A stretch of DNA of 59,411 nucleotides, from positions 1 to 59,411 of the IMG/VR virus record IMGVR_UViG_3300031659_000008; one strand, given 5' to 3'. Positions 1 through 59,411 of this stretch are shown here, piece by piece (position 1 is the first letter of the stretch; every line of letters begins with the position of its first letter). The notes beneath the pieces were generated by a model. That model saw nothing but the letters and a program-made list of their open reading frames with translations, did not search any database and was not told where the DNA came from. The DNA comes from a virus. The translations under genes were made by a program, and so were the position numbers.

Positions 1-185
1 CCCATGGAGTGAGCCTCATCAAGCACTATAAGGTCAAATTTAATGTCCCCATGAACCCTATGAAGGCTTTCATAATTAATCACATGAAGATAGAAGTTAG
101 GGTTTAGCTTATCAAAATCGCTTTCAATAGAGCTTATCGCTTTCTTTTTTGTAACAAACAAAACCTTTTGACTTCCTATTTTTTT
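1..185. repeat. Left copy of terminal direct repeat
   Basis: The first 185 bases match the last 185 (59227-59411) with one difference, C at 58 versus T at 59284. The helicase reading frame continues through the repeat, so it is most simply the overlap of a circular or circularly permuted assembly rather than a separate element. The mismatch suggests population variation or a sequencing error. A true short terminal repeat on a linear virion genome cannot be excluded from sequence alone. Confidence 0.95.
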
Positions 186-311
186 AGCTATTCCTAATGA
201 AGTAAGAGTCTTTCCTGTTCTCACCTCCATAGCTAGGTAGACAAAGCCGTGTTGTGTAATAACCTCTGAAGCTTTACTTATTATTTTTTTTTGATAATCT
301 CTGTATTCCAT
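1..311 (-). CDS. SF2/SNF2-type helicase, N-terminal part (continues at 59411)
   Basis: This is the N-terminal piece of a helicase split by the linearisation point; the rest is at 58305-59411. It starts at ATG 311-309 (MEYRDYQKKI). It contains Walker A (VRTGKT, residues about 30-35), the beginning of the strand leading to VTKKK, and, shared with the other end, the DEAH box (LDEAHS). Across the circle the protein is 410 residues. SF2 helicases of this size in phages act on branched DNA during replication and recombination. The gene starts inside the end of the preceding small gene, consistent with translational coupling in the leftward early operon. Confidence 0.88.
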   Translation of the reverse strand, partial: MEYRDYQKKIISKASEVITQHGFVYLAMEVRTGKTLTSLGIAKKIGSQKVLFVTKKKAISSIESDFDKLNPNFYLHVINYESLHRVHGDIKFDLIVLDEAHSM

Positions 312-513
312 TTTTTAATTTAATTTGTGTTATGAATTTACTTAGATAAAACACTTTGTTCCACTCCCTTATACTTTTAAAATAGTTAAACATATCTCTA
401 AGGGATTCTAGCGTTATTCCATGGTTTGGATTATGAATGAAATAACTGCTCTCTTCTTTTGTAAAATTATTAATAGAAATTTTATTAATAATAATATCAT
501 AGGAGTTCCTCAT
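274..513 (-). CDS. Small hypothetical protein between primase and helicase
   Basis: This 79-residue protein has no family I recognise. The frame is open further up to a TTG at 537, which would overlap the primase end. I prefer ATG at 513, 14 bases after the primase stop. The C-terminus is lysine- and asparagine-rich. Its last 38 bases overlap the helicase start at 311, so it is probably co-translated with both neighbours. It may be a helicase accessory factor, but nothing in the sequence demonstrates this. Confidence 0.6.
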   Translation of the reverse strand: MRNSYDIIINKISINNFTKEESSYFIHNPNHGITLESLRDMFNYFKSIREWNKVFYLSKFITQIKLKNGIQRLSKKNNK

Positions 514-526
514 CGCTATGTCTATA

Positions 527-2935
527 TCAAAAACCAATTTCTTGTTGTTTTTTAATTTCTTTTATTGAAATCCATCTTCCAATTGAATCTCTCCCTTCTT
601 CTGGAGCAATACCTTCTTTAAACAAACAATAAGCTACTAACCATTTATAAAACTTAGTTCTTGTAACGGTTTGTTTGGCTCTAGGACCATAGTCTGGATA
701 TTCTTGCACAAAGTCTTCATAAAGTTCGTTCTTGTAAATTTTATTACCCGCCTCAAGCCTTTTGTTTGGTATTGTGCCTTCTATTAAACCACACCATTCT
801 ATAAAATCATGGCAGGTCTCTGCCGAAAGCTGTCGTGTCTTAAGATTTACAAATTTACTTTTAACCAGTCCTTTGTCTAAAAACAATTGAAGACATGAAA
901 TCATATAATTATCAAACTGCAACCATTCTTCCTTGCCCCAATCTCCAAACAACATTTGTCCAAATTCTATTTCTGGAGTATATTCTTTGTTGTAATGCTG
1001 ATAAAATTCCAATTCCCATTTTCTTCTGGCAAAAGAATTACCCGCGCCTTTTAGTGCATAGTTAGTTGTAATTATAATCTTTGGCGACTTAGAGAAGGGA
1101 ATGTTAATAGCATCCTTATTTTTCTTTTCAAGGGTAAGACCTTCCGTTACCACACTAAATAGTCTTTCAAAATCAAAGAATTTTTTTACATCATCAAAAC
1201 AAACAAGCTGTGTGTCCGCTGAAACTAATTGATAAGCAAAAGATTTTTCAAAAGTAAACGACTTACCATCAATGTTTACTAATTTTTTCATGTGACCAAG
1301 TGCATTTTTAAAAATACCCTTGCCAGTTCCTCCTTCAGGGTTATCCGATATTATCTCGTCATTTAAAATTACTGCAGGACAATAAGATAAATTCTTGTGG
1401 GCGTGCATTAAAAATCCAATGGTAGATTCCATTGATTTCATCCTTGATATTTCTTGATTGCTTATGTTATATATAAACTTTTTATAGTCACAATTTTCAA
1501 CTTTTTCCTCCTTAAAGTTTCTGTTTATTATATGTTCCTTCCATACATATGAGCCTAAATCGACATAGTCAATGGTTTTTATTTTGTCTTTACTTATGCT
1601 TACCGCACAATTATTAAAAAATAAATAACTATTAATCTTGCTATCTTCAACAAATAAGATGTCTATAGTTCCCAAGAGGGAAAGAAAATCTTCCCTAAAG
1701 AATCTGGTTTGGTCAGCAAAGTAATTATAAATAGACATATCATCATTCTTTTTTAGATATTCTAAAACAAAATCTTTTATCTCCTTTTCGCTTGTATGGT
1801 CTATAAGGTTATTGGTTACCTTAACGAACACATAGTTTCTACTTTGCTCTGGACAATATTTAAAAAATCCATTGTCTTCTAAGAAATCTTTAAACACGAT
1901 GTGTATTATTTTAACTGCTCCTTTATCAGATTTAGTCCAAAACTTCATTTGTTTGTTCTCCTCGTCTGCTCTTTCTAAAACAGAATCTATAACATCATCA
2001 GCTATATCTATCCTAGAGAGTTGAGTTCTAATCTCTCCCTTGCTTACTCCTCTTTTTAGTTTCTGCTTAATTTGAGAGATAGCCTCTTCATCTTCAAAGT
2101 ACTTTGTTCCAAACTTACTTGAGTCTTGATATGCTGAGTTTATGGTGGTTGAAATTTCTGAAATAGGAAAGTCAGAGCTTGCATATTGATTGCACACATA
2201 CTGTGCTAAGTTCTTGTTTATTCCATATTCGTTAAACGCAATAGCTAGTATATAAACATTATGATTCCTCTGGCCTTCTACAATAGGGTATTTCTTAGTG
2301 TGCCATTTTACCAATATATCTACCGCTTTGTTCTCATCTGTGATAGGTAGAGTTGGAGAGTCTTTAGCCACAGACACCTCTCTATACTCTTGGTCTTCTA
2401 TAGTTTCCCATACTTTAGAATTATTGTTATAATAAATTAGCGGGTCATAAGATTCATAACATACTCTGCTTATGTTTTTACTTGTAGTGTCAAAGTATTC
2501 AGAGTCGTGATATTTTTCTAGGGAGGTAAAATATTTAGAATGGTTATCTGCATCGTTAGGAATTCTAACTAATAATTTTAAACCATTACCGCTAGGACTA
2601 ATAAATACACTAAAGGTATATTTATCTTTCATCATCTTTTCTTTATCAAGAAGCATATCCGTTTGTTTCTTGTACCCATCAAAATCAAGGCAAATTAATC
2701 CACTGTGTTCTAGTATTGAGCTGTCGGCTCTTTTAGAAAATGTCCCGCTAAAACAAATAGAAGGTAAATCACGTTTTAATTGATTACGCTCTTCTTTATT
2801 TTTTTGTTTTCTTATTTTTTTTACTAATTCCTTAGACTTTCCATTTCTTATTCTGTCTATAACAAAGTCAACTTCCCTGTAAAAAGGGGCATCTGTGTCT
2901 TTTATGTTCTTAAATATAGTTATTGTATGTGTCAT
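527..2935 (-). CDS. Primase-helicase: BT4734/VirE-type N-terminus plus P4-like SF3 helicase
   Basis: This 802-residue replication protein starts at ATG 2935. Residues about 50-180 match the BT4734-like/VirE N-terminal fold common in Bacteroidetes mobile elements (ICFSGTF, LICLDFDGY, then SPSGNGLKLLVRIP); this fold is related to primase cores. The C-terminal half is a D5/P4-type SF3 ATPase. It shows Walker A GGTGKG at about residue 535, Walker B-like VCFDD near 580, a sensor IITTN near 625 and an arginine-finger-like ARRKWELEF. It probably primes and unwinds phage DNA for a host polymerase, because no phage polymerase is visible. Upstream lies an iteron and AT-rich block (2941-3057). Confidence 0.85.
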   Translation of the reverse strand: MTHTITIFKNIKDTDAPFYREVDFVIDRIRNGKSKELVKKIRKQKNKEERNQLKRDLPSICFSGTFSKRADSSILEHSGLICLDFDGYKKQTDMLLDKEKMMKDKYTFSVFISPSGNGLKLLVRIPNDADNHSKYFTSLEKYHDSEYFDTTSKNISRVCYESYDPLIYYNNNSKVWETIEDQEYREVSVAKDSPTLPITDENKAVDILVKWHTKKYPIVEGQRNHNVYILAIAFNEYGINKNLAQYVCNQYASSDFPISEISTTINSAYQDSSKFGTKYFEDEEAISQIKQKLKRGVSKGEIRTQLSRIDIADDVIDSVLERADEENKQMKFWTKSDKGAVKIIHIVFKDFLEDNGFFKYCPEQSRNYVFVKVTNNLIDHTSEKEIKDFVLEYLKKNDDMSIYNYFADQTRFFREDFLSLLGTIDILFVEDSKINSYLFFNNCAVSISKDKIKTIDYVDLGSYVWKEHIINRNFKEEKVENCDYKKFIYNISNQEISRMKSMESTIGFLMHAHKNLSYCPAVILNDEIISDNPEGGTGKGIFKNALGHMKKLVNIDGKSFTFEKSFAYQLVSADTQLVCFDDVKKFFDFERLFSVVTEGLTLEKKNKDAINIPFSKSPKIIITTNYALKGAGNSFARRKWELEFYQHYNKEYTPEIEFGQMLFGDWGKEEWLQFDNYMISCLQLFLDKGLVKSKFVNLKTRQLSAETCHDFIEWCGLIEGTIPNKRLEAGNKIYKNELYEDFVQEYPDYGPRAKQTVTRTKFYKWLVAYCLFKEGIAPEEGRDSIGRWISIKEIKKQQEIGF

Positions 2936-2940
2936 GTTTG

Positions 2941-3057
2941 TGTCGATATTATGTTGATTGGTTTCTTTATTGATAGTGCCTTGTCGAAAATGTCGTTTAT
3001 TTTTCTAACATATAAGAAAATAAATAATTTATTAATAAATTATATATATATATATAG
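2941..3057. repeat. Iteron/AT-tract block A (TGTCGA repeats plus (TA)n)
   Basis: This lies upstream of the primase start. It has TGTCGATATT at 2941 and two head-to-tail units (TGTCGAAAA, TGTCGTTTA) 9 bp apart at 2982-2999. An A+T stretch follows, ending in ATAAATTATATATA-type (TA)n and TAGT at about 3033-3057. Nearly the same arrangement, in the same absolute orientation, occurs at 10835-10975. Iterons beside an easily melted tract resemble a replication origin; operator sites for a phage regulator are the alternative. No coding sequence lies between 2936 and 3142. Confidence 0.6.
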
Positions 3058-3097
3058 TGTAGGGGTTGTTTTTAATTACTCAGCACATATTAGAGCC

Positions 3098-3128
3098 AAA
3101 AAAAAGGAGGTGATTAGCCTCCTTTTTA
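3098..3128 (-). terminator. Rho-independent terminator (bidirectional potential)
   Basis: The stem AAGGAGG (3104-3110) pairs with CCTCCTT (3118-3124) around a 7-base loop, and the minus strand then runs into eight T residues. It sits just after the stop of the leftward gene at 3143, so it would end the 9.9-3.1 kb leftward transcript before the iteron block and the primase operon. A shorter T run makes it usable on the plus strand too. Confidence 0.8.
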
Positions 3129-3142
3129 TTAAGGGCAGTTAT

Positions 3143-3403
3143 CTAAAATCCTAAGTCATCAGTTGCAGGCTCTGGCTTCTTGTCAACTTTTTTAGGTTCA
3201 AACGTATCAAGTTCACTATATAGTTTACCCGACTTAGCTATCTTGGTCTGGGTGTTGACCCATCCATTCTTAGCATTAGCTTTTAGGAAAGTAATAAACT
3301 CTTCCACTTTGAATGATTGGTTTACCACCACAAAGTCTGGAGCGTTTTGATTTTTTTTGCTGATTAACCCATCAACAAACACTTTTTCTTTTTGTTCAGT
3401 CAT
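3143..3403 (-). CDS. Small acidic-tailed protein, possible SSB analogue
   Basis: This 86-residue protein starts at ATG 3403. The core (KVFVDGL, APDFVVV, FITFLKANAKNGWVN) is followed by a linker rich in K, P and E and a C-terminal DDLGF. That ending resembles the acidic, aromatic-terminated tail that single-strand DNA-binding proteins use to recruit partners. It is the last gene of the leftward operon, directly after an exonuclease and an annealing protein, as SSB genes often are in phage recombination cassettes. The SSB role is inferred from the tail and neighbours. I see no clear OB-fold signature. Confidence 0.65.
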   Translation of the reverse strand: MTEQKEKVFVDGLISKKNQNAPDFVVVNQSFKVEEFITFLKANAKNGWVNTQTKIAKSGKLYSELDTFEPKKVDKKPEPATDDLGF

Positions 3404-3417
3404 AATAAAAATTTAAA

Positions 3418-4188
3418 TTAAATATTCATGTTTATAATATAGTCTTCTATACTATCCTTTGAGTCGGGAGCAAACCATTTGTTATAGGATGCTACTGCTT
3501 GTCCGACTTTTTCTTCTGCCATACCCATTGCTTCTGGACTAATTTGAAATAATCCTTTATCGTAGTATTCTACACCTTTCTTGTCTATCTTCTTAGTCTT
3601 ACCTATAACAATAAATATTACAGGCAGTTTAAATAAGATTTGGTACAGGTATGCTTGTGTATGGTAATTATATTTTAGAGCGTTTCTGGAAAAACTAAGA
3701 ACATCTCCAGAAGTTTTTAAGTCTATCACGTACTTACCTGGCACAAGTATATCCGCCTTCCCCTTCCAGGGTACTCCCATTATATCATTTGATATTGCGG
3801 GGACTTCATACTGTGCGGTAGGGTCGTTTATAAGTTCAAAAAACTTTAGATTACTCAGCGTATGCTTTACCATATCTTTTATACTATCCGCATCTTTAGT
3901 GAGTAACGCATAATCTAAGTTATTTTCATCTACAAATTCCTTGTACACCTTGGTACTTCTAGAGTTTGCCTCAACAATAGGAAAGTCTTTTGCCTTATTT
4001 TTTTCCAGAATTAATTGATGATAAAATCGCCCTTTCACAAATGCCTCCCCATCTTTCTGTGGGGCTTGAAACTGTCTTGGGTCGGTTGTTAGTGCTTGGA
4101 TATTACTATTGGATAAGTAATTTTTACCCACTCCATTATAGTACTCTTGGTCATCCTTTAGTTTCTTTAGTATCTGCTTCTCGTTCAT
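3418..4188 (-). CDS. RecE/YqaJ-like PD-(D/E)XK exonuclease
   Basis: This 256-residue protein contains the motifs of PD-(D/E)XK exonucleases in the RecE C-terminal/Cas4 group. An N-terminal LSNSNIQAL and GRFYHQLILE segment precedes the catalytic WKGKADIL (Asp) and VIDLKT (Asp and Lys) pair at about residues 140-160. The downstream helix contains YNYHTQAYLYQ, with the usual Gln and Tyr. It would resect DNA 5'-3' to give single strands for the annealing protein encoded two genes upstream. It overlaps the preceding small coiled-coil gene by 38 bases. Confidence 0.8.
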   Translation of the reverse strand: MNEKQILKKLKDDQEYYNGVGKNYLSNSNIQALTTDPRQFQAPQKDGEAFVKGRFYHQLILEKNKAKDFPIVEANSRSTKVYKEFVDENNLDYALLTKDADSIKDMVKHTLSNLKFFELINDPTAQYEVPAISNDIMGVPWKGKADILVPGKYVIDLKTSGDVLSFSRNALKYNYHTQAYLYQILFKLPVIFIVIGKTKKIDKKGVEYYDKGLFQISPEAMGMAEEKVGQAVASYNKWFAPDSKDSIEDYIINMNI

Positions 4189-4354
4189 CTTGTAGTTTTT
4201 TTACAATTGGTTTATATTCTTTTAAATTTTTAACTATCTCTAATAAGCTGACAACAATATTTCGTGTCTGACTTAGTTCATTAATGATTTGTTGCATAAC
4301 ACGAGTCTGAGATTCAACCTTGTTATTCATTTCTATAAGTTTATTTTCCTTCAT
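4151..4354 (-). CDS. Small coiled-coil protein in recombination cassette
   Basis: This 67-residue protein is almost entirely heptad-like (ENKLIEMNNKVESQTRVMQQ and onward) and ends in charged residues. It overlaps the annealing-protein stop upstream (4341) and the exonuclease start downstream (4188), which suggests coupled translation. I do not recognise a family. A bridging or oligomerisation role between annealing protein and nuclease is possible but unproven. Confidence 0.6.
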   Translation of the reverse strand: MKENKLIEMNNKVESQTRVMQQIINELSQTRNIVVSLLEIVKNLKEYKPIVKKLQDEREADTKETKG

Positions 4355-4895
4355 AAGCTTTTTTTAATGAAACCTTAGTCTTTCCCTCGATTGTCTTGTA
4401 TTTAGTTTGTAGAGTTTTAATTATATCCTCAAAAGCAACATTGTCTTTATGATGTGCTATATAGTTAAGAACACCCGCCCAATTTCCGTCATCTATATCT
4501 AAAGTAATGTGAGTTTCTTTAACCTCATCTTTTTCTTTATTTTCAATAGCGTTAGCAACCTCTTCATATGAAGCAATGCTTCCTTGACTGATACCTATAC
4601 CCAAAAATCCTAATGCTCTACCTACTGCTGATGTATCGCATACCTCAACATGGTTTCGTTGATTGATTCTAGCACCATCTATATCTTCTTTAGCATAGCC
4701 TGTAGAAGCAACCCTTCCATCGGGATAATAAATTGTAGCCTTCATGATTATAGACGTTTCTGTTTGGTGTATAATTTCACAGTCTTGTCCCCAATCCTTA
4801 TACTGCTCCGTTGAACGGAAGTAGTTTACTCTGGTGTGTACCTCAGCGTATTGTTTACCGCCTTGTACTTTGATTGTGTTTAGTTTATTTGTCAT
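4341..4895 (-). CDS. Rad52/ERF-like single-strand annealing protein
   Basis: This 184-residue protein starts at ATG 4895. It shows the pattern of phage annealing proteins: an N-terminal strand region (VQGGKQYAEVHTRVNYFR), a central STGYAKED, and the conserved NHVEVCDTSAVGRALGFLG with GIGIS at about residues 80-105. The last 50 residues are less conserved and end in lysines. It would anneal complementary single strands in replication-coupled recombination, with the exonuclease at 3418-4188. The Rad52 versus ERF assignment is not settled by eye. The gene abuts its upstream neighbour exactly (stop at 4896, start at 4895). Confidence 0.7.
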   Translation of the reverse strand: MTNKLNTIKVQGGKQYAEVHTRVNYFRSTEQYKDWGQDCEIIHQTETSIIMKATIYYPDGRVASTGYAKEDIDGARINQRNHVEVCDTSAVGRALGFLGIGISQGSIASYEEVANAIENKEKDEVKETHITLDIDDGNWAGVLNYIAHHKDNVAFEDIIKTLQTKYKTIEGKTKVSLKKAYEGK

Positions 4896-5279
4896 TTAAT
4901 TTAATTTTTGAGTTATTTTATAATACCTTTTCATGGTTTCTTTACGCGTAGTCTTTAGATACTCTAAGTACCTCGCATTATTTCTTCCGTTTATTTCGTT
5001 CTTGTAGGAGTCTTTTATCTTATCTAACCTCTTATTGTATTTATCTAAGGTTATTGAAAGTACAGTATGTACCCACCCCTTTGAAACAAACATCTCATAT
5101 TGCTCTTCTGTAACTTCTTTATAATAATCACATGAAGTATCATATATTTTTATTGATTCCTCTTCTTTGATTATTTTAAATCCGCTTTTTATTCTAGCTA
5201 TTATATCTCCATCATCTAAATTAGCTGATGCATAGTCTTCAATAGCCTCTTTAAAAACAACAGTCAAGTCTCTAAACAT
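4896..5279 (-). CDS. Hypothetical protein in replication/recombination operon
   Basis: This 127-residue soluble protein starts at ATG 5279 and overlaps the end of the DnaA-domain-like gene by 8 bases. It is rich in Asp, Glu, Lys and Tyr. The C-terminal third (ITLDKYNKRLDKIKDSYKNE and onward) is strongly helical and basic. No catalytic motif is visible and I do not recognise a family. Its place between a DnaA-like protein and the annealing protein suggests a DNA-related task. Confidence 0.65.
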   Translation of the reverse strand: MFRDLTVVFKEAIEDYASANLDDGDIIARIKSGFKIIKEEESIKIYDTSCDYYKEVTEEQYEMFVSKGWVHTVLSITLDKYNKRLDKIKDSYKNEINGRNNARYLEYLKTTRKETMKRYYKITQKLN

Positions 5280-5577
5280 TCTCCGACACCTTTTCTAATT
5301 TTTTAATTAAAGGTGTGTAGTCTGGGTCTCCCTCTATTATTTCGCCTATTCTTTTAATAGACTGGAAGATGGTAGCGTGGTGCATTTTAAAACTATTCTT
5401 TTCTAAAAATCTCTGAATGCTAACCACAGGTATTCCCTTTTTATTGCATAAATAAAAGAAGAGTTGACGCGGTTGTGTTTTATTTAATTTTTTGCCTTCG
5501 CTAAAAATATACTTTTGACTTATCCCAAAGTGTTGGGTAATGTTATCAATGTAACTTTGAAAAATATGCTCGTTCAT
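5272..5577 (-). CDS. Orphan DnaA domain IV-like DNA-binding protein (first copy)
   Basis: This 101-residue protein resembles only the C-terminal helix-turn-helix domain of DnaA. Residues about 30-85 (QPRQLFFYLCNKKGIP, SIQRFL, HHATIFQSIKRI) line up with the DnaA pattern ARqiamyL / IG..F / dHtTVlha. The AAA+ part is absent. DnaA domain IV recognises 9-bp DnaA boxes; an isolated domain could bind phage iterons or interfere with host initiation. A second protein of this kind is at 56482-57015. The start overlaps the 49-residue gene upstream by ATGA. Confidence 0.7.
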   Translation of the reverse strand: MNEHIFQSYIDNITQHFGISQKYIFSEGKKLNKTQPRQLFFYLCNKKGIPVVSIQRFLEKNSFKMHHATIFQSIKRIGEIIEGDPDYTPLIKKLEKVSENV

Positions 5578-5723
5578 ATATTGAAAATGTTTTTAACTAA
5601 TTTTTGTAAATCTATCTTTACGATGGTCTCTGGATGTCGTTCTTGCTTTCGTAAATATTCTTGTTCAGATTGAAGCAAACGTTTTCGATAGCTATCGTCT
5701 ATCATATCATATTCATCATTCAT
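5574..5723 (-). CDS. 49-residue hypothetical protein
   Basis: This short frame runs from ATG 5723 (MNDEYDMIDDSYRKRLLQ) to TGA 5574, whose last bases form the ATG of the next gene. The N-terminus is acidic and the middle highly charged and helical. A TAnnTTTG promoter element (5740-5747) lies just upstream, so it is probably the first gene of the 5.7-3.1 kb replication/recombination transcript. No family was recognised. Confidence 0.6.
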   Translation of the reverse strand: MNDEYDMIDDSYRKRLLQSEQEYLRKQERHPETIVKIDLQKLVKNIFNI

Positions 5724-5739
5724 AACTATTAATTTAAAA

Positions 5740-5747
5740 CAAATTTA
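5740..5747 (-). promoter_or_regulatory. Bacteroidetes-type promoter -7 element (TAAATTTG)
   Basis: The minus strand reads TAAATTTG, matching the Bacteroidetes TAnnTTTG consensus, 16 bases ahead of the ATG at 5723. It lies just downstream of a terminator (5783-5811), so it would restart transcription for the replication/recombination genes. No clear -33 TTG element was seen. Confidence 0.55.
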
Positions 5748-5782
5748 CAACAGTCTAATTTAATGACCTAATTTTTTTGTAT

Positions 5783-5811
5783 AAAAAAAGGGACAACCTT
5801 TCGGCTATCCC
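5783..5811 (-). terminator. Rho-independent terminator T1 (GAAA-loop)
   Basis: The minus strand reads GGGATAGCC-GAAA-GGTTGTCCC followed by seven T. This is a 9-bp stem with two G-U wobbles and a GNRA tetraloop. The 22-base hairpin is identical to T2 at 5968-5989. It would terminate the candidate small RNA that starts near 5893. Confidence 0.85.
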
Positions 5812-5893
5812 CTTTTCCTGAAGAAAACAAACACTATATTTTTAAAACCAACAGAATCGGCGCGAAGCTTTCATCTATTGGCTGTAATCGAAT
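5784..5893 (-). ncRNA. Candidate small RNA between twin terminators
   Basis: A promoter-like TATATTTG (5898-5905) and terminator T1 bracket about 110 non-coding bases. The transcript would form a first hairpin, AGCCAATAG (5875-5883) pairing with CTGTTGGTT (5846-5854) around a 20-base loop, then an unpaired A/T-rich stretch, then the terminator stem. I see no convincing reading frame inside. It lies at the head of the replication operon, so it could act as an antisense or decoy RNA or a replication primer. The call rests on promoter, structure and terminator, with no homology. Confidence 0.4.
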
Positions 5894-5897
5894 ACAT

Positions 5898-5905
5898 CAA
5901 ATATA
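5898..5905 (-). promoter_or_regulatory. Bacteroidetes-type promoter -7 element (TATATTTG)
   Basis: The minus strand reads TATATTTG, a full TAnnTTTG match, between terminators T2 (upstream) and T1 (downstream). No gene starts between it and T1, so it points to a short untranslated transcript. Confidence 0.5.
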
Positions 5906-5958
5906 AAAATATTATTTCAGTATAGCTAATTTTTTCTTTAATATCTATGTATACCTAT

Positions 5959-5989
5959 AAAAAAAGAGGGACAACCTTTCGGCTATCCC
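5959..5989 (-). terminator. Rho-independent terminator T2 (GAAA-loop)
   Basis: The same 22-base hairpin as T1 (stem 5968-5976 with 5981-5989) is followed on the minus strand by TCT and then seven or more T residues. It lies 28 bases past the stop of the gene at 6018 and would end the ORFan operon transcript. Confidence 0.85.
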
Positions 5990-6017
5990 CCCCTTCAACA
6001 AACAAAATGAAAATCGT

Positions 6018-6278
6018 TTATGGTAGTATAATACTCGCTACTCCGTACATTGATGTTATTAAAATAATCATCGAAGCTATTCCTAAGATAGTCATTTCTC
6101 TGATAACTTTATGCCTTGATTCTAATTCTTTTTCTTTTGTCAGTTCCTCCAGACACCAATAAGTTCTTCCTTGATACTGTACTGGAGAATATTTATTTCT
6201 GGCTCTTGATTTGATTAGTAAGTCTTGGAGTCTTTCATCCTTAACTTGTTGGCGTACATAATCTGTTTTAAAATCCAT
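6018..6278 (-). CDS. Small membrane protein with C-terminal hydrophobic segment
   Basis: This 86-residue protein starts at ATG 6278. The first 60 residues are highly charged (DYVRQQVKDERLQDLLIKSR, then ELTKEKELESRHK). One membrane-spanning stretch (MTILGIASMIILITSMYGVA) ends the protein. This looks like a tail-anchored inner-membrane protein with its charged domain in the cytoplasm. It is the last gene before terminator T2. The function is unknown. Confidence 0.6.
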   Translation of the reverse strand: MDFKTDYVRQQVKDERLQDLLIKSRARNKYSPVQYQGRTYWCLEELTKEKELESRHKVIREMTILGIASMIILITSMYGVASIILP

Positions 6279-6296
6279 ATTAATTGATTTTGTTAT

Positions 6297-6318
6297 ACGT
6301 CTTATTTTCCCTAGACGT
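6297..6318. promoter_or_regulatory. Inverted repeat ACGTCT-N10-AGACGT
   Basis: A perfect 6-bp inverted repeat with a 10-base spacer lies 19 bases upstream of the start of the gene at 6278. It may be a dimeric-protein binding site or a short RNA hairpin in the leader. No T run follows, so a terminator is unlikely. Confidence 0.35.
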
Positions 6319-6368
6319 TTGGGGTTAAGTCGTGCAAGGTACTATTTTTTATAACATCCCAAGCTACA

Positions 6369-6446
6369 TCATTTTGATTCGCTTAAAAAGATTAAAATTA
6401 AAATAAATAAAATCCCACTGCTTAACATTATATGAGTAGTTGTCAT
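6369..6446 (-). CDS. 25-residue single-span membrane peptide
   Basis: The frame starts at ATG 6446, overlapping the preceding stop by ATGA, and ends at 6369. It consists of a short polar start (MTTTHIMLSSG), a run of I, L and F forming one membrane helix, and a short charged tail. The overlap fits the coupling style of this operon, but a frame this short could be chance. Confidence 0.4.
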   Translation of the reverse strand: MTTTHIMLSSGILFILILIFLSESK

Positions 6447-6748
6447 AATTCTTTTTTCCATTCAATTATTGTTTTATCCACCTCTATCACGATGATAGAG
6501 TCTTTAAATCTCCATTCTAAGCCATACACACGATTGTGTCTATCATAGTATATGGAATCTGGTGCTTTTCCTTTATATCTGTCTATATAATCATTAAACG
6601 CTAATCCCCATATTACTTGCTCCTCATGTCCTTGCCCTTCGTAGGAATCTATTTGCCAAACTACTTCGGCAGTATTACCTTCAACTCCTTCGTCACATTG
6701 TGAGTATATTATATTGCAAAACACTAATCCTATTATTAATTTTTTCAT
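6443..6748 (-). CDS. Exported hypothetical protein with signal peptide
   Basis: This 101-residue protein has a signal-peptide-like start (MKKLIIGLVFCNIIYSQCD): basic, hydrophobic, then a small-residue cleavage region. YSQC is not a good lipobox, so a soluble periplasmic or surface product is more likely. The mature part is acidic and rich in aromatic residues. No family was recognised. A role in superinfection exclusion or envelope modification is only a guess from location and export. Confidence 0.6.
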   Translation of the reverse strand: MKKLIIGLVFCNIIYSQCDEGVEGNTAEVVWQIDSYEGQGHEEQVIWGLAFNDYIDRYKGKAPDSIYYDRHNRVYGLEWRFKDSIIVIEVDKTIIEWKKEL

Positions 6749-6751
6749 TTT

Positions 6752-6982
6752 TTATATTTTAGTTTTCCATTTTAATTTAATTTCATCCTTGCTCTGTCCC
6801 GCATGGTCCTCTAACAAGTCAAAGATTATGTCTAACAATTCTCCGTCAGTTAATTCTTCATCTATCAAGCTGTGGTTTAATACTGTGGCTATCTCTGTAA
6901 ATAATTTTACATAAACATGCTCCCAATGAGAAGAATTAAATTTTAACATTTCATTCTCTTCTTTTAATTGTTCTTTAGTCAT
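6752..6982 (-). CDS. Small acidic hypothetical protein
   Basis: This 76-residue protein starts at ATG 6982, overlapping the zinc-ribbon gene by ATGA. A charged N-terminal helix (TKEQLKEENEMLKFN) is followed by an acidic segment (LIDEELTDGELLDIIFDLLE). That segment resembles the LSDGEALDMILDRL stretch of the protein at 7452-7679, so the two may be distant paralogues. No known family was recognised. Confidence 0.6.
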   Translation of the reverse strand: MTKEQLKEENEMLKFNSSHWEHVYVKLFTEIATVLNHSLIDEELTDGELLDIIFDLLEDHAGQSKDEIKLKWKTKI

Positions 6983-7089
6983 AACATTGAAGCATTAAAA
7001 CAATTATCACTACACCAGCCATCGTGGTCAATAGGTTTGTCGCATTCTCTACATTCATATTTTGGATGTGTTTCTGTTGGGTCTTTCAT
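6979..7089 (-). CDS. 36-residue zinc-ribbon-like microprotein
   Basis: The frame runs from ATG 7089 (MKDPTETHPKYECREC) to TGA 6979, which overlaps the next ATG. It has two cysteine pairs, CREC and CSDNC, about 10 residues apart with acidic and His residues between. This is a plausible single Zn2+ site. Start and stop overlaps match the operon pattern, supporting expression. The function is unknown. Confidence 0.55.
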   Translation of the reverse strand: MKDPTETHPKYECRECDKPIDHDGWCSDNCFNASML

Positions 7090-7099
7090 AGTCTTTATT

Positions 7100-7306
7100 T
7101 TAGGCGGTTTCTATGTTATCGTATAAATGATTCATTGGTTTTATTTCAATTCTTTTGTCATGTTTGTTTTTAGGTAATTCAAAAGGTCTAATAAAATATT
7201 TGTCGCAATTAAACCCTTCAATTCTTTTATCATATTCTGATAGAAAATGTCCAGTAATCGGATGGATATTGTGATTCCAAAAATCGTAAGGGGTCTCGGG
7301 GTTCAT
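7100..7306 (-). CDS. Small hypothetical protein
   Basis: This 68-residue protein (MNPETPYDFWNHNIHPITGH) starts at ATG 7306, overlapping the preceding stop. It is rich in Asn, His, Asp and aromatic residues, with no membrane segment or recognised motif. It ends 11 bases before the zinc-ribbon gene. Confidence 0.55.
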   Translation of the reverse strand: MNPETPYDFWNHNIHPITGHFLSEYDKRIEGFNCDKYFIRPFELPKNKHDKRIEIKPMNHLYDNIETA

Positions 7307-7455
7307 GTTAAATCTTTAATTATTTGGTTTAATATTTTTATTTTACCATTATTAATCATGTATTTGTTTTGCATGAATGGTTTAGTATTCCAATCAGATG
7401 CCCATTTTCTTTCGGCACGACACTCTCTTAACATTCTTTTATATTTTGCTATCAT
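7303..7455 (-). CDS. 50-residue basic hypothetical protein
   Basis: ATG 7455 (MIAKYKRMLRECRAERKWAS) to TGA 7303, with ATGA overlaps at both ends. It is lysine- and arginine-rich with predicted helices, so it may bind nucleic acid. No family was recognised. Confidence 0.5.
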   Translation of the reverse strand: MIAKYKRMLRECRAERKWASDWNTKPFMQNKYMINNGKIKILNQIIKDLT

Positions 7456-7679
7456 TGTTGATTTATTAATTCTTTTAATTCGTCATCATCAGAGACGTAT
7501 TTATTTAGCCAATGTTTTGCTTTGCACAATCTATCTAGTATCATATCTAATGCTTCGCCATCAGACAAATAATTATCGTTTTGACAATCCTCTGAATATT
7601 TAGGATTAGTGCCTAAATCAATAGATTCTTTAAGTTCATTGTATATAACTATTAGGTCATTTTTTAATTCTGTTGTCAT
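7452..7679 (-). CDS. Small acidic hypothetical protein
   Basis: This 75-residue helical acidic protein starts at ATG 7679. The central YLSDGEALDMILDRL segment resembles the LTDGELLDIIFDLL segment of the protein at 6752-6982, suggesting duplication within the operon. No catalytic motif was seen. Confidence 0.55.
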   Translation of the reverse strand: MTTELKNDLIVIYNELKESIDLGTNPKYSEDCQNDNYLSDGEALDMILDRLCKAKHWLNKYVSDDDELKELINQQ

Positions 7680-7690
7680 GTTTGTTTATT

Positions 7691-7833
7691 TTAAAGTTTA
7701 TTGTATTTTCTCATATCCTCAAATACTCCTTGTATTACATGGTCATTGTCGCTTTCTTGTATCGTGCTAACAAGCCAAGTTATCTCATCTATTGGGGATG
7801 AGCATATTTCTCTGCTTCTGTTTGTGTTATCAT
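7691..7833 (-). pseudogene. Frameshifted small ORF (homopolymer indel)
   Basis: An ATG at 7833 opens MITQTEAEKYAHPQ and then stops. The coding-like continuation (IDEITWLVSTIQESDNDHVI and onward to the stop at 7691) lies in another frame and has no start of its own. One extra base in the GGGG run at 7794-7797 (CCCC on the coding strand) would join them into a 47-residue protein. This is either a sequencing or assembly error in a real gene or a genuine frameshift. It fills what would otherwise be a gap in a tightly packed operon. Confidence 0.5.
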
Positions 7834-7843
7834 ATTTTTGGTT

Positions 7844-8377
7844 TTAAATTAGTTCTCCATCTTCTTGAAATTCGTATTCGTTTGCGAGAATTGTTTCTAT
7901 TATCCCATCGTCTGATATTTCATATTCATACTGACTGGTAAGAAATGATAAAATTTCTTCTGCTATTTCTTTTCTAAATTCCTCTTCCAAATACTCTATC
8001 TCCTCATCGTATTCGCTCCAATACTCAAGCTTTACCTCATATCCATCTTCATTGTTTCCTTCTCCATATTTTTTAACGAGCGCATCTCTATCTTTTATAA
8101 ATATTTTTGCGATTTTCACAAAATCGGATTTTTCGCCAAAAGAGTTGACTATACCTTGAGCGGTTTCAAAACTATCTTCAATCGTTATATTTATTTCTCT
8201 TCTGTAAATATCAAATTCATTTACTTTTATTTTTAGCTCATGTTTGAAATTTTCAAGTTTACATTCATACCAAAAATCATTATCTAGATTTATAGTTCTA
8301 TTATTTTCAATTACTTTTTCTTTTGTTTGGCTATCCAGTTCCTCGAACAGAAAAGCCTTTATTTCCATTATCCTCAT
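7844..8377 (-). CDS. Acidic hypothetical protein, 177 residues
   Basis: ATG 8377 overlaps the preceding stop. The protein is strongly acidic (LEYWSEYDEEIEYLEEEF, EYEISDDGIIETILANEYEF) and begins with FLFEELDSQTKEKVIENNR. That segment resembles a small domain seen in phage and plasmid accessory proteins. The high negative charge would suit a DNA mimic that blocks a host DNA-binding or restriction protein, but this is inferred from composition only. Confidence 0.6.
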   Translation of the reverse strand: MRIMEIKAFLFEELDSQTKEKVIENNRTINLDNDFWYECKLENFKHELKIKVNEFDIYRREINITIEDSFETAQGIVNSFGEKSDFVKIAKIFIKDRDALVKKYGEGNNEDGYEVKLEYWSEYDEEIEYLEEEFRKEIAEEILSFLTSQYEYEISDDGIIETILANEYEFQEDGELI

Positions 8378-8517
8378 TGTATTAAGTTTTGAATTATTCG
8401 GGTGTTTAGTGTTCCGTACTGGCTTTCTTTTAAGATTAAGTAATTTATATCCTCAAAGGTTGCCTTTCGTTCGCTCTGTCTTTTTAATGCTTGTTTAATT
8501 CTATTTATTTCGTTCAT
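8374..8517 (-). CDS. 47-residue hypothetical protein
   Basis: ATG 8517 (MNEINRIKQALKRQSERKAT) to TGA 8374 overlaps both neighbours by ATGA. The N-terminus is a basic amphipathic helix and the C-terminus hydrophobic and helical. No family was recognised. Confidence 0.5.
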   Translation of the reverse strand: MNEINRIKQALKRQSERKATFEDINYLILKESQYGTLNTRIIQNLIQ

Positions 8518-8726
8518 CGTTTTTTAATTATAGTTATGCCTTTTTTATTTCCCCCAAAAAAAGTTTTATATCCAAATTCAAAACCTTGTTCAAGTTCAAA
8601 GTCAATCTCTTTCGCTTTGTCTAACATGAAAGAACCACCAAAATATTTATTTATCAAATAGTTTTTTATTTCTTTCTTTGTCGGCTTATTTTCTGTGTAC
8701 GTCTCTATATCTTCAAATAGTGTCAT
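8514..8726 (-). CDS. Small hypothetical protein
   Basis: This 70-residue protein starts at ATG 8726. It has charged helices (KPTKKEIKNYLINKYFGGSF) and a C-terminus rich in Phe, Gly and Lys. It is coupled by overlap to the downstream 47-residue gene. No family was recognised. Confidence 0.55.
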   Translation of the reverse strand: MTLFEDIETYTENKPTKKEIKNYLINKYFGGSFMLDKAKEIDFELEQGFEFGYKTFFGGNKKGITIIKKR

Positions 8727-8780
8727 GTTGTTTAATTTGTCATCATGTTGATTTTATTTAGTTAAACTTTTTATTCTCGC

Positions 8781-9068
8781 TTAGACCAGGGTTTTAAAAT
8801 CCTCTGCCCAATTATCACAGAAAAAAGTATATCCTTTAATTTCTGATGCCCTTGATATTGGCTCAAATCCTTTTTCAATTAGATAGTTTAGGACTTGCTG
8901 CCCCATGTCATCCCCCGCTAAATTATTAAATGAAACTATTACAGATTGTTTTTTATCTTGATTATATCTTTTAGGTTCGTATATTTTTATTCGTGCGGCT
9001 CTGTGGTTTGTTGGGCTTATATATTCCGCCTTTATTTGTCGATAGTTTTTTATTTCGCTTATATTCAT
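8781..9068 (-). CDS. Small hypothetical protein
   Basis: This 95-residue protein starts at ATG 9068, directly after the stop of the upstream gene. Mixed alpha/beta composition (RQIKAEYISPTNHRAARIKI, QSVIVSFNNLAGDDMGQQVL) suggests a small folded domain. The VLNYLIEKGFEPISRASEIK part looks like a conserved helix-turn-strand. Similar proteins occur in phages and conjugative elements without a known function. Confidence 0.55.
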   Translation of the reverse strand: MNISEIKNYRQIKAEYISPTNHRAARIKIYEPKRYNQDKKQSVIVSFNNLAGDDMGQQVLNYLIEKGFEPISRASEIKGYTFFCDNWAEDFKTLV

Positions 9069-9070
9069 GA

Positions 9071-9340
9071 TTATTGAAATTTAAATTTTCTAATTATTTT
9101 TGTTTCTCTGTCGGGGCTTGTAGATATTAATTTTGTTACGTTGTAACCTCTGCAAGTATATGAACGCTCCGCAGTTTCGCTTCCGCCCAACCTTCTAAAC
9201 CATTTTAAAGTATCGTCTTTCGTTAAATTATAATATTGGGAGGTTGTAATACTTTCGCTCGCCTCATCTTTTATAAAATAAGTTGTTTTTGTATCGGGGT
9301 TTTTTAGTAACTCCGTTTTGTGCATTGTTATTGATTCCAT
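9071..9340 (-). CDS. Small hypothetical protein downstream of a strong hairpin
   Basis: This 89-residue protein starts at ATG 9340. It shows beta-rich composition with the segment TKDDTLKWFRRLGGSETAER and a basic C-terminus. Its leader contains the 38-base hairpin at 9371-9408, so its expression may be controlled at RNA level. No family was recognised. Confidence 0.55.
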   Translation of the reverse strand: MESITMHKTELLKNPDTKTTYFIKDEASESITTSQYYNLTKDDTLKWFRRLGGSETAERSYTCRGYNVTKLISTSPDRETKIIRKFKFQ

Positions 9341-9370
9341 AGTTGTTGTTTTAATTAGTGTTTGTTTTTA

Positions 9371-9408
9371 CCAAGTTAACCCCGCCAACGGGCGAGGTGT
9401 TTACCTGG
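9371..9408 (-). promoter_or_regulatory. Long two-part hairpin in the leader of the 9340 gene
   Basis: A GC-rich inner stem (CCCCGCC with GGCGAGG around AAC) is nested in an outer stem (CCAAGTTAAC with GTTTACCTGG, 8 of 10 paired). It spans 38 bases in an otherwise AT-rich gap between two genes. There is no T run, so it looks more like an mRNA processing, stability or protein-binding element than a terminator. Confidence 0.5.
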
Positions 9409-9418
9409 TGGAGTTGGT

Positions 9419-9622
9419 TTATATTGGGCTTTTATACTTTAATAATATGTTAATCATTTGTTGAGCGTTTAGATTTCCGTTTTGCTGAAGCTGATTTAAA
9501 AAATTGAATTTATCGCTTATGTTTCCTTTAATAAATTTCTTTCGGTCTTTCGGGGATACACTATATAAAAAATGAGCTGTACCCATGTTTAAACCTTTCT
9601 TTGCTATTATTTCCATTTGCAT
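9419..9622 (-). CDS. Small hypothetical protein
   Basis: This 67-residue protein starts at ATG 9622; an alternative ATG lies two codons in. Its sequence (KKGLNMGTAHFLYSVSPKDR, FLNQLQQNGNLNAQQMINIL) is helical and neutral to basic. It is the second gene of the leftward ORFan operon. The function is unknown. Confidence 0.5.
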   Translation of the reverse strand: MQMEIIAKKGLNMGTAHFLYSVSPKDRKKFIKGNISDKFNFLNQLQQNGNLNAQQMINILLKYKSPI

Positions 9623-9633
9623 AATTTTATAGA

Positions 9634-9909
9634 TTAGTTATTAAAATATTCTTGTACTTTCTTAGCGTTCCAATGTTCAGCGGTTAAGCATTTAGATAAT
9701 GACTCTTTCGCCTCCTTTAAGGTAAGCCCGCCACATAAATACTCGCTATCAATGTTTTTATAAAAATGCCATGTGTCAATGGTTTTAGAGATGAAACCTA
9801 TTTTTGCTCCGCCCTGGTAAACGTAATAAACTTTTTCCGCTTCATTGCATTGCGTCCCATCGGACAAATAAAAACTATACTTTTCAATTCCTCTTTTATA
9901 TGTTAGCAT
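9634..9909 (-). CDS. First gene of the leftward ORFan operon
   Basis: This 91-residue protein starts at ATG 9909. Beta-rich with many Tyr residues (YSFYLSDGTQCNEAEKVYYV), it ends in a helix (EHWNAKKVQEYFNN). It faces the non-coding divergent region, so it is probably transcribed from there immediately after infection. No clear TAnnTTTG element was found upstream. The function is unknown. Confidence 0.55.
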   Translation of the reverse strand: MLTYKRGIEKYSFYLSDGTQCNEAEKVYYVYQGGAKIGFISKTIDTWHFYKNIDSEYLCGGLTLKEAKESLSKCLTAEHWNAKKVQEYFNN

Positions 9910-10176
9910 AATAATGTTGTTTGATTGTTGTTTGATTCTGTAATACTATAACATAAGTTTTACATAAACAACTTTTTTAGTAATTAATTTAATATTCCCT
10001 TTGTTTATAAGGGTTTGCGGTTGGTTGTTTGTTGCTGTTTTGTTTACTGTATGTGAGTTGTTCGGGGGGGTAAAAGGTATACTATCCTTCTCTTACTACT
10101 TAATTCACTTTAGAATTTAAAAGGGGGAAGGTGCCAACTTCACTATATGTGTACGCTAAAGCGGGAGCGTGGAACG

Positions 10177-10320
10177 ATGAAACGGGGGAGCGGGGGAGCG
10201 GGAGCGGGTCAACTGGACGAACCCCCACCAGAAAAGCCTAAAATATCTCACAAGTTTTTTTCAGATTTGAGGTGGGCGGGTAAAAATAAAACGGTTTTCC
10301 TTTGGGGGGGACGGCGCTGA
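10177..10320 (+). CDS. Possible 47-residue protein overlapping G-rich region
   Basis: ATG 10177 opens a 47-codon frame ending at TGA 10320. It starts MKRGSGGAGAGQLDEPPPEK and has an aromatic, basic second half ending in WGGRR. Its composition is unlike other phage proteins and follows from the G-rich DNA, so it may be chance. No promoter or SD-like site was recognised. Confidence 0.22.
   Translation: MKRGSGGAGAGQLDEPPPEKPKISHKFFSDLRWAGKNKTVFLWGGRR
10184..10208 (+). other. G-quadruplex-forming motif
   Basis: The plus strand reads G5-AGC-G5-AGC-G3-AGC-G3: four G tracts with three identical 3-base loops, the arrangement expected to fold into a stable parallel quadruplex. It is isolated in a non-coding part of an AT-rich genome. 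Confidence 0.7.
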
Positions 10321-10365
10321 TATGATATGATTACCCAAACACTACATACATCTAATATTTTTTAT

Positions 10366-10373
10366 TACCTTTG
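10366..10373 (+). promoter_or_regulatory. Bacteroidetes-type promoter -7 element (TACCTTTG)
   Basis: This matches TAnnTTTG three bases before the ATG at 10377. The expected transcription start would fall at or next to the start codon, so the first rightward gene may be leaderless. Confidence 0.6.
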
Positions 10374-10376
10374 TAT

Positions 10377-10511
10377 ATGGAACTTGAAATTCAAAATAGA
10401 TTAAGAATAGGATTTGCATTTGGCTGGTCTTATTATTCTAAGGATAAGGAGTTTGATTATTCAGAGGTTACAATTTACCTAGGTCTTATAAGCGTTAAAA
10501 TAACATATTAA
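10377..10511 (+). CDS. 44-residue first rightward gene
   Basis: ATG 10377 to TAA 10511 encodes a small protein beginning MELEIQNRLRIGFAFGWSYY, with a mixed beta-like second half (VTIYLGLISVKITY). The promoter element ends only three bases before the start codon. No family was recognised. A second small gene follows after one base, so the two form a short unit ended by the terminator at 10717. Confidence 0.5.
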   Translation: MELEIQNRLRIGFAFGWSYYSKDKEFDYSEVTIYLGLISVKITY

Positions 10512-10512
10512 A

Positions 10513-10689
10513 ATGAACGGACTAACTATTAAAAACGGAAGATTAATTAACGACAGACCTGATGGGATGACGGGTATTCAACAAGCTGCAAATATGAAAA
10601 GAATTATAGATGAAGACCGCAAGATTAAAATAATTGCAGATGGTATTGAAAGAGCAGAAAATACAAAGTCATTTAGAGACTTTATGTAA
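10513..10689 (+). CDS. 58-residue hypothetical protein
   Basis: ATG 10513 to TAA 10689. It starts MNGLTIKNGRLINDRPDGMT and continues as a charged amphipathic helix to KSFRDFM. Highly charged and soluble, it may bind nucleic acid or a protein partner. A terminator follows 27 bases after the stop. No family was recognised. Confidence 0.5.
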   Translation: MNGLTIKNGRLINDRPDGMTGIQQAANMKRIIDEDRKIKIIADGIERAENTKSFRDFM

Positions 10690-10716
10690 GGATTTTAATT
10701 TATGTTAATTAATAAT

Positions 10717-10742
10717 GAGGTAGTTTCGGCTACCTTTTTTTA

Positions 10743-10743
<1 letters not shown>
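10717..10743 (+). terminator. Rho-independent terminator after the two small rightward genes
   Basis: AGGTAG pairs with CTACCT across the loop TTTCGG, followed by a run of T residues. It separates the 10.4-10.7 kb unit from the groEL transcript. Confidence 0.75.
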
Positions 10744-10993
<250 letters not shown>

Positions 10994-11017
10994 TTTTTTA
11001 TATCAATTAAAATAATT

Positions 11018-11025
11018 TACCTTTG
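11018..11025 (+). promoter_or_regulatory. Bacteroidetes-type promoter -7 element (TACCTTTG) for groEL
   Basis: TAnnTTTG match 23 bases before the groEL ATG, immediately downstream of iteron block B, so the iterons could regulate it. No -33 TTG is evident. Confidence 0.6.
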
Positions 11026-11048
11026 AACAAATCAAATCAAATTTAATA

Positions 11049-12671
11049 ATGGAGCAAGGAGGATATTCACCCAAAGAATTGCATTTCGCAAAAGAGGGAC
11101 AAGAAAAACTTATTAGTGGTATTAGTAAAATGGCAGCTGCTGTAAAAAGCACATTAGGTCCAATGGGTAATACTGTTATTATAGAATCACCAGAACACAC
11201 TCACGGTATTACAGTTACTAAGGATGGGGTTACCGTTGCTAAGTCAATAGCTCTTATAGACCCTGTAGAGAATTTGGCGGTACGAATGATGCGAGAGGCG
11301 GCAGACCGAACTGCGTCCCTTGCGGGAGATGGTACAACTACGGCGATAGTTCTTACTGAAGCCCTGGTTAAGTCAGGTATGAAGAACATAGCTGTTACCG
11401 ATAATAAAACAGAGATACTTGGAGAGCTTTTATCTGAGACGAAAGTTTTAATAAAAAAATTAAAGAAGATGAGTAGGCCTGTCACTAAGCGTATGCTAAA
11501 AGATGTGGCTACTATATCCGCCAACAACAATTCAGAGATAGGAAAAATAATTGCGGACACTTACAATACTGTCGGCGAAAATGGAATTGTTACTGTTGAG
11601 CGTTCTCAAACTTCAGAAACGTATAACGAGACCACGAATGGTTTAAAAATAGATAGAGGGTATACCTCTCAACTTTTTATAAACAACCACAAAAAAGACG
11701 AGTGCATATTAGACGATGTACATATTCTAGTTTCAGATGCGGAGATATCTAATTTGTTAACGATAGAAAATGTACTGAAGCCTATTATAGCTGAAGGAAA
11801 AAAATTATTAATAGTAGCACCTTGTTCTACTAATGTCATAAACACCCTAGCGGCGAATGTGATGAAGAACAGCTTGAAAATTTGTAGCATCACTCCTCCC
11901 TCCTTTGGCTACAAACAACATGAACTGATGCAAGATATAGCTCTTACAGTTGGTGCTACTTATTTTTCAGAAAAGACAGGAGATGATTTGAGTATTATAA
12001 ATTTTTCAGACCTAGGGCATGCTGCCAAAGTTATAATTGGTAAAGACTCTACGATTGTTCTTAAAGATAGCAAAGAAGATACAGAGGAAGTTACCGAAAG
12101 AGTAAAACAACTTTGGGATGCTCATGATTTAACGAGTAAAAAATTAGACAAGGAATTTATATTGTCGAGAATTGCATCGCTTACAGGCGGGATTGGTGTT
12201 ATATATGTTGGCGGTAACACCGACCTTGAGCAAAAGGAACTCTATGACAGGGTTGACGATGCGGTTTGTGCGGTGCGCTCGGCTTTATTAGAAGGCATAC
12301 TCCCCGGAGGAGGACTATCTTTATACAGCTACTACTATTACTATTCAGATATGAGCTCTGCTCCTAAAATTTCTGAAGCAAAAAAAACTGCTTACGCAGT
12401 TTTAGCTGACGCACTTCGTGCTCCATTATTTCAAATACTAGATAACGCAGGGTTAGAAGAACTTGAAATTTACCCAACAAAAGACAAAACACTTTTTACA
12501 CAAGGTAGAGGTTATGATGTTAAGAAGGGGGTGTATGGAGATATGTTTAAGATGGGGATTATAGACCCCATGAAAGTTACTAAGACTGCACTACAAAATG
12601 CTGTGTCGGTAGCTATTACTATTTTATCAACTAACGCTATAGTAACTATGGCAAGAAGCTATGAATCATGA
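11049..12671 (+). CDS. groEL: Phage-encoded GroEL-type chaperonin (Cpn60)
   Basis: This 540-residue group I chaperonin is divergent but complete. ATP-site motifs are present: VKSTLGPMGNTV (residues about 33-44), KDGVTVAKSI, and AGDGTTTA at about 91-98. The apical domain (DDVHILVSDAEISNLLTIEN, APCSTNVINTLAANVMK) and the C-terminal equatorial PGGG segment are recognisable. The Gly-Met-rich C-terminal tail of bacterial GroEL is missing. It would fold phage proteins, perhaps the large capsid or tail proteins, in an ATP-driven cavity with the GroES at 12894. Its last bases overlap the next start by ATGA. Confidence 0.95.
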   Translation: MEQGGYSPKELHFAKEGQEKLISGISKMAAAVKSTLGPMGNTVIIESPEHTHGITVTKDGVTVAKSIALIDPVENLAVRMMREAADRTASLAGDGTTTAIVLTEALVKSGMKNIAVTDNKTEILGELLSETKVLIKKLKKMSRPVTKRMLKDVATISANNNSEIGKIIADTYNTVGENGIVTVERSQTSETYNETTNGLKIDRGYTSQLFINNHKKDECILDDVHILVSDAEISNLLTIENVLKPIIAEGKKLLIVAPCSTNVINTLAANVMKNSLKICSITPPSFGYKQHELMQDIALTVGATYFSEKTGDDLSIINFSDLGHAAKVIIGKDSTIVLKDSKEDTEEVTERVKQLWDAHDLTSKKLDKEFILSRIASLTGGIGVIYVGGNTDLEQKELYDRVDDAVCAVRSALLEGILPGGGLSLYSYYYYYSDMSSAPKISEAKKTAYAVLADALRAPLFQILDNAGLEELEIYPTKDKTLFTQGRGYDVKKGVYGDMFKMGIIDPMKVTKTALQNAVSVAITILSTNAIVTMARSYES

Positions 12672-12832
12672 TACAAATACAAAATCACAAAGAAGAAATC
12701 ACGGCTGATAAGTTAGCCGACAAAATTGCTGCTAAACTTTTTTTAAATAAACTAGTTACAGTAACGCAAGCAAACGGTATTTATTATCAGGTAAAAAAAA
12801 TTTTGCTTGAAGATATGTTAAGAAGTAAATAA
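12668..12832 (+). CDS. 54-residue protein between groEL and groES
   Basis: The ATG at 12668 overlaps the groEL stop, and the stop (TAA, 12830-12832) overlaps the next start. It is a mostly helical protein with Lys, Ala and Ile (MIQIQNHKEEITADKLADKI at the start, QVKKILLEDM near the end). The tight coupling suggests it is made in proportion to GroEL and could be a chaperonin accessory. No family was recognised. Confidence 0.6.
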   Translation: MIQIQNHKEEITADKLADKIAAKLFLNKLVTVTQANGIYYQVKKILLEDMLRSK

Positions 12833-12897
12833 TGCCATGGCAGGAAATACTTGCTGTAATTATCGTGTGGGAAATATTAAAAAAAATATTTAAATGA
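12832..12897 (+). CDS. 21-residue hydrophobic micro-ORF
   Basis: It begins at ATG 12832, overlapping the preceding TAA, and its TGA (12895-12897) overlaps the groES ATG. It is predicted to be one amphipathic or membrane helix (MPWQEILAVIIVWEI, then lysines). The double overlap suggests translation, perhaps mainly to couple groES to the upstream genes. Confidence 0.4.
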   Translation: MPWQEILAVIIVWEILKKIFK

Positions 12898-13151
12898 AAC
12901 CAATAGGAACTAATATTGTAATTAAAACCATTGAAGAAGAAATAAAAACTGCTTCAGGATTGTTATTGTCTTCAGACGATGCTAACCAGCTAAGATACAA
13001 AAAGGGAATTATAGTAAAACCAGGTACTGATGTTTCGGTAATAAAAGAGGGAGACCATATTTATTACGATAAAAGAGCAGGGTACACGATGCTAATTAAA
13101 AATGAACCTTATACGATTATTTCTCAGAATGATGTCGTTGTTGTTTTATAA
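12894..13151 (+). CDS. groES: GroES-type co-chaperonin (Cpn10)
   Basis: This 85-residue protein matches GroES from its start (MKPIGTNIVIKTIEEE) through the mobile-loop region (ASGLLLSS, equivalent to GGIVLT) and the barrel (GIIVKPG, VIKEGDHIYYD). It ends at the final strand (YTIISQNDVVVVL). It would cap the phage GroEL ring; LLL in place of the usual IVL is the expected GroEL contact. It is slightly shorter than bacterial GroES (about 95). Its 3' end overlaps the convergent gene on the other strand. Confidence 0.9.
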   Translation: MKPIGTNIVIKTIEEEIKTASGLLLSSDDANQLRYKKGIIVKPGTDVSVIKEGDHIYYDKRAGYTMLIKNEPYTIISQNDVVVVL

Positions 13152-13551
13152 ACTTGTTCATCTCTATTATCATGTTGCGATATATTATATCTGAGTAAGA
13201 TACGTTCTTAGCAAACATAGGATTAGAAGTTTGAGAGGTGGGAATCTCTTCTCCATTTAATTTTTTATAAATAGAATCTACCACACGTTTTGTTTTGTAA
13301 GACAGCGAATAAAGCGTTTTATGAACTCCTTCTCTTTTTCTGAACACTTCTATCCACCCATCTCTTAAAAGTCTTTTAAACCTTCCCTCATCCCAACTCA
13401 GAAGGTTGTTGAACTCTTTAAACTTATCCTTTCCAAAATAAATTTCTGAATTTAAAAACAGTATCATATCTAGGTCTGCGGTAGTTATACCATACTTCGC
13501 TTTTATGAAATATCGTATAACCCTCCAGTACTTTAAGTAGTCAGATTGCAT
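13117..13551 (-). CDS. Winged-helix-like (MarR-type) putative regulator
   Basis: The frame extends to a TTG at 13578, but a promoter element lies there. I choose ATG 13551, giving 144 residues (MQSDYLKYWRVIRYFIKAK). Residues about 20-90 have the order of a winged helix: ITTADLDMILFL, GRFKRLLRDGWIEVF, then a hairpin with HKTLYSLSYKTKRVVDSIYK. It is the only leftward gene in the rightward half and is divergent from the gene at 13609. The two promoters overlap on a palindrome, so autoregulation is likely. It may switch late transcription. Confidence 0.7.
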   Translation of the reverse strand: MQSDYLKYWRVIRYFIKAKYGITTADLDMILFLNSEIYFGKDKFKEFNNLLSWDEGRFKRLLRDGWIEVFRKREGVHKTLYSLSYKTKRVVDSIYKKLNGEEIPTSQTSNPMFAKNVSYSDIIYRNMIIEMNKFIKQQRHHSEK

Positions 13552-13565
13552 TAAATTATATTTAG

Positions 13566-13583
13566 TAAATTTGTACAAATATA
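13566..13583. promoter_or_regulatory. Overlapping divergent promoters on a palindrome
   Basis: TAAATTTG (plus, 13566-13573) and TATATTTG (minus, 13576-13583) are back to back. Together they create the perfect 12-bp palindrome ATTTGTACAAAT (13569-13580). The plus element serves the gene at 13609, the minus one the winged-helix gene starting at 13551. A dimeric repressor bound here would block both. Confidence 0.65.
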
Positions 13584-13608
13584 TTTATTAATCGCCAAAC
13601 ATCTAAAT

Positions 13609-13947
13609 ATGAAACAAGAAAACAAAGATTTACGCCACTACATAGGGGCTGCAGGAATTTTTATGTTAATAATAACGCTATTAGTTTTTTTAAGTTTTGT
13701 GGAGGTTCCTCCCGTTAACAAGGATTTATTTGTAGCTATAGTAGGTACACTCGTGTCTTCTTTAGGTATTGTAGTGTTTACAATTATTGGACAACAACCT
13801 GATGAGGTTAATAAATTAACTAAAAAGAATGAGGCTTTAAATACATTGACTGCTCAAATGGAAAAAAGAAATGACCAGTTGGAGGAAATGATAATTAAGA
13901 TTCAAAGGGATATCATACATAAATTAACAGATTTAAAACAAGAATAA
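13609..13947 (+). CDS. Two-span membrane protein with cytoplasmic coiled coil
   Basis: This 112-residue protein has two hydrophobic segments (GAAGIFMLIITLLVFLSFVE and DLFVAIVGTLVSSLGIVVFT, joined by a short PPVNK loop). A charged coiled coil to the C-terminus follows. Size and layout fit a class II holin-like or other small phage membrane protein, though the main lysis genes are at 20-21 kb. It is first after the divergent promoter. Confidence 0.65.
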   Translation: MKQENKDLRHYIGAAGIFMLIITLLVFLSFVEVPPVNKDLFVAIVGTLVSSLGIVVFTIIGQQPDEVNKLTKKNEALNTLTAQMEKRNDQLEEMIIKIQRDIIHKLTDLKQE

Positions 13948-13949
13948 TT

Positions 13950-14141
13950 ATGAAAAAAAATGGACAAGGTTCTTATCCTATTGGACATATAAAATATGGA
14001 ACTATGGGGCCAAAAACTTTTGATGAATATCAGTCTCTTAACTTTAGCAATAGAACTATTAATAAACTTAAAAGAAAAGTAAGTGGAACAGGACCAGCGG
14101 GAACTGTATTCAAAACTAATAAACCAAAAACAACAGCCTAA
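13950..14141 (+). CDS. Small basic protein
   Basis: This 63-residue protein (MKKNGQGSYPIGHIKYGTMG) is rich in Lys, Gly and Thr with no hydrophobic core. It is the first of a run of very small basic proteins (13.95-15.65 kb) that may be virion components or DNA-binding peptides. No family was recognised. Confidence 0.6.
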   Translation: MKKNGQGSYPIGHIKYGTMGPKTFDEYQSLNFSNRTINKLKRKVSGTGPAGTVFKTNKPKTTA

Positions 14142-14143
14142 TC

Positions 14144-14254
14144 ATGCCAAAAGTAGGAAAAAAAACATTTGCTTATACCCCAAAAGGTAAAGCAGCAGCA
14201 AAGAAAGCAGCTAAAAAAACTGGTAAAAAAGTAGTAAAAAAATCAGGATACTAA
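14144..14254 (+). CDS. 36-residue Lys/Ala-rich histone-like peptide
   Basis: ATG 14144 to TAA 14254. It starts MPKVGKKTFAYTPKGKAAAK and continues with KK- and AA-rich repeats similar to histone H1 tails and small phage DNA-condensing peptides. The stop overlaps the next ATG (TAATG). It probably binds DNA non-specifically, inferred from composition. Confidence 0.55.
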   Translation: MPKVGKKTFAYTPKGKAAAKKAAKKTGKKVVKKSGY

Positions 14255-14379
14255 TGGCTAAGAAGGTAAGTTGGAAGTGGGGCGGAAAAACGTATAGCGG
14301 AACTTTTATTAGAGAAACTAAAGACAAAATATTTGCTCGAACCACAAATGGAAAGATTAAAACTATTAAGAAAAAATGA
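14254..14379 (+). CDS. 41-residue basic peptide
   Basis: ATG 14254 to TGA 14379 (MAKKVSWKWGGKTYSGTFIR). Lysine- and tryptophan-containing, it looks like a small beta-hairpin. It overlaps both neighbours by a few bases. Confidence 0.5.
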   Translation: MAKKVSWKWGGKTYSGTFIRETKDKIFARTTNGKIKTIKKK

Positions 14380-14528
14380 AAAAAAATAAAACGGACTATA
14401 ACGGCATAGGGTTTTCAAATAAAAACATTGATAGGCTAACCAAAAAACAAATGTATATAGCAAAACAATCTGGCAATCCAAATAAGATTGAAGGTTCTGA
14501 CTTTAAGGCTTTAAATAAAAAAGGTTAA
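14376..14528 (+). CDS. 50-residue basic peptide
   Basis: ATG 14376 overlaps the previous stop by ATGA; it ends at 14528. It begins MKKNKTDYNGIGFSNKNIDR and continues with KKQMYIAKQSGNPNKIEGSD. The latter motif recalls small phage proteins carrying a K-Q-x-x-I-A repeat. It is highly basic. Confidence 0.5.
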   Translation: MKKNKTDYNGIGFSNKNIDRLTKKQMYIAKQSGNPNKIEGSDFKALNKKG

Positions 14529-14533
14529 TTATA

Positions 14534-14653
14534 ATGGCTAAGAAATTCAAAGTACACAAAATGTTTAGTAAAACGGGGATAGTAAAAATTGCTAAAAATA
14601 TAGCAGACCATAATCGTTTAAAAAAACAAGGCTATAATCACAAGAAACCATAA
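14534..14653 (+). CDS. 39-residue basic peptide
   Basis: ATG 14534 to TAA 14653 (MAKKFKVHKMFSKTGIVKIA). It is rich in Lys and His and directly abuts the next gene. It belongs to the same basic-peptide cluster. Confidence 0.5.
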   Translation: MAKKFKVHKMFSKTGIVKIAKNIADHNRLKKQGYNHKKP

Positions 14654-14908
14654 ATGGCAAGTCCACGAAAAGGAAAGGCAAAAGTTAAAATTACCTCAAC
14701 CGGCAAAAAAGTTAGCTATGGTCAAGCCGGTAGTGCTAAAGGCGGAGGACCAAGAGTAAGACCAGGCACTTCTAAAGGCGACAGCTACTGCGCTAGAAGC
14801 CTAGGCATCAAAAGAAGATTAAGCAAGAAAAAACAAAACGACCCTAACACTCCAAACAATTTATCTCGAAAGAGATGGAAGTGCGTAGGGGCTAAGTCTA
14901 AAAAATAA
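14654..14908 (+). CDS. Conserved small basic phage protein
   Basis: This 84-residue protein is rich in Lys, Gly and Ser. It has the recognisable order VSYGQAGSAKGGG, PGTSKGDSYCARSLGIK, NDPNTPNNLSRKRWKC; comparable small proteins occur in many marine phages without assigned function. Two Cys and high basicity suggest a compact DNA- or capsid-associated protein. Confidence 0.65.
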   Translation: MASPRKGKAKVKITSTGKKVSYGQAGSAKGGGPRVRPGTSKGDSYCARSLGIKRRLSKKKQNDPNTPNNLSRKRWKCVGAKSKK

Positions 14909-14924
14909 GAAAGAAAAATATTAG

Positions 14925-14932
14925 TATCTTTG
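14925..14932 (+). promoter_or_regulatory. Bacteroidetes-type promoter -7 element (TATCTTTG)
   Basis: TAnnTTTG match 19 bases before the ATG at 14952. It would start a transcript covering the second half of the small-protein cluster and the fibre genes. Confidence 0.6.
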
Positions 14933-14951
14933 TAAGGTAAAAATTATCATT

Positions 14952-15152
14952 ATGAAAAAGCAAGGTTATAATTCACGTTTAAACGAATCTTTAGGGGCTC
15001 GTAATGGAAAAAAATCTCAGTCTATGAAAGACAGAAGAGATGAAAGTAAAGCTATGTCCAAAAAAATGTCTGGTCATTCATATGGTGCAGACAAAGGAAT
15101 GGAATATAGAAGTAATAATTTAAACTGGTCAACTCATCATCACTTAAGTTAA
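14952..15152 (+). CDS. 66-residue basic protein
   Basis: MKKQGYNSRLNESLGARNGK is followed by KDRRDESKAMSKKMSGHSYG and a C-terminus with three His. It is highly hydrophilic and charged, probably a virion-associated or DNA-associated peptide. No family was recognised. Confidence 0.6.
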   Translation: MKKQGYNSRLNESLGARNGKKSQSMKDRRDESKAMSKKMSGHSYGADKGMEYRSNNLNWSTHHHLS

Positions 15153-15153
15153 G

Positions 15154-15354
15154 ATGGCAACAAAAGGTAGAACATCTAAATTTCCTGAGATTAAAAAATC
15201 TAGAGAAGGAAAGTTTACTAATTGGGTAAAAAAAAATATGCCTGGTAAAAGTACTTGTTCAGCAGCATCAGCTGTTATGAAAAATACAAGTAATTATTCT
15301 GGCGGTGTTGTTAAAATGGCGAACTACGCCAATAATTTTGGATGTAAAAAATGA
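15154..15354 (+). CDS. 66-residue basic protein
   Basis: MATKGRTSKFPEIKKSREGK opens a basic region. The second half (STCSAASAVMKNTSNYSGGV, KMANYANNFGCKK) has small residues and two Cys. Similar short proteins appear in marine phage structural regions. The function is unknown. Confidence 0.6.
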   Translation: MATKGRTSKFPEIKKSREGKFTNWVKKNMPGKSTCSAASAVMKNTSNYSGGVVKMANYANNFGCKK

Positions 15355-15500
15355 GAAAACTAGGAGCGTGGCTTATAAAAGTAGCTAATAAAATTAGCGA
15401 GTTTTTTGAATATTTAAAATGCAAGTGGAATAAAATTATTATTCTTCTTTCTTTTGAAGTAAAAACATGTAATAATAAAATATGTACTTGTAATAAATGA
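15351..15500 (+). CDS. 49-residue membrane-associated peptide
   Basis: ATG 15351 overlaps the previous stop by ATGA. An amphipathic helix (MRKLGAWLIKVANKISEFFE) is followed by a short hydrophobic stretch and a Cys-rich tail (CNNKICTCNK). It may associate with the membrane. The function is unknown. Confidence 0.5.
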   Translation: MRKLGAWLIKVANKISEFFEYLKCKWNKIIILLSFEVKTCNNKICTCNK

Positions 15501-15649
15501 AATCAAAAGGATTGGGAGATACAATACATAAGTTTACCAGTTTCACTGGAATTAAAAAAATAGTAGATACGGTTGCTAAGGCAACAAACAGCGATTGCGG
15601 ATGTGATGGTCGGCGTGACAGTTTAAATAGAATAGTACCTTATAAATAA
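15497..15649 (+). CDS. 50-residue conserved Cys-motif phage protein
   Basis: ATG 15497 overlaps the previous stop. MKSKGLGDTIHKFTSFTGIK, then a helix and the motif CGCDGRRDSLNRIVPYK. The arrangement GLGDxIxKxTxxTGI, then CGCxxRxxxLNxxxPY, is familiar from small proteins of many Bacteroidetes and marine phages. Its function is not known. Confidence 0.65.
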   Translation: MKSKGLGDTIHKFTSFTGIKKIVDTVAKATNSDCGCDGRRDSLNRIVPYK

Positions 15650-15655
15650 AAAATT

Positions 15656-15925
15656 ATGGCTTATCAAAAATTACAAGCACAAAGAGCTGCAGCAGTAACG
15701 CCAAGCGATACTGTAGATATACCAAGTATTTCAACTGACCCAGGGGCCGGAAGAAATAACGGATGTGTTCTTTTTGTTGGTACTGCAGGAAACCTGAGAG
15801 TAAAAACAACAGGTGGAGATGATGTTACGTTTAACAACATCAATACTGGAGCATTTATTCCTGTACAAATTTTAAGGGTATATGCTACAGGAACTACTGC
15901 AAGTAATATACTTGCATTGTGGTAA
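15656..15925 (+). CDS. Small conserved structural protein (head or tail decoration)
   Basis: This 89-residue beta-rich protein matches a common marine-phage pattern: SDTVDIPSIS, GCVLFVGTAGNLRVKTTGGD, then VTFNNINTGAFIPVQILRVY and ATGTTASNILALW. Such proteins are usually virion components, possibly decoration or spike parts. It heads the fibre gene block. Confidence 0.65.
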   Translation: MAYQKLQAQRAAAVTPSDTVDIPSISTDPGAGRNNGCVLFVGTAGNLRVKTTGGDDVTFNNINTGAFIPVQILRVYATGTTASNILALW

Positions 15926-15935
15926 AATATAAACT

Positions 15936-16088
15936 ATGGGATTAGCAAATTGGATAGCAATAGCAATAGGGGAGAATTTAATTTCACAAGCACCGCCTTT
16001 CCCAAGTGCTGACATAGTAAATGAATTAGGAGTGCAAATGATTAGCGAAGATGCATCCGCACAAGATTTAATAACAGAAGGACAATAA
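15936..16088 (+). CDS. 50-residue protein with hydrophobic N-terminus
   Basis: ATG 15936 to TAA 16088. A hydrophobic start (MGLANWIAIAIGENLI) is followed by an acidic soluble part (SEDASAQDLITEGQ). It lies between two structural genes and may be a small virion or assembly protein. The family is unknown. Confidence 0.5.
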   Translation: MGLANWIAIAIGENLISQAPPFPSADIVNELGVQMISEDASAQDLITEGQ

Positions 16089-16089
16089 A

Positions 16090-17292
16090 ATGGCAATAAA
16101 ATTTTCACAATTCAATGCAGGTGCAACCGTAGCTGACATAGACTTTATAGTTGGTTATAAAGCAGCAGATAATGTTCAAATACCAATTGGTCTTGTTACT
16201 GTAAACACTACTTACAGCATAGCTACAGCTCAAGATGGAGCAAACGAATCCTTAACCTTAACAGGTGTAGGCCCTTCAAGCACAGATGTAATTACGTTTA
16301 CAGCAGGAGCTGATATCATTTTAACTGATGACGGAGTAGGAAATGGATTTACTATAGCCGCATCCGGCCCACAGGGAACAGTTACTTCTGTAGATTATAC
16401 TTCAGATATTACCGCATTTACAGCAGCAGGGGGGCCAATAACAGCATCTGGAACTCTTACTCTAAACAAAAACGGTGGAACAGCGGGACAATATATTGAC
16501 GGAGCCGCCGGAGCTTGGACAACACTACCTGTATCTGATACATATGATTTAAATCCTACTACTAATGGAAGTAGTGTAGATGTTAATTTAACTTCAAGCT
16601 CAGGAACAGATAATTCTTTAGTAACGCTTACTCCATCTGGAGGACTTACAATTACTCAAGCAGGGGATATAATAACAGTAGATGGTAGTGCAATGGCAGG
16701 AACAGTTACTTCTGTCTCTTCTGCATCAACTGCAACTGCATTAACACTTGACACTAGTGTATCATCACCAAACCCCGTAATAACTCTTGGAGTTACTGGC
16801 GGAATAGCAGGACAATATTTAGATGGAGCAGCGGGAGCTTGGACGACACTACCGGCAGACGTTACTTCATTTAATCAGGTTGCAGGTGCGGCATCAACAG
16901 GAGCAGCACTAACCGCAGCCGGTACAGGAGCCGGACCATACACTGGAACAGTAACTGTCGCATCAAATGCTTTTGCAGGCGGAGCAAATATAGGGCATGT
17001 TCCTGACGCATCAGGAGCAGGCGGAGGAACTTTCTTAAAAGAAGATGGTACTTGGGCAGTCGCGGGAGGGGTTCCTACAAAAACAGTAAATACATTTACT
17101 ATTAGCGGAGCAGCAACCAACACTCTTGTAGTTACCTCAGCTACTAACCCAGTTAGTGTAAACTATATAGATGTTTATATTAATGGTGTTTATCAGGCTA
17201 AAGCGAACGCTACATTATCAGTCAAAACATTGACTTTAGCAGCAGGCTTTTATCCTGACGGCGCAGTAATAGAAACAGTAACAACAACATAA
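16090..17292 (+). CDS. Tail fibre-like protein with approximately 108-residue repeats
   Basis: This 400-residue protein is rich in Thr, Ala, Gly and Val. The unit GTVTSV ... GTAGQYIDGAAGAWTTLP occurs at residues about 96-146 and again at about 203-254. The C-terminal 90 residues (VPTKTVNTFTISGAATNTLV, YIDVYINGVYQAKANATLSV) look like a separate tip domain. Repeated beta-rich units and location suit a trimeric fibre shaft. Confidence 0.75.
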   Translation: MAIKFSQFNAGATVADIDFIVGYKAADNVQIPIGLVTVNTTYSIATAQDGANESLTLTGVGPSSTDVITFTAGADIILTDDGVGNGFTIAASGPQGTVTSVDYTSDITAFTAAGGPITASGTLTLNKNGGTAGQYIDGAAGAWTTLPVSDTYDLNPTTNGSSVDVNLTSSSGTDNSLVTLTPSGGLTITQAGDIITVDGSAMAGTVTSVSSASTATALTLDTSVSSPNPVITLGVTGGIAGQYLDGAAGAWTTLPADVTSFNQVAGAASTGAALTAAGTGAGPYTGTVTVASNAFAGGANIGHVPDASGAGGGTFLKEDGTWAVAGGVPTKTVNTFTISGAATNTLVVTSATNPVSVNYIDVYINGVYQAKANATLSVKTLTLAAGFYPDGAVIETVTTT

Positions 17293-17303
17293 AATAAATT
17301 TCA

Positions 17304-17498
17304 ATGGCAATAACTAAAGCAACTACAGATGTGATTGACATGAGTGGTAATACTGGAGGCATTGTGTGGGCTAAAGGCAATACCGCATCTCAACCAGCAG
17401 TAGGTGTTTCAACGGCTGGTGATTTACGAGAAAACACAGACACAAATAAAACTGAATTGTTTAATGGAACGTCTTGGGTTAATCTAAAAGAACAGTAA
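17304..17498 (+). CDS. Short fibre-head module protein
   Basis: This 64-residue protein begins MAITKATTDVIDMSGNTGGI and ends FNGTSWVNLKEQ. The pattern (RENTDTNKTELFNGTSWVNL) is the short module found at the base of many phage fibres. Related N-termini occur in the two glycine-rich proteins downstream (MAITKITND, MAITKINTPE), so the three share an attachment module. Confidence 0.7.
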   Translation: MAITKATTDVIDMSGNTGGIVWAKGNTASQPAVGVSTAGDLRENTDTNKTELFNGTSWVNLKEQ

Positions 17499-17509
17499 TA
17501 TTTTAACTT

Positions 17510-18526
17510 ATGGCTATAACTAAGATAACAAACGACTTAATAGATTTCAATATCACTAACACTACTAGTAGTTTAAAGATGCCAACAGGTAATGCTTTTT
17601 CTGGAGTAGCAGTAGATGGCATGATTCGTAATGACCAATCACAAACTGCTGGTTCTGCACAAAGCGCTATGCAACACAAGACTCCTTTAGGATGGAAGAA
17701 CTATGCGACAGCTGCTGTAGCCCCATATTCAATGGACTATTTAATTGTTGGCGGCGGAGCTGGTGGGGGAACTAATTCCACTAACAGCAACAACTCAGGC
17801 GGCGGCGGAGCTGGTGGATTTGTTGAAGTTACAGGAGGTTCAATACAGATAGGAACAGTTTATACTATTTCAATTGGAGCAGGCGGAGCGGTTTCTACTA
17901 ATGGTGGGCAATCTAAATTTCTTCCTCTTGCTACTGCAAGCGGCGGAGGTTATGGAGGAGCTGGAGCTAGCACTAGTACATTAGGTGCAGGAAGAGCAGG
18001 TGCATCAGGCGGCGGCGGCGGAGGCGCATCCACTCCTATTAATTCAGGAGGAGCAGCGACCCAACCCACGGGTCAAGGATTTGCTGGTAGTTCAAGTTAT
18101 GCAACTATCTTTCTAGCGGGCGGTTCAGGCGGCGGCGCAGGTACAGTAGGAGGACCACCACAAGATTGGGGACCAGGTCCAGGTGGTACAGGAAAAGTTT
18201 CAGCGCTATTAACCGGTTCTAATATATATTATGGCGGCGGAGGTTCAGGTGGAGCTGGTGGGGGAGGTTTTACAGCAGGCGGCGGAGCTGGCGGCGGAGG
18301 TACAGGAGGTAAATATTCTGGTTCAGTAAGCGCAACAGCAGGTTCTGACGGCTATGGAGGCGGCGGAGGCGGTGGTTATGACGCAAAAGGCGGCGGTTCA
18401 GGAATTGTTATCTTAAAAATTCCTAATGCTAGTTATTCAGGGACATATACCGGAAGCCCAACTATAAGCTATTATGGAACAAGTACAATATTAAAATTCA
18501 CGGGAGCAGGAACTTATACAGGATAA
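17510..18526 (+). CDS. Glycine-rich tail adhesin, copy 1
   Basis: This 338-residue protein has an N-terminal fibre-base module (residues 1-75). A glycine-rich domain starting DYLIVGGGAGGG covers about residues 85-310 with many GGGG and GAGG blocks. The glycine-rich sandwich resembles phage receptor-binding adhesins such as those of the T4 gp38 group. A paralogue lies at 19046-20047; sharing of GANSTNSNNSG-like segments suggests duplication. It is probably a host-range determinant. Confidence 0.75.
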   Translation: MAITKITNDLIDFNITNTTSSLKMPTGNAFSGVAVDGMIRNDQSQTAGSAQSAMQHKTPLGWKNYATAAVAPYSMDYLIVGGGAGGGTNSTNSNNSGGGGAGGFVEVTGGSIQIGTVYTISIGAGGAVSTNGGQSKFLPLATASGGGYGGAGASTSTLGAGRAGASGGGGGGASTPINSGGAATQPTGQGFAGSSSYATIFLAGGSGGGAGTVGGPPQDWGPGPGGTGKVSALLTGSNIYYGGGGSGGAGGGGFTAGGGAGGGGTGGKYSGSVSATAGSDGYGGGGGGGYDAKGGGSGIVILKIPNASYSGTYTGSPTISYYGTSTILKFTGAGTYTG

Positions 18527-18529
18527 ATT

Positions 18530-19024
18530 ATGGCACACTTTGCAAAAGTAAATAACGAAAATATAGTAGAAGAAATTCTAGTAATTAATAATAATGTTAT
18601 ATTAGATGATGATGGAATAGAAAGTGAATTAAAAGGAAGAGAATTTTTAATAGCTACTTTTGGTTCTTCTCTATGGGTTCAGACATCTTACAACGGTACA
18701 ATAAGAAAAAACTATGCTGGGATTGGTTATACTTATGACACCATAAGAGATTCTTTTATACCACCGATACCCCATGATAGTTGGAATTTAAATGAAGAAA
18801 CTTGCCAGTGGGAATCACCCACGCTATATCCTACAGATGGGAGGGATTACACATGGAATGAAGACGAAACTGAATGGGTTTTATTTACACCTACTAAGCC
18901 TTATGATAGTTGGATTTGGAATGAAACTGAATGGGAGTGGGAATCACCCACGCTATATCCTACAGACGGGGAAGATTACACATGGAATGAAGACACGTTG
19001 AGTTGGGTAGAATTTGAACTATAA
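18530..19024 (+). CDS. Conserved phage fibre-associated protein with internal repeat
   Basis: This 164-residue protein starts MAHFAKVNNENIVEEILVIN and contains WVQTSYNGTIRKNYAGIGYT, a pattern widely shared among marine myo- and podoviruses. The C-terminal part holds two 43-residue repeats (HDSWNLNEETCQWESPTLYP and YDSWIWNETEWEWESPTLYP). It lies between the two glycine-rich adhesins and is probably a fibre tip or chaperone-like piece. Confidence 0.75.
   Translation: MAHFAKVNNENIVEEILVINNNVILDDDGIESELKGREFLIATFGSSLWVQTSYNGTIRKNYAGIGYTYDTIRDSFIPPIPHDSWNLNEETCQWESPTLYPTDGRDYTWNEDETEWVLFTPTKPYDSWIWNETEWEWESPTLYPTDGEDYTWNEDTLSWVEFEL
18772..19024 (+). repeat. Two tandem 129-bp in-frame repeats
   Basis: The units begin near 18772 and 18901. 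They share long identical stretches, for example GGAATCACCCACGCTATATC at 18811 and 18940. Each encodes one Trp- and Tyr-rich 43-residue module, indicating recent duplication or recombination. Confidence 0.8.
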
Positions 19025-19045
19025 GACAGTGTAAAATAATAAATA

Positions 19046-20047
19046 ATGGCAATAACTAAAATAAACACACCAGAATTAATTGACCTCAATACTACGGGCG
19101 CTACAAGACTACCTAGTGGTAGCGTAGCTTCTAGACCGACCACAGGTCTTACTAATGGTGACTTTCGGTATAACACTGACGTTAATAAAGTAGAATATTA
19201 CGACTTAACTACAGCAACATGGTATCAGATATCTACAGAAGGAAGCGTGTATACATTAGACTATTTAGTTGTAGCAGGCGGCGGCGGTGGCGGCGCTAAT
19301 TCCACTAACAGCAACAACTCAGGTGGTGCAGGAGCAGGAGGAGTTCTTCAAGCTACAGGCGCTTCTGTAACAGGAGGAACAATTTATAACGTTTTAGTTG
19401 GAAACGGAGGTCAAGCTAAGGAAAGCGGAGGCTCTTCGGGTTTTAGTTCGTTTACTGCAACAGGCGGTGGCGGTGGCGGCGCAGGATATACATCTGGAGG
19501 ACTTGGAATAGGTAAGGCCGGGGGTTCAGGCGGCGGAGGCGGCGGAGGTACAGGGACAGCTAATTCAGGTGGGTCTGCTTCACCAGCAGGTCAAGGATAT
19601 TCGGGAGGAGCATCCAGTAACGCTATCTATCTAGCAGGTGGAGGCGGCGGAGGCGCAGGCGCAATCGGACAAAGCGGGCCTGGATATGGAGGCGGCGCAG
19701 GCGGCGCAGGAATTACATCAACAATATCAGGAACTAATCGTTCATATGCTGGTGGAGGCGGCGGCGGAGCAGGAAGTGGAGGTTCACCAGGCGGAGCGAG
19801 TTATGGCGGCGGAACTGGTGGACGATATAGCACAGGAATTACTTATGCTAATAACGGTGTATATGGCCTTGGCGGCGGCGGTGGCGGCGGTTATGGAGGC
19901 TCATCAGGTGGCTCAGGAGTTGTAGTACTTAGTATATCTAGCTCTAATTATAGCGGTATAATAACAGGAGCTCCAGAGGTGGACACTACCACGGTATCAG
20001 GGACTACAATATTAACCTACAAGGGTTCAGGAACTTATACAGGATAA
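19046..20047 (+). CDS. Glycine-rich tail adhesin, copy 2
   Basis: This 333-residue paralogue of the protein at 17510-18526 shares the base module (MAITKINTPELIDLNTTGAT, FRYNTDVNKVEYYDL) and a glycine-rich domain from about residue 73 (LDYLVVAGGGGGG). The C-terminal strands (GSGVVVLSISSSNYSGIITG, GSGTYTG) match too. Two diverged adhesins suggest alternative receptor binding or domain swapping. Confidence 0.75.
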   Translation: MAITKINTPELIDLNTTGATRLPSGSVASRPTTGLTNGDFRYNTDVNKVEYYDLTTATWYQISTEGSVYTLDYLVVAGGGGGGANSTNSNNSGGAGAGGVLQATGASVTGGTIYNVLVGNGGQAKESGGSSGFSSFTATGGGGGGAGYTSGGLGIGKAGGSGGGGGGGTGTANSGGSASPAGQGYSGGASSNAIYLAGGGGGGAGAIGQSGPGYGGGAGGAGITSTISGTNRSYAGGGGGGAGSGGSPGGASYGGGTGGRYSTGITYANNGVYGLGGGGGGGYGGSSGGSGVVVLSISSSNYSGIITGAPEVDTTTVSGTTILTYKGSGTYTG

Positions 20048-20112
20048 TGGAATATACTACAAATACAACAGCAGGAGAAATCAAAATTGTATATTATATA
20101 ACAAAAAAATGA
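20047..20112 (+). CDS. 21-residue micro-ORF
   Basis: ATG 20047 overlaps the adhesin stop (TAATG) and its TGA overlaps the next ATG. It encodes MEYTTNTTAGEIKIVYY and four more residues. The double overlap suggests a coupling role, but it could be chance. Confidence 0.3.
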   Translation: MEYTTNTTAGEIKIVYYITKK

Positions 20113-20264
20113 ATATAACTGATTTGAAACTATACACATTTAACCTTATGGCGTTTGCCATTTCAATGTCTACGATTGATGTTATATTAAAAATAATTCT
20201 TTTAACTGTGTCTATAGGATACACTATACACAAATGGTATTTGATGTATGGAAAGAATAAGTAA
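20109..20264 (+). CDS. Small membrane protein in lysis region
   Basis: ATG 20109 to TAA 20264, 51 residues. A short polar start (MNITDLKLYT) leads to two hydrophobic stretches (FNLMAFAISMS and VILKIILLTVSIGYTI) and a basic tail (HKWYLMYGKNK). Directly overlapping the endolysin gene, it is a good candidate for a holin or holin-regulating protein. Comparable small proteins occur beside lysis genes in Bacteroidetes phages. Confidence 0.6.
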   Translation: MNITDLKLYTFNLMAFAISMSTIDVILKIILLTVSIGYTIHKWYLMYGKNK

Positions 20265-20709
20265 ACATATTACCCACAAGGAAGCTATACGCTCCAACAC
20301 AGCTTTACGTTTAAATATAAGTAATATTCCAAATGATTACGAAACCTCTAATATGGCTGGTATTGCTACTCATGTCTTTGAGCCTCTTAGAGAATACGTA
20401 GGCGGACCTATAAAAATTAATAGTATGTTTAGGTGTGAAGATTTAAATCGAGCTATTGGCGGAAGCTCACGCAGTCAGCACTGTCAGGGAAGAGCGATTG
20501 ACCTAGACGATACCTTCGGACATAAAACAAACGCTCAGATGTTTAACTACATAAAAGACAACCTAAACTTCGACCAGCTTATATGGGAGTTTGGAGATAA
20601 TAAAAATCCAGCGTGGATACATGTAAGTTATGTTTCAAAAGAAGAAAACAGAACAAGATGTTTGCGCGCTGAAAAAATAAATGGTAAGAATTATTATACA
20701 GTAATATGA
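20248..20709 (+). CDS. M15-family peptidase endolysin
   Basis: This 153-residue protein has the Peptidase M15 pattern: SMFRCEDLNRAIGG, SQHCQGRAIDLD (Zn ligands His and Asp, as in SxHxxGxAxD), and the third Zn ligand in WIHVSY. It would cut peptide cross-links in peptidoglycan for lysis. It overlaps the small membrane gene upstream and the holin-like gene downstream. Confidence 0.88.
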   Translation: MERISKHITHKEAIRSNTALRLNISNIPNDYETSNMAGIATHVFEPLREYVGGPIKINSMFRCEDLNRAIGGSSRSQHCQGRAIDLDDTFGHKTNAQMFNYIKDNLNFDQLIWEFGDNKNPAWIHVSYVSKEENRTRCLRAEKINGKNYYTVI

Positions 20710-21128
20710 GTACTGTAAAAAAACCATTTAAAGAGACTGCCGTAGGCAGGTTTCTTATTGAAAAAGCTCCTTCCATACTTGGAATTGTAGGAGACGCTAT
20801 TCTTCCTGGAAATGTAATATCAGAGCTTATCTCTGGCAATAAAGAAATGTCAGAAGCAGACAAGCATATTGCTTTAGAAAAATTAAGAATAGAGCGTGCT
20901 GAGATAGATGGAATTACCCGTAGATGGGTGTCAGATTCTAGAAGTCAAAGTTGGCTTGCGCGAAATATACGGCCACTAACTTTAGTGGTATTAGTTCTAG
21001 CTTATGTAGGAGGATGGTTTATGGGATTAGACACCTCAGATACAGCATCTCTTTTAACATGGGTTCTTTGCGGATACTTTGGAGCAAGAACAGCAGATAA
21101 AATAGGAGTTAAACTCCCTGGTAAATAA
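20706..21128 (+). CDS. Putative three-span holin
   Basis: This 140-residue protein is similar in layout to the 3TM holin family of gene-transfer agents and phages. An amphipathic segment (PSILGIVGDAILPGNVISEL) is followed by a charged helix (EADKHIALEKLRIERAEIDG), WVSDSRSQSWLARNIRPLTL, and then two transmembrane segments. It lies directly after the endolysin. It would form inner-membrane holes to release the endolysin. Confidence 0.75.
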   Translation: MSTVKKPFKETAVGRFLIEKAPSILGIVGDAILPGNVISELISGNKEMSEADKHIALEKLRIERAEIDGITRRWVSDSRSQSWLARNIRPLTLVVLVLAYVGGWFMGLDTSDTASLLTWVLCGYFGARTADKIGVKLPGK

Positions 21129-21132
21129 TTCT

Positions 21133-21140
21133 TATATTTG
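21133..21140 (+). promoter_or_regulatory. Bacteroidetes-type promoter -7 element (TATATTTG)
   Basis: TAnnTTTG match immediately after the holin gene and 20 bases before the ATG at 21161. It would drive the gene cluster leading to the terminase genes. Confidence 0.55.
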
Positions 21141-21160
21141 TATTAATTAAATTTAATACA

Positions 21161-21385
21161 ATGGACATAAGAAAAATATCCATAGGCGCAGACTATAAGT
21201 CTAGTGCTATGCATTATATAGTAGGGCAAGAAGTATTAGGAGGAAGCCATCAAATTCATTTAATAAAACATATTAAAGAGTCAGGTAGCGTTGTTATTTG
21301 GATTCAAAAAAAAGATGAAATTTTTTTATGGAAAGAATTTAATTCTAATATGCCTTTTTCAATAGAGTATAATATAAACTTTTAA
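21161..21385 (+). CDS. 74-residue hypothetical protein
   Basis: MDIRKISIGADYKSSAMHYI opens a beta-rich protein with HQIHLIKHIKESGSVVIWIQ. A similar short domain (a Gly-x-D-Y-K motif, then a strand pair) is seen in small phage proteins that follow the head or packaging genes. The stop overlaps the next start (TAATG). The function is unknown. Confidence 0.6.
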   Translation: MDIRKISIGADYKSSAMHYIVGQEVLGGSHQIHLIKHIKESGSVVIWIQKKDEIFLWKEFNSNMPFSIEYNINF

Positions 21386-21948
21386 TGAGGTCACCATTTT
21401 TTTTTATAGTAAGACCCGTTAAGGGCAAGAGGTATAACAACTCTAAAAAAATAGGAGGCATTGATTTTATAACAAGCACCTCCGAAGAAAATCACATGGC
21501 TTCCAACAGAGAAGGTATTGTTATTTCTACTCCTCTAGGATACAAGGGTGATGTTGAACCTGGGGACACTTTGCTTGTTCATCATAACGTTTTTAAATTT
21601 TACAATGACATGAAGGGTCGCCAACAAAGCGGTAAGAGTTTCTTTATGGACGATTTGTTTTTTATAGATGACGGTCAGTATTATATGTACAAGAAAGAAG
21701 ATAAGTGGCATTGTCACGATAAGTATTGTTTTATAAAACCAATACCATCTATTGAGTCTTATATTCATAAGCCTTTTGCAGAAGAACCTCTTATGGGAAA
21801 GGTAAGATATATAAATAAAAAATTGTCTAATCAAGGAGTTAATGAGGGAGATTTAGTAACCTTTAGACCTGAGACAGAATATGAGTTTAATGTAGATGGA
21901 GAAAAACTTTATAGAATGTTTAGCCACCATGTGACCATGGTTTTGTAA
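21385..21948 (+). CDS. Double GroES-like (Cpn10-fold) protein
   Basis: This 187-residue protein seems to hold two GroES-like barrels. The first (residues about 40-120) has NREGIVISTPLG, VEPGDTLLVHHNVF, FFMDDLFFIDDGQYYMYK and DKYCFIKPI. The second (about 140-187) has GKVRYINKKL, VNEGDLVTFRPETEYEFNV, and GEKLYRMFSHHVTMVL. The G-D-x-V/L-x-x strands followed by a terminal VTMV strand are typical of co-chaperonins. It could be a second GroEL partner or a structural protein using this fold. Confidence 0.55.
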   Translation: MRSPFFFIVRPVKGKRYNNSKKIGGIDFITSTSEENHMASNREGIVISTPLGYKGDVEPGDTLLVHHNVFKFYNDMKGRQQSGKSFFMDDLFFIDDGQYYMYKKEDKWHCHDKYCFIKPIPSIESYIHKPFAEEPLMGKVRYINKKLSNQGVNEGDLVTFRPETEYEFNVDGEKLYRMFSHHVTMVL

Positions 21949-21954
21949 AGAAAA

Positions 21955-22047
21955 ATGAAAAAAATTATTATAACGTGGGCAATACTTTACCTAATACCTG
22001 TATGGATGAGGTGGGTAAGTAAACCTCGCAAATGGAATGAATTATAA
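21955..22047 (+). CDS. 30-residue membrane peptide
   Basis: ATG 21955 to TAA 22047. One hydrophobic segment (IIITWAILYLIPVWM) is followed by a basic tail (RWVSKPRKWNEL). Its stop overlaps the lipoprotein start, so the pair could be an inner-membrane partner and an outer-membrane lipoprotein, as in two-component spanins. Confidence 0.4.
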   Translation: MKKIIITWAILYLIPVWMRWVSKPRKWNEL

Positions 22048-22196
22048 TGAAGATATTTGGTAGTATAATATTTTTAATATTAATTAGCTGCGAAAAGCCA
22101 GAAGATTATTGTGAAGAATTATATAAAGAATATTATTATAATTTTGAAACAAAACAAGCTATGGTATTATCAATGAAAGAATGTTATGATTATTAA
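22047..22196 (+). CDS. Small lipoprotein, possible o-spanin
   Basis: ATG 22047 to TAA 22196, 49 residues. The start (MKIFGSIIFLILISC) contains a lipobox LIS-C, so the mature protein is a short acidic, Tyr-rich lipoprotein with two more Cys (DYCEEL, MKECYDY). Small lipoproteins close to the endolysin and holin often serve as outer-membrane spanin subunits. This is inferred from the lipobox and position. Confidence 0.55.
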   Translation: MKIFGSIIFLILISCEKPEDYCEELYKEYYYNFETKQAMVLSMKECYDY

Positions 22197-22314
22197 AAGA
22201 AATAGTATAAAATGCAGTCAATGCGATGAAACATTTCCTGGAGGATATGAATATAGGATGCACTGGGAAAAACATTTAAATGAATTCTTAATAACAAAAA
22301 AAAATGACCTCTGA
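22186..22314 (+). CDS. 42-residue C2H2 zinc-finger microprotein
   Basis: ATG 22186 to TGA 22314. Residues 10-30 follow the classical finger spacing C-x2-C-x3-F-x5-Y-x2-H-x3-H exactly (CSQCDETF ... YRMHWEKH), with Tyr at the usual Leu position. A basic start (MIIKRNSIK) precedes it. The last 11 bases overlap the small-terminase gene, so the finger could be a packaging or DNA-contact partner. Single C2H2 fingers are uncommon in bacterial viruses. Confidence 0.65.
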   Translation: MIIKRNSIKCSQCDETFPGGYEYRMHWEKHLNEFLITKKNDL

Positions 22315-22585
22315 AGAATTAAAAGTTGAAATAATAGCAGCTGGAAGAAAAGCGGTTAAAGAGCTTATTCGTGTGGCTAAAGAAGACATTATAAAGCCAG
22401 ACTTAGAGGATGAGCTTGCAGCAGATAGATTAAAGAATGCGGCAGCCACTAAAAAGTTAGCAATATTTGATGCCTTTGATATATTGAATAAAATAGACAC
22501 TGAGCAAGAAAATATAAACTTAGCTAATGATTTTGATAACAAAGTAGAAACAAAACAAGGTTTTGCAGAAAGACGTTCAAGATAA
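22304..22585 (+). CDS. Putative small terminase subunit
   Basis: This 93-residue helical, charged protein (MTSEELKVEIIAAGRKAVKE, KLAIFDAFDILNKIDTEQEN) lies directly before TerL. Size, helical content and position fit a TerS that recognises phage DNA; no clear HTH was seen. It overlaps TerL by 23 bases. Confidence 0.6.
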   Translation: MTSEELKVEIIAAGRKAVKELIRVAKEDIIKPDLEDELAADRLKNAAATKKLAIFDAFDILNKIDTEQENINLANDFDNKVETKQGFAERRSR

Positions 22586-24809
22586 ACTATATACAGTAGT
22601 AAAAAATTATATTCCCAAATCAGTTTTATCAAAAAAGAATAAAGCTAAAACCTGGGTATATGGACATAACGAAAAGTACGATGTGATTGTTATATCTAAA
22701 AACGGTCAGGTTGGTGATGTTGTTTCTATTTCAGGTTTACATATTGCATTACCATTAGTTTCAAAAGATATCTATAAAAGAAGTTTAAAGTCTTCAGAGC
22801 AATATTGGAAGCGTACTGAATTTCCCAAAGAACTTTCCAGGATAAATTCTATATTTCAATGGAATGAGATGCCCGCTAATTTTAAAGCAAAGTGGGTAGA
22901 CTATATTGAAGGTGAGTTTAACCGAAGAGAAGATGGGCATTGGTTTTTAAACAATGGAATAACCACCTATATGACTGGAGCTCATTACATGTATTTGCAA
23001 TGGTCTAGTATTGATGTAGGATACCCTGACTTTAGAGAAGCTAATAGAATATTTTTTATTTTTTGGGAAGCCTGTAAGGCTGACAAAAGATGTTTTGGAA
23101 TGACCTATTTAAAGATAAGACGGTCAGGATTTTCTTTTATGGGTTCGTCAGAATGTGTAAACACAGGAACTCTAGCTAAAGATGCTAGGGTAGGAATACT
23201 ATCTAAGACTGGTTCTGATTCCAAAAAAATGTTTACTGATAAAGTTGTCCCAATTGCAAATAGACTTCCTTTCTTCTTTAAGCCTATCCAGGATGGTATG
23301 GATAAACCTAAGACAGAACTTGCCTTTAGGATTCCAGCCTCTAAGATTACGAAAAAAAACATGTATGACTCTGTTAATGATGAGCTTTATGGATTAGACA
23401 CTACTATTGACTGGAAGAATACAGATGACAACTCCTATGATGGAGAGAAGTTATTGCTTTTAGTTCATGATGAAAGCGGCAAATGGATTAAGCCTAATAA
23501 TATATTAAATAACTGGAGGGTAACTAAAACCTGCTTGCGATTAGGAAGTAAGGTTATAGGAAAATGTTTAATGGGCTCTACCTCAAATGCTTTGGACAAG
23601 GGAGGAGCGAACTTTAAAAAATTATACGAAGACTCTAACATACAGACAAGAAACGCAAATGGTCAAACCAGAAGCGGAATGTATTCTTTGTTTATCCCTA
23701 TGGAATTAAACATGGAAGGGTTTATTGATATACATGGAATGCCTGTGTTAAGAGTTCCTTCTCAAAAAACAAAAGGAGTAGACGGAGAGTGGATAATAAA
23801 TGGAGCAATTGATTACTGGGAAGCTGAAGTTGATTCTTTAAAATCTGATGCTGATGCATTGAATGAATTTTATAGACAGTTTCCTAGAACAGAGTCTCAC
23901 GCTTTTAGGGATGAAAGCAAGTCATCTCTTTTTAACCTTACAAAAATATATCAGCAGATAGACTATAATGATTCGTTAATACAAGAGCATCATTTAACTA
24001 GAGGAAATTTTTATTGGGAGAATGGAATAAAAGATAAAAAAGTAGCTTTTAGTCCTGACAACAGGGGAAGGTTTTTTGTAACCTGGGTTCCTCCAAAACA
24101 ATTGCAGAATAACATAATAGAAAGAAATGGACTAAAGTATCCAGGGAACGAGCACATAGGAGCGTTTGGATGTGATTCTTACGACATATCTGGAACTGTA
24201 GGTGGTGGGGGTTCAAACGGAGCTCTACATGGCCTTACAAAGTTTAATATGGAGGAAGCTCCATCTAATGAGTTTTTTCTAGAGTATGTGGCTCGACCTC
24301 AAACTGCGGAAATGTTTTTTGAAGAAGTGCTAATGGCTTGTGTGTTTTATGGAATGCCTATACTTATAGAAAACAACAAGCCTAGGCTGTTGTATCATTT
24401 TAAAAATAGAGGGTATAGACCATACTCTATTAACCGTCCAGACAAACGTTTGTCAAAGTTATCTAAAACAGAAAAAGAACTTGGAGGTATACCTAACAGT
24501 TCCGAAGATGTTAAACAATCTCACGCTGCTGCTATTGAATCTTACATAGAAAAGTATGTAGGTTTAGATATGGACGGTGCTTTTAGAGAAAAAGACGACA
24601 TGGGTTCTATGCTGTTTATGAGGACTTTAGAGGACTGGGCTAAGTTTGATATTTCAAACAGAACTAAATTTGACGCAAGTATTAGTTCAGGGTTAGCTAT
24701 TATGGCTACACAAAAACACATGTATCAAGTTGAGAAAAAACAATCAAAAATAAACCTTAACTTTGCCAGGTATACAAATAACGGAACTTTAAGTGAATTA
24801 ATTAGATAG
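22563..24809 (+). CDS. terL: Large terminase subunit (packaging ATPase-nuclease)
   Basis: This 748-residue protein is longer than typical TerL. The start is TTG 22563; no ATG is available before the conserved part. Residues about 30-60 (YDVIVISKNGQVGD, ISGLHIALP) form the N-terminal extension seen in Bacteroidetes podoviruses. The ATPase P-loop is deviant (LKIRRSGFSFMGSSE, near residue 185). A nuclease-like acidic strand (GCDSYDISG) lies around residue 540. It pumps DNA into proheads with the portal encoded immediately downstream. Confidence 0.82.
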   Translation: MQKDVQDKLYTVVKNYIPKSVLSKKNKAKTWVYGHNEKYDVIVISKNGQVGDVVSISGLHIALPLVSKDIYKRSLKSSEQYWKRTEFPKELSRINSIFQWNEMPANFKAKWVDYIEGEFNRREDGHWFLNNGITTYMTGAHYMYLQWSSIDVGYPDFREANRIFFIFWEACKADKRCFGMTYLKIRRSGFSFMGSSECVNTGTLAKDARVGILSKTGSDSKKMFTDKVVPIANRLPFFFKPIQDGMDKPKTELAFRIPASKITKKNMYDSVNDELYGLDTTIDWKNTDDNSYDGEKLLLLVHDESGKWIKPNNILNNWRVTKTCLRLGSKVIGKCLMGSTSNALDKGGANFKKLYEDSNIQTRNANGQTRSGMYSLFIPMELNMEGFIDIHGMPVLRVPSQKTKGVDGEWIINGAIDYWEAEVDSLKSDADALNEFYRQFPRTESHAFRDESKSSLFNLTKIYQQIDYNDSLIQEHHLTRGNFYWENGIKDKKVAFSPDNRGRFFVTWVPPKQLQNNIIERNGLKYPGNEHIGAFGCDSYDISGTVGGGGSNGALHGLTKFNMEEAPSNEFFLEYVARPQTAEMFFEEVLMACVFYGMPILIENNKPRLLYHFKNRGYRPYSINRPDKRLSKLSKTEKELGGIPNSSEDVKQSHAAAIESYIEKYVGLDMDGAFREKDDMGSMLFMRTLEDWAKFDISNRTKFDASISSGLAIMATQKHMYQVEKKQSKINLNFARYTNNGTLSELIR

Positions 24810-27245
24810 ATGAAAGATGTTACAATAGACATTACATCTGCAGGCTTTCCAAGTCAATTCGTTTCAGATGCTGAAAAAGCTACGAACGAATTCGGTTTAC
24901 AGATAGGACAGGCTATTCAGTATGAATGGTTTAGAAAAGATGGAAATCAGTGTAGATATTACAATCAATGGAGAGACTTTCACAGACTGCGTTTATATGC
25001 AAGAGGCGAACAGTCTGTAGCTAAATACAAAAATGAATTATCAATTGATGGAGATTTATCTTATCTTAATTTAGATTGGACTCCAGTTCCTATACTTCCT
25101 AAGTTTGTGGACATTGTGGTTAATGGTATGCAGGATAGGGAATTTAAAGTTAAGGCCTATGCTCAAGACGCATTGTCTCAATCTAAAAGAAGTAAATACC
25201 AAGATATGGTTGAAGGTCAGATGGCTGCTAAACCTATACTTCAAAGTATTCAAGAAAAGACAGGAGTAGACCCTTTTGTAATGGACCCTGATGAATTACC
25301 TAATTCAGATGAGGAACTTTCATTATACATGAACTTAAACTATAAGCCAGCAATTGAGATTGCGGAAGAAGAGGCTATAGATACAATGTTTGCAGAAAAT
25401 CATTATGATGATATTCGTAAACAAATAGATTATGATGCTACTGTAATAGGAATATCTGTAGCTAAACATGAATTTCTTCCTGGAGCAGGTGTTCAAATAT
25501 CATATGTAGACCCTTCAAATGTAGTTTATAGTTATACTGAAGACCCTCATTTTAAAGATTGTTTTTATTGGGGAGAAATTAAAACATTGCCCCTAACTGA
25601 GCTTGTAAAAATAGACCCTGATATTACTAATGATGATTTAGAAGAAATATCAAGATATAGTCAAAGTTGGTATGATTATTATAATGTAGCTCAATTTTAT
25701 GACAACGATATTTTTTCTCGTGATACTTGTACTTTAATGTACTTTAATTATAAGACCACTAAAAAGATGGTTTATAAAAAAAGAATATTAGAGGGTGGCG
25801 GCTCTAAAGTAATTGAAAAAGATGACACTTTTAATCCTCCTCAAGATATGATGGACGAAGGAAGGTTTGAAAAAATGGAAAAAACTATTGACGTATGGTA
25901 TGATGGTATAATGGTTATGGGAACTAATATTATTCTTAAGTGGGAACTTGCAGAAAATATGGTTCGTCCTCAATCAGCTTCTCAGCATGCTATACCAAAT
26001 TACGTTGCGGTTGCTCCAAGAATGTATAAAGGTGTTATTGAGTCTTTAGTTAGACGTATGATTCCTTTTGCTGATTTAATTCAGATTACTCATTTAAAGT
26101 TACAACAAGTTATTGCAAGAACAGTCCCTGATGGGGTGTATATAGATGCAGATGGTTTAAATGAGGTTGACCTGGGGACAGGAGCTTCATATGACCCTTC
26201 AGACGCATTACGTTTATACTTTCAAACAGGTAGTGTAGTGGGTAGAAGTTATACTCAAGAGGGCGAATACAATCAAGGTAAAATACCTATACAGCAGCTC
26301 ACAAGCAATTCAGGCGCTTCTAAGACACAAATGCTTATAGCTAACTATAACCACTACTTAGAGATGATTCGCTCTGTAACAGGCTTAAATGAAGCCAGGG
26401 ACGGTTCTACCCCTTCATCTGATTCTTTGGTAGGTGTACAAAAATTAGCAGCATTAAACTCAAATACAGCAACTAGACATATATTAGATGGAAGTCTTTA
26501 CATATATCGTACGTTAGCCGAAGCGTTAACGTATAGGGTTGCAGATATTTTAGAGTATGCAGACTTTAAAGAAGACTTTATAAATAAAATAGGTAAGTAT
26601 AACGTAAGTATATTAGGAGAGATAAGTCAACTATATATTTATGACTTTGGTGTATTTATAGAGTTGTCTCCAGATGAAGAACAAAAAGCAATGTTAGAAC
26701 AAAACATTCAAATGGCTTTATCTAAAGGAGATATAAATCTTGAAGATGCTATTGATATAAGAGAAATTAGAAACTTAAAGTTAGCTAATCAATTGCTTAA
26801 ATTAAAACGCACATCTAAACAAGAGCGCGAAGAGAAAATGAAAATGCAACAGCAAGCCATGATATCTCAGCAGCAATTAAAATCACAAGAAATGGCAGCT
26901 CAAGTTTCTATGCAAAAAGTAGAGCTAGAAACTCAATCTAAAATAAAAGTTAAACAAGCTGAAATTGCTTTTGAAATAGAAAAAAATAAAACAGAGGCAC
27001 AGCTTAAAGCTCAACTTATGGAGCAAGAATTTTCTTATAATTTACAGCTTAGAGGAATAGACGAAGGAGCTTTGTCTCAAAGAGAAACTCAAAGAGAACA
27101 AGCGAAAAGTGAAAGAATTAGTCAACAGAATACTGAACAAAGTAAATTGATTACACAACGTAAAAATAATTTACCTCCACAGAATTTTGAATCTAATGAA
27201 GATAGTTTAGATGGTTTTGATTTGTCAGAATTTGAACCAAGGTAA
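24810..27245 (+). CDS. Portal protein
   Basis: This 811-residue protein directly follows TerL. It has the look of crAss-like podovirus portals: YNQWRDFHRLRLYARGEQSV near the N-terminus, a central segment with VDIVVNGMQDREFKV and IGISVAKHEFLPGAGVQISY, and NEARDGSTPSSDSLVGVQKL. A long Gln/Glu/Lys coiled coil (residues about 660-780) closes the protein. The dodecameric portal forms the DNA channel at the capsid vertex. Confidence 0.85.
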   Translation: MKDVTIDITSAGFPSQFVSDAEKATNEFGLQIGQAIQYEWFRKDGNQCRYYNQWRDFHRLRLYARGEQSVAKYKNELSIDGDLSYLNLDWTPVPILPKFVDIVVNGMQDREFKVKAYAQDALSQSKRSKYQDMVEGQMAAKPILQSIQEKTGVDPFVMDPDELPNSDEELSLYMNLNYKPAIEIAEEEAIDTMFAENHYDDIRKQIDYDATVIGISVAKHEFLPGAGVQISYVDPSNVVYSYTEDPHFKDCFYWGEIKTLPLTELVKIDPDITNDDLEEISRYSQSWYDYYNVAQFYDNDIFSRDTCTLMYFNYKTTKKMVYKKRILEGGGSKVIEKDDTFNPPQDMMDEGRFEKMEKTIDVWYDGIMVMGTNIILKWELAENMVRPQSASQHAIPNYVAVAPRMYKGVIESLVRRMIPFADLIQITHLKLQQVIARTVPDGVYIDADGLNEVDLGTGASYDPSDALRLYFQTGSVVGRSYTQEGEYNQGKIPIQQLTSNSGASKTQMLIANYNHYLEMIRSVTGLNEARDGSTPSSDSLVGVQKLAALNSNTATRHILDGSLYIYRTLAEALTYRVADILEYADFKEDFINKIGKYNVSILGEISQLYIYDFGVFIELSPDEEQKAMLEQNIQMALSKGDINLEDAIDIREIRNLKLANQLLKLKRTSKQEREEKMKMQQQAMISQQQLKSQEMAAQVSMQKVELETQSKIKVKQAEIAFEIEKNKTEAQLKAQLMEQEFSYNLQLRGIDEGALSQRETQREQAKSERISQQNTEQSKLITQRKNNLPPQNFESNEDSLDGFDLSEFEPR

Positions 27246-27275
27246 ACTTATAAAATTTAATTTAAATCATATCTA

Positions 27276-28430
27276 ATGGAAATAAAAGTAAGAGCTATAG
27301 AAGCTACAGAAGAAAAATCAATGCAAGAAGTAGAAAATGAATTACTTCAAAAGCATGAAGACCAGTTTAATGATACTTCAGAAACAAGTGAAACAGAAAA
27401 AGTAGATTTAAATTTTGAAAAAGATAAAGAAGATTCTTCCGTAAAGGAAGATGATAAAGAAGAAGCTTATGTTGAGGAGGTTGCAGAGCAACCTTATGAC
27501 TTAAAAGAAGAAGATGTTCTTTCATATATTGGAAAAAGATACGGTAAGGAGATTAACTCATTTGATGATTTAATGGCTGAAAGAAAGGAAGCTGAAGAGC
27601 TTCCTGAAGATGTCGCTGCTTACTTTAAATACAAAAAAGAAACAGGAAGAGATATTCAAGATTTTGTTAAACTACAACAAGATTTTAGTTCTATGAATCC
27701 TGACTCTTTGCTAAGAGAGTATTTGACTATTACAGAAGGAGAAGGTTTAGACCCTGAAGATATTGATTCTCTTATGGAGGATTATTCTTATGATGAAGAC
27801 CTAGATGATGAGTCTGTAATTAAAAAGACTAAACTAGCAAAGAAAAAAATTATTGCTAAAGCAAAAAAGTTCTTTAATGAGCAAAAAGAATTGTACAAAC
27901 AGCCTCTTGAGTCGAGACCGGCTGTTAATTCTGAAGGCGAAAATGAAGAGCTTCAAGATTATAGGCAATATTTAGAATCTGTTAAAACTCAACAACAGGA
28001 AAATGAGGCAAAGCGAAGTTGGTTTGTAAAAAAAACTAACGAAGTGTTTACTGATGATTTCAAAGGTTTTGATTTCGCACTTGACGACAAAACAGTAACC
28101 TTTTCTCCTGGTGATACACAGTCTATTAAAAAAAACCAAGATACACCAATGAACTTTATAAATAAGTTTCTTGATGATAAAGGTTTAATGAAAGATGCTG
28201 CTGGATATCACAGAGCTTTATCAATCGCCATGAATCCAGATAAATTTGCACAGTTCTTTTTTGAACAAGGCAAATCAGAGGCTACTCAAGATGTAATGCG
28301 TAAAACTAAAAATATAAACATGAGTGAACGCAGAGCACCTGAAGTAACTAATAAAGGAGGAATGACAGTTAAGTCAGTTAACCCTGATTCGGGACGAGGC
28401 TTAAAAATTAGAAGTATTAAACGAAAATAA
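27276..28430 (+). CDS. Putative scaffold protein
   Basis: This 384-residue, very acidic protein lies between portal and major capsid genes. The first 75 residues are a charged coiled coil (KSMQEVENELLQKHEDQFND) and the middle is helical with Asp/Glu clusters. The C-terminus is basic (GRGLKIRSIKRK), as in scaffold proteins that bind capsid protein. A role in assembling the procapsid is inferred from position and composition. Confidence 0.7.
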   Translation: MEIKVRAIEATEEKSMQEVENELLQKHEDQFNDTSETSETEKVDLNFEKDKEDSSVKEDDKEEAYVEEVAEQPYDLKEEDVLSYIGKRYGKEINSFDDLMAERKEAEELPEDVAAYFKYKKETGRDIQDFVKLQQDFSSMNPDSLLREYLTITEGEGLDPEDIDSLMEDYSYDEDLDDESVIKKTKLAKKKIIAKAKKFFNEQKELYKQPLESRPAVNSEGENEELQDYRQYLESVKTQQQENEAKRSWFVKKTNEVFTDDFKGFDFALDDKTVTFSPGDTQSIKKNQDTPMNFINKFLDDKGLMKDAAGYHRALSIAMNPDKFAQFFFEQGKSEATQDVMRKTKNINMSERRAPEVTNKGGMTVKSVNPDSGRGLKIRSIKRK

Positions 28431-28449
28431 ATTTTAAAAATTAATTATT

Positions 28450-29874
28450 ATGGCAGGAGCAGTTCAAGTAGCCCCAGGGTTTGCTTTACAACCCAGTGCG
28501 GAACAAGTACCATTGAGTACAAATTATATAACTAACTTCGATTTCTTAAATCAGTATCTACCTGATACTTATGAAAAGGAATTCGAAAGATACGGTAATC
28601 GTACCGTTGCATCGTTCCTACGTTTAGTAGGAGCTGAAATGCCTTCAAACTCTGACCTTATTAAATGGGCAGAACAAGGAAGGTTACACACTAAATATGT
28701 AGACTGTACAACAGCAGCAGCAGGACCAGTTACAGTTGCTCAATTTACGGTTAATGATGCTTTAATTCCAGGAACTGGAAGTATTGCTATCAGAGTAGGT
28801 CAAACAGTAATGATAACTGAAAATGCAGCTGGCTCTAACAATAAAGCAATTGTTACGGCTGTTTCTACAGCAAACGGTACTTTTGATGTAGCTTTTTACG
28901 AAGCAGCAGGATTTACTAATGCAGCAGCAGCTAATAAGTTTACTGTATTTATTTACGGTTCTGAATTTAAAAAAGGAACAAATGGAATGGTTGGCTCTTT
29001 AGAGGCTGATGACGTTATCTTCTCTAACTCACCAATTATCATCAAAGATAAGTATGCGGTTAGCGGTTCAGATATGGCGCAAATTGGGTGGATAGAAATA
29101 ACTACTGAAAATGGAGCTAGTGGATACCTATGGTATTTAAAATCTGAGCACGAAACAAGACTACGTTTTGATGACTACTTAGAGACTGCAATGATTGAAG
29201 CCGTACCTGCTGAAGCTGGTAGTGGAGCAATTGCAGCTACAGGAGATGTAGGGAACAAAGGTTCTGAAGGTATCTTCTATGTGGTTAATAACAGAGGAAA
29301 TGTATGGGGTGGTGGAAATCCTGCTGCACTTGCAGATTTTGACGCAATTATCTCTCGTTTAGATAAGCAAGGTTCTATTGAAGAAAATGTTATTTTCGTA
29401 GATAGAGACTTTGGATTTGATATTGACGACATGTTAGCTGCACAAAACTCTTATGGAGCTGGTGGAACATCTTATGGTTTGTTTGACAATGACAAAGACA
29501 TGGCATTAAACCTTGGATTTACTGGATTCCGTAGAGGTTATGACTTTTATAAGTCTGACTGGAAATACTTAAATGACCCAACTATGCGTGGTGGTCTTCC
29601 TACTGGAGCTAACTCAGGACGTGTAAACGGACTATTAGTACCAGCTGGTTCTACTACAGTATATGACCAGATTTTAGGTAAAAATGCAAAGCGTCCTTTC
29701 TTACATGTTCGTTACAGAGCTTCTGAGACTGAGGACAGACGTTACAAAACTTGGATTACAGGTTCTGCTGGCGGTGCACAAACTTCAAGCTTAGATGCTA
29801 TGGAAGTTCATTTCTTGTCTGAGAGAGCTGTATGTACTTTAGGTGCAAACAACTTCTTCTTATTCCAAGAGTAG
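28450..29874 (+). CDS. Major capsid protein
   Basis: This 474-residue protein follows the scaffold. Its start (MAGAVQVAPGFALQPSAEQV; NYITNFDFLNQYLPDTYEKE; ERYGNRTVASFLRLVGAEMP) matches the style of crAss-like and marine flavophage capsid proteins with an HK97-type fold. An Ig-like insert is suggested near residues 90-170. A strong terminator follows at 29885, consistent with high expression of a capsid gene. Confidence 0.85.
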   Translation: MAGAVQVAPGFALQPSAEQVPLSTNYITNFDFLNQYLPDTYEKEFERYGNRTVASFLRLVGAEMPSNSDLIKWAEQGRLHTKYVDCTTAAAGPVTVAQFTVNDALIPGTGSIAIRVGQTVMITENAAGSNNKAIVTAVSTANGTFDVAFYEAAGFTNAAAANKFTVFIYGSEFKKGTNGMVGSLEADDVIFSNSPIIIKDKYAVSGSDMAQIGWIEITTENGASGYLWYLKSEHETRLRFDDYLETAMIEAVPAEAGSGAIAATGDVGNKGSEGIFYVVNNRGNVWGGGNPAALADFDAIISRLDKQGSIEENVIFVDRDFGFDIDDMLAAQNSYGAGGTSYGLFDNDKDMALNLGFTGFRRGYDFYKSDWKYLNDPTMRGGLPTGANSGRVNGLLVPAGSTTVYDQILGKNAKRPFLHVRYRASETEDRRYKTWITGSAGGAQTSSLDAMEVHFLSERAVCTLGANNFFLFQE

Positions 29875-29884
29875 TATTTATTAA

Positions 29885-29912
29885 GGGAGGTTTAACCGCC
29901 TCCCTTTTTTTT
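29885..29912 (+). terminator. Rho-independent terminator after capsid gene
   Basis: GGGAGG (29885-29890) pairs with CCTCCC (29899-29904) around an 8-base loop, followed by eight or nine T. It isolates the capsid transcript. Confidence 0.88.
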
Positions 29913-29935
29913 AAAATTTAATTAAATCTTATATA

Positions 29936-30679
29936 ATGAAAAAAAATAAAACATTCGTAGACAAAGTCTACAAACTAACTAGGGGCGATGCTCCAATCTC
30001 ATTTTTACTTCCTTCTAGCGGTTCAGCAAGACAACCTTTATTGTGGTTTGATGAAGAAAAAGGGATAAATAGAGTTTTAAGATATTCTTCTAATCAAAAG
30101 TCTCCTTTTGAAGATGAACAAGATGGTAACATAATCAGAAGACCAGTTGATTTTTTAGATGGTTTTTTAAGAGTTCCAAAATCAAACCCAGTTTTACAAG
30201 AGTTTTTACATTATCACCCACTTAATGGTTTAAAATATATTGAAGTAAATGAAGAAAAAGATGCTCAAAAAGAGGTAGATTTATTAAACTTAGAAGTTGA
30301 CGCTTTAATTGAAGCTAAGTCTTTGTCACTAGACCAATTAGAAACTATTTCTAGGGTTATATTAGGAAAAGATACCTCTAAAGTAACTACTGCAGAATTA
30401 AGAAGAGACATTTTAATTTACGTTAGAGAAAATCCAGAGGAGTTTATGAAAATAATTAATGACCCACTGCTTAAATTGCAGTCTACTATTCAATTATTTT
30501 TTGACAAAAGTTTATTAACTTTTAGAAATAAACAAAAAGAAGTATGGTTTAACACTTCTTCTAACAAAAAGAAAATGTTAACTGTTCCTTTTGGAGAAGA
30601 CCCTATATATATAGTGTCCTCTTATTTACAAAGCGATGATGGCGTGGATTCATTAAAAATGTTAGAGAAACTAATATAA
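29936..30679 (+). CDS. Conserved head-region protein of unknown function
   Basis: This 247-residue protein begins MKKNKTFVDKVYKLTRGDAP and has a central helical region (EKDAQKEVDLLNLEVDALIE). Such proteins sit after the capsid gene in many Bacteroidetes podoviruses and may be head-completion or assembly factors. It is flanked by terminators on both sides, so it is expressed at a level independent of the capsid gene. Confidence 0.65.
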   Translation: MKKNKTFVDKVYKLTRGDAPISFLLPSSGSARQPLLWFDEEKGINRVLRYSSNQKSPFEDEQDGNIIRRPVDFLDGFLRVPKSNPVLQEFLHYHPLNGLKYIEVNEEKDAQKEVDLLNLEVDALIEAKSLSLDQLETISRVILGKDTSKVTTAELRRDILIYVRENPEEFMKIINDPLLKLQSTIQLFFDKSLLTFRNKQKEVWFNTSSNKKKMLTVPFGEDPIYIVSSYLQSDDGVDSLKMLEKLI

Positions 30680-30697
30680 ATAATACATAAAAGCAAG

Positions 30698-30729
30698 AGA
30701 GGTCAAAAATAATTGACCTCTTTTTTTTT
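30698..30729 (+). terminator. Rho-independent terminator
   Basis: AGAGGTCA (30698-30705) pairs with TGACCTCT (30714-30721) around the loop AAAAATAA… extended by A-T pairs; nine T follow. It overlaps the promoter of the next gene. Confidence 0.85.
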
Positions 30730-30732
30730 GCT

Positions 30733-30740
30733 TATCTTTG
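30733..30740 (+). promoter_or_regulatory. Promoter embedded in terminator (TATCTTTG)
   Basis: TATCTTTG is preceded by TTG at about 30713-30715, inside the terminator's 3' arm, with about 17 bases between them, giving both Bacteroidetes elements. The T run of the terminator serves as spacer. It would drive the connector and tail genes from 30755. Confidence 0.7.
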
Positions 30741-30754
30741 TAAAAAAGAAAGCG

Positions 30755-31711
30755 ATGATAAACGCTGTTAGAAATACAGTTCTTGCTATACTTAACAAGA
30801 ATAATTACGGTTACATATCTCCATCAGACTTTAATCTGTTTGCTAAACAAGCGCAACTAGATATTTTTGATGAATATTTTATAGGTTATAACACTCAAGT
30901 TAATCAAGAAAATGGAAGAGTATCTGGAACTGGATACGCCGATATTAAAAAAGGATATGAAGAAGTTATAGATACTTTTTCTTTAACAAATAGTTTAGGA
31001 AATTTTAATAGTAATCTTTATTACGCTCCGTCAGCATCTACTACAGGAAGTGATTATTATTTAATAAATAAAGTTTTAATATATAAAACCATAACCTCAT
31101 CAGGAGCTACTACACAAGTTAATGGAGGTAATTTTTTAATTAATGCTAATGCAACTTTTCAAAGTGACGGAGTTTCTGTTGGTGATACTGTATCTGTTTC
31201 TTTAACTCCAGGGGTGGTTTCTAATTTAACTGTTGTAGCTATACCTGCTGAAAATCAAATACAAATAAACAGTTCCGTTTTAATTACAACTGGAATTGAT
31301 TATGCTATTTACAAGTCATCAAATTTAGTTAATGAAGCCGAGCAAGTTAATCACAGTAAAATAACAATGCTAAATAAGTCTTTATTGACAGCTCCAAATA
31401 TTACATTTCCATCATATACTCAAGAAGGAGATTTATTAACTTTATATCCAAATAATATAGTTTCTGTAGGTAGAGTTGTTAGTCAATACATTAGATACCC
31501 GCAAGACCCTAAATGGACTTATGTTTCTCTCACGGGAGGTCAACCTATTTTTGACCAGTCTCAATCTGATTATCAAGATTTTGAGTTACCTCCAGATGAT
31601 GTAAATAATTTAGTGTCAAGAATATTACAGTACGCCGGAATGTCTATAAGAGAAATAGCTGCTGTACAATTTGGTCAATCAATAGAACAACAAGAAAACC
31701 AAGAACAATAG
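30755..31711 (+). CDS. Head-tail connector/adaptor-like protein
   Basis: The frame is open upstream to 30713, but that overlaps the terminator and promoter; I choose ATG 30755 (MINAVRNTVLAILNKNNYGY), giving 318 residues. Residues about 6-45 (SPSDFNLFAKQAQLDIFDEY) are typical of ring or adaptor proteins of crAss-like phages. The rest is beta-rich, ending in a Gln/Glu-rich tail. It is probably part of the connector below the portal. Confidence 0.65.
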   Translation: MINAVRNTVLAILNKNNYGYISPSDFNLFAKQAQLDIFDEYFIGYNTQVNQENGRVSGTGYADIKKGYEEVIDTFSLTNSLGNFNSNLYYAPSASTTGSDYYLINKVLIYKTITSSGATTQVNGGNFLINANATFQSDGVSVGDTVSVSLTPGVVSNLTVVAIPAENQIQINSSVLITTGIDYAIYKSSNLVNEAEQVNHSKITMLNKSLLTAPNITFPSYTQEGDLLTLYPNNIVSVGRVVSQYIRYPQDPKWTYVSLTGGQPIFDQSQSDYQDFELPPDDVNNLVSRILQYAGMSIREIAAVQFGQSIEQQENQEQ

Positions 31712-31712
31712 C

Positions 31713-32630
31713 ATGGCATACTTATCACAATATCAATATTACGAAAACGCAGGGGCAGCTCCTACTAATGCTAATTGGGGCTCATATCAATACGTTAGTC
31801 TGGAAGATGTAGTAAATAATTTTCAATTAATACACACAGGAAACCATTCCTCTGTAAACAATGAGGAAAGATTTAAAATATTATTTCATGCTAAAAGAGC
31901 TATTCAAGAATTAAATTATGACGCATTTAAGGAAATTAAAGCATTAGAACTTACGGTATACTCTAATTTAACTTTTGTTTTACCTTCTGATTATGTTAAT
32001 TGGGTTAGAATTTCTTTATATAAAAATGGTTGGCTTAGACCTCTTAATGAAAACATACAAGTTAATTCAGCTATTTCTTATTTACAAAGCAATACAGGAG
32101 CGTTAAGTTTTAATGGTAATGGAACTATTATAACCGATGCGTCTTCTTTAGATACTGAAAGAAAAAATGGACAACAAAATAGCATATATTTAAATCAAAA
32201 TAATGCGTCAGACCAGGTTGCTGATAACAGCGCTACCGGTGGATTTGCTGAATACTCTATTGGTGCTAGATATGGGTTGAATACTGAAACGGCTAATGTT
32301 AACCCAACTTTTAGAATTGATAAAAAAGCAGGTGTAATTAATTTTGATTCTACTATGTTAAACGAAAACTGTGTTCTAGAATATGTTTCAGATGGTATGG
32401 AGAGTGGTAATGACTCTTTAGTTACTGTAAATAAACTTTTTGAAGAGTATATTTATGCTTCAATAAAATACGCCCTATTAAACAGTAAATTTAATGTTCA
32501 AGAATACATAATAAATAGAGCTAGAAAAGACAAGTCAGCGCTTTTAAGAAACGCAAAAATAAGACTTAGCAATATTCACCCTGGTAGATTATTAATGAAT
32601 TTAAGGGGAGATAACAAGTGGATTAAATAA
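31713..32630 (+). CDS. Tail tubular/connector protein
   Basis: This 305-residue protein starts MAYLSQYQYYENAGAAPTNA and contains FHAKRAIQELNYDAFKEIKA and FVLPSDYVNWVRISLYKNGW. That helix-then-strand pattern is typical of podovirus tail tubular or ring proteins in Bacteroidetes phages. It would form the short tail between connector and stabilisation protein. Confidence 0.68.
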   Translation: MAYLSQYQYYENAGAAPTNANWGSYQYVSLEDVVNNFQLIHTGNHSSVNNEERFKILFHAKRAIQELNYDAFKEIKALELTVYSNLTFVLPSDYVNWVRISLYKNGWLRPLNENIQVNSAISYLQSNTGALSFNGNGTIITDASSLDTERKNGQQNSIYLNQNNASDQVADNSATGGFAEYSIGARYGLNTETANVNPTFRIDKKAGVINFDSTMLNENCVLEYVSDGMESGNDSLVTVNKLFEEYIYASIKYALLNSKFNVQEYIINRARKDKSALLRNAKIRLSNIHPGRLLMNLRGDNKWIK

Positions 32631-32632
32631 GC

Positions 32633-35600
32633 ATGGCAAATATTACCAGAAATTTTATAAGAGGACGTATGAATAAAAGCCTTGACGAAAGGCTTGTGCC
32701 TCAAGGCGAATACATTGATGCGTTAAATGTTAGATTAGGTTCAACTGAAGACTCTGAAATAGGAGCTGTAGAAAATTCAAAAGGTAATACTCTTTTAACT
32801 GCTTTATCTTATAATGGAGTTTCTTTAAGTTTAAATGCAAAATGTATAGGCGCTTTTGAAGATGGCGCTAATGAAACTTTATACTGGTTTGTTCATGACC
32901 CAAGGTTTACCGATGGATTAAGCGGTGAATTAGATTTAATACTTTCTTACAACACTAATACTAATACTTTAAAGTATCATGTAATTAGTATAAACTCTGG
33001 AAATAACTCAAACACTACTTTAGATTTTAATCTATCTTATTTAATAACAGGAATTAATTTAGTAGATAATTTATTATTTTTTACAGATAACATTAATCCT
33101 CCAAGGGTAATTGATATAACTAAAAATTATCCTGAACCTGTAAATAATTTAGACCAATTTAGTGCAGAGTCTATTTTAGTTATTAAAAGACCTCCGGTTA
33201 CATCTCCAACTATTCAGACCTTAATATTACCTGGACTAAATGAAAACTTTTTAGAAACAAGATTTATATCATTTTCTTATAGATATCAATATGCAAATGG
33301 AGAGTATTCTGCTATATCTCAATTCAGTAAACCAGCGTTTGACCCAGGTTCTTTTAATTTAAGCACTAATAGTTTTCTTAACGAAGGAATGGTAAACAGT
33401 GCTAATACCGCCATAGTTACTTATAATTCAGGTGGCCCATTAGTTGTTGCTATTGAATTGTTGTTTAAAGAAAGTACAAATACATTTATAAAAGTAATTG
33501 AAAAATTTAATAAAGAAAACTTAGGATATGCAGATGATACTGATTATAGTTTTACTTTTTCTGACAGCAAAATATTTACGTTATTACCCGAATCTGAAAT
33601 ATTAAGACTTTACGATAACGTTCCAAGAACAGCCAAATCACAAACCCTAATGGGGAATAGATTGGTTTATGGTAACTATTTAGAGGGATATAATTTAGTA
33701 GATAGGTTTAACAATAATTTAAAATTAGAATATGTTGCTAGTTTATTATCTACAAGTATTGGATTAGAACAACTTTCAACTAGCACTGGAGTAGGTGTTT
33801 ACAATGCTCCTATAGGAATTGGAATTACTGATATAGAAAATGCTGTTGTTTATGTTGATTTAACAGGTATTACTTTAAGTGCAGGAAGCGCAATTGATTT
33901 GTCTTATACTTTTACTCATAACTCTTGGTCTAATGCTTTAGACCTACCTAGCTCAAACACTTTAAATGTAGGTGTTTCTTTTGAATACATTCTTCCTACT
34001 GACTTTTCTAATGTATATGATTTAGCTACAAGTACTGATTTTATAGAAAAAGTAGGTACAGTTGCAAACATTCAAACTGTTCCTAATGCATCTCTTGGAG
34101 TTACATTGACAGATTTTACTAATGCTAACATACCTCAAAACTTAGGCGGTACTCATGAAAAAACTATGAGTGGCGTAAATCAATTTCTTGGACCTTTAGA
34201 AATAATATCTACTCCTGGAAGCAATGCTATAGGATTTCAAACTGTAGGTATGAATTTTTCAAATACTAGTACGGGAATAGGCGCTATTGAATTTTATAGC
34301 ATTATTCAGCATGAAGCTCGTTTTCAGAAAATTTCTAATCCCGGAAGTTTACATAGTAATAGAGGTTATGAGGTAGGATTGGTTTATATGGATGAATTTA
34401 ATCGTTCAACTACAGCTTTAGTTAGTCCTCAAAATACCATACAAGTTCCTTGTCTAAATTCTGTTAATAGAAATGAATTAAAAGTAACTATACCTCCTCA
34501 ACAATTAGCTCCAAACTGGGCTACTAGATATAAATTTGTTTTAAAACCTAGTGAAGATACTTACGAAACTATTTTTGTTACAACTTTTTTTAATGACCCT
34601 ACTAATAATTCAGTTTATTATTTATTAGAAGGAGATAACGCTGGAAAAGTTGAAGAAGGTGATAGGTTAATAGTTAAAAGAGATAGCGATGGAGCTACTC
34701 AAACTTGTCCAGTTGCTACTGTTTTAGAAAAAAAAGCACAGTCTTCAAACTTTTTAACTATTCCAACTGGAGTAAATGATGCTGATGGTAATCCTATAAA
34801 CACTCCTATTCCTGGAGGAGTTTATATGAAAATTAATCCTAGTAATTTTAATAGCACTTTTGAAGATAATGCAACTGTAGATTTACCTTACAGTCAAGTT
34901 CGCTCTCCTAATGGAAGTGACAACTATCCTTTGCTAAAATATAATTTAAGTTTAGTGGGAGCTGACCCTAATATTTCAGGCTCAACATATAATAATTATA
35001 CTATTCCAGAAGGAAGTAGAATTACCATAGACATAAATCAATCAAGAAACGGAACATCAACCTGTGATACAAGGATTTATAATTTAAAATTAACTCTTAC
35101 CTCTTCTAAAACATATCTTCCTAGCGGAAATGTTCCTGCTATTTATAATTGGTTTATAGGAGATAATATAGCTGAAAGATTAAATGATGGAACTCAAACT
35201 GTTATTAATAATACAGGTTCAACACCAGGGAATGCCGCTATAACAAATGAAGTTTCTACAGCAAGTTTTTTACCCGGATATCCGGGTTATAACGAAGGGC
35301 CTGCAGACCCAGGAAGGGTAAACACATCTTTTTCATTTAGTACTAACTATTATTTCTTTTATAGAAACACTACTACTAATCAAGTTTTTTTACTCATAAC
35401 AGGAACAAGTTCTTGTGGTAGCAGTAACGATAAAAGGTCATTTGTAAATGCTCAGATAAGTATTCTTAGAGCAGGAGATGGATTAGTTTTTGAAACACAA
35501 CCCTTAGATTCAGCCCCCGATATATGGTATGAAAATGACTTATCATTTCCTATTAATAATTTAGGACATCATCAAGGTAATTTACAAAATCAATCAGCCG

Positions 35601-38600
35601 GTATATCGGCTATATGCAACACCGGATTTTTTAATTGTTTTTCTTTTGGTAATGGTGTTGAGAGTTATAAAATAAGAGATGCCATTAATGGTAAGCCTTT
35701 AGGATTTGGAAGTAGAGTTACTACTACAACTAATACTTTATTTAAAGAAGCTAATAGATTTGCTGACCTTACTTATAGTGGAGTTTATAATGACGAAACA
35801 AATACTAATAAGTTAAATGAATTTAATTTAGGTCTTCTTAATTTTAAACCACTAGAAGATACTTTTGGACCTATTCAAAAATTATTTGCAAGAGAAACGG
35901 ATATTCTTGTATTACAAGAAGATAAGATATCTTATGTTTTAACTGGTGTAAACTTATTAAGTGATGCAGTTGGCGGTGGAGTAATTACTGCTGTTCCTCA
36001 AGTTTTAGGAAAACAAATAGCTAGAATAGAAGAATTTGGAATAAGCAATAATCCTGAAAGCTTTGCCGTATGGGGAAGAACTAAATATTTTACTGACGCA
36101 AAAAGAGGAGCTGTTATAAGCCTTACCGGAGACCGTGGTCAATCTGAACAATTACAAGTTATTTCAGAAGCTGGAATGAGAGGTTGGTTTAGAGATTTAT
36201 TTATTGATAGCTTTAATACTCAAAAAATAGGTGGCTTTGACCCTTATATGAATGAATATGTTTTGTCTTCTAACATTTATGGACAGCCTGCTGTTCCTGA
36301 AGTTTGTATAAATTGTGGTATAGAAAGAGACTTAACACTTACTCCAAACATACCTACAAATTATTGCGTAGATGTAACTGGATTTGTAGGAGTTGTTAAT
36401 GTAAATTACGTTATACCTATAGAGGGTACGGATGACATATCTTCTGAATCGTCATCAACTAATTTAGTAGTCACACAATTAAACAGCGATGATATAGTAA
36501 CAGAAAGTGCTTTTACTGGAACTGGTTATACTATTTCTATTATTTACAATGGAATTACTTATACCACAGGAGAAGTATTTTCTAGTGGAACATTATCGTT
36601 TAACAAAGACGTAGTTAGTGTTACTGAAGCTCAAGTTTCGGTTTCTACCTCATCACTTACTCCTGATAATATTTCAGTAACTGTTGAGTGTCCTTTGTCA
36701 GAAATTTTAAATGTATATAACATAGCCATAACAAGTAATAACGAAGCAACTCAAACTATTACAAATGCATATAGATGGAGTGATGGTAATTTTGATTCTA
36801 CTACAAAATCAGAAAAAGTTGTATTTTCTTCTAGTTCCGTAAATCCTATTGTATCTCAATATAGTTTATTTGGAGGTCCTCAAGGAGCAGGTTTAATTCC
36901 TGCAAATGGAGCTAATGTTACAATAATAAGCAGAAAAACAAGCACTGATAATTATGTGTTTAATACTGCTTCTAATAAATTAAAATATTTAAGGACTTCT
37001 ACTCTTTATCAAAACACAGGAGCTCAAATTCAATCTTTACTTTCAGTTGCTCAAGACGCTTCTCCTATAACTACAGGTCAAATTCCAGGGGATTTTGAAG
37101 CTAGTTTTTTAATGCCAAGCACAGGAACTAACCTATATCTAATATGGGATTACAGAAAATCAACTGCAAAATCATTATGTTTTTCTGATGTTTCATCATC
37201 TGATGCTTGTAATGGATGTGTGCCTGTTCCAGTGCCTGTGCCTGTTTCTCCAGTTCCAGTCGCAACTGTATATACATGGCAAATATCATTTTTAGGAACT
37301 ATTGCTAGTCCAGCAAATTGTCCAATTACAAATGCAACTTTATATTCAATTTCATCTTCTTTTGCCACTACGTTTGTTAATAGTACAGTATTTTATATTG
37401 ATGCTGCTTTAACAACAGTTTATGCAGGCGGAAATACATATTCCGGTGTAAGAGAACCTAATACAGGTGGTGGAGTTTCATCAGCAATATTTAGATTTAC
37501 AAGTTTAGGAACTGTTTCAAATATAGACACATCTGGAGTTTGTTCAGTAGCACCTATTCCAGTGCCAGTGGTAATACCCGTTCCTATTCCTATTCCAGTG
37601 CCGGTTGTAGCGCCAGTAATAACACCAGTGCCTGTGCCGATAACACCAGTGCCGATACCTACACCTACACCAGTTGCACCTATACCAACTCCTATTCCAG
37701 TGCCTGTGCCTGTTTCTTTTTTCTATTATACTTTAAGACAATGTACAACCCTTCAGCTTTTTGATGTTGGGGTTTCTGGTTCTTTAACTTTAGGGACTGC
37801 ATTAAATTACGCTGGACAATGTTGGGAAGTATATGCAACTTCTCTTTCAGGAACTTCAATAACTCCTACATCATATCATACTAATTGTAGCACATGTTTA
37901 ACACCTACACCAGTTGTGCCTGTTCCTGTGCCTGTTAGTCCTACGCCTATTCCAGTGCCAGTAGTACCAAGCCCTATTCCAGTGCCAGTAGTAACGCCTG
38001 TAGTACCTATTCCAGTGCCTATTCCTGCGCCTGTAGCACCTATTCCAGTGCCTATTCCTGCGCCAGTAGTAACACCTGTAGCACCTATTCCAGTGCCAGT
38101 AGTAACGCCTGTAGTACCTATTCCAGTGCCTATTCCTGCGCCTGTAGCACCTATTCCAGTGCCTATTCCTGCGCCAGTAGTAACACCTGTAGCACCTATT
38201 CCAGTGCCTATTCCAGTGCCTGTAGTACCTATTCCAGTGCCTATTCCTGCGCCAGTAGTACCAATACCTGCACCTATAGTACCAATACCTGCGCCTATAG
38301 TACCAATACCTGCGCCTATAGTGCCTATTCCAGTGCCAGTTCCACAGCCAGCGCCAATAGTTCCTATTCCAGTGCCTGTAGTGCCTGTGCCTGTGCCTGT
38401 AGTACTTCCTACTCCAGTTCCAGTGTTTACTCCTGTACCCGTTCCAGCGCCAGTTGCTGCTGTATATGCCTCTTGGTATATAAATAATTGGGAAGGTCAA
38501 GGCGTTACCGTAGGTGGCAGTGGTATTGCAACCTGTTGTAGCTATAATACTTCTAGTAGTTTACCAGTTTATTTATGGTACGGTGGATATGGTACAAACG

Positions 38601-39136
38601 GAATTAATATTAAGACAGTTGAAGATATAAATACTGCAATTTCTCTTAGCAAACAGATAATAGTAACAAAAACTAACGCGCAGCCTCAAGCATATGATAT
38701 ATTTGATGGAAGAGACCCAACTACTAATGTTTCATTGTTATACGGAATTTCAAGAAGTGCTGATAATGGAGCACCTGGTATTATAGTTGGAATTAATGAG
38801 GGCTTTACCACTACTCCTGCATATTTACAAGATTACGTTTCTTGTTTACAATCATTTTCAATGACTACTTACACTACAAGTTGGACCAATACCACTGATG
38901 CCTGTAGTAGTGGACCTTCAACGGGAACTTCTCAGTATTTCCACAGCGGAAGTACTGCGTGTTTAGCGAACTCTAATGTTGTTTATTTAAATACTGATAA
39001 ATACCAAACTTTTCCAGATGTAATACCAACCACTTCTAAAGTATGGTATCAAGGCTCTTCGTGTGGAAGTGGAAATGGATTAGCAATAGAAATAAACAAT
39101 AGTAACGGTCAAGCATCAATAACTTCTTGCACTTAA
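32633..39136 (+). CDS. Giant tail stabilisation protein with Pro-Val-rich modular C-terminus
   Basis: This 2167-residue protein starts with the signature of podovirus tail stabilisation (P22 gp10-like/crAss-like) proteins: TRNFIRGRMNKSLDERLVPQ and EYIDALNVRLGSTEDSEIGA. The first roughly 1500 residues form this body. The C-terminal third is modular. It contains Pro-Val linkers (residues about 1529-1540, 1638-1692 and 1756-1941), Cys-containing beta domains between them (near 1600 and 1700-1755), and a final 225-residue domain. The extension is far longer than in relatives and may project as a receptor-binding spike. Possible prolyl hydroxylation is suggested by the enzymes at 39.8-43.6 kb. Confidence 0.8.
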   Translation: MANITRNFIRGRMNKSLDERLVPQGEYIDALNVRLGSTEDSEIGAVENSKGNTLLTALSYNGVSLSLNAKCIGAFEDGANETLYWFVHDPRFTDGLSGELDLILSYNTNTNTLKYHVISINSGNNSNTTLDFNLSYLITGINLVDNLLFFTDNINPPRVIDITKNYPEPVNNLDQFSAESILVIKRPPVTSPTIQTLILPGLNENFLETRFISFSYRYQYANGEYSAISQFSKPAFDPGSFNLSTNSFLNEGMVNSANTAIVTYNSGGPLVVAIELLFKESTNTFIKVIEKFNKENLGYADDTDYSFTFSDSKIFTLLPESEILRLYDNVPRTAKSQTLMGNRLVYGNYLEGYNLVDRFNNNLKLEYVASLLSTSIGLEQLSTSTGVGVYNAPIGIGITDIENAVVYVDLTGITLSAGSAIDLSYTFTHNSWSNALDLPSSNTLNVGVSFEYILPTDFSNVYDLATSTDFIEKVGTVANIQTVPNASLGVTLTDFTNANIPQNLGGTHEKTMSGVNQFLGPLEIISTPGSNAIGFQTVGMNFSNTSTGIGAIEFYSIIQHEARFQKISNPGSLHSNRGYEVGLVYMDEFNRSTTALVSPQNTIQVPCLNSVNRNELKVTIPPQQLAPNWATRYKFVLKPSEDTYETIFVTTFFNDPTNNSVYYLLEGDNAGKVEEGDRLIVKRDSDGATQTCPVATVLEKKAQSSNFLTIPTGVNDADGNPINTPIPGGVYMKINPSNFNSTFEDNATVDLPYSQVRSPNGSDNYPLLKYNLSLVGADPNISGSTYNNYTIPEGSRITIDINQSRNGTSTCDTRIYNLKLTLTSSKTYLPSGNVPAIYNWFIGDNIAERLNDGTQTVINNTGSTPGNAAITNEVSTASFLPGYPGYNEGPADPGRVNTSFSFSTNYYFFYRNTTTNQVFLLITGTSSCGSSNDKRSFVNAQISILRAGDGLVFETQPLDSAPDIWYENDLSFPINNLGHHQGNLQNQSAGISAICNTGFFNCFSFGNGVESYKIRDAINGKPLGFGSRVTTTTNTLFKEANRFADLTYSGVYNDETNTNKLNEFNLGLLNFKPLEDTFGPIQKLFARETDILVLQEDKISYVLTGVNLLSDAVGGGVITAVPQVLGKQIARIEEFGISNNPESFAVWGRTKYFTDAKRGAVISLTGDRGQSEQLQVISEAGMRGWFRDLFIDSFNTQKIGGFDPYMNEYVLSSNIYGQPAVPEVCINCGIERDLTLTPNIPTNYCVDVTGFVGVVNVNYVIPIEGTDDISSESSSTNLVVTQLNSDDIVTESAFTGTGYTISIIYNGITYTTGEVFSSGTLSFNKDVVSVTEAQVSVSTSSLTPDNISVTVECPLSEILNVYNIAITSNNEATQTITNAYRWSDGNFDSTTKSEKVVFSSSSVNPIVSQYSLFGGPQGAGLIPANGANVTIISRKTSTDNYVFNTASNKLKYLRTSTLYQNTGAQIQSLLSVAQDASPITTGQIPGDFEASFLMPSTGTNLYLIWDYRKSTAKSLCFSDVSSSDACNGCVPVPVPVPVSPVPVATVYTWQISFLGTIASPANCPITNATLYSISSSFATTFVNSTVFYIDAALTTVYAGGNTYSGVREPNTGGGVSSAIFRFTSLGTVSNIDTSGVCSVAPIPVPVVIPVPIPIPVPVVAPVITPVPVPITPVPIPTPTPVAPIPTPIPVPVPVSFFYYTLRQCTTLQLFDVGVSGSLTLGTALNYAGQCWEVYATSLSGTSITPTSYHTNCSTCLTPTPVVPVPVPVSPTPIPVPVVPSPIPVPVVTPVVPIPVPIPAPVAPIPVPIPAPVVTPVAPIPVPVVTPVVPIPVPIPAPVAPIPVPIPAPVVTPVAPIPVPIPVPVVPIPVPIPAPVVPIPAPIVPIPAPIVPIPAPIVPIPVPVPQPAPIVPIPVPVVPVPVPVVLPTPVPVFTPVPVPAPVAAVYASWYINNWEGQGVTVGGSGIATCCSYNTSSSLPVYLWYGGYGTNGINIKTVEDINTAISLSKQIIVTKTNAQPQAYDIFDGRDPTTNVSLLYGISRSADNGAPGIIVGINEGFTTTPAYLQDYVSCLQSFSMTTYTTSWTNTTDACSSGPSTGTSQYFHSGSTACLANSNVVYLNTDKYQTFPDVIPTTSKVWYQGSSCGSGNGLAIEINNSNGQASITSCT
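37898..38455 (+). repeat. Pro-Val codon repeats (CCTATTCCAGTGCCT-type)
   Basis: About 560 bases consist of in-frame CCN-GTN/ATN/GCN codons, read as PVP, IPV and APV units. Long identical copies occur, for example the 37990-38060 and 38110-38180 stretches. The repeat is prone to recombination or slippage in multiples of three. Shorter Pro-Val tracts lie at 37219-37260, 37547-37710, 39315-39560 and 44167-44430. Confidence 0.85.
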
Positions 39137-39146
39137 AAATAAAAAA

Positions 39147-39785
39147 ATGGCAACTAGAAATACATATTATTTTGATACAGCAAGTTTTGCAAGTGCAACA
39201 ACTATTTATACTAATGCTGATTTAAGTGCAATTGCTCCTAATGGATTTTATTCAGATAACGTAGAAGTTAGACAGCAAACATCAGGAGTTTTATTGGCTG
39301 CACAATCTTGTGTGACACCTACTCCAGTGCCAACTCCAGTAGCGCCAGTACCAGTTCCAGTTCCGGCAGCTCCTGTGCCTACGCCTACGCCTACGCCTAC
39401 AGCGCCTACAGCGCCACCACCTGTAGTAGCGCCAGTTGTAGCGCCGGTTGTAGCACCGGTTAATATACCGGCTGCGCCAGTAGCGCCTCCAACAACACCT
39501 CCAGTTTTTGTACCTGTAGTAGTGCCTTTAGCACCTCCAGTTGCAGCACCGGTTGTAGCACCTGTAGTAACAGGGTACTTTTATAATGTAAAACAATGTG
39601 ACACTAGTCAAATTGATGTTTTAAAAGGAAATCAATTTTTCAGTAACGGAACTGTTGTACAATACACTCAAGCTGGTGTAACTATTTGCGGAACAATACA
39701 ACAAGCAGTTTCTCAACCTTCTAGCAAAGCGGGTCTTATTAATTTTAGTGTTAATAGCTGTACTGATTTTAGATGTAGTCAATAA
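39147..39785 (+). CDS. Pro-Val-rich tail protein with Cys beta domain
   Basis: This 212-residue protein has an N-terminal domain (YYFDTASFASATTIYTNADL, SGVLLAAQSC) like that near residue 1600 of the giant tail protein. A Pro/Val/Ala/Thr linker (residues about 56-143) follows. The C-terminal 70-residue domain has two or three Cys (FYNVKQCDTSQIDVLKGNQF and SCTDFRCSQ) and is shared with the protein at 43621-44643. It is probably a tail spike or accessory fibre and a likely substrate of the neighbouring enzymes. Confidence 0.7.
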   Translation: MATRNTYYFDTASFASATTIYTNADLSAIAPNGFYSDNVEVRQQTSGVLLAAQSCVTPTPVPTPVAPVPVPVPAAPVPTPTPTPTAPTAPPPVVAPVVAPVVAPVNIPAAPVAPPTTPPVFVPVVVPLAPPVAAPVVAPVVTGYFYNVKQCDTSQIDVLKGNQFFSNGTVVQYTQAGVTICGTIQQAVSQPSSKAGLINFSVNSCTDFRCSQ

Positions 39786-39818
39786 TTTTTATTAATTTTA
39801 CTTTAATTAAATAAAATT

Positions 39819-40421
39819 ATGGTTTTAATAAAAGAAAATAGAGACTATGTTCCTTATAATCCACAGCCTCCTGAATTAATAACAAGAAGTACCAAAAAAG
39901 GATTTCAAGTTTTAGATGTTCCTCCAGCTATATATAGCATATTGTCTAATTTTTATGACCGTTCTAAATTACAAGAAGAAACTTATGAAGGAAAAGAACA
40001 TTATGATGGAGGTAAAAAAAGTTTTGTTCAAGATATAAATCAACATCCTGAGTTTATTAATTTTATAAAAACAAAAATGTTACGATATCACGAGGAATGG
40101 TGTGGTAGAGAATTAACTCCAGCTGTTGTTTATGGCGTTAGAAGCTACACTAATGATACTGTTTTTAATAGTCATTTTGATAGACAAGATACTCATCACA
40201 TAGCATCAAGTATTACTCTAGGAAAAGATGCTCCTTGGAATTTAAACATTCAAGACCATGACAAACAATGGTGGGGAGTAGATGTAGAGCCTGGACAAAT
40301 GATTATGTTTGAATCAGGTTGTTGCATTCACGGAAGATTAGACGCTTATCAAGGTACTTACTTTGATAATCTATATACTCATTTTACTTTTAAAGAACCA
40401 TTTACCCCCTATGAAGGATAA
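39819..40421 (+). CDS. 2-oxoglutarate/Fe(II) dioxygenase, prolyl 4-hydroxylase-like
   Basis: This 200-residue protein has the P4H-type double-stranded helix. Iron ligands would be His119 and Asp121 (NSHFDRQ) and His171 (CCIHGR); VEPGQMIMFESG is the usual strand before the distal His. Residues 185-192 (LYTHFTFK) form the last strand. It would hydroxylate a protein side chain, consuming 2-oxoglutarate and O2. Lying directly after a Pro-Val-rich tail gene, prolines are the obvious substrates, though this is inferred. Confidence 0.75.
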   Translation: MVLIKENRDYVPYNPQPPELITRSTKKGFQVLDVPPAIYSILSNFYDRSKLQEETYEGKEHYDGGKKSFVQDINQHPEFINFIKTKMLRYHEEWCGRELTPAVVYGVRSYTNDTVFNSHFDRQDTHHIASSITLGKDAPWNLNIQDHDKQWWGVDVEPGQMIMFESGCCIHGRLDAYQGTYFDNLYTHFTFKEPFTPYEG

Positions 40422-40527
40422 AATATATATATACGAATCTCCTGATAATGGTAAAACTATTTATAGGCGTGAATTTTTAAATTATTCAACCCCTAGGGAA
40501 TTAATTCAGTCATCTAAAAGTGAATAA
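40411..40527 (+). CDS. 38-residue conserved marine-phage peptide
   Basis: ATG 40411 to TAA 40527. MKDKIYIYESPDNGKTIYRR, then a short helix. The IYIYESPDxGKTxYRR pattern is familiar from T4-like cyanophage and pelagic phage genomes, without known function. It overlaps the dioxygenase end and the glycosyltransferase start. Confidence 0.6.
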   Translation: MKDKIYIYESPDNGKTIYRREFLNYSTPRELIQSSKSE

Positions 40528-41584
40528 TAAATACGTTTCTTTTGATTGGTGGTGGGGAGGATGGAATAATATAAGAATGTGCTATGAAATGATAGGTGCT
40601 ATATCTTATATTTCAGGAAGAAAAATTATACTTCCGCCAAATGGTTATTGTTTGTTTTTATCTGAGCATCAAGAAAAAAATTCTTTTTTTAATATGTGGG
40701 ATTTTTTAGATAAGAAATCCTTTACATCTAATTTTGATTGTGTTGAGTATGAAGACACTTCTTTAATAAAATACTCATCTGATATACAATATTACGAAAA
40801 TATAGTTGACGATATTAAGTGCATTCTTTTTGATAATGATAAATATATAAATTGGGGGCCTCAAAACTTTATAAATAGAGGATTAATTTATCAAGGAATA
40901 GAAGACATAAATCATTTTAATGAGTTTAATTCTGACAATAGAGAGCTTTATGATATTATGTGTGATGATGAAATTATACATTTTCCTAGAAATTTATTAG
41001 GGCATTTTGGATACCACGTATATCCTCCTAATGATAAAGCGAGAAGAATAATACAGCAAAAAGTAAGAGACGGTATAAGGTTTAAAGAAAAGTTTTATAT
41101 AAAGGCAAAAGAATTAATGCCCGGGGATTATGATGCTATTCATGTAAGAAGAGGTGATTTTAAATACACTCAAACAACCTGGACTGAAGACCTTTATAAA
41201 AATTTAGAAAATCTTTTAGACGGAAGAGTCAGAAAATCAGTACCTTTATACATTGCGACTGATGAAACAGATTTAAGTATGTTTGATTTTTTAAAAGAAA
41301 AGTACAATATATTGTTTTTAAAAGATTTAAAAGAAAAAAGTTATAATGAAGACGTGGTTTTAGACACTCTTATTTGCTGTAATGCACATAATTTTTTTGG
41401 TTCAAGAATGTCTACTTACACCGACTATATAAATATATTAAGAGGTTATAATAATAAAATTGATAATCACAGAAAGTCGTTGAATTTTGAGAGAAAAGAA
41501 ATTAAATACAATAAATATCCTTGGGAGGTAGAGCCTTATAATTGGCAAGACTTGTGGGGTGAATTATATTATGGCAAAATTTAA
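40520..41584 (+). CDS. O-fucosyltransferase-like glycosyltransferase
   Basis: This 354-residue protein begins at GTG 40520, overlapping the 38-residue gene. It contains an N-terminal GGWNNIRMCYEMIGAISYIS (Gly-rich donor-site loop and helix) and IHVRRGDFKY at about residue 210. The HxRRxD motif is typical of GDP-fucose O- and alpha-1,6-fucosyltransferases. SRMSTYTDYINILRG at the end matches the FxGSxxSTF-like segment. It would attach fucose or a similar sugar to a protein or glycan. Overlaps suggest one unit with the neighbouring modification genes. Confidence 0.65.
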   Translation: MNNKYVSFDWWWGGWNNIRMCYEMIGAISYISGRKIILPPNGYCLFLSEHQEKNSFFNMWDFLDKKSFTSNFDCVEYEDTSLIKYSSDIQYYENIVDDIKCILFDNDKYINWGPQNFINRGLIYQGIEDINHFNEFNSDNRELYDIMCDDEIIHFPRNLLGHFGYHVYPPNDKARRIIQQKVRDGIRFKEKFYIKAKELMPGDYDAIHVRRGDFKYTQTTWTEDLYKNLENLLDGRVRKSVPLYIATDETDLSMFDFLKEKYNILFLKDLKEKSYNEDVVLDTLICCNAHNFFGSRMSTYTDYINILRGYNNKIDNHRKSLNFERKEIKYNKYPWEVEPYNWQDLWGELYYGKI

Positions 41585-43034
41585 TCTAGGAGTACACGGG
41601 TCTCACAATGCATCAATAGCAATATCTTATGGTGGGGATATATTAGAAGTTGTAGAATTAGAAAGATGGGTTCAAATAAAAAACGCTGCTTTTTTTTATT
41701 ATTTTCCTATAGAAAATCCATTAGAAATTTTAAGTGAAATTTTAAGCTACTTTGAATTTAAATACAATGCAAAAGAATATGATTTTGCAATGGTAAACTC
41801 TTGGCCTCAAGAGCATAATAGTCATTTAAAAGCCACTAACGTAGTTTATGTCCCGCATCATTTAGCTCATGCTTGTAACGTTATGTATCAATCTAATGCA
41901 AAAAAATCTTTAATAGTTTCTTTTGATGGAGGTTCAGACGATGGTCATTTCAATATTTACTTAGGGGATAAGCCCAATACACCAGTTTTAATACATCAAT
42001 CTCAAAAAGATTTATGTGTTCCTTACGCTGCTTTAGGTCATTATATGAATGACATTAAAAAAGAACCAGATATTTTTAAGGGTAATTTAACTAATGCTGG
42101 TAAAGCAATGGGGTTATCTTCTTATGGAAAAAGAGACGATGTTCTTTTTGATTATGTAAATAAACTTTATGATAAAAGCGATACAAATTCTGTAAACAAA
42201 GCTCATGAAAATTGGAGTGAAATTTTTTGTTCATGCAATCAAACTGGTGACAAAGCAAAAGATTTAGCTTATGCAAATCAATATGTATTTGAAAAGAATT
42301 TTGCAGATATAGCACTCCCTTTTATATTTAAAAATTTAGACAGAGAGTTGCAATTTGCGGGCGGCGGTGCAATGAACATTTTAAATAACACCACCTATGA
42401 AGCTTTTGTTTCTCCAAATGCTGATGATAGGGGAATTGCGTTGGGTTGTTTATTAAGCTTATTAAAACCAGAACAGACTGTTGATAGCACTTATTTAGGT
42501 TCTGACCCTTATGATGACATTCCTGATAAAAAAGAAATTAGCGTCTTAGAGGTTGCTAATATGTTAAGTGAGGGTAGTATACTTGGACTGATACAAGGTA
42601 GAGGAGAACACGGCGCAAGGTCATTAGGCAATAGGTCTATTCTGTGCTTACCACAAGAAGGAGTAAAGGAAAAATTAAACTCAGAAGTAAAAAACAGAGA
42701 ATGGTTTAGACCTTTTGCGGCAGTTTGCAGAGAAGAAGATGCTCATAAATATTTTAAAGACTACGGAAAGCATAGATGGATGACTCATAATGTTAAAGTT
42801 TTAGATAACAAGTTACCCGGAATTACTCATATAGATGGAACTTGTAGATTGCAAACAGTAACTAAAGAACAAAACCTTTTTTTATGGAATATTTTAGGGA
42901 TACATCCTGTTATTCTAAACACTTCTTTTAACATACAAGGAAAGCCTATACTTAACACCTACAGAGAGGCGTTATGGATGAAAGAAAATACAGGAATAAA
43001 CGAAGTAATAACCAATAAATATATATTATCATGA
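41571..43034 (+). CDS. NodU/CmcH-family O-carbamoyltransferase
   Basis: I choose ATG 41571 (MAKFNLGVHGSHNASI; a GTG at 41559 is in frame), giving 487 residues. Family motifs are all present: HNAS near the start, PHHLAHA at about 95, SFDGGSDDGH, GKAMGLSSYGK, GRGEHGARSLGNRSIL at about 343, WFRPFA and NTSFN near 450. These enzymes make carbamoyl-AMP from carbamoyl phosphate and transfer carbamoyl to a sugar hydroxyl. Here the target is probably the sugar added by the upstream transferase. Confidence 0.85.
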   Translation: MAKFNLGVHGSHNASIAISYGGDILEVVELERWVQIKNAAFFYYFPIENPLEILSEILSYFEFKYNAKEYDFAMVNSWPQEHNSHLKATNVVYVPHHLAHACNVMYQSNAKKSLIVSFDGGSDDGHFNIYLGDKPNTPVLIHQSQKDLCVPYAALGHYMNDIKKEPDIFKGNLTNAGKAMGLSSYGKRDDVLFDYVNKLYDKSDTNSVNKAHENWSEIFCSCNQTGDKAKDLAYANQYVFEKNFADIALPFIFKNLDRELQFAGGGAMNILNNTTYEAFVSPNADDRGIALGCLLSLLKPEQTVDSTYLGSDPYDDIPDKKEISVLEVANMLSEGSILGLIQGRGEHGARSLGNRSILCLPQEGVKEKLNSEVKNREWFRPFAAVCREEDAHKYFKDYGKHRWMTHNVKVLDNKLPGITHIDGTCRLQTVTKEQNLFLWNILGIHPVILNTSFNIQGKPILNTYREALWMKENTGINEVITNKYILS

Positions 43035-43573
43035 TAAAAAAATTAAACTTAAATTATGACTGGGGTTATTTTTTACCTCCAATGCAAGACTACTCAATTC
43101 ATAAAGGTACTTGTCTAGCACATCAACTTGATGAGCTTACAGATATACATAAGGAGTACGGTCTTGCCGATTCATACACTAAAGACAACACTGTCATTCA
43201 ACAGCTATGGTATACAAAAGACCAAGTTGATTTTAAAGACCTTGGAAAACAAACCGGAATGGAAGTGGTTACAGTATCTACTATACTACAGCCCCCAGGA
43301 AATACTATTGCACTACATAGAGACACATTTTTTCAAATAAAAAAAAGATTTCCAGACGATAAAAGAGTAAAAGTTAGGGCTAATGTTTATTTAGAAGAAT
43401 GGAAGGTTGGGCATATGTTGCAGTATAAATCTGAAGAAGATAATATATGGAAAACATCTGACAACTGGAAAGCTGGAGAAGGTTACATGTGGGATTCTAA
43501 GCCTCTTCACTTATCAGCAAACGCAGGGATGAAAGACAAGTTTACACTTCAAGTATCAGGTTTTTTGCTTTAA
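43031..43573 (+). CDS. Second Fe(II)/2OG dioxygenase-like enzyme
   Basis: This 180-residue protein has a jelly-roll with HRD (His96, Asp98), a distal PLH (His160) and KFTLQVSG, in which a Lys (about 170) could bind 2-oxoglutarate. The arrangement resembles aspartyl/asparaginyl beta-hydroxylases and related oxygenases. It overlaps the carbamoyltransferase stop (ATGA), placing it in the same modification unit. The target may be a second tail residue or the sugar. Confidence 0.65.
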   Translation: MIKKLNLNYDWGYFLPPMQDYSIHKGTCLAHQLDELTDIHKEYGLADSYTKDNTVIQQLWYTKDQVDFKDLGKQTGMEVVTVSTILQPPGNTIALHRDTFFQIKKRFPDDKRVKVRANVYLEEWKVGHMLQYKSEEDNIWKTSDNWKAGEGYMWDSKPLHLSANAGMKDKFTLQVSGFLL

Positions 43574-43595
43574 AATATCTAAGCAATTAAATTCG

Positions 43596-43603
43596 TAAAT
43601 TTG
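43596..43603 (+). promoter_or_regulatory. Bacteroidetes-type promoter -7 element (TAAATTTG)
   Basis: TAnnTTTG match 18 bases before the ATG at 43621. It would start a transcript with the second Pro-Val tail protein. Confidence 0.6.
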
Positions 43604-43620
43604 TAGATAAAATTAATCAT

Positions 43621-44643
43621 ATGAATGGCTGGAAATTTGTTGCAGGCTCTTTCACAATACCTACTTTACCCCCCCAAATAGGGTATCATCAGGGAAGTTT
43701 ATTTGGATGTCCTAATTCATTTACTCCATTTGGTACAGGTGTAAGCCCTACAGTTGCTACTCAGGAATTACCCGGAATAGGTTGTGCTTTTAATATATTT
43801 AGTCAAGGTCTACAGACAAGAGGCGTTGCGTTAAAGGGAAGCGGAACTCAAAGCGATATAGGACTAACTCAATTTAGCACTAACGGGGGTATAATTACCG
43901 CAAACTTTATGGGGATTAGTACCTTAAGTAATATAGGTACAGGTTCTTTATCGGGAGTAATTACAGGAAGCGATGGTAGTTCTGGAACATGGTCTGTTGA
44001 TTATAGTAATGTTATAGATGGAATATTAGGGCCTGTTGAGTTTCAAGCTTATATTGATGACAGCGGAAACGGCAGTACTTATTCTCCCGAATCTAGTGGT
44101 ACTGTTACTTTAAACGGATTAAGCTTAGTTAGTGGCGTTACTTATGAATTAATTGTAGGCGCTTCTGTGCCTGTTGCTCCAGTACCCGCACCTACTTCAG
44201 GGATAGTTGACTATTGTTTATCCCCCACCAATAGCGTGGTAGTTCCAGTTGCTCCTACACCAGTGCCTGTGGTAGTACCTGTTTCATCGCCGGTAGTAAT
44301 ACCTGCGCCTGTGGTAGTACCTGTTATTGTACCAGTAGTAGTGCCATCAGTAGTACCAGTAGTGCCGACAGCTCCTCCTCCTGTAATAGTTCCAGTAAAT
44401 GCTCCTATTAATGTTCCTGTTCAGGCATCAACATATTATATAGCAATAGGCTGTAGTGATAATATAGCAGTATACCTTCAAGGAGGGGTTTCAACACCTT
44501 ACTCCGTAGGAAATGTTGTACAATATACTTTTCAGGGAGTTACTTATTGCGCTACCATTTCACAGGTTGGAGTTGGAACTGGCGGCGGCGGAAAAATTAA
44601 TCAAACTGTATCAAGTTGCAACGACTTTACATGTAGTCAATAA
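43621..44643 (+). CDS. Pro-Val-rich tail protein with Cys beta domain, second copy
   Basis: This 340-residue protein has a distinct N-terminal beta domain of about 180 residues (NGWKFVAGSFTIPTLPPQIG, TVTLNGLSLVSGVTYELIVG). A Pro/Val linker of about 80 residues (183-267) follows. The C-terminal domain (TYYIAIGCSDNIAVYLQGGV, VQYTFQGVTYCATI, SCNDFTCSQ) closely parallels that of the protein at 39147. Together they bracket the modification genes. It is probably another spike or fibre component. Confidence 0.7.
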   Translation: MNGWKFVAGSFTIPTLPPQIGYHQGSLFGCPNSFTPFGTGVSPTVATQELPGIGCAFNIFSQGLQTRGVALKGSGTQSDIGLTQFSTNGGIITANFMGISTLSNIGTGSLSGVITGSDGSSGTWSVDYSNVIDGILGPVEFQAYIDDSGNGSTYSPESSGTVTLNGLSLVSGVTYELIVGASVPVAPVPAPTSGIVDYCLSPTNSVVVPVAPTPVPVVVPVSSPVVIPAPVVVPVIVPVVVPSVVPVVPTAPPPVIVPVNAPINVPVQASTYYIAIGCSDNIAVYLQGGVSTPYSVGNVVQYTFQGVTYCATISQVGVGTGGGGKINQTVSSCNDFTCSQ

Positions 44644-44653
44644 TAAATAAAAA

Positions 44654-45808
44654 ATGGCCCAACAATATATATTTAACGGAGCATACGGTGTGTACGGAAC
44701 AAGCACAGGGGTATTTGTAATAAACAATATTCCTTCACAACATCCAATTGCTTTTTTAAATTCAGGCAAAGAATCTTTAATACAATACCAAGGGCAATTT
44801 AATGCCGGGTCAAAAACAGCTTTAGACGGAAATACTTATAATTTCTTTTATGGAGATGTTACTCTTTCGGTAAGCGGTGATTATGGGACGATAAGTTATC
44901 AGTGTTTCTATCATGGCTATATGGGAGGTCAAAATAACTTGGTGTATGATTCAGTATCTTGTCCACCTCAAACCCCTTCCGTAGAGCCATTACCTGGAGA
45001 CCCTGTAGAAAATTATACCTTATCGTATAGTGATGGCGCAAAAGGTTGGCCTTCTTTTTATTCGTTTTTCCCTGACTTTATGATGGGTATGAATAATTAT
45101 TTTTATTCTTTTAAGGGAGGAGCTCTTTACAGGCATAACACAAATTCATTAAGAAACAATTATTATGGGGTGCAATATAACTCACAGATAACTTCCGTGT
45201 TTAATGAAGCTGCTTTAGAAACTAAATTATTTAAAACTATTAACTTAGAGTCTGACACATCATGGTCTGCAACTTTAGATAGTGACATTCAAACAGGAGC
45301 TACTGTTGATTACAGTTGGTTTGAGCAAAAAGAAGGTTCTTGGTTTGCTTATGTTAGAAACAATGGAACAAGCCCCGCAAGCGCCTCAGAGTATCCTATG
45401 CGTTCAGTAAGTGGTATTGCTAGAAGTTCTAGTGTTAATGCAAATGGAAACTTTACTACTATAAACTTTTCTATTAATCCATTAATTGAAATAGGAAACA
45501 TTTTGAGTGTAGGCGACATGCTTTATTATTCTTTGCCTTCGTACACTACCGTTCAGCTTGGAGGTCAAGTAAGCGCAATAAATATAGACATAGTAAATGG
45601 TATAAACAATATAGTTATTAATACTTCTGTAGCCAACGCAGTGACCCCTATACCTATACAGGATGCTTTTATAATGTTTATAAAAAATCAACAAGTCGAA
45701 TCAAATGGTTTGTTAGGTCATTACTGTTTGTTTACTCTTACAAATTCTGATTCAACACCAACTGAATTATTCGCAGTGGAATCGGAAGTAATGAAAAGCA
45801 ATCCTTAA
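44654..45808 (+). CDS. Virion tail protein with cupredoxin-like N-terminus
   Basis: This 384-residue protein starts MAQQYIFNGAYGVYGTSTGV. Residues about 70-100 (LSVSGDYGTISYQCFYHGYM) resemble the YxCxxHxxM segment in marine-phage structural proteins, similar to a cupredoxin copper loop. The C-terminal 250 residues (YFYSFKGGALYRHNTNSLRN, VYDSV) look like crAss-like tail proteins. It follows the spike genes, so it is probably part of the tail. Confidence 0.6.
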   Translation: MAQQYIFNGAYGVYGTSTGVFVINNIPSQHPIAFLNSGKESLIQYQGQFNAGSKTALDGNTYNFFYGDVTLSVSGDYGTISYQCFYHGYMGGQNNLVYDSVSCPPQTPSVEPLPGDPVENYTLSYSDGAKGWPSFYSFFPDFMMGMNNYFYSFKGGALYRHNTNSLRNNYYGVQYNSQITSVFNEAALETKLFKTINLESDTSWSATLDSDIQTGATVDYSWFEQKEGSWFAYVRNNGTSPASASEYPMRSVSGIARSSSVNANGNFTTINFSINPLIEIGNILSVGDMLYYSLPSYTTVQLGGQVSAINIDIVNGINNIVINTSVANAVTPIPIQDAFIMFIKNQQVESNGLLGHYCLFTLTNSDSTPTELFAVESEVMKSNP

Positions 45809-45815
45809 AAATTAG

Positions 45816-45823
45816 TATCTTTG
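45816..45823 (+). promoter_or_regulatory. Bacteroidetes-type promoter -7 element (TATCTTTG)
   Basis: TAnnTTTG match 7 bases before the ATG at 45831; the transcript leader would be very short. It would drive the acetyltransferase-like and ejection-protein genes. Confidence 0.6.
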
Positions 45824-45830
45824 TAGTTAA

Positions 45831-46241
45831 ATGAAATTAAATGTTAGACCACTCGTAGAAGATGACTATCAAGACATCTTAGTAGGTTGGTGGAAAGATT
45901 GGAAATGGGAAGCACCATTAAAAGATTTTCTTCCAGATGACGGCAAAGGTGGGCTAATAGTTTATGACAATGAAACCCCTGTTTGTGCAGGATTTATATA
46001 TATGACAAATTCAAAGGTAGCTTGGGTAGATTGGATTATTTCTAACAAACAATATAGAGATAGAGAAGATAGACAGCAAGCTATTTCTTTTTTAATTAAA
46101 ACACTTACTGATACAGTAAAAACTACAGGCTGCAAATTCATATATGCTTTAATAAAGCACGATGGCTTAATTAAGACCTATGAAGACGAAGGCTATATGG
46201 CTGGAGACCAGTACAATAAAGAAATGATTAAAGCAATATAA
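45831..46241 (+). CDS. GNAT-family acetyltransferase-like protein
   Basis: This 136-residue protein has GNAT layout: MKLNVRPLVEDDYQDILVGW at the start, VCAGFIYMTNSKVAWVDWII as the central strands, then a helix (QQAISFLIKTLTDTVKTTGC) and a final strand-helix (YEDEGYMAGD). The acetyl-CoA loop (Q/RxxGxG) is degenerate. Similar proteins precede internal virion genes in T7-like and marine phages, so a structural or modifying role is possible. Confidence 0.65.
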   Translation: MKLNVRPLVEDDYQDILVGWWKDWKWEAPLKDFLPDDGKGGLIVYDNETPVCAGFIYMTNSKVAWVDWIISNKQYRDREDRQQAISFLIKTLTDTVKTTGCKFIYALIKHDGLIKTYEDEGYMAGDQYNKEMIKAI

Positions 46242-46242
46242 T

Positions 46243-47067
46243 ATGGCGGCAGTAACAACAATAGCATCTTTAGCGGTAACAGCAGCATCCACTGCTAATT
46301 CTTTTATACAGGCTAATAAGCAAAAAAAACTACAACAACAAGCAGAAGTAGAAGCTGACAAAGCTTTGGGAGCAGCTAGAAAAAAATTAGAAGTAAACTA
46401 TTTAGACGAATTATCTATACCTAAAGAAGCTTATGAATTAGAGCGAGACGCTTTGCTAAGTGCTGGTGCTCAAGCTTTACAGGCTGGAGTTGAGGGAAGT
46501 CAGAGAGGTGCTGCTGCTACCGCAGGTAGAGTGGCTATGGCTCAAAACAAAGGTCAAGCAGCAATAAGAACAGCCATGGGGCAAGACCTTTTTGGGTTGG
46601 AAAAATTGCAAGCTGAAGAAGATTCTAGATTAAGAGATTTAGGATATAACTTAGACATAAAAGAATTATCAGGACAACAAGCAGCGGGACAAGCGGCGGG
46701 TTTAGCTAGACAACAACAAATGCAAAACGCAGTTCAAGGAGTTGGCTCTCTCATTAAGGGAGTTGGAGCAGCTATTCCTGAGTATCAAAAGGGAGCAGAT
46801 GGTAGAGCTGTAAGTAAATTAAACAGACAATTCAACAGAGCTCAAAGAAAAGGAGAGATAGGCGGAGATGTTTCAATAGGAGAATTTGGTAATCTTAATG
46901 GAGTTACAACTGAATCAGCAAGTTTTGACCAGGGAATGGCAGACGCGTATGGAAGTAACTATACAGATACATTTAATCCTTCTGCCGTTCAATACGAAGA
47001 CCCTTTAACTTTTATGCAGGGCATGACTCCATTTGAGCAAAAAGAATACTTTAAATCAAGAAAATAA
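46243..47067 (+). CDS. Ejection (internal virion) protein, gp14-like
   Basis: This 274-residue, Ala/Gln-rich helical protein starts MAAVTTIASLAVTAASTANS and contains GAAATAGRVAMAQNKGQAAI, a hallmark of podovirus internal core proteins (T7 gp14-like). It would be packed in the head and injected to form the outer-membrane channel. It is the first of three consecutive large internal proteins. Confidence 0.72.
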   Translation: MAAVTTIASLAVTAASTANSFIQANKQKKLQQQAEVEADKALGAARKKLEVNYLDELSIPKEAYELERDALLSAGAQALQAGVEGSQRGAAATAGRVAMAQNKGQAAIRTAMGQDLFGLEKLQAEEDSRLRDLGYNLDIKELSGQQAAGQAAGLARQQQMQNAVQGVGSLIKGVGAAIPEYQKGADGRAVSKLNRQFNRAQRKGEIGGDVSIGEFGNLNGVTTESASFDQGMADAYGSNYTDTFNPSAVQYEDPLTFMQGMTPFEQKEYFKSRK

Positions 47068-47070
47068 TAG

Positions 47071-49017
47071 ATGGCTACAAAAATAGGGTTTGACGCGAAA
47101 TTAGCAGGCACTGGAGTAGATTGGGCTACGGTAGGTAAAGATGTATCTGAAACATTAATCCAGCAAGAGCAACAGCGAGAAAAAAATCGTGTTGCCATGG
47201 ATAAGGCTGTTGCTGATGAAATTAAAACATTAGCCGGTACGGAGTTAGGTAAAGACGCTCAAGCTAATCAATGGATAATGAATGGTGTTGGGGCAATAAC
47301 CGGCTCTTCTTTAATGGACTCAAGACTGTTAAAAAATGGATTACTAAGCTCAAGAGATTTTTCTAGAAATTTAGCTAACAGAACGCAAGGAACTGAATTG
47401 GTTCTTCAAGCTTATAGCACCTACAATAAAGACTATGATGAAATCATGGAAAAAATTAATTCAGGTGATTTAAGTGAAAAAACATTACAAGCAAGAGCTC
47501 AAGTAGAAAGTATGTTTGATTTTGCAAACACTGACATATTTATAAACCCTACCGACTCTGAGGTAAATGTATCTAAAAAAGTATTGAAAGATGGTGTTAT
47601 GGTTATGAGCGATAACCCTGACGATTTTATGAATGCCAGTGAACTTATGCAAGGAGCAACAGCACAATACGCTAAGTTTCAAGCTAATGATGAGGCTAAA
47701 GCATTGGCTGACGCTGTAGCTCAAAGACTAATAAGAGATATTGGCGGAGAAACAATAGAGGGAGCATATCAGGCTGTGAGTAAACTGCCAAAAGCTGAAC
47801 AAGATAAATTAAACGAGGCTAGAAAACTTCAGATACAAGCTGTTCTTACGGATGACAAGGCGGGTTCTTTTTTAGTTGATACTTTAAACAAAACACTTAA
47901 ACCAGGTGAGGGTCCTTATAGTTTTACTAAAAACAAAGATGAGGCAGCTAGAGACAAGTTTAAAATATTAATGAATCAAGATGGTTCAAATAATTTTACC
48001 ACTGATAATGGTAAAAAACAAATGAAGTTAGCTGTGGAAAAGTTTGACGTAATGTTAGAAGGATTTTTACCAGCAAAACGAACAGCGCCTTTACCTAAAG
48101 CTCCAAAACCTCAAACTCAATCTCAAAGAAATTACGGTACAAATGTAAAGAATTTTGCAGATTACGGACTAACAATAGTAGAGGCTATTACAACTGATTC
48201 CCCTGAGGAGTCAGCTGCAGCGTTAGCAATCTTAAGCGAGTTTGGTATAGATACTAGTCGTATTAAAAAAAATAAAGAAGGATTAACCTTTGAGATATTT
48301 AATAAAAATACTAAAGTGTATGAGACTGTACCTGTTAAGTTTAAAGAAGGTGACTTTGAAGGGTCATTAAAAAGAATATTACAAAAAACTTTAGGAAGAA
48401 ATACTAAGGTAGACATAGACGACATCATGGAAGCTATGGGTGGTAAAGAGTTTTTTAAAGATAAAGAAGTTTCAGACATAGAATCTTTGTTTTCTCCAAA
48501 AGAAACCATAGAAGTAAAACCTCTTGACGACCCTTCGAATATAATGCTAAACCCTTTAAAGCCTTTTGACACAGTAACTGGAAAGGAAAATTTTGTTACT
48601 GCAGAAACTATATTTAAAATAATTGAAGATGAAGAGTATAATGATGATGATGAATTACAAAAATATTTAAAAGGATTACTTACTCAACAAGGTCTTAAAG
48701 ATATTACTGTAGAAGTTCAAGAGGCCGGTAAAACCATTAGTCCATTAGCTAGATTTTTCGGTACAACTCCAGAGGAAAGATATGCAATAATAAAAAGAGG
48801 AGAAAAAGAATTAGAATTAATTAATCTTAACGATATTAAAGAAACTTTTAGAGATGAAATTAATAGAATAACAAAAAAAGCACAATCTGAAGAAACTTTT
48901 TATGAAGGCCCTGTTGATGACGGAGTAAGAGAAAAAAAATATAAATCATTTGCAGAATATAAAGAAGATTTTCCTAAAGCAACACTTGCAGATTTTGCCA
49001 CATATAAAAAATCTTAA
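47071..49017 (+). CDS. Ejection (internal virion) protein, gp15-like
   Basis: This 648-residue protein starts MATKIGFDAKLAGTGVDWAT and is largely helical. Its position between the gp14-like and giant internal proteins matches T7 gp15, which spans the periplasm during DNA delivery. The C-terminus ends in YKEDFPKATLADFATYKKS, possibly a capsid-targeting segment. No enzyme motif was recognised. Confidence 0.65.
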   Translation: MATKIGFDAKLAGTGVDWATVGKDVSETLIQQEQQREKNRVAMDKAVADEIKTLAGTELGKDAQANQWIMNGVGAITGSSLMDSRLLKNGLLSSRDFSRNLANRTQGTELVLQAYSTYNKDYDEIMEKINSGDLSEKTLQARAQVESMFDFANTDIFINPTDSEVNVSKKVLKDGVMVMSDNPDDFMNASELMQGATAQYAKFQANDEAKALADAVAQRLIRDIGGETIEGAYQAVSKLPKAEQDKLNEARKLQIQAVLTDDKAGSFLVDTLNKTLKPGEGPYSFTKNKDEAARDKFKILMNQDGSNNFTTDNGKKQMKLAVEKFDVMLEGFLPAKRTAPLPKAPKPQTQSQRNYGTNVKNFADYGLTIVEAITTDSPEESAAALAILSEFGIDTSRIKKNKEGLTFEIFNKNTKVYETVPVKFKEGDFEGSLKRILQKTLGRNTKVDIDDIMEAMGGKEFFKDKEVSDIESLFSPKETIEVKPLDDPSNIMLNPLKPFDTVTGKENFVTAETIFKIIEDEEYNDDDELQKYLKGLLTQQGLKDITVEVQEAGKTISPLARFFGTTPEERYAIIKRGEKELELINLNDIKETFRDEINRITKKAQSEETFYEGPVDDGVREKKYKSFAEYKEDFPKATLADFATYKKS

Positions 49018-49030
49018 ATAAATAAAATAA

Positions 49031-52000
49031 ATGTACGAAGCAGAAGAGATATTTGGATTAATACCTGAGGGGTATTTTGATGACGCAGAATCTTTTGTAG
49101 ATTATGTAAACAACAATGGCATAGAAGAGTTTTGGGATTTTATGCCAGAAGGCTATTGGGATACAAAAGAAGATTTTCTTATTGGCTTAAAAAAAAAAGA
49201 CGAGAAAGATACGGTTTCCGTATCGGAAGCTGGTTTATTGGAGCAACCTACTCAAGATGATATTAAGGTAAATTCTTTTTCTCAAACTGGAGAGAAAGAT
49301 ACTTTATTAGAAAGAGTCGTTGGTAAAAACGATTTTACAGATTTTTTTGGAGATTTATTTAGAGCTACGGCGCAAGGTTCAGCTCAAGGAGCTACGCTTG
49401 ATGATGCCTTAAAAGTATTTTCAACAGGAGAAGATATATCTACTGAAGATTTAAATGAATATATAGCAGCCGTAAAAAACATGGATAGCTACGGAGCTTC
49501 TGATGAGATGAAAGATTTTGACCGAATATATCGACAGTCTGGTGGAGGTTGGGGAGGTTTTGCAAAAGGTTTAGGAAATAATCTTAGTGTAGCGCCACAG
49601 CTATTGGCATCGTCTATTGCGGCTATGATAAACCCTACAACTGCTTTAGGGGCTGGAACTGGAGCTGCTTTAGGGGCAGGTGCTGGTGCAGTTGCCACTT
49701 CTATATTTGGACCAGGTGCTTTGTTTGGAGCAAGCGCAGGAGCGGTATCAGGAGCTATAGGCGGGATGTCTGGTATACTAGAGGCAGGCCTGTCATACAC
49801 TGAATTTTTAAGAGAAGAGTTAACTGAAAAAGGGTTAAAGTTTGACGATGGTGGAATAAGAAAAGTTCTTGGAGACGAGGATGCCATGAATAGCATTATA
49901 AACAAATCACTAGCAAGAGGTGTATCAATTGCAGCTATAGATGCTTTGTCTGGAGGTCTAGCCACTATGGCTACTAAGGGAGTAGCTAAAGGTATAGCAA
50001 AGGGTATAGGAAAAACCTTAGCCACTACCAGTGGTCTTCTTGTTGAAGGAATTGGAGGTTCTGTCGGTGAGGCCACGGCAAGAGCTTTAACTGGACAGGA
50101 AATGGATATAGCCGAGATTGGTTTTGAGGGAGTAGCAGGTTTATCAACAGCTCCCCTAACAGTTACAAGAGGATTAATTCAAGCTCCTAAATATAAGATA
50201 GGAAAAGACAATGTAAGTAGAGCGGGTTTATTAAAAACATTAAAGACTGCAACTCCAAAACAAATAGCAGCTATGGAGTTTGAAATAAAAAACGACCCTG
50301 ATTTAAAAGCTGTTATTACAGAAAAAAAGAATGATGCCTTAATAGAGTTTAGAGTAATGCAAGCTGCTCCTTATTTAAATGAAGCTGATAAAAAAGCCTC
50401 AATAAAATTAGAGAAGGATAAACAAAAACTTATAGGTAACGACACGGTTTTTGCTAAAAAACAAATATCAGAAATAGATGCTCAACTAAATGAGATAAGA
50501 GAGAAGTATAATTTAAAACAAGAAGAAAATGCCGTTCAAAAGTCAAGCACAGAGAAGGTGGATGTATCAAAACAAACCGGAGATGGCGAAGGAGTGGGAG
50601 TCACAGACACCATCGAATCTACCACAAAGATTACATCCGAAGAAACAGACGTTACTGAGGACCAGGAGATTACGGAGGAAGCTGATGTAACCAAGGTTAC
50701 TGAAGAAGAAAAACTAAAGAAGGTAACAAAAGAAAAAGTTAAAAAGTTAGTTACAGCTCCTCGCAGAATTACTGAGCCTTTCAAGATTGGTCGAACAACA
50801 GTAACCTTAAACGAAGACGGCACGATAAAAAGTGCAGTGAATAGTAAAGGAGTTCCTGTTAAAGAGGCAGCTTTAAAAAGAGTACAGAAGAAAGTTTTAG
50901 AGAGCTTAATTGACATAGACTCCGGAGAAAAAGCCACAGTAGTTGAGGGTATTACTGAACAAGAAGCCCCTGGTTATATAGCAGAGAACAGTAACAATGT
51001 CAGAGAGATAGCAGAAACAATACAGTCTGAAGAAACTAGGATAAAAGAAGCAAATGAGCTGGCAGAAAAAATTAAAACAGAAGATGAAGGATTATTTTCA
51101 TTAACTACCTTAGCTTTTACTCCGGAAAGCTGGGAGGCTGTAAATGGAAATCCGCCTTCAGAAAACATATCTTCAAGTAAGTGGATACGCACAAAAGAAA
51201 AGGGAGGACTAAATTTAGAGGATGGGGTTAACGGTATTACACCAAAAGAAATAGAAAGATTTATACTTGACAACCCAACTGCAGCTGATGTTACACAGAC
51301 AACGGGGGAAGTAACAAATAAAAATGATTTAATATCATTGCAGGAAAAGTTTGAAAGCCTTACGGGGATAGCTCCGACTACTTCTATCGTAGATTTTGTT
51401 ATTGATATCGAAGAGGGTAGAGTTCCTTTAGACTTATTAAAAGCTTTAGAAAAAGAACAGCTTACTCGTCAAGCAGCAGAGCCAGTTGTGTTTGGCAAAA
51501 AGAGAGGACCTTCCGCTAAAAAGATAACGTCTACTCCTAAAAAAGAAGTAACAGTTGATGAGGCTAAAGCCTTAACTGACCAAATTAAATTAGAGGCTAA
51601 AGCGGCACGAGAAGCTAAGTTTGACCAGAGTAAAAGAAGAGAATCTTTATCAAACGCCATAAAACTTATGGGCAATATAGGTCAAATTGCCACTAAAAAA
51701 GTCACTCAATTAATAAATAGTATATCAAAGGTAAATTTAAATAATCCTTTAGCTGTTGAGAAAGCATTAAGGTATGCTGAGAGAGTAATTGAAGACGCTG
51801 AGTATAAAGATAAATTGAGTCAAGCTAAAAAACTTAAGTCTAAAATTAAAAAGGCAACTTCTCCAACTAAAAATGCGATAGCTGAAATGGTTCAGACAGC
51901 TAAAAAGTTTTTAGATATAGACATAGACCTTGTTGAAAACATAGATGAGTATCTGTCAAGAGCTCGAGTGTTAAGTGATGGTATTATACCTGCCACACAA

Positions 52001-54859
52001 AGAGCTGGTAAAGTAAAAGTTAGCGAACAAGCCAACATAAAAGAGACTAAAAAGTATTCTTCAGAACAAATACGCAAGCAAGACCAGGTGGCTTTGGAAG
52101 CGGAGATAGCTACTTTTGAAGAAATAACAGGCATAGACTCTGAAGATTTTAGTATTGAAGAGATGCGGGCTATTATATATGACCAGGGAGAAACACAGAC
52201 AGCAACAGAAAAAGCTGAAGCCAAAGAAAAATTAATAAAGGCGGGAGTTAAAAAAGCTTCAAGTCCTTATGCCGCTATAGTTGCTAGTATTTTAAGAGGA
52301 GGAACTTACTCTGTAACCAATACCGGAGAGAAAATAAAACTTACTAATCAAAAAAGGTCTTTAGTAAGTAAGCTATTAAAGGTTGATTTAAAAAAATTAA
52401 ATGCAGTTGAGTCTTTGCAATACCTAAACTCCTTAGTTAACTTCACTAACAATGGTTCTGTTGGCGGCATGAACGCTTTTATAAAACAATATGAAGGAAA
52501 GCTACAGGCAGAAAAACTAGAAGCGGAAGGTATAGAGTCCTCTGCTTTTTCTAAATTTTTAAATAACACAAAAGCTTGGTGGGGTCAATTTTTAGCAACA
52601 TTGCCAAATGTTTTTGATTTAATGTTTGATTCGCAAAGGATAGGCGCTAAGGTCATGGAGGCTATGGGTTTGAAAGAGGTGATAAATGGTTCTTCTTTAG
52701 CTACAAGACAGATACAAAGAATTAGTGAAGATTTTGTAAATGCTTTTAAAAATAGAACTGTTAATGGTAAGAATTTTTTTGCCACTGAAAATATTTCTGA
52801 AAGAGGTATGGTTGCTTTTATGAAAAGAACCATAGAAGGAACTGAGCAAGAGCAACAACAAGAATTTGAAAGAAGAAAAAATCTTATTAAAGAAAGTTAC
52901 GAACTATTAATATCTTCAGATGATAAAAATCTTCAACAAGAAGGTAAAATATATGAAGAGATTTATAATCGTAGCATAAAAGATTCAAAAACAGTTACAG
53001 ACATAGAGGCAAAAACAGATAAGTCTATATTGGAAGGTGTGGATTATGTAACTAAAATTTGGGAAAGCACATACCCTGAATTAAGTGAGGTGTCTTTAGA
53101 GGTTTATAATAAAGCTTTAGGAAATGATTTAAATTATACTCCTGACACTTACAAAAGAATTAGTGAGTTAGATGAAACAAGGGATATAACTGAACCAGTT
53201 TTTAATCCTGATAATAGAAAATCAGTTTATGATAAAGAGTCTCGTGTTTTAAAACCTGCTACTCAACCAAAAACTTTGCCTAAGGGCAGGGTATTAAGCT
53301 TTAGTTTTGATGCAGATAATATGCGTCATTTAGAAGCTGCCTTAACAGATATAAATACAGCACCGGGTATTCAACAAATAAAAGGTTTTAGAAACTCTGA
53401 GAGTTATAAAAAAATATTTCCTACAGAACAGGAAAGAACTTTAGTTGAAGATAGGGTAAATAAATATGTAGATAAAAAAAGAGGAGTAGATTATATTTCT
53501 CCTGGAAATGTTAAGTTTTTAAAAACAATAAATACTTTAGCAAGAATAGGTGTAGCTCGAACATTAGCTGGTGTCACACAGCCTTTTAAACAATTTGTTC
53601 CTTTTATAAATACTTTTTTTAATGCAGGTATAAATGTATTGCCTGGGTTTGCTGCTGCACATAATTCTCAAGCTGTTGAGGCTTTAAACAGGCTTGGGAT
53701 TGGAGTATCCACTAGAGGTTTAGAATCTCAAACAGGTGTTGAAGGTTTGTCAAGTAAACTTAAAAAAGCAGAGGAGGGAAGTACAGGGTCTTTAAGTACA
53801 AACTTAAAAAAACTTAGTGAATTTGCTATTAGAAATTCTTTAGTAAGGCCAGATGTGTTTACTGCTCAAGCTTCTTTCTTTGCATATTATAATCAAGCAC
53901 TTCAGAAAAAAAATAAAGAAATGCCTGCTGATTGGTCTAACTATAAATGGGATATGGATGCGGTAAATTACGCACAACAGCAAGTTGACCGACAACAGAA
54001 TGTATCAGATAGTGATTTGCAGGGCGAATTATTTAGTTCACAAAATCCTATAAATCAAGTAATAAGAAAAATTGCTTTTCCTTTTGCAAACTTTTTAACC
54101 AATCAAAAAACAAGAATGTATGCTGATATTAATACCTTATTTAAGAATCAGGCAAGAGTAACTTCTGAAGACAGGGTTAAAGCGATTAGGTCTTTATCTG
54201 GATTGGGTGCGGAGACATTCGCTTTTAATATTCTTGGATATCAAATTACTCAACTGTTAGTGGGTGCTTCTTTTATGCTTATGGGTCAGGATGAAAGTGA
54301 AAGTGAAGAGGAAAAAAGAAAAGCGTTTCAAAAAATAGGTAGAAAAGGAAACGCAATAGCTGATGTAGTATCTCCTATACCAATTTTAAATGAATCAAGT
54401 TTAGGCCTTTTAAATTATATAATAAAATCAACAAGTAGCGATGAAAATCCATTGCAGTTTTTTGATAATGATGAAAAAAACTTATTAGAACAATTAGGTG
54501 TGTTAGGTATAGGGGTGCAAAAAGCTCGAACATTAGCGGAGTTAATTATGATATCAAACACAGGAGTGTCCAAGAAAGAATACATGGGTAAGGTTACTGA
54601 GCGTAAACTTAATAAAAAACAACAAGAGGCGATTACTATTAATGCATTAGCATATATGTTTTATACGGCAGGTTTATTGCCGGCGGAAGTTGGATATATA
54701 ACGGATAGGAATTTAAAATTAGTGAAGAAAGCTCCAGGAAAAGGAATAAGTCAAAGCGCTTTGAAAAAAGTAAATCTAAAATTGTGGAGACAGTTGTATG
54801 GGCCTGGCTCTATAAATGCAGAGATAAAAAAACAAAAGAAAAAACTTTCTAAAAATTAG
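49031..54859 (+). CDS. Giant ejection protein, gp16-like (1942 residues)
   Basis: The third internal virion protein candidate. The N-terminus has two copies of an IPEGYFDDAESF/MPEGYWDTKEDF motif (residues about 10-55). An Ala/Gly-rich hydrophobic region at about 190-250 (GAGTGAALGAGAGAVATSIF) may insert in the inner membrane. A long charged region, with acidic clusters and many KxxE stretches, lies at about 480-900. The C-terminal part (LARIGVARTLAGVTQPFKQF) resembles crAss-like cargo-type proteins. It would assist DNA translocation. No lysozyme or transglycosylase motif was found. Confidence 0.65.
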   Translation: MYEAEEIFGLIPEGYFDDAESFVDYVNNNGIEEFWDFMPEGYWDTKEDFLIGLKKKDEKDTVSVSEAGLLEQPTQDDIKVNSFSQTGEKDTLLERVVGKNDFTDFFGDLFRATAQGSAQGATLDDALKVFSTGEDISTEDLNEYIAAVKNMDSYGASDEMKDFDRIYRQSGGGWGGFAKGLGNNLSVAPQLLASSIAAMINPTTALGAGTGAALGAGAGAVATSIFGPGALFGASAGAVSGAIGGMSGILEAGLSYTEFLREELTEKGLKFDDGGIRKVLGDEDAMNSIINKSLARGVSIAAIDALSGGLATMATKGVAKGIAKGIGKTLATTSGLLVEGIGGSVGEATARALTGQEMDIAEIGFEGVAGLSTAPLTVTRGLIQAPKYKIGKDNVSRAGLLKTLKTATPKQIAAMEFEIKNDPDLKAVITEKKNDALIEFRVMQAAPYLNEADKKASIKLEKDKQKLIGNDTVFAKKQISEIDAQLNEIREKYNLKQEENAVQKSSTEKVDVSKQTGDGEGVGVTDTIESTTKITSEETDVTEDQEITEEADVTKVTEEEKLKKVTKEKVKKLVTAPRRITEPFKIGRTTVTLNEDGTIKSAVNSKGVPVKEAALKRVQKKVLESLIDIDSGEKATVVEGITEQEAPGYIAENSNNVREIAETIQSEETRIKEANELAEKIKTEDEGLFSLTTLAFTPESWEAVNGNPPSENISSSKWIRTKEKGGLNLEDGVNGITPKEIERFILDNPTAADVTQTTGEVTNKNDLISLQEKFESLTGIAPTTSIVDFVIDIEEGRVPLDLLKALEKEQLTRQAAEPVVFGKKRGPSAKKITSTPKKEVTVDEAKALTDQIKLEAKAAREAKFDQSKRRESLSNAIKLMGNIGQIATKKVTQLINSISKVNLNNPLAVEKALRYAERVIEDAEYKDKLSQAKKLKSKIKKATSPTKNAIAEMVQTAKKFLDIDIDLVENIDEYLSRARVLSDGIIPATQRAGKVKVSEQANIKETKKYSSEQIRKQDQVALEAEIATFEEITGIDSEDFSIEEMRAIIYDQGETQTATEKAEAKEKLIKAGVKKASSPYAAIVASILRGGTYSVTNTGEKIKLTNQKRSLVSKLLKVDLKKLNAVESLQYLNSLVNFTNNGSVGGMNAFIKQYEGKLQAEKLEAEGIESSAFSKFLNNTKAWWGQFLATLPNVFDLMFDSQRIGAKVMEAMGLKEVINGSSLATRQIQRISEDFVNAFKNRTVNGKNFFATENISERGMVAFMKRTIEGTEQEQQQEFERRKNLIKESYELLISSDDKNLQQEGKIYEEIYNRSIKDSKTVTDIEAKTDKSILEGVDYVTKIWESTYPELSEVSLEVYNKALGNDLNYTPDTYKRISELDETRDITEPVFNPDNRKSVYDKESRVLKPATQPKTLPKGRVLSFSFDADNMRHLEAALTDINTAPGIQQIKGFRNSESYKKIFPTEQERTLVEDRVNKYVDKKRGVDYISPGNVKFLKTINTLARIGVARTLAGVTQPFKQFVPFINTFFNAGINVLPGFAAAHNSQAVEALNRLGIGVSTRGLESQTGVEGLSSKLKKAEEGSTGSLSTNLKKLSEFAIRNSLVRPDVFTAQASFFAYYNQALQKKNKEMPADWSNYKWDMDAVNYAQQQVDRQQNVSDSDLQGELFSSQNPINQVIRKIAFPFANFLTNQKTRMYADINTLFKNQARVTSEDRVKAIRSLSGLGAETFAFNILGYQITQLLVGASFMLMGQDESESEEEKRKAFQKIGRKGNAIADVVSPIPILNESSLGLLNYIIKSTSSDENPLQFFDNDEKNLLEQLGVLGIGVQKARTLAELIMISNTGVSKKEYMGKVTERKLNKKQQEAITINALAYMFYTAGLLPAEVGYITDRNLKLVKKAPGKGISQSALKKVNLKLWRQLYGPGSINAEIKKQKKKLSKN

Positions 54860-54929
54860 TTAAAGTATAAAATAGTATATGGAATACCATAGCGCTGCAT
54901 TAATCATAAGCACTGCTATTAATTCTTTT

Positions 54930-55310
54930 TTAGGCTCTGACATATTTAAATATTTTTTTATTTTTAAAAGATAATATCAATTCTCCTGAATCTGACCAAT
55001 TTGAATCTCCTTCAAGTTGCTCCACAGGAAGATAGAGTATTCCGTCTATGCAGGACCATATCATAACAGCACTAAGTCTTTTATCTCTTAACTTAATTAT
55101 TTTACGGGCATCTGCAGTAAGGGGAAAAGAATTTTTCATTTCTGTTTCAAGAACTTTTACTTCAGCATAACCTATAACAGATTTGTTTTCTCCAAATAAT
55201 CTAAAGTCTACGTCACTAGGGCTAAGTTTTTTGTAGGTGCCGCTAGTCCTTCTTAAGTAAAGCTTGACTGCTGCTTTTTCTTTTTTTAAATCCTGGTCTA
55301 ATTCAAACAT
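54930..55310 (-). CDS. Small PD-(D/E)XK nuclease-like protein
   Basis: The frame is open to 55364, but ATG 55310 overlaps the phosphoesterase stop (TAATG), so I take the 126-residue form (MFELDQDLKKEKAAVKLYLR). It shows DVDFRLF and, twenty residues on, YAEVKVLE: an Asp and a Glu-x-Lys pair typical of PD-(D/E)XK nucleases. It is the last leftward gene, converging on the ejection-protein gene. It may resolve or process replication intermediates. Confidence 0.6.
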   Translation of the reverse strand: MFELDQDLKKEKAAVKLYLRRTSGTYKKLSPSDVDFRLFGENKSVIGYAEVKVLETEMKNSFPLTADARKIIKLRDKRLSAVMIWSCIDGILYLPVEQLEGDSNWSDSGELILSFKNKKIFKYVRA

Positions 55311-56026
55311 TATAGTTCCATTAAGCAATTTATAGCTGTGTGTCCTCCTAATACCACTCCACACCCAATTGCTTGCTTCTTAAAGTTCTTTGCGTATGCT
55401 GTTGCGTACGAGCTTCCGTCCACACCGCAGCCCACCTGCATTCCGAAGACCTTGAAATTTCTTCCAACTGACCACATTGTGTAACATTGCGTGTGGATAT
55501 GGCCTTGAACCGTGCTCATCATGTCGTTTTTCGACTTTGTGCTAGCGGTTCCTCCTTCCCCGTGAATAAATTGTACGTTGTCATAAACAATACGTTCAGT
55601 CCAGTTCCAATTAGTTCCCAGTACTTCGTTGTATGATTTAATCCAAGCACTAGGGATGTCTGATGTCTGTGCCTTACGCATCACTAGGCGGTCGTGATTT
55701 CCAATCAGTACGTCAGCTACAGGGAACGCATCACTCCATCTCTTAACGGCTCTAATTGCGTATTCAAGCTCATCCAAACCTCCCATAGCATCGCTAGATG
55801 TCTCATGATAGCTCGTATAATGGTTGTCTATTATGTCCCCTATGTATATTACTTGATTGCATAAGTATTTAGAGTAAGTCTCCTGGCAAAATTCTAAGTA
55901 TCCATCGAGTTCAAACGGAGCGTGTATGTCTCCAATCACAAGAATACGTCTCTCATCCGTGTTTAAGTTGTCGTAGGCTATCTTTTTATCGCCTTTAAGT
56001 CTAGGTCTGAAGTCTTTAAATCTCAT
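55310..56026 (-). CDS. Calcineurin-like metallophosphoesterase
   Basis: This 238-residue protein has all metallophosphoesterase motifs: VIGDIHAPF (about 32), IGDIIDNHY, IGNHDRL, FIHGEGG and QGHIHTQ. It binds two metals. Family members hydrolyse phosphodiesters or nucleotides; phage versions can be nucleases or nucleotide phosphatases. GC content looks higher here than in neighbouring genes, possibly from recent acquisition. It is coupled to the downstream nuclease gene. Confidence 0.85.
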   Translation of the reverse strand: MRFKDFRPRLKGDKKIAYDNLNTDERRILVIGDIHAPFELDGYLEFCQETYSKYLCNQVIYIGDIIDNHYTSYHETSSDAMGGLDELEYAIRAVKRWSDAFPVADVLIGNHDRLVMRKAQTSDIPSAWIKSYNEVLGTNWNWTERIVYDNVQFIHGEGGTASTKSKNDMMSTVQGHIHTQCYTMWSVGRNFKVFGMQVGCGVDGSSYATAYAKNFKKQAIGCGVVLGGHTAINCLMEL

Positions 56027-56198
56027 CTTGAACCGATTCTAGTACTGACTTTAAGTTTTTTATTAACTTATTAATTTCCTGTTTTAGTTCAGGGAATTCC
56101 TCATCTATTAAGTGTTCATAGATTTGGTTTGAAGAGTTGTGAATATCATTCATTATAAAATTAATATTCTGTACTCTTTTACTTTCAAAATATTTCAT
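56016..56198 (-). CDS. 60-residue helical protein
   Basis: ATG 56198 (MKYFESKRVQNINFIMNDIH) encodes a helical, charged protein. Its end overlaps the phosphoesterase start by 11 bases. It may be an accessory factor. The family is unknown. Confidence 0.55.
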   Translation of the reverse strand: MKYFESKRVQNINFIMNDIHNSSNQIYEHLIDEEFPELKQEINKLIKNLKSVLESVQDEI

Positions 56199-56208
56199 GC
56201 CATTTTTA

Positions 56209-56439
56209 TTAGTCCATGTGGTATAGGAGTTTTTCCCCTAACTTACTGTCTACTTTTTTGATGGCGTGGTATAATTTTTTAGATTTTCTTTTAGTTTCTT
56301 CTTTATGTGTCTTTAGGGTTTCTTTACCCATGTTACAATACATATCAGCATCTATCTCTAAAAGAGTATCAATTTTTTTCTTAATACTCCAAGAGCTAAA
56401 GCCTAAAATTTTATCTATATCTTCTACTCTATAAATCAT
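56209..56439 (-). CDS. 76-residue basic helical protein
   Basis: MIYRVEDIDKILGFSSWSIK begins like a MerR/Xis-type winged helix (a pattern ILGFS-x-WSIKKKIDTL). A strongly basic helix (KTHKEETKRKSKKLYHAIKK) follows. It may bind DNA, but the family is not certain. Confidence 0.55.
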   Translation of the reverse strand: MIYRVEDIDKILGFSSWSIKKKIDTLLEIDADMYCNMGKETLKTHKEETKRKSKKLYHAIKKVDSKLGEKLLYHMD

Positions 56440-56481
56440 AATGTTATAAAGTTATAAAAAAAATCCGTAAGTTGTTAAAAA

Positions 56482-57015
56482 TCAGGTAAAAATGTTTTGG
56501 TCTTCAGGAGCATAGATTTTTTCAGCTACAAATAAGTCAATTATTTTTTCTTTATATTGATGGGGAATTTTCAATACTCCTCTATGTACTTTAAGCATCA
56601 AATCTCTTCTTTCCCTGTCTCTTTCTATTAAAGTTTTGTTTTGTGCTTTCAAAAAAGTAAGCTCCTGATATATTGTCTGGTCTGGCTTTAGATGTGGAAT
56701 TATTTTTTTTAATTCTTCTAAAGCTTTGTTATATTTTTGTGAGAAATTAACGTCTGTTTTTACTAACATATCTGCTGATTTACAATTATGCAGCACTGAA
56801 GAATGGTCTTTTCCCTTATACTTAGGTCCTGCCCACAACTGTCCTATGCTGGTTAGTGATAAATTTGTAGCATCTCTAATTAGTTTCATGGATATTGCCC
56901 TGTAGTCCACAAGGTCTCTCCCTCTATAGCTAGGGTTCTTTAGGACTTTGCAGTCAAATTGTTCTTTCATTATTCTTAGCACTGCCTCAATAATGTTTTC
57001 TTCTTTCTTTGTCAT
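56482..57015 (-). CDS. DnaA domain IV-like protein with coiled coil (second copy)
   Basis: In this 177-residue protein, residues about 30-80 (RDLVDYRAISMKLIRDATNL, SIGQLWAGP, YKGKDHSSVLHNCKSA) match DnaA domain IV, including the GKDHSSVLH signature that reads the DnaA box. The AAA+ domain is absent. A C-terminal coiled coil (LTFLKAQNKTLIERDRERRD) may dimerise it. It could recognise the TGTCGA iterons or host DnaA boxes and steer replication initiation. Confidence 0.75.
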   Translation of the reverse strand: MTKKEENIIEAVLRIMKEQFDCKVLKNPSYRGRDLVDYRAISMKLIRDATNLSLTSIGQLWAGPKYKGKDHSSVLHNCKSADMLVKTDVNFSQKYNKALEELKKIIPHLKPDQTIYQELTFLKAQNKTLIERDRERRDLMLKVHRGVLKIPHQYKEKIIDLFVAEKIYAPEDQNIFT

Positions 57016-57016
57016 A

Positions 57017-57331
57017 TTATTTTATTATTTTATTTAAGTTATATAAATCTAAGTATTCGTCAGAGGTAATGTCAGATATTTGAAAGAAATAAGGGCTATC
57101 TCCTTTTTCATATATGAATCTTAATGAAAAATAAACAGGGTCATTCAGTTCAATTACTCCTCCAATTAATTGAGACCTTCTGTCTTTTTCTTGTATTTGC
57201 TCAACAGCACACTCTATTTTTAATACCATTAGCGTAGCTAATTTTAAGTCTAAATCTTCTAACGTTAATACTACCGCATCATCTAATTCGTAATATTTTT
57301 CAACCCCTGTATACTTCTGTAATAAGTCCAT
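57017..57331 (-). CDS. 104-residue acidic hypothetical protein
   Basis: MDLLQKYTGVEKYYELDDAV begins an acidic protein with alternating strands and helices. It sits between the VRR-NUC and DnaA-like genes and overlaps the former by 32 bases. No family was recognised. Confidence 0.55.
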   Translation of the reverse strand: MDLLQKYTGVEKYYELDDAVVLTLEDLDLKLATLMVLKIECAVEQIQEKDRRSQLIGGVIELNDPVYFSLRFIYEKGDSPYFFQISDITSDEYLDLYNLNKIIK

Positions 57332-57539
57332 GCTTTTTTAATTCTTTTAATCTATATTCCTGGAGAGGCGACACCTTTCCTTTTTTTGTTTTTACTTCAC
57401 TAAATATTACATTACAGTTTGGGGGTATCCCAATTATATCTGGTATACCATTCTTATTTGTTTTAATTAGTTTAATTACATAGTATCCTAGGGCTTCTAG
57501 TTCTTTAATTCTTTTAGACTGAATCTGTTGTTCGGTCAT
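57300..57539 (-). CDS. VRR-NUC domain nuclease
   Basis: This 79-residue protein is a minimal VRR-NUC domain. ELEALGYYVIKLIKTNKNGI, PDIIGI (catalytic Asp), FSEVKTKKGKVSPLQEYRLK (Glu-x-Lys with conserved Gln) and the ending HGLITEVYRG are all in order. Such small phage proteins cut branched DNA such as flaps or Holliday junctions. It would work with the replication helicase. Confidence 0.85.
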   Translation of the reverse strand: MTEQQIQSKRIKELEALGYYVIKLIKTNKNGIPDIIGIPPNCNVIFSEVKTKKGKVSPLQEYRLKELKKHGLITEVYRG

Positions 57540-57916
57540 AATTCTATTTTGAAGTTCTTCAATATATCGTTAATCTTATCTTTTACCGAACCACTCCTGT
57601 TGTACCAATTGCCTTGATAATAAAGTTTATAAACTTCACATTTATCTAACGGAATGTCTGTGGTCTCATCATCATGCTCGTGATGTACAAAGATAATAAA
57701 AGATTTGCCGGTGTGCCAACTATTACATATACGCTCTAACATAAGTCTTTGACCTGTTGACATCTCACTACCCTTATATTTTACTTCGCCGAGTATCAAC
57801 ACTTCATTCTTAAACTCTAAAACAAAGTCAATATCAGATGGGTGAATTTTTCCCCATTGCACTCCTTCAAAGTCAATGCCTTGCTTACCTTGATTGCTAT
57901 TATTTAGTAGTCCCAT
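57536..57916 (-). CDS. PD-(D/E)XK nuclease-like protein
   Basis: This 126-residue protein has DIDFVLEFKNEVLILGEVKY, an Asp and Glu-x-Lys pair about 14 residues apart. The helix TGQRLMLERICNSWHTGKSF and strand FIIFVHHE follow. This is a typical compact endonuclease fold. A VRR-NUC gene lies directly downstream with an ATGA overlap. It may process replication intermediates or host DNA. Confidence 0.65.
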   Translation of the reverse strand: MGLLNNSNQGKQGIDFEGVQWGKIHPSDIDFVLEFKNEVLILGEVKYKGSEMSTGQRLMLERICNSWHTGKSFIIFVHHEHDDETTDIPLDKCEVYKLYYQGNWYNRSGSVKDKINDILKNFKIEL

Positions 57917-57935
57917 TAATCCTCTGTTCGGTAAT

Positions 57936-58073
57936 TTATAAATCTTTCAACCATGAGCTATCCCACAAATCATTGTCGGTTAGGTATTTAGGAGACAGAA
58001 GAGGATAAAAAACTGTTGTCGGCTCTCCATAATACCATTCTGTTTTTACTGTATAGTCATTATCTCTATCCAT
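57936..58073 (-). CDS. 45-residue hypothetical protein
   Basis: ATG 58073 (MDRDNDYTVKTEWYYGEPTT) to TAA 57936. The segment VFYPLLSPKYLTDNDLWDSS is aromatic and Pro-rich. It fills the gap between the nuclease and the 73-residue gene. No family was recognised. Confidence 0.5.
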   Translation of the reverse strand: MDRDNDYTVKTEWYYGEPTTVFYPLLSPKYLTDNDLWDSSWLKDL

Positions 58074-58080
58074 TATAAAT

Positions 58081-58302
58081 TTAATAAATTATTTCTCCTT
58101 TTTTATTTCTTGTGTATTCAGATTTATATCTTAAATTTTTATATTTTTCATTACATTTTATCTCATAGGTCATTATATCTCCATAACAATTATATGTAGT
58201 TTCATAGCCAAGGTTTTTATCAAACTTTAAATAACTATACCGCATTTCTTTTTTTGAATTGTAAAGTTTTAAATTTTTATTTTCTCCTAATATATTTTTC
58301 AT
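58081..58302 (-). CDS. 73-residue Tyr/Lys-rich protein
   Basis: MKNILGENKNLKLYNSKKEM begins a beta-rich protein with repeated Y-x-x-x-G/N patterns (YETTYNCYGDIMTYEIKCNE), similar to short repeat proteins found in flavobacterial phages. It lies two bases past the helicase stop. The function is unknown. Confidence 0.6.
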   Translation of the reverse strand: MKNILGENKNLKLYNSKKEMRYSYLKFDKNLGYETTYNCYGDIMTYEIKCNEKYKNLRYKSEYTRNKKGEIIY

Positions 58303-58304
58303 AA

Positions 58305-59411
58305 TTATAAATTTAGTAAATCTTTTCTGAAATGTGACAATGTATAATCTTTTTTCTTAGTTACTGCCTTATATATTTTTTCTTCTATTCCGCCTTTCGA
58401 AAAAATCCAGTACACGTCATTTTTAAGACGTTCCTTGGTGGTCATTCTGTCTTTACTTTGCCAATAACTTGTGGCGCTAAAGTCAATATTGTAATACACC
58501 AAGCATTTAGCCTGACGTAGACTTATACCTTCCCTTCCACTAACTATCTGAAGTGCAATATTTTTGTCAGTTTCTTCAAAGACACTTAGCTCTGTAGTTA
58601 AAGAATCGCCGTAGACGTGTTTTAAGGCCTCTAGCTCCGCTTTAAACTTATAAAAGATACCCACCTTCATTCCTTTAAATCTATCGCGTATAAACCTAGC
58701 TTTTGAATAGTCCAAAACTGATGAATTTCCTCCCTCAAATTTAACAGTTCCCGAATAAATCTGATGTAGTTTCATCATAAGCTTAACGGGAGTGTCCGCT
58801 AATATAATCTCATCCTTACCCTCAACAACTAAATCCTTTTGCAATCTTTTTGCTAGGCTGTAGGTTGACTTTTCCATCTCTACCTTAAGAACCGTCTCTG
58901 TGGTTTGTACCTTAAAACCCGCTTCTTTTTGAGAAAATGCAATAGTGTATGGCTTCATGTCATCTATTATAGATTTAGAGCCATTTGAATAGTCTCGAAT
59001 TCTTAAGCTGTTAATCATTCTTTCAGTTACCCTTACATACTTACCACAAAATTTATAGAAGCTTTTATATTCATTAAAAGGGTTTTTAGGTATACCATAT
59101 ACCTGATGATACATCTGACTGTACGACTCAGGTGTCGGAGTTCCAGAGAGCAGTATAACCTTTGGCTTGCTTTTAATTATTATCATACGCACATCTGTAG
59201 CCCTCTTAGAGGGCTTAGGAAACGCTCCCATGGAGTGAGCCTCATCAAGCACTATAAGGTCAAATTTAATGTCCCCATGAACCTTATGAAGGCTTTCATA
59301 ATTAATCACATGAAGATAGAAGTTAGGGTTTAGCTTATCAAAATCGCTTTCAATAGAGCTTATCGCTTTCTTTTTTGTAACAAACAAAACCTTTTGACTT
59401 CCTATTTTTTT
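58305..59411 (-). CDS. SF2/SNF2-type helicase, C-terminal part (starts at 311)
   Basis: This is the continuation of the gene starting at 311 across the join. Motifs in order: II (IVLDEAHSMG), III (LLSGTPTPES), IV-V (IFYKFKAELEALK, VSGREGISLRQA) and VI (YWQSKDRMTTKERL, the Arg finger). The combined protein is 410 residues, complete and intact. It translocates on double-stranded DNA. A role in replication restart or recombination is likely given the primase and nuclease neighbours. Confidence 0.88.
   Translation of the reverse strand, partial: KKIGSQKVLFVTKKKAISSIESDFDKLNPNFYLHVINYESLHKVHGDIKFDLIVLDEAHSMGAFPKPSKRATDVRMIIIKSKPKVILLSGTPTPESYSQMYHQVYGIPKNPFNEYKSFYKFCGKYVRVTERMINSLRIRDYSNGSKSIIDDMKPYTIAFSQKEAGFKVQTTETVLKVEMEKSTYSLAKRLQKDLVVEGKDEIILADTPVKLMMKLHQIYSGTVKFEGGNSSVLDYSKARFIRDRFKGMKVGIFYKFKAELEALKHVYGDSLTTELSVFEETDKNIALQIVSGREGISLRQAKCLVYYNIDFSATSYWQSKDRMTTKERLKNDVYWIFSKGGIEEKIYKAVTKKKDYTLSHFRKDLLNL
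59227..59411. repeat. Right copy of terminal direct repeat
   Basis: Identical to 1-185 except T at 59284 versus C at 58. It marks the circular overlap, so the unique genome length is about 59,226 bp. Confidence 0.95.

Follow-up and report, generated by a model that had tools for sequence, protein, structure and literature searches.

Gene organization of the muzzle operon

The window analysed here, the whole stretch of 59,411 nucleotides of viral DNA (IMGVR_UViG_3300031659_000008), carries a cassette of four enzyme genes between genes for Pro-rich tail proteins (Table 1). A check of the open reading frames (ORFs) gave the same coordinates as the original prediction and one orientation for all the genes. 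The overlaps said to chain the genes for the O-fucosyltransferase (O-FucT)-family enzyme, the carbamoyltransferase and H4 were found to be 26 bp and 4 bp, and the large Pro-rich ORF was confirmed just upstream of the cassette. Muzzle (tail-tip) genes of a crAss-related marine phage were identified on both sides, namely the 2167-aa ORF and the 384-aa ORF. Since the flanking 384-aa ORF represents the crAssvirus muzzle C-terminal domain, the cassette was placed inside the muzzle operon. Both this MUZ C-terminal domain and the structural N-terminal part were present, as in a crassvirus muzzle.

Table 1. Genes and Pro-rich segments of the muzzle operon in the window
Feature	Position	Strand	Basis or remark
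Muzzle/tail-nozzle protein, 2167 aa	32633..39136	+	phrog_14478 virion structural protein 3.9e-228; proposed substrate
Muzzle protein Pro-rich linkers	37508..38503	+	102 Pro in 309 aa; small Cys-containing domain in between
Small tail protein, 212 aa	39147..39785	+	Pro-rich linker 39261-39605
H1, 2OG-Fe(II) dioxygenase, proposed prolyl hydroxylase	39819..40421	+	AlphaFold model, Foldseek, conservation
O-FucT-family glycosyltransferase (HVRRGD), proposed first-sugar enzyme	40520..41584	+	PF10250 6.7e-10
NodU/NolO-type O-carbamoyltransferase, proposed sugar decoration	41559..43034	+	PF16861 2e-43, PF02543 5.5e-10; phrog_1601 9.3e-94
H4, second HxD...H protein, perhaps sugar tailoring	43031..43573	+	H96, D98, H160 invariant
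Tail protein, 340 aa	43621..44643	+	Pro-rich linker 44161-44451; C-terminal Cys domain
Crassvirus muzzle C-terminal domain protein, 384 aa, end of muzzle operon	44654..45808	+	PF25729 4.9e-18, phrog_38031 6.1e-90

The 2167-aa protein consists of a conserved muzzle part (residues 1-1512) and V/I/A/T-Pro linkers (residues 1626-1713 and 1737-1957), and its relatives in Cellulophaga phages carry structural annotation. The linkers of the 212-aa and 340-aa proteins contain 32 Pro in 115 aa and 24 in 97 aa, respectively. In all three proteins nearly every linker Pro is an isolated V/I/A/T-Pro and Pro-Pro is very scarce. The description of the product as an extensin-like coat was imprecise in this respect; the Pro pattern is non-contiguous and therefore closer to arabinogalactan proteins (AGPs) than to extensins. 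The C-terminal Cys domain assigned to both small proteins is visible, and both end in CSQ, but the whole-protein BLASTP match was weak (E 0.013). The N-terminal domain of the 212-aa protein occurs without a linker in relatives lacking the cassette. Short Pro runs at three other loci (L143, L156, L167) were rejected as X-Pro linkers, being GCTDP-type repeats or PPPP runs.

Cassette enzymes and their relatives

H1 had been predicted to be a P4H-like dioxygenase. The metal-binding triad and the fold of the predicted model agreed with this assignment, but no Pfam dioxygenase was matched, and a Pfam profile search detected no PF13640 anywhere in the window record. The AlphaFold model of H1 was confident (pLDDT 85.5). 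Its first Foldseek match in the PDB was the prolyl-4-hydroxylase 4j25 (E 1.3e-6, TM about 0.6), with 4iw3, 6t8m and PHD2 also among the top matches; other 2OG oxygenases were matched as well. The predicted HxD...H motif was conserved in the alignments of both the H1 and H4 families. The facial iron triad of H1 is formed by H119, D121 and H171, the Asp being replaced by Glu in one of 19 aligned sequences. At the usual 2OG-binding position, about 9-12 residues past the distal His, the alignment showed no Lys or Arg in H1 and an aromatic residue at the P4H position. Most family members have Arg two residues beyond this position, where the window protein has Asp, and R173 is invariant. As judged from the model, H1 is a candidate prolyl hydroxylase, its predicted fold being closest to prolyl hydroxylases.

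In most relatives, H1 was found fused to a genuine prolyl-4-hydroxylase domain (PF13640) on its N-terminal side. All eight PDB matches of this domain were prolyl 4-hydroxylases (best 2.3e-18); by profile search, the canonical domain was absent from the window. A scan of bacterial genomes found no relative of H1, and hence no link to a host or prophage. The PHROG label 'ferrochelatase' for H1 relatives was considered a misannotation, because a gene so labelled in Synechococcus phage S-SCSM1 is PF13640 at 1.9e-17. Erwinia phage Y3 and Salmonella phage Sen-NF also carry canonical P4H-like genes; these were set aside, as their neighbourhoods were unrelated and no tail genes were seen there.

The usual acceptors of O-FucT-family enzymes are Ser/Thr residues in small Cys-rich domains, and we know of none acting on hydroxyproline (Hyp). 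The assignment of the second enzyme to this family held at 39.5 bits against a cut-off of 31.5. Residues H208, R210 and D213 of its HxR..D motif were invariant in the family alignment, and the best PDB match of the family profile was POFUT2 (2.2e-11). No GDP_Man_Dehyd-type gene was detected in the window, and therefore a fucose donor would have to be supplied by the host. The third enzyme was confirmed as a NodU-type carbamoyltransferase, both Pfam domains being above cut-off. Fucose addition and carbamoylation are putative steps. H4, said to be a second dioxygenase, is a candidate by its invariant motif; its model was poor (pLDDT 45), a sequence search gave no PDB hit, and a homologue matched PhyH weakly (E 0.0036, below cut-off). 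H4 was not specific to the cassette, its homologues being common in marine phages that lack the cassette (48 of 73 new loci). With its family mostly outside the cassette and often beside radical-SAM genes, H4 was not adopted as a proline hydroxylase.

Both HPAT of plants and GT60, the family of the Skp1 GlcNAc-transferase, have known protein-Hyp acceptors. Genes after H1 in the relatives often belonged to these two families; the same slot of the window is occupied by O-FucT. HPAT (PF23452) was found in relatives only, above cut-off in 3 of 12 H1-bearing genomes and below it at E<1e-4 in three more (best per-protein match 1.3e-6). GT60 (PF11397), also in relatives only, was above cut-off in all nine cassette genomes, with E down to 7e-59. 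Neither family was detected in the 14 control genomes. For O-FucT, 35 of 37 new loci carried H1 or the P4H domain.

These neighbours bear on the possibility that proline hydroxylation serves stiffness or conformation and that the glycan is attached elsewhere, to Ser/Thr or to residues of the small Cys domains, as two independent tail modifications. The usual acceptors of O-FucT enzymes fit such an arrangement, small Cys-rich domains being located between the linkers. So do L103 and L062, which keep glycosyltransferase-type neighbours and Thr-rich or Pro-Thr linkers without the hydroxylase; L062 and L088 are both Pro-Thr-rich, with GT60 present and the hydroxylase absent. However, the neighbour in relatives is HPAT or GT60, and O-FucT accompanies the hydroxylase almost throughout, so that separate modifications appear unlikely.

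Of the 91 loci with sufficient sequence downstream, 87 had a glycosyltransferase from any of four families no more than 5 kb away from the hydroxylase; some of these loci had been found via the glycosyltransferase itself. This count argues against linkers that are hydroxylated yet unglycosylated, with the sugar enzymes directed to another virion or host molecule. In favour of such an outcome, PBCV-1 offers a precedent for a virus-encoded P4H with viral peptide substrates, as summarized where PMC9301287 cites Eriksson 1999; we regard this outcome as very improbable for the present cassette.

Pro-rich virion genes near the hydroxylase

A Pro-rich ORF was found within 8 kb of the hydroxylase in 88 of 109 distinct viral loci carrying the hydroxylase family, the remaining 21 being without such a neighbour. 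Among loci with full flanks, the association was observed for 51 of 65 with the hydroxylase versus 16 of 174 without it. The family-wide H1 scan gave a Pro-rich ORF nearby in 64 of 70 loci, and the nearest one was the gene directly upstream of H1 in 65 of 90. Within the muzzle relatives, window included, H1 was present in 17 of 18 Pro-rich loci, and none of 39 Pro-poor loci had any cassette gene. The expected co-occurrence of the enzymes with Pro-rich tail genes was therefore seen in most relatives, but a minority of contigs, mostly fragments, keep the enzymes without such a gene, a pattern that counts against the prediction. In three contigs of 63-122 kb (L304, L308, L309), no Pro-rich ORF was detected anywhere in the available sequence.

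In the clade of the window, the Pro/H1 pair corresponds to a single change on the tree, and therefore the loci of this clade are not independent; an independent-pairs test of the clade-1 tree had just one pair to compare and thus no power. In a second, distant muzzle clade, H1 was found only in the contigs of L101, L102 and L104, all three Pro-rich. The enzymes of L089, on the contig of L102, were 72-85% identical to those of the window although the muzzle was barely alignable, which suggests that cassette and linkers were transferred together. When backbones were clustered by three shared genes outside the cassette, H1 was associated with Pro-rich genes in four or more unrelated ones; one of these backbones has a tape-measure protein, and in another the pair adjoins a tail fibre gene; clustering by a single shared gene merged nearly all of them.

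A chance neighbourhood, in which morons occupy a permissive site beside low-complexity linkers with no functional link, would agree with the restriction of the pair to one clade within the lineage of the window. It is hardly credible, however, against the recurrence in unrelated backbones and the enrichment at loci with full flanks. The enzymes might instead act on polysaccharide of the cell surface, host-made or phage-directed, for instance to mask receptors against superinfection, the dioxygenases acting on sugars and the adjacency to Pro-rich genes being incidental. The authors of the S-SCSM1 study assigned the same genes to synthesis and modification of the cell wall (PMC9602691), and in that phage they are located within a large nucleotide-sugar/glycosyltransferase cluster; carbamoyltransferases of the window type are also widespread in marine phages. 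In contrast, the H1 family adjoins Pro-rich virion genes in several backbones and occurs in fusion with a genuine prolyl hydroxylase domain, HPAT and GT60 have protein-Hyp acceptors, and the cassette genes overlap inside the muzzle operon. Polysaccharide modification is thus quite unlikely.

Proposed pathway and comparison with known systems

We propose, with a probability of roughly 0.7 and on sequence evidence, that the muzzle operon carries a tail-modification cassette by which linkers at the tail tip are O-glycosylated on Hyp, with sugars that can be exchanged. H1 would oxidise prolines in the X-Pro linkers, both in the muzzle protein and in the two small proteins that accompany it, the O-FucT-family enzyme would place a sugar on the new proline hydroxyl, the carbamoyltransferase would decorate the attached sugar, and further tailoring may be the task of H4. 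The tail tip would then bear stiff stalks of polyproline-II type that carry glycans. That proline is the substrate and Hyp the point of attachment is putative, and so are the sugar identity, the order of steps and a role in host contact or protection. Hydroxylation of tail prolines followed by O-glycosylation, as originally predicted, is supported by the co-occurrence, the fused P4H domain and the presence of HPAT or GT60 in the slot; its specifics, namely fucose, carbamoylation of that sugar and action of H4 on proline, are putative. Against the proposal stand the single change in the window's clade, the hydroxylase loci without a Pro-rich gene, the lack of the canonical P4H domain in the window and of the usual Lys/Arg in H1, the usual acceptors of O-FucT enzymes, and the Pro-Thr-rich loci L062 and L088 with GT60 but without hydroxylase.

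For tailed phages in general, we lean slightly toward a modular system of Hyp O-glycosylation of virion linkers, in which an invariant prolyl hydroxylase is combined with interchangeable HPAT, GT60, GT32 or O-FucT and tailoring enzymes. This system would be mobile between unrelated phages, and parallel or ancestral to Hyp glycosylation in plants and protists. Among open-licence papers, no report of a phage Hyp-glycan was found.

Prolyl 4-hydroxylase is among the most widespread auxiliary genes of Baltic Sea water viruses; according to a recent survey, its viral use 'remains cryptic' (PMC9301287). The proposed answer is that X-Pro tail linkers are the substrate, followed by Hyp glycosylation. 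If true, phages would possess HPAT- and GT60-type hydroxyproline glycosyltransferases and thus a small prokaryotic enzyme set for making Hyp glycoproteins, and the repeated, horizontally moving module of linkers plus enzymes on phage tails would be accounted for.

Hyp-linked glycosylation is known chemistry in plants and amoebae. Plant Hyp-rich glycoproteins (P4H and HPAT; AGP and extensin) resemble the present system in X-Pro repeats, P4H and the HPAT-family enzymes of the phage relatives, but they are made in the plant secretory pathway, whereas phage tail proteins are made in the bacterial cytoplasm and carry mostly V/I/A/T-Pro. The P4H of PBCV-1 differs in belonging to a eukaryotic algal virus and, to our knowledge, no Hyp glycosyltransferase cassette has been described with it. 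Skp1 of Dictyostelium and Toxoplasma is hydroxylated on proline by PhyA and then modified by Gnt1 (GT60) (PMC11570480). This order of prolyl hydroxylase and Hyp glycosyltransferase is shared, PF11397 being present in many phage relatives, but Skp1 is a cytosolic eukaryotic protein modified at one proline, and the window slot holds O-FucT. What the window shares with the crassvirus muzzle gp44 (PMC10172136) is a muzzle protein with the C-terminal domain, but in the window these parts are encoded by separate genes, between which Pro linkers and enzymes are found. In the cultured cyanophage S-SCSM1, the gp255-gp260 cluster combines an H1-like 2OG oxygenase with an O-FucT (33%) and a carbamoyltransferase (41%). 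The genome also encodes X-Pro-rich virion proteins, which adds to the case for the proposal, but their genes lie apart from this cluster, which the authors read as cell wall modification. Since S-SCSM1 is a cultured carrier with a virion proteome (PMC9602691), the proposal is readily testable.

Muzzle operon carrying the cassette

The window represents the entire virus record of 59,411 bases, and the ORFs called in it agreed with the layout of the original prediction. The 384-aa ORF located directly 3' of the cassette region encodes the C-terminal domain of a crAssvirus muzzle (PF25729, 4.9e-18), and residues 6-1512 of the 2167-aa ORF on the 5' side match a virion structural PHROG, its relatives being structural proteins in Cellulophaga, Flavobacterium and related phages. 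The cassette is thus placed inside the tail-tip muzzle operon. In phi13:2, a crassvirus outgroup (PMC10172136), the homologue of the 2167-aa protein is annotated as virion structural and is followed by no cassette-type enzymes. In MW202828, the nearest named relative, the muzzle gene, a small protein gene and the muzzle C-terminal gene are contiguous, with neither Pro linkers nor enzymes. The Pro linkers of the window follow a V/I/A/T-Pro pattern with Pro-Pro nearly absent, which we take to be closer to plant arabinogalactan-type than to extensin-type sequences; the earlier term 'extensin-like' for the coat is imprecise.

Coordinates of features in the window and at loci on other viral contigs (L numbers)
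Sequence	Coordinates	Feature	Observation
Window	11049-12671	Phage-encoded chaperonin	Cpn60_TCP1, 1.2e-53
Window	17510-18526, 19046-20047	Two neighbouring glycine-rich-domain proteins	PF21722; possible fibres
Window	32633-39136	2167-aa muzzle protein	
Window	39819-40421	H1, putative prolyl hydroxylase	Group labelled 'ferrochelatase' by PHROG/record
Window	40520-41584	O-fucosyltransferase (O-FucT)	
Window	41559-43034	Carbamoyltransferase	
Window	43031-43573	H4, HxD...H protein	
Window	45831-46241	Small acetyltransferase-like gene	Adjoins muzzle C-terminal gene 3'; kept in most relatives
L002	14409-14993	Dioxygenase of H1 group	Same label
L009	10001-10909	Radical-SAM/SPASM protein between hydroxylase and GT60 gene	Also L023, L052, L033 (one cassette type)
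L103	10001-14380	Muzzle with Thr-rich, mucin-like linker, and glycosyltransferase-like neighbour	Hydroxylase absent
L231	4368-7477	632-aa protein with O-FucT domain, plus a separate entry for an FkbM methyltransferase, both adjoining P4H-H1	Unusual setting close to replication genes; no Pro-rich tail gene on contig

Identity of the cassette enzymes

The O-FucT gene matched PF10250 over the cut-off and both Pfam domains were found in the carbamoyltransferase gene, as expected for the O-fucosyltransferase-like and NodU-type enzymes predicted. The assignment of H1 as a prolyl 4-hydroxylase (P4H)-like dioxygenase stood in part. Its HxD...H triad was seen in an alignment of 19 homologues, and the predicted model (18 homologues, pLDDT 85.5) gave Pseudomonas prolyl-4-hydroxylase, Dictyostelium PHD and human PHD2 as best PDB matches (E 1.3e-6 to 1e-5, TM about 0.6); H1 has no Pfam match, and the usual 2OG-binding Lys/Arg is missing from its typical position. 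Because further 2OG oxygenases match as well, the model shows a 2OG-oxygenase fold and only suggests a prolyl substrate. The 'ferrochelatase' label given to this group seems to be an error: in S-SCSM1, the gene that bears it is a PF13640 oxygenase. For H4, the HxD...H motif is retained, and no fold support was obtained for the predicted second dioxygenase. H4 is not cassette-specific, as 48 of 73 new H4 loci carry neither H1 nor a Pro-rich gene. In L342, L345, L362, L365 and similar loci of marine phages, its homologues (about 55-64%) are clustered with radical-SAM genes and genes lacking characterisation, and have no relation to Pro-rich linkers.

In most relatives, H1 forms the C-terminal half of a protein of which the N-terminal half is a true P4H (PF13640; all PDB matches P4H). 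Since L181 and L208 combine a single-domain H1 with HPAT and a Pro-rich gene, gene content argues that H1 may serve without the canonical half, in the window included. The genes after the hydroxylase differ among loci, and are HPAT, PF11397, GT32 or, as in the window, O-FucT. HPAT is the plant hydroxyproline O-arabinosyltransferase family, and PF11397 (GT60) is the family of the Skp1-hydroxyproline GlcNAc transferase; neither was found in 14 control genomes. Wherever sequence upstream of HPAT is available (29 loci), H1 adjoins it, and a hydroxylase domain was present in 35 of 37 new O-FucT loci.

Association of hydroxylase with proline-rich linkers

With the muzzle protein as query, 80 relatives were recovered from viral contigs, and distinct loci spanning both muzzle N- and C-terminal genes were counted, the window included. 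X-Pro-rich coding sequence lies between the muzzle genes in 18 loci, 17 of them with H1, while none of the 39 loci without such sequence carries any cassette gene. The (PxP)n coding pattern was absent from 16 Pro-poor muzzle records (two muzzle clades). On the muzzle-core tree the Pro-rich/H1 loci form a single clade (one change, support 100), and therefore the pairing in this lineage is one event, kept across deep divergence.

The association extends to other backbones. L089 (same contig as L102) carries all four enzymes, 72-85% identical to those of the window, next to a muzzle hardly alignable with that of the window. Among 80 loci found with the L089-type muzzle, H1 is present only on the contigs of L101, L102 and L104, all three Pro-rich. 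L103, whose muzzle shares 85% identity with that of L089, has a Thr-rich linker and no hydroxylase, as expected if hydroxylation is needed only for linkers without hydroxyl groups. Its neighbouring gene looks, in our reading, like a glycosyltransferase (no Pfam match), and the locus represents a natural swap. In L143, L156 and L167, GCTDP-type Cys repeats or poly-Pro runs replace X-Pro linkers in muzzle proteins or their neighbours.

The H1-family scan added 70 loci, of which 64 have a Pro-rich ORF no more than 8 kb away. When all sets are combined (90 loci), the Pro-rich gene closest to H1 directly precedes it in 65. H1 carriers represent at least four backbones, defined as having fewer than three genes in common apart from the cassette; one of them encodes a tape-measure protein, and in another the cassette adjoins a tail fibre gene. 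Overall, a Pro-rich gene accompanies the hydroxylase at 88 of the 109 distinct loci, and the co-occurrence asked about beforehand is seen in most relatives, in the window lineage as one event. Where each flank extends for 4 kb or more, Pro-rich genes accompany 51/65 hydroxylase loci versus 16/174 without hydroxylase (Fisher p 5e-25, relatedness ignored). Of these 16, seven are apparently contigs ending before the cassette, and three are of the Pro-Thr/GT60 type of L062, which lacks the hydroxylase.

Enzymes without a Pro-rich protein, named beforehand as contrary evidence, do occur in some contigs. On L304, L308 and L309 (90, 122 and 63 kb), P4H-H1 is accompanied by HPAT and GT60, with (PxP)n absent from the contig sequence available. 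The cyanophage-like L278-L290 except L289 carry O-FucT and H1, mostly with carbamoyltransferase, and no Pro-rich gene in these partial contigs. The complete cyanophage S-SCSM1, of the same arrangement, encodes X-Pro-rich virion proteins (gp019 and gp155) elsewhere in its genome, indicating that distance does not exclude a link between enzymes and Pro.

Proposed modification and known systems

In the proposed pathway, X-Pro linkers would be hydroxylated by H1, a sugar would be added by the O-FucT enzyme, and this sugar would then be carbamoylated. Proline as the probable H1 substrate is well supported by the locus comparison, and the enzyme families occupying the same slot favour hydroxyproline as the likely attachment site; we infer fucose as the sugar, the carbamoyl group on it and any role of H4. 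No GDP-mannose-dehydratase-family gene was found in the window, and hence any GDP-sugar would need host supply.

In the open-licence literature, no study was found to propose that phage virions carry hydroxyproline glycosylation, in line with the novelty claimed for this combination. Capsid glycosylation has been inferred for mycobacteriophages (PMC11256854), and the homologous genes of S-SCSM1 were classed by its authors as cell wall modification (PMC9602691). PBCV-1 is cited in PMC9301287 as encoding a P4H. We rate the chemistry as already known, the setting as new and the set of sugar enzymes as modular.
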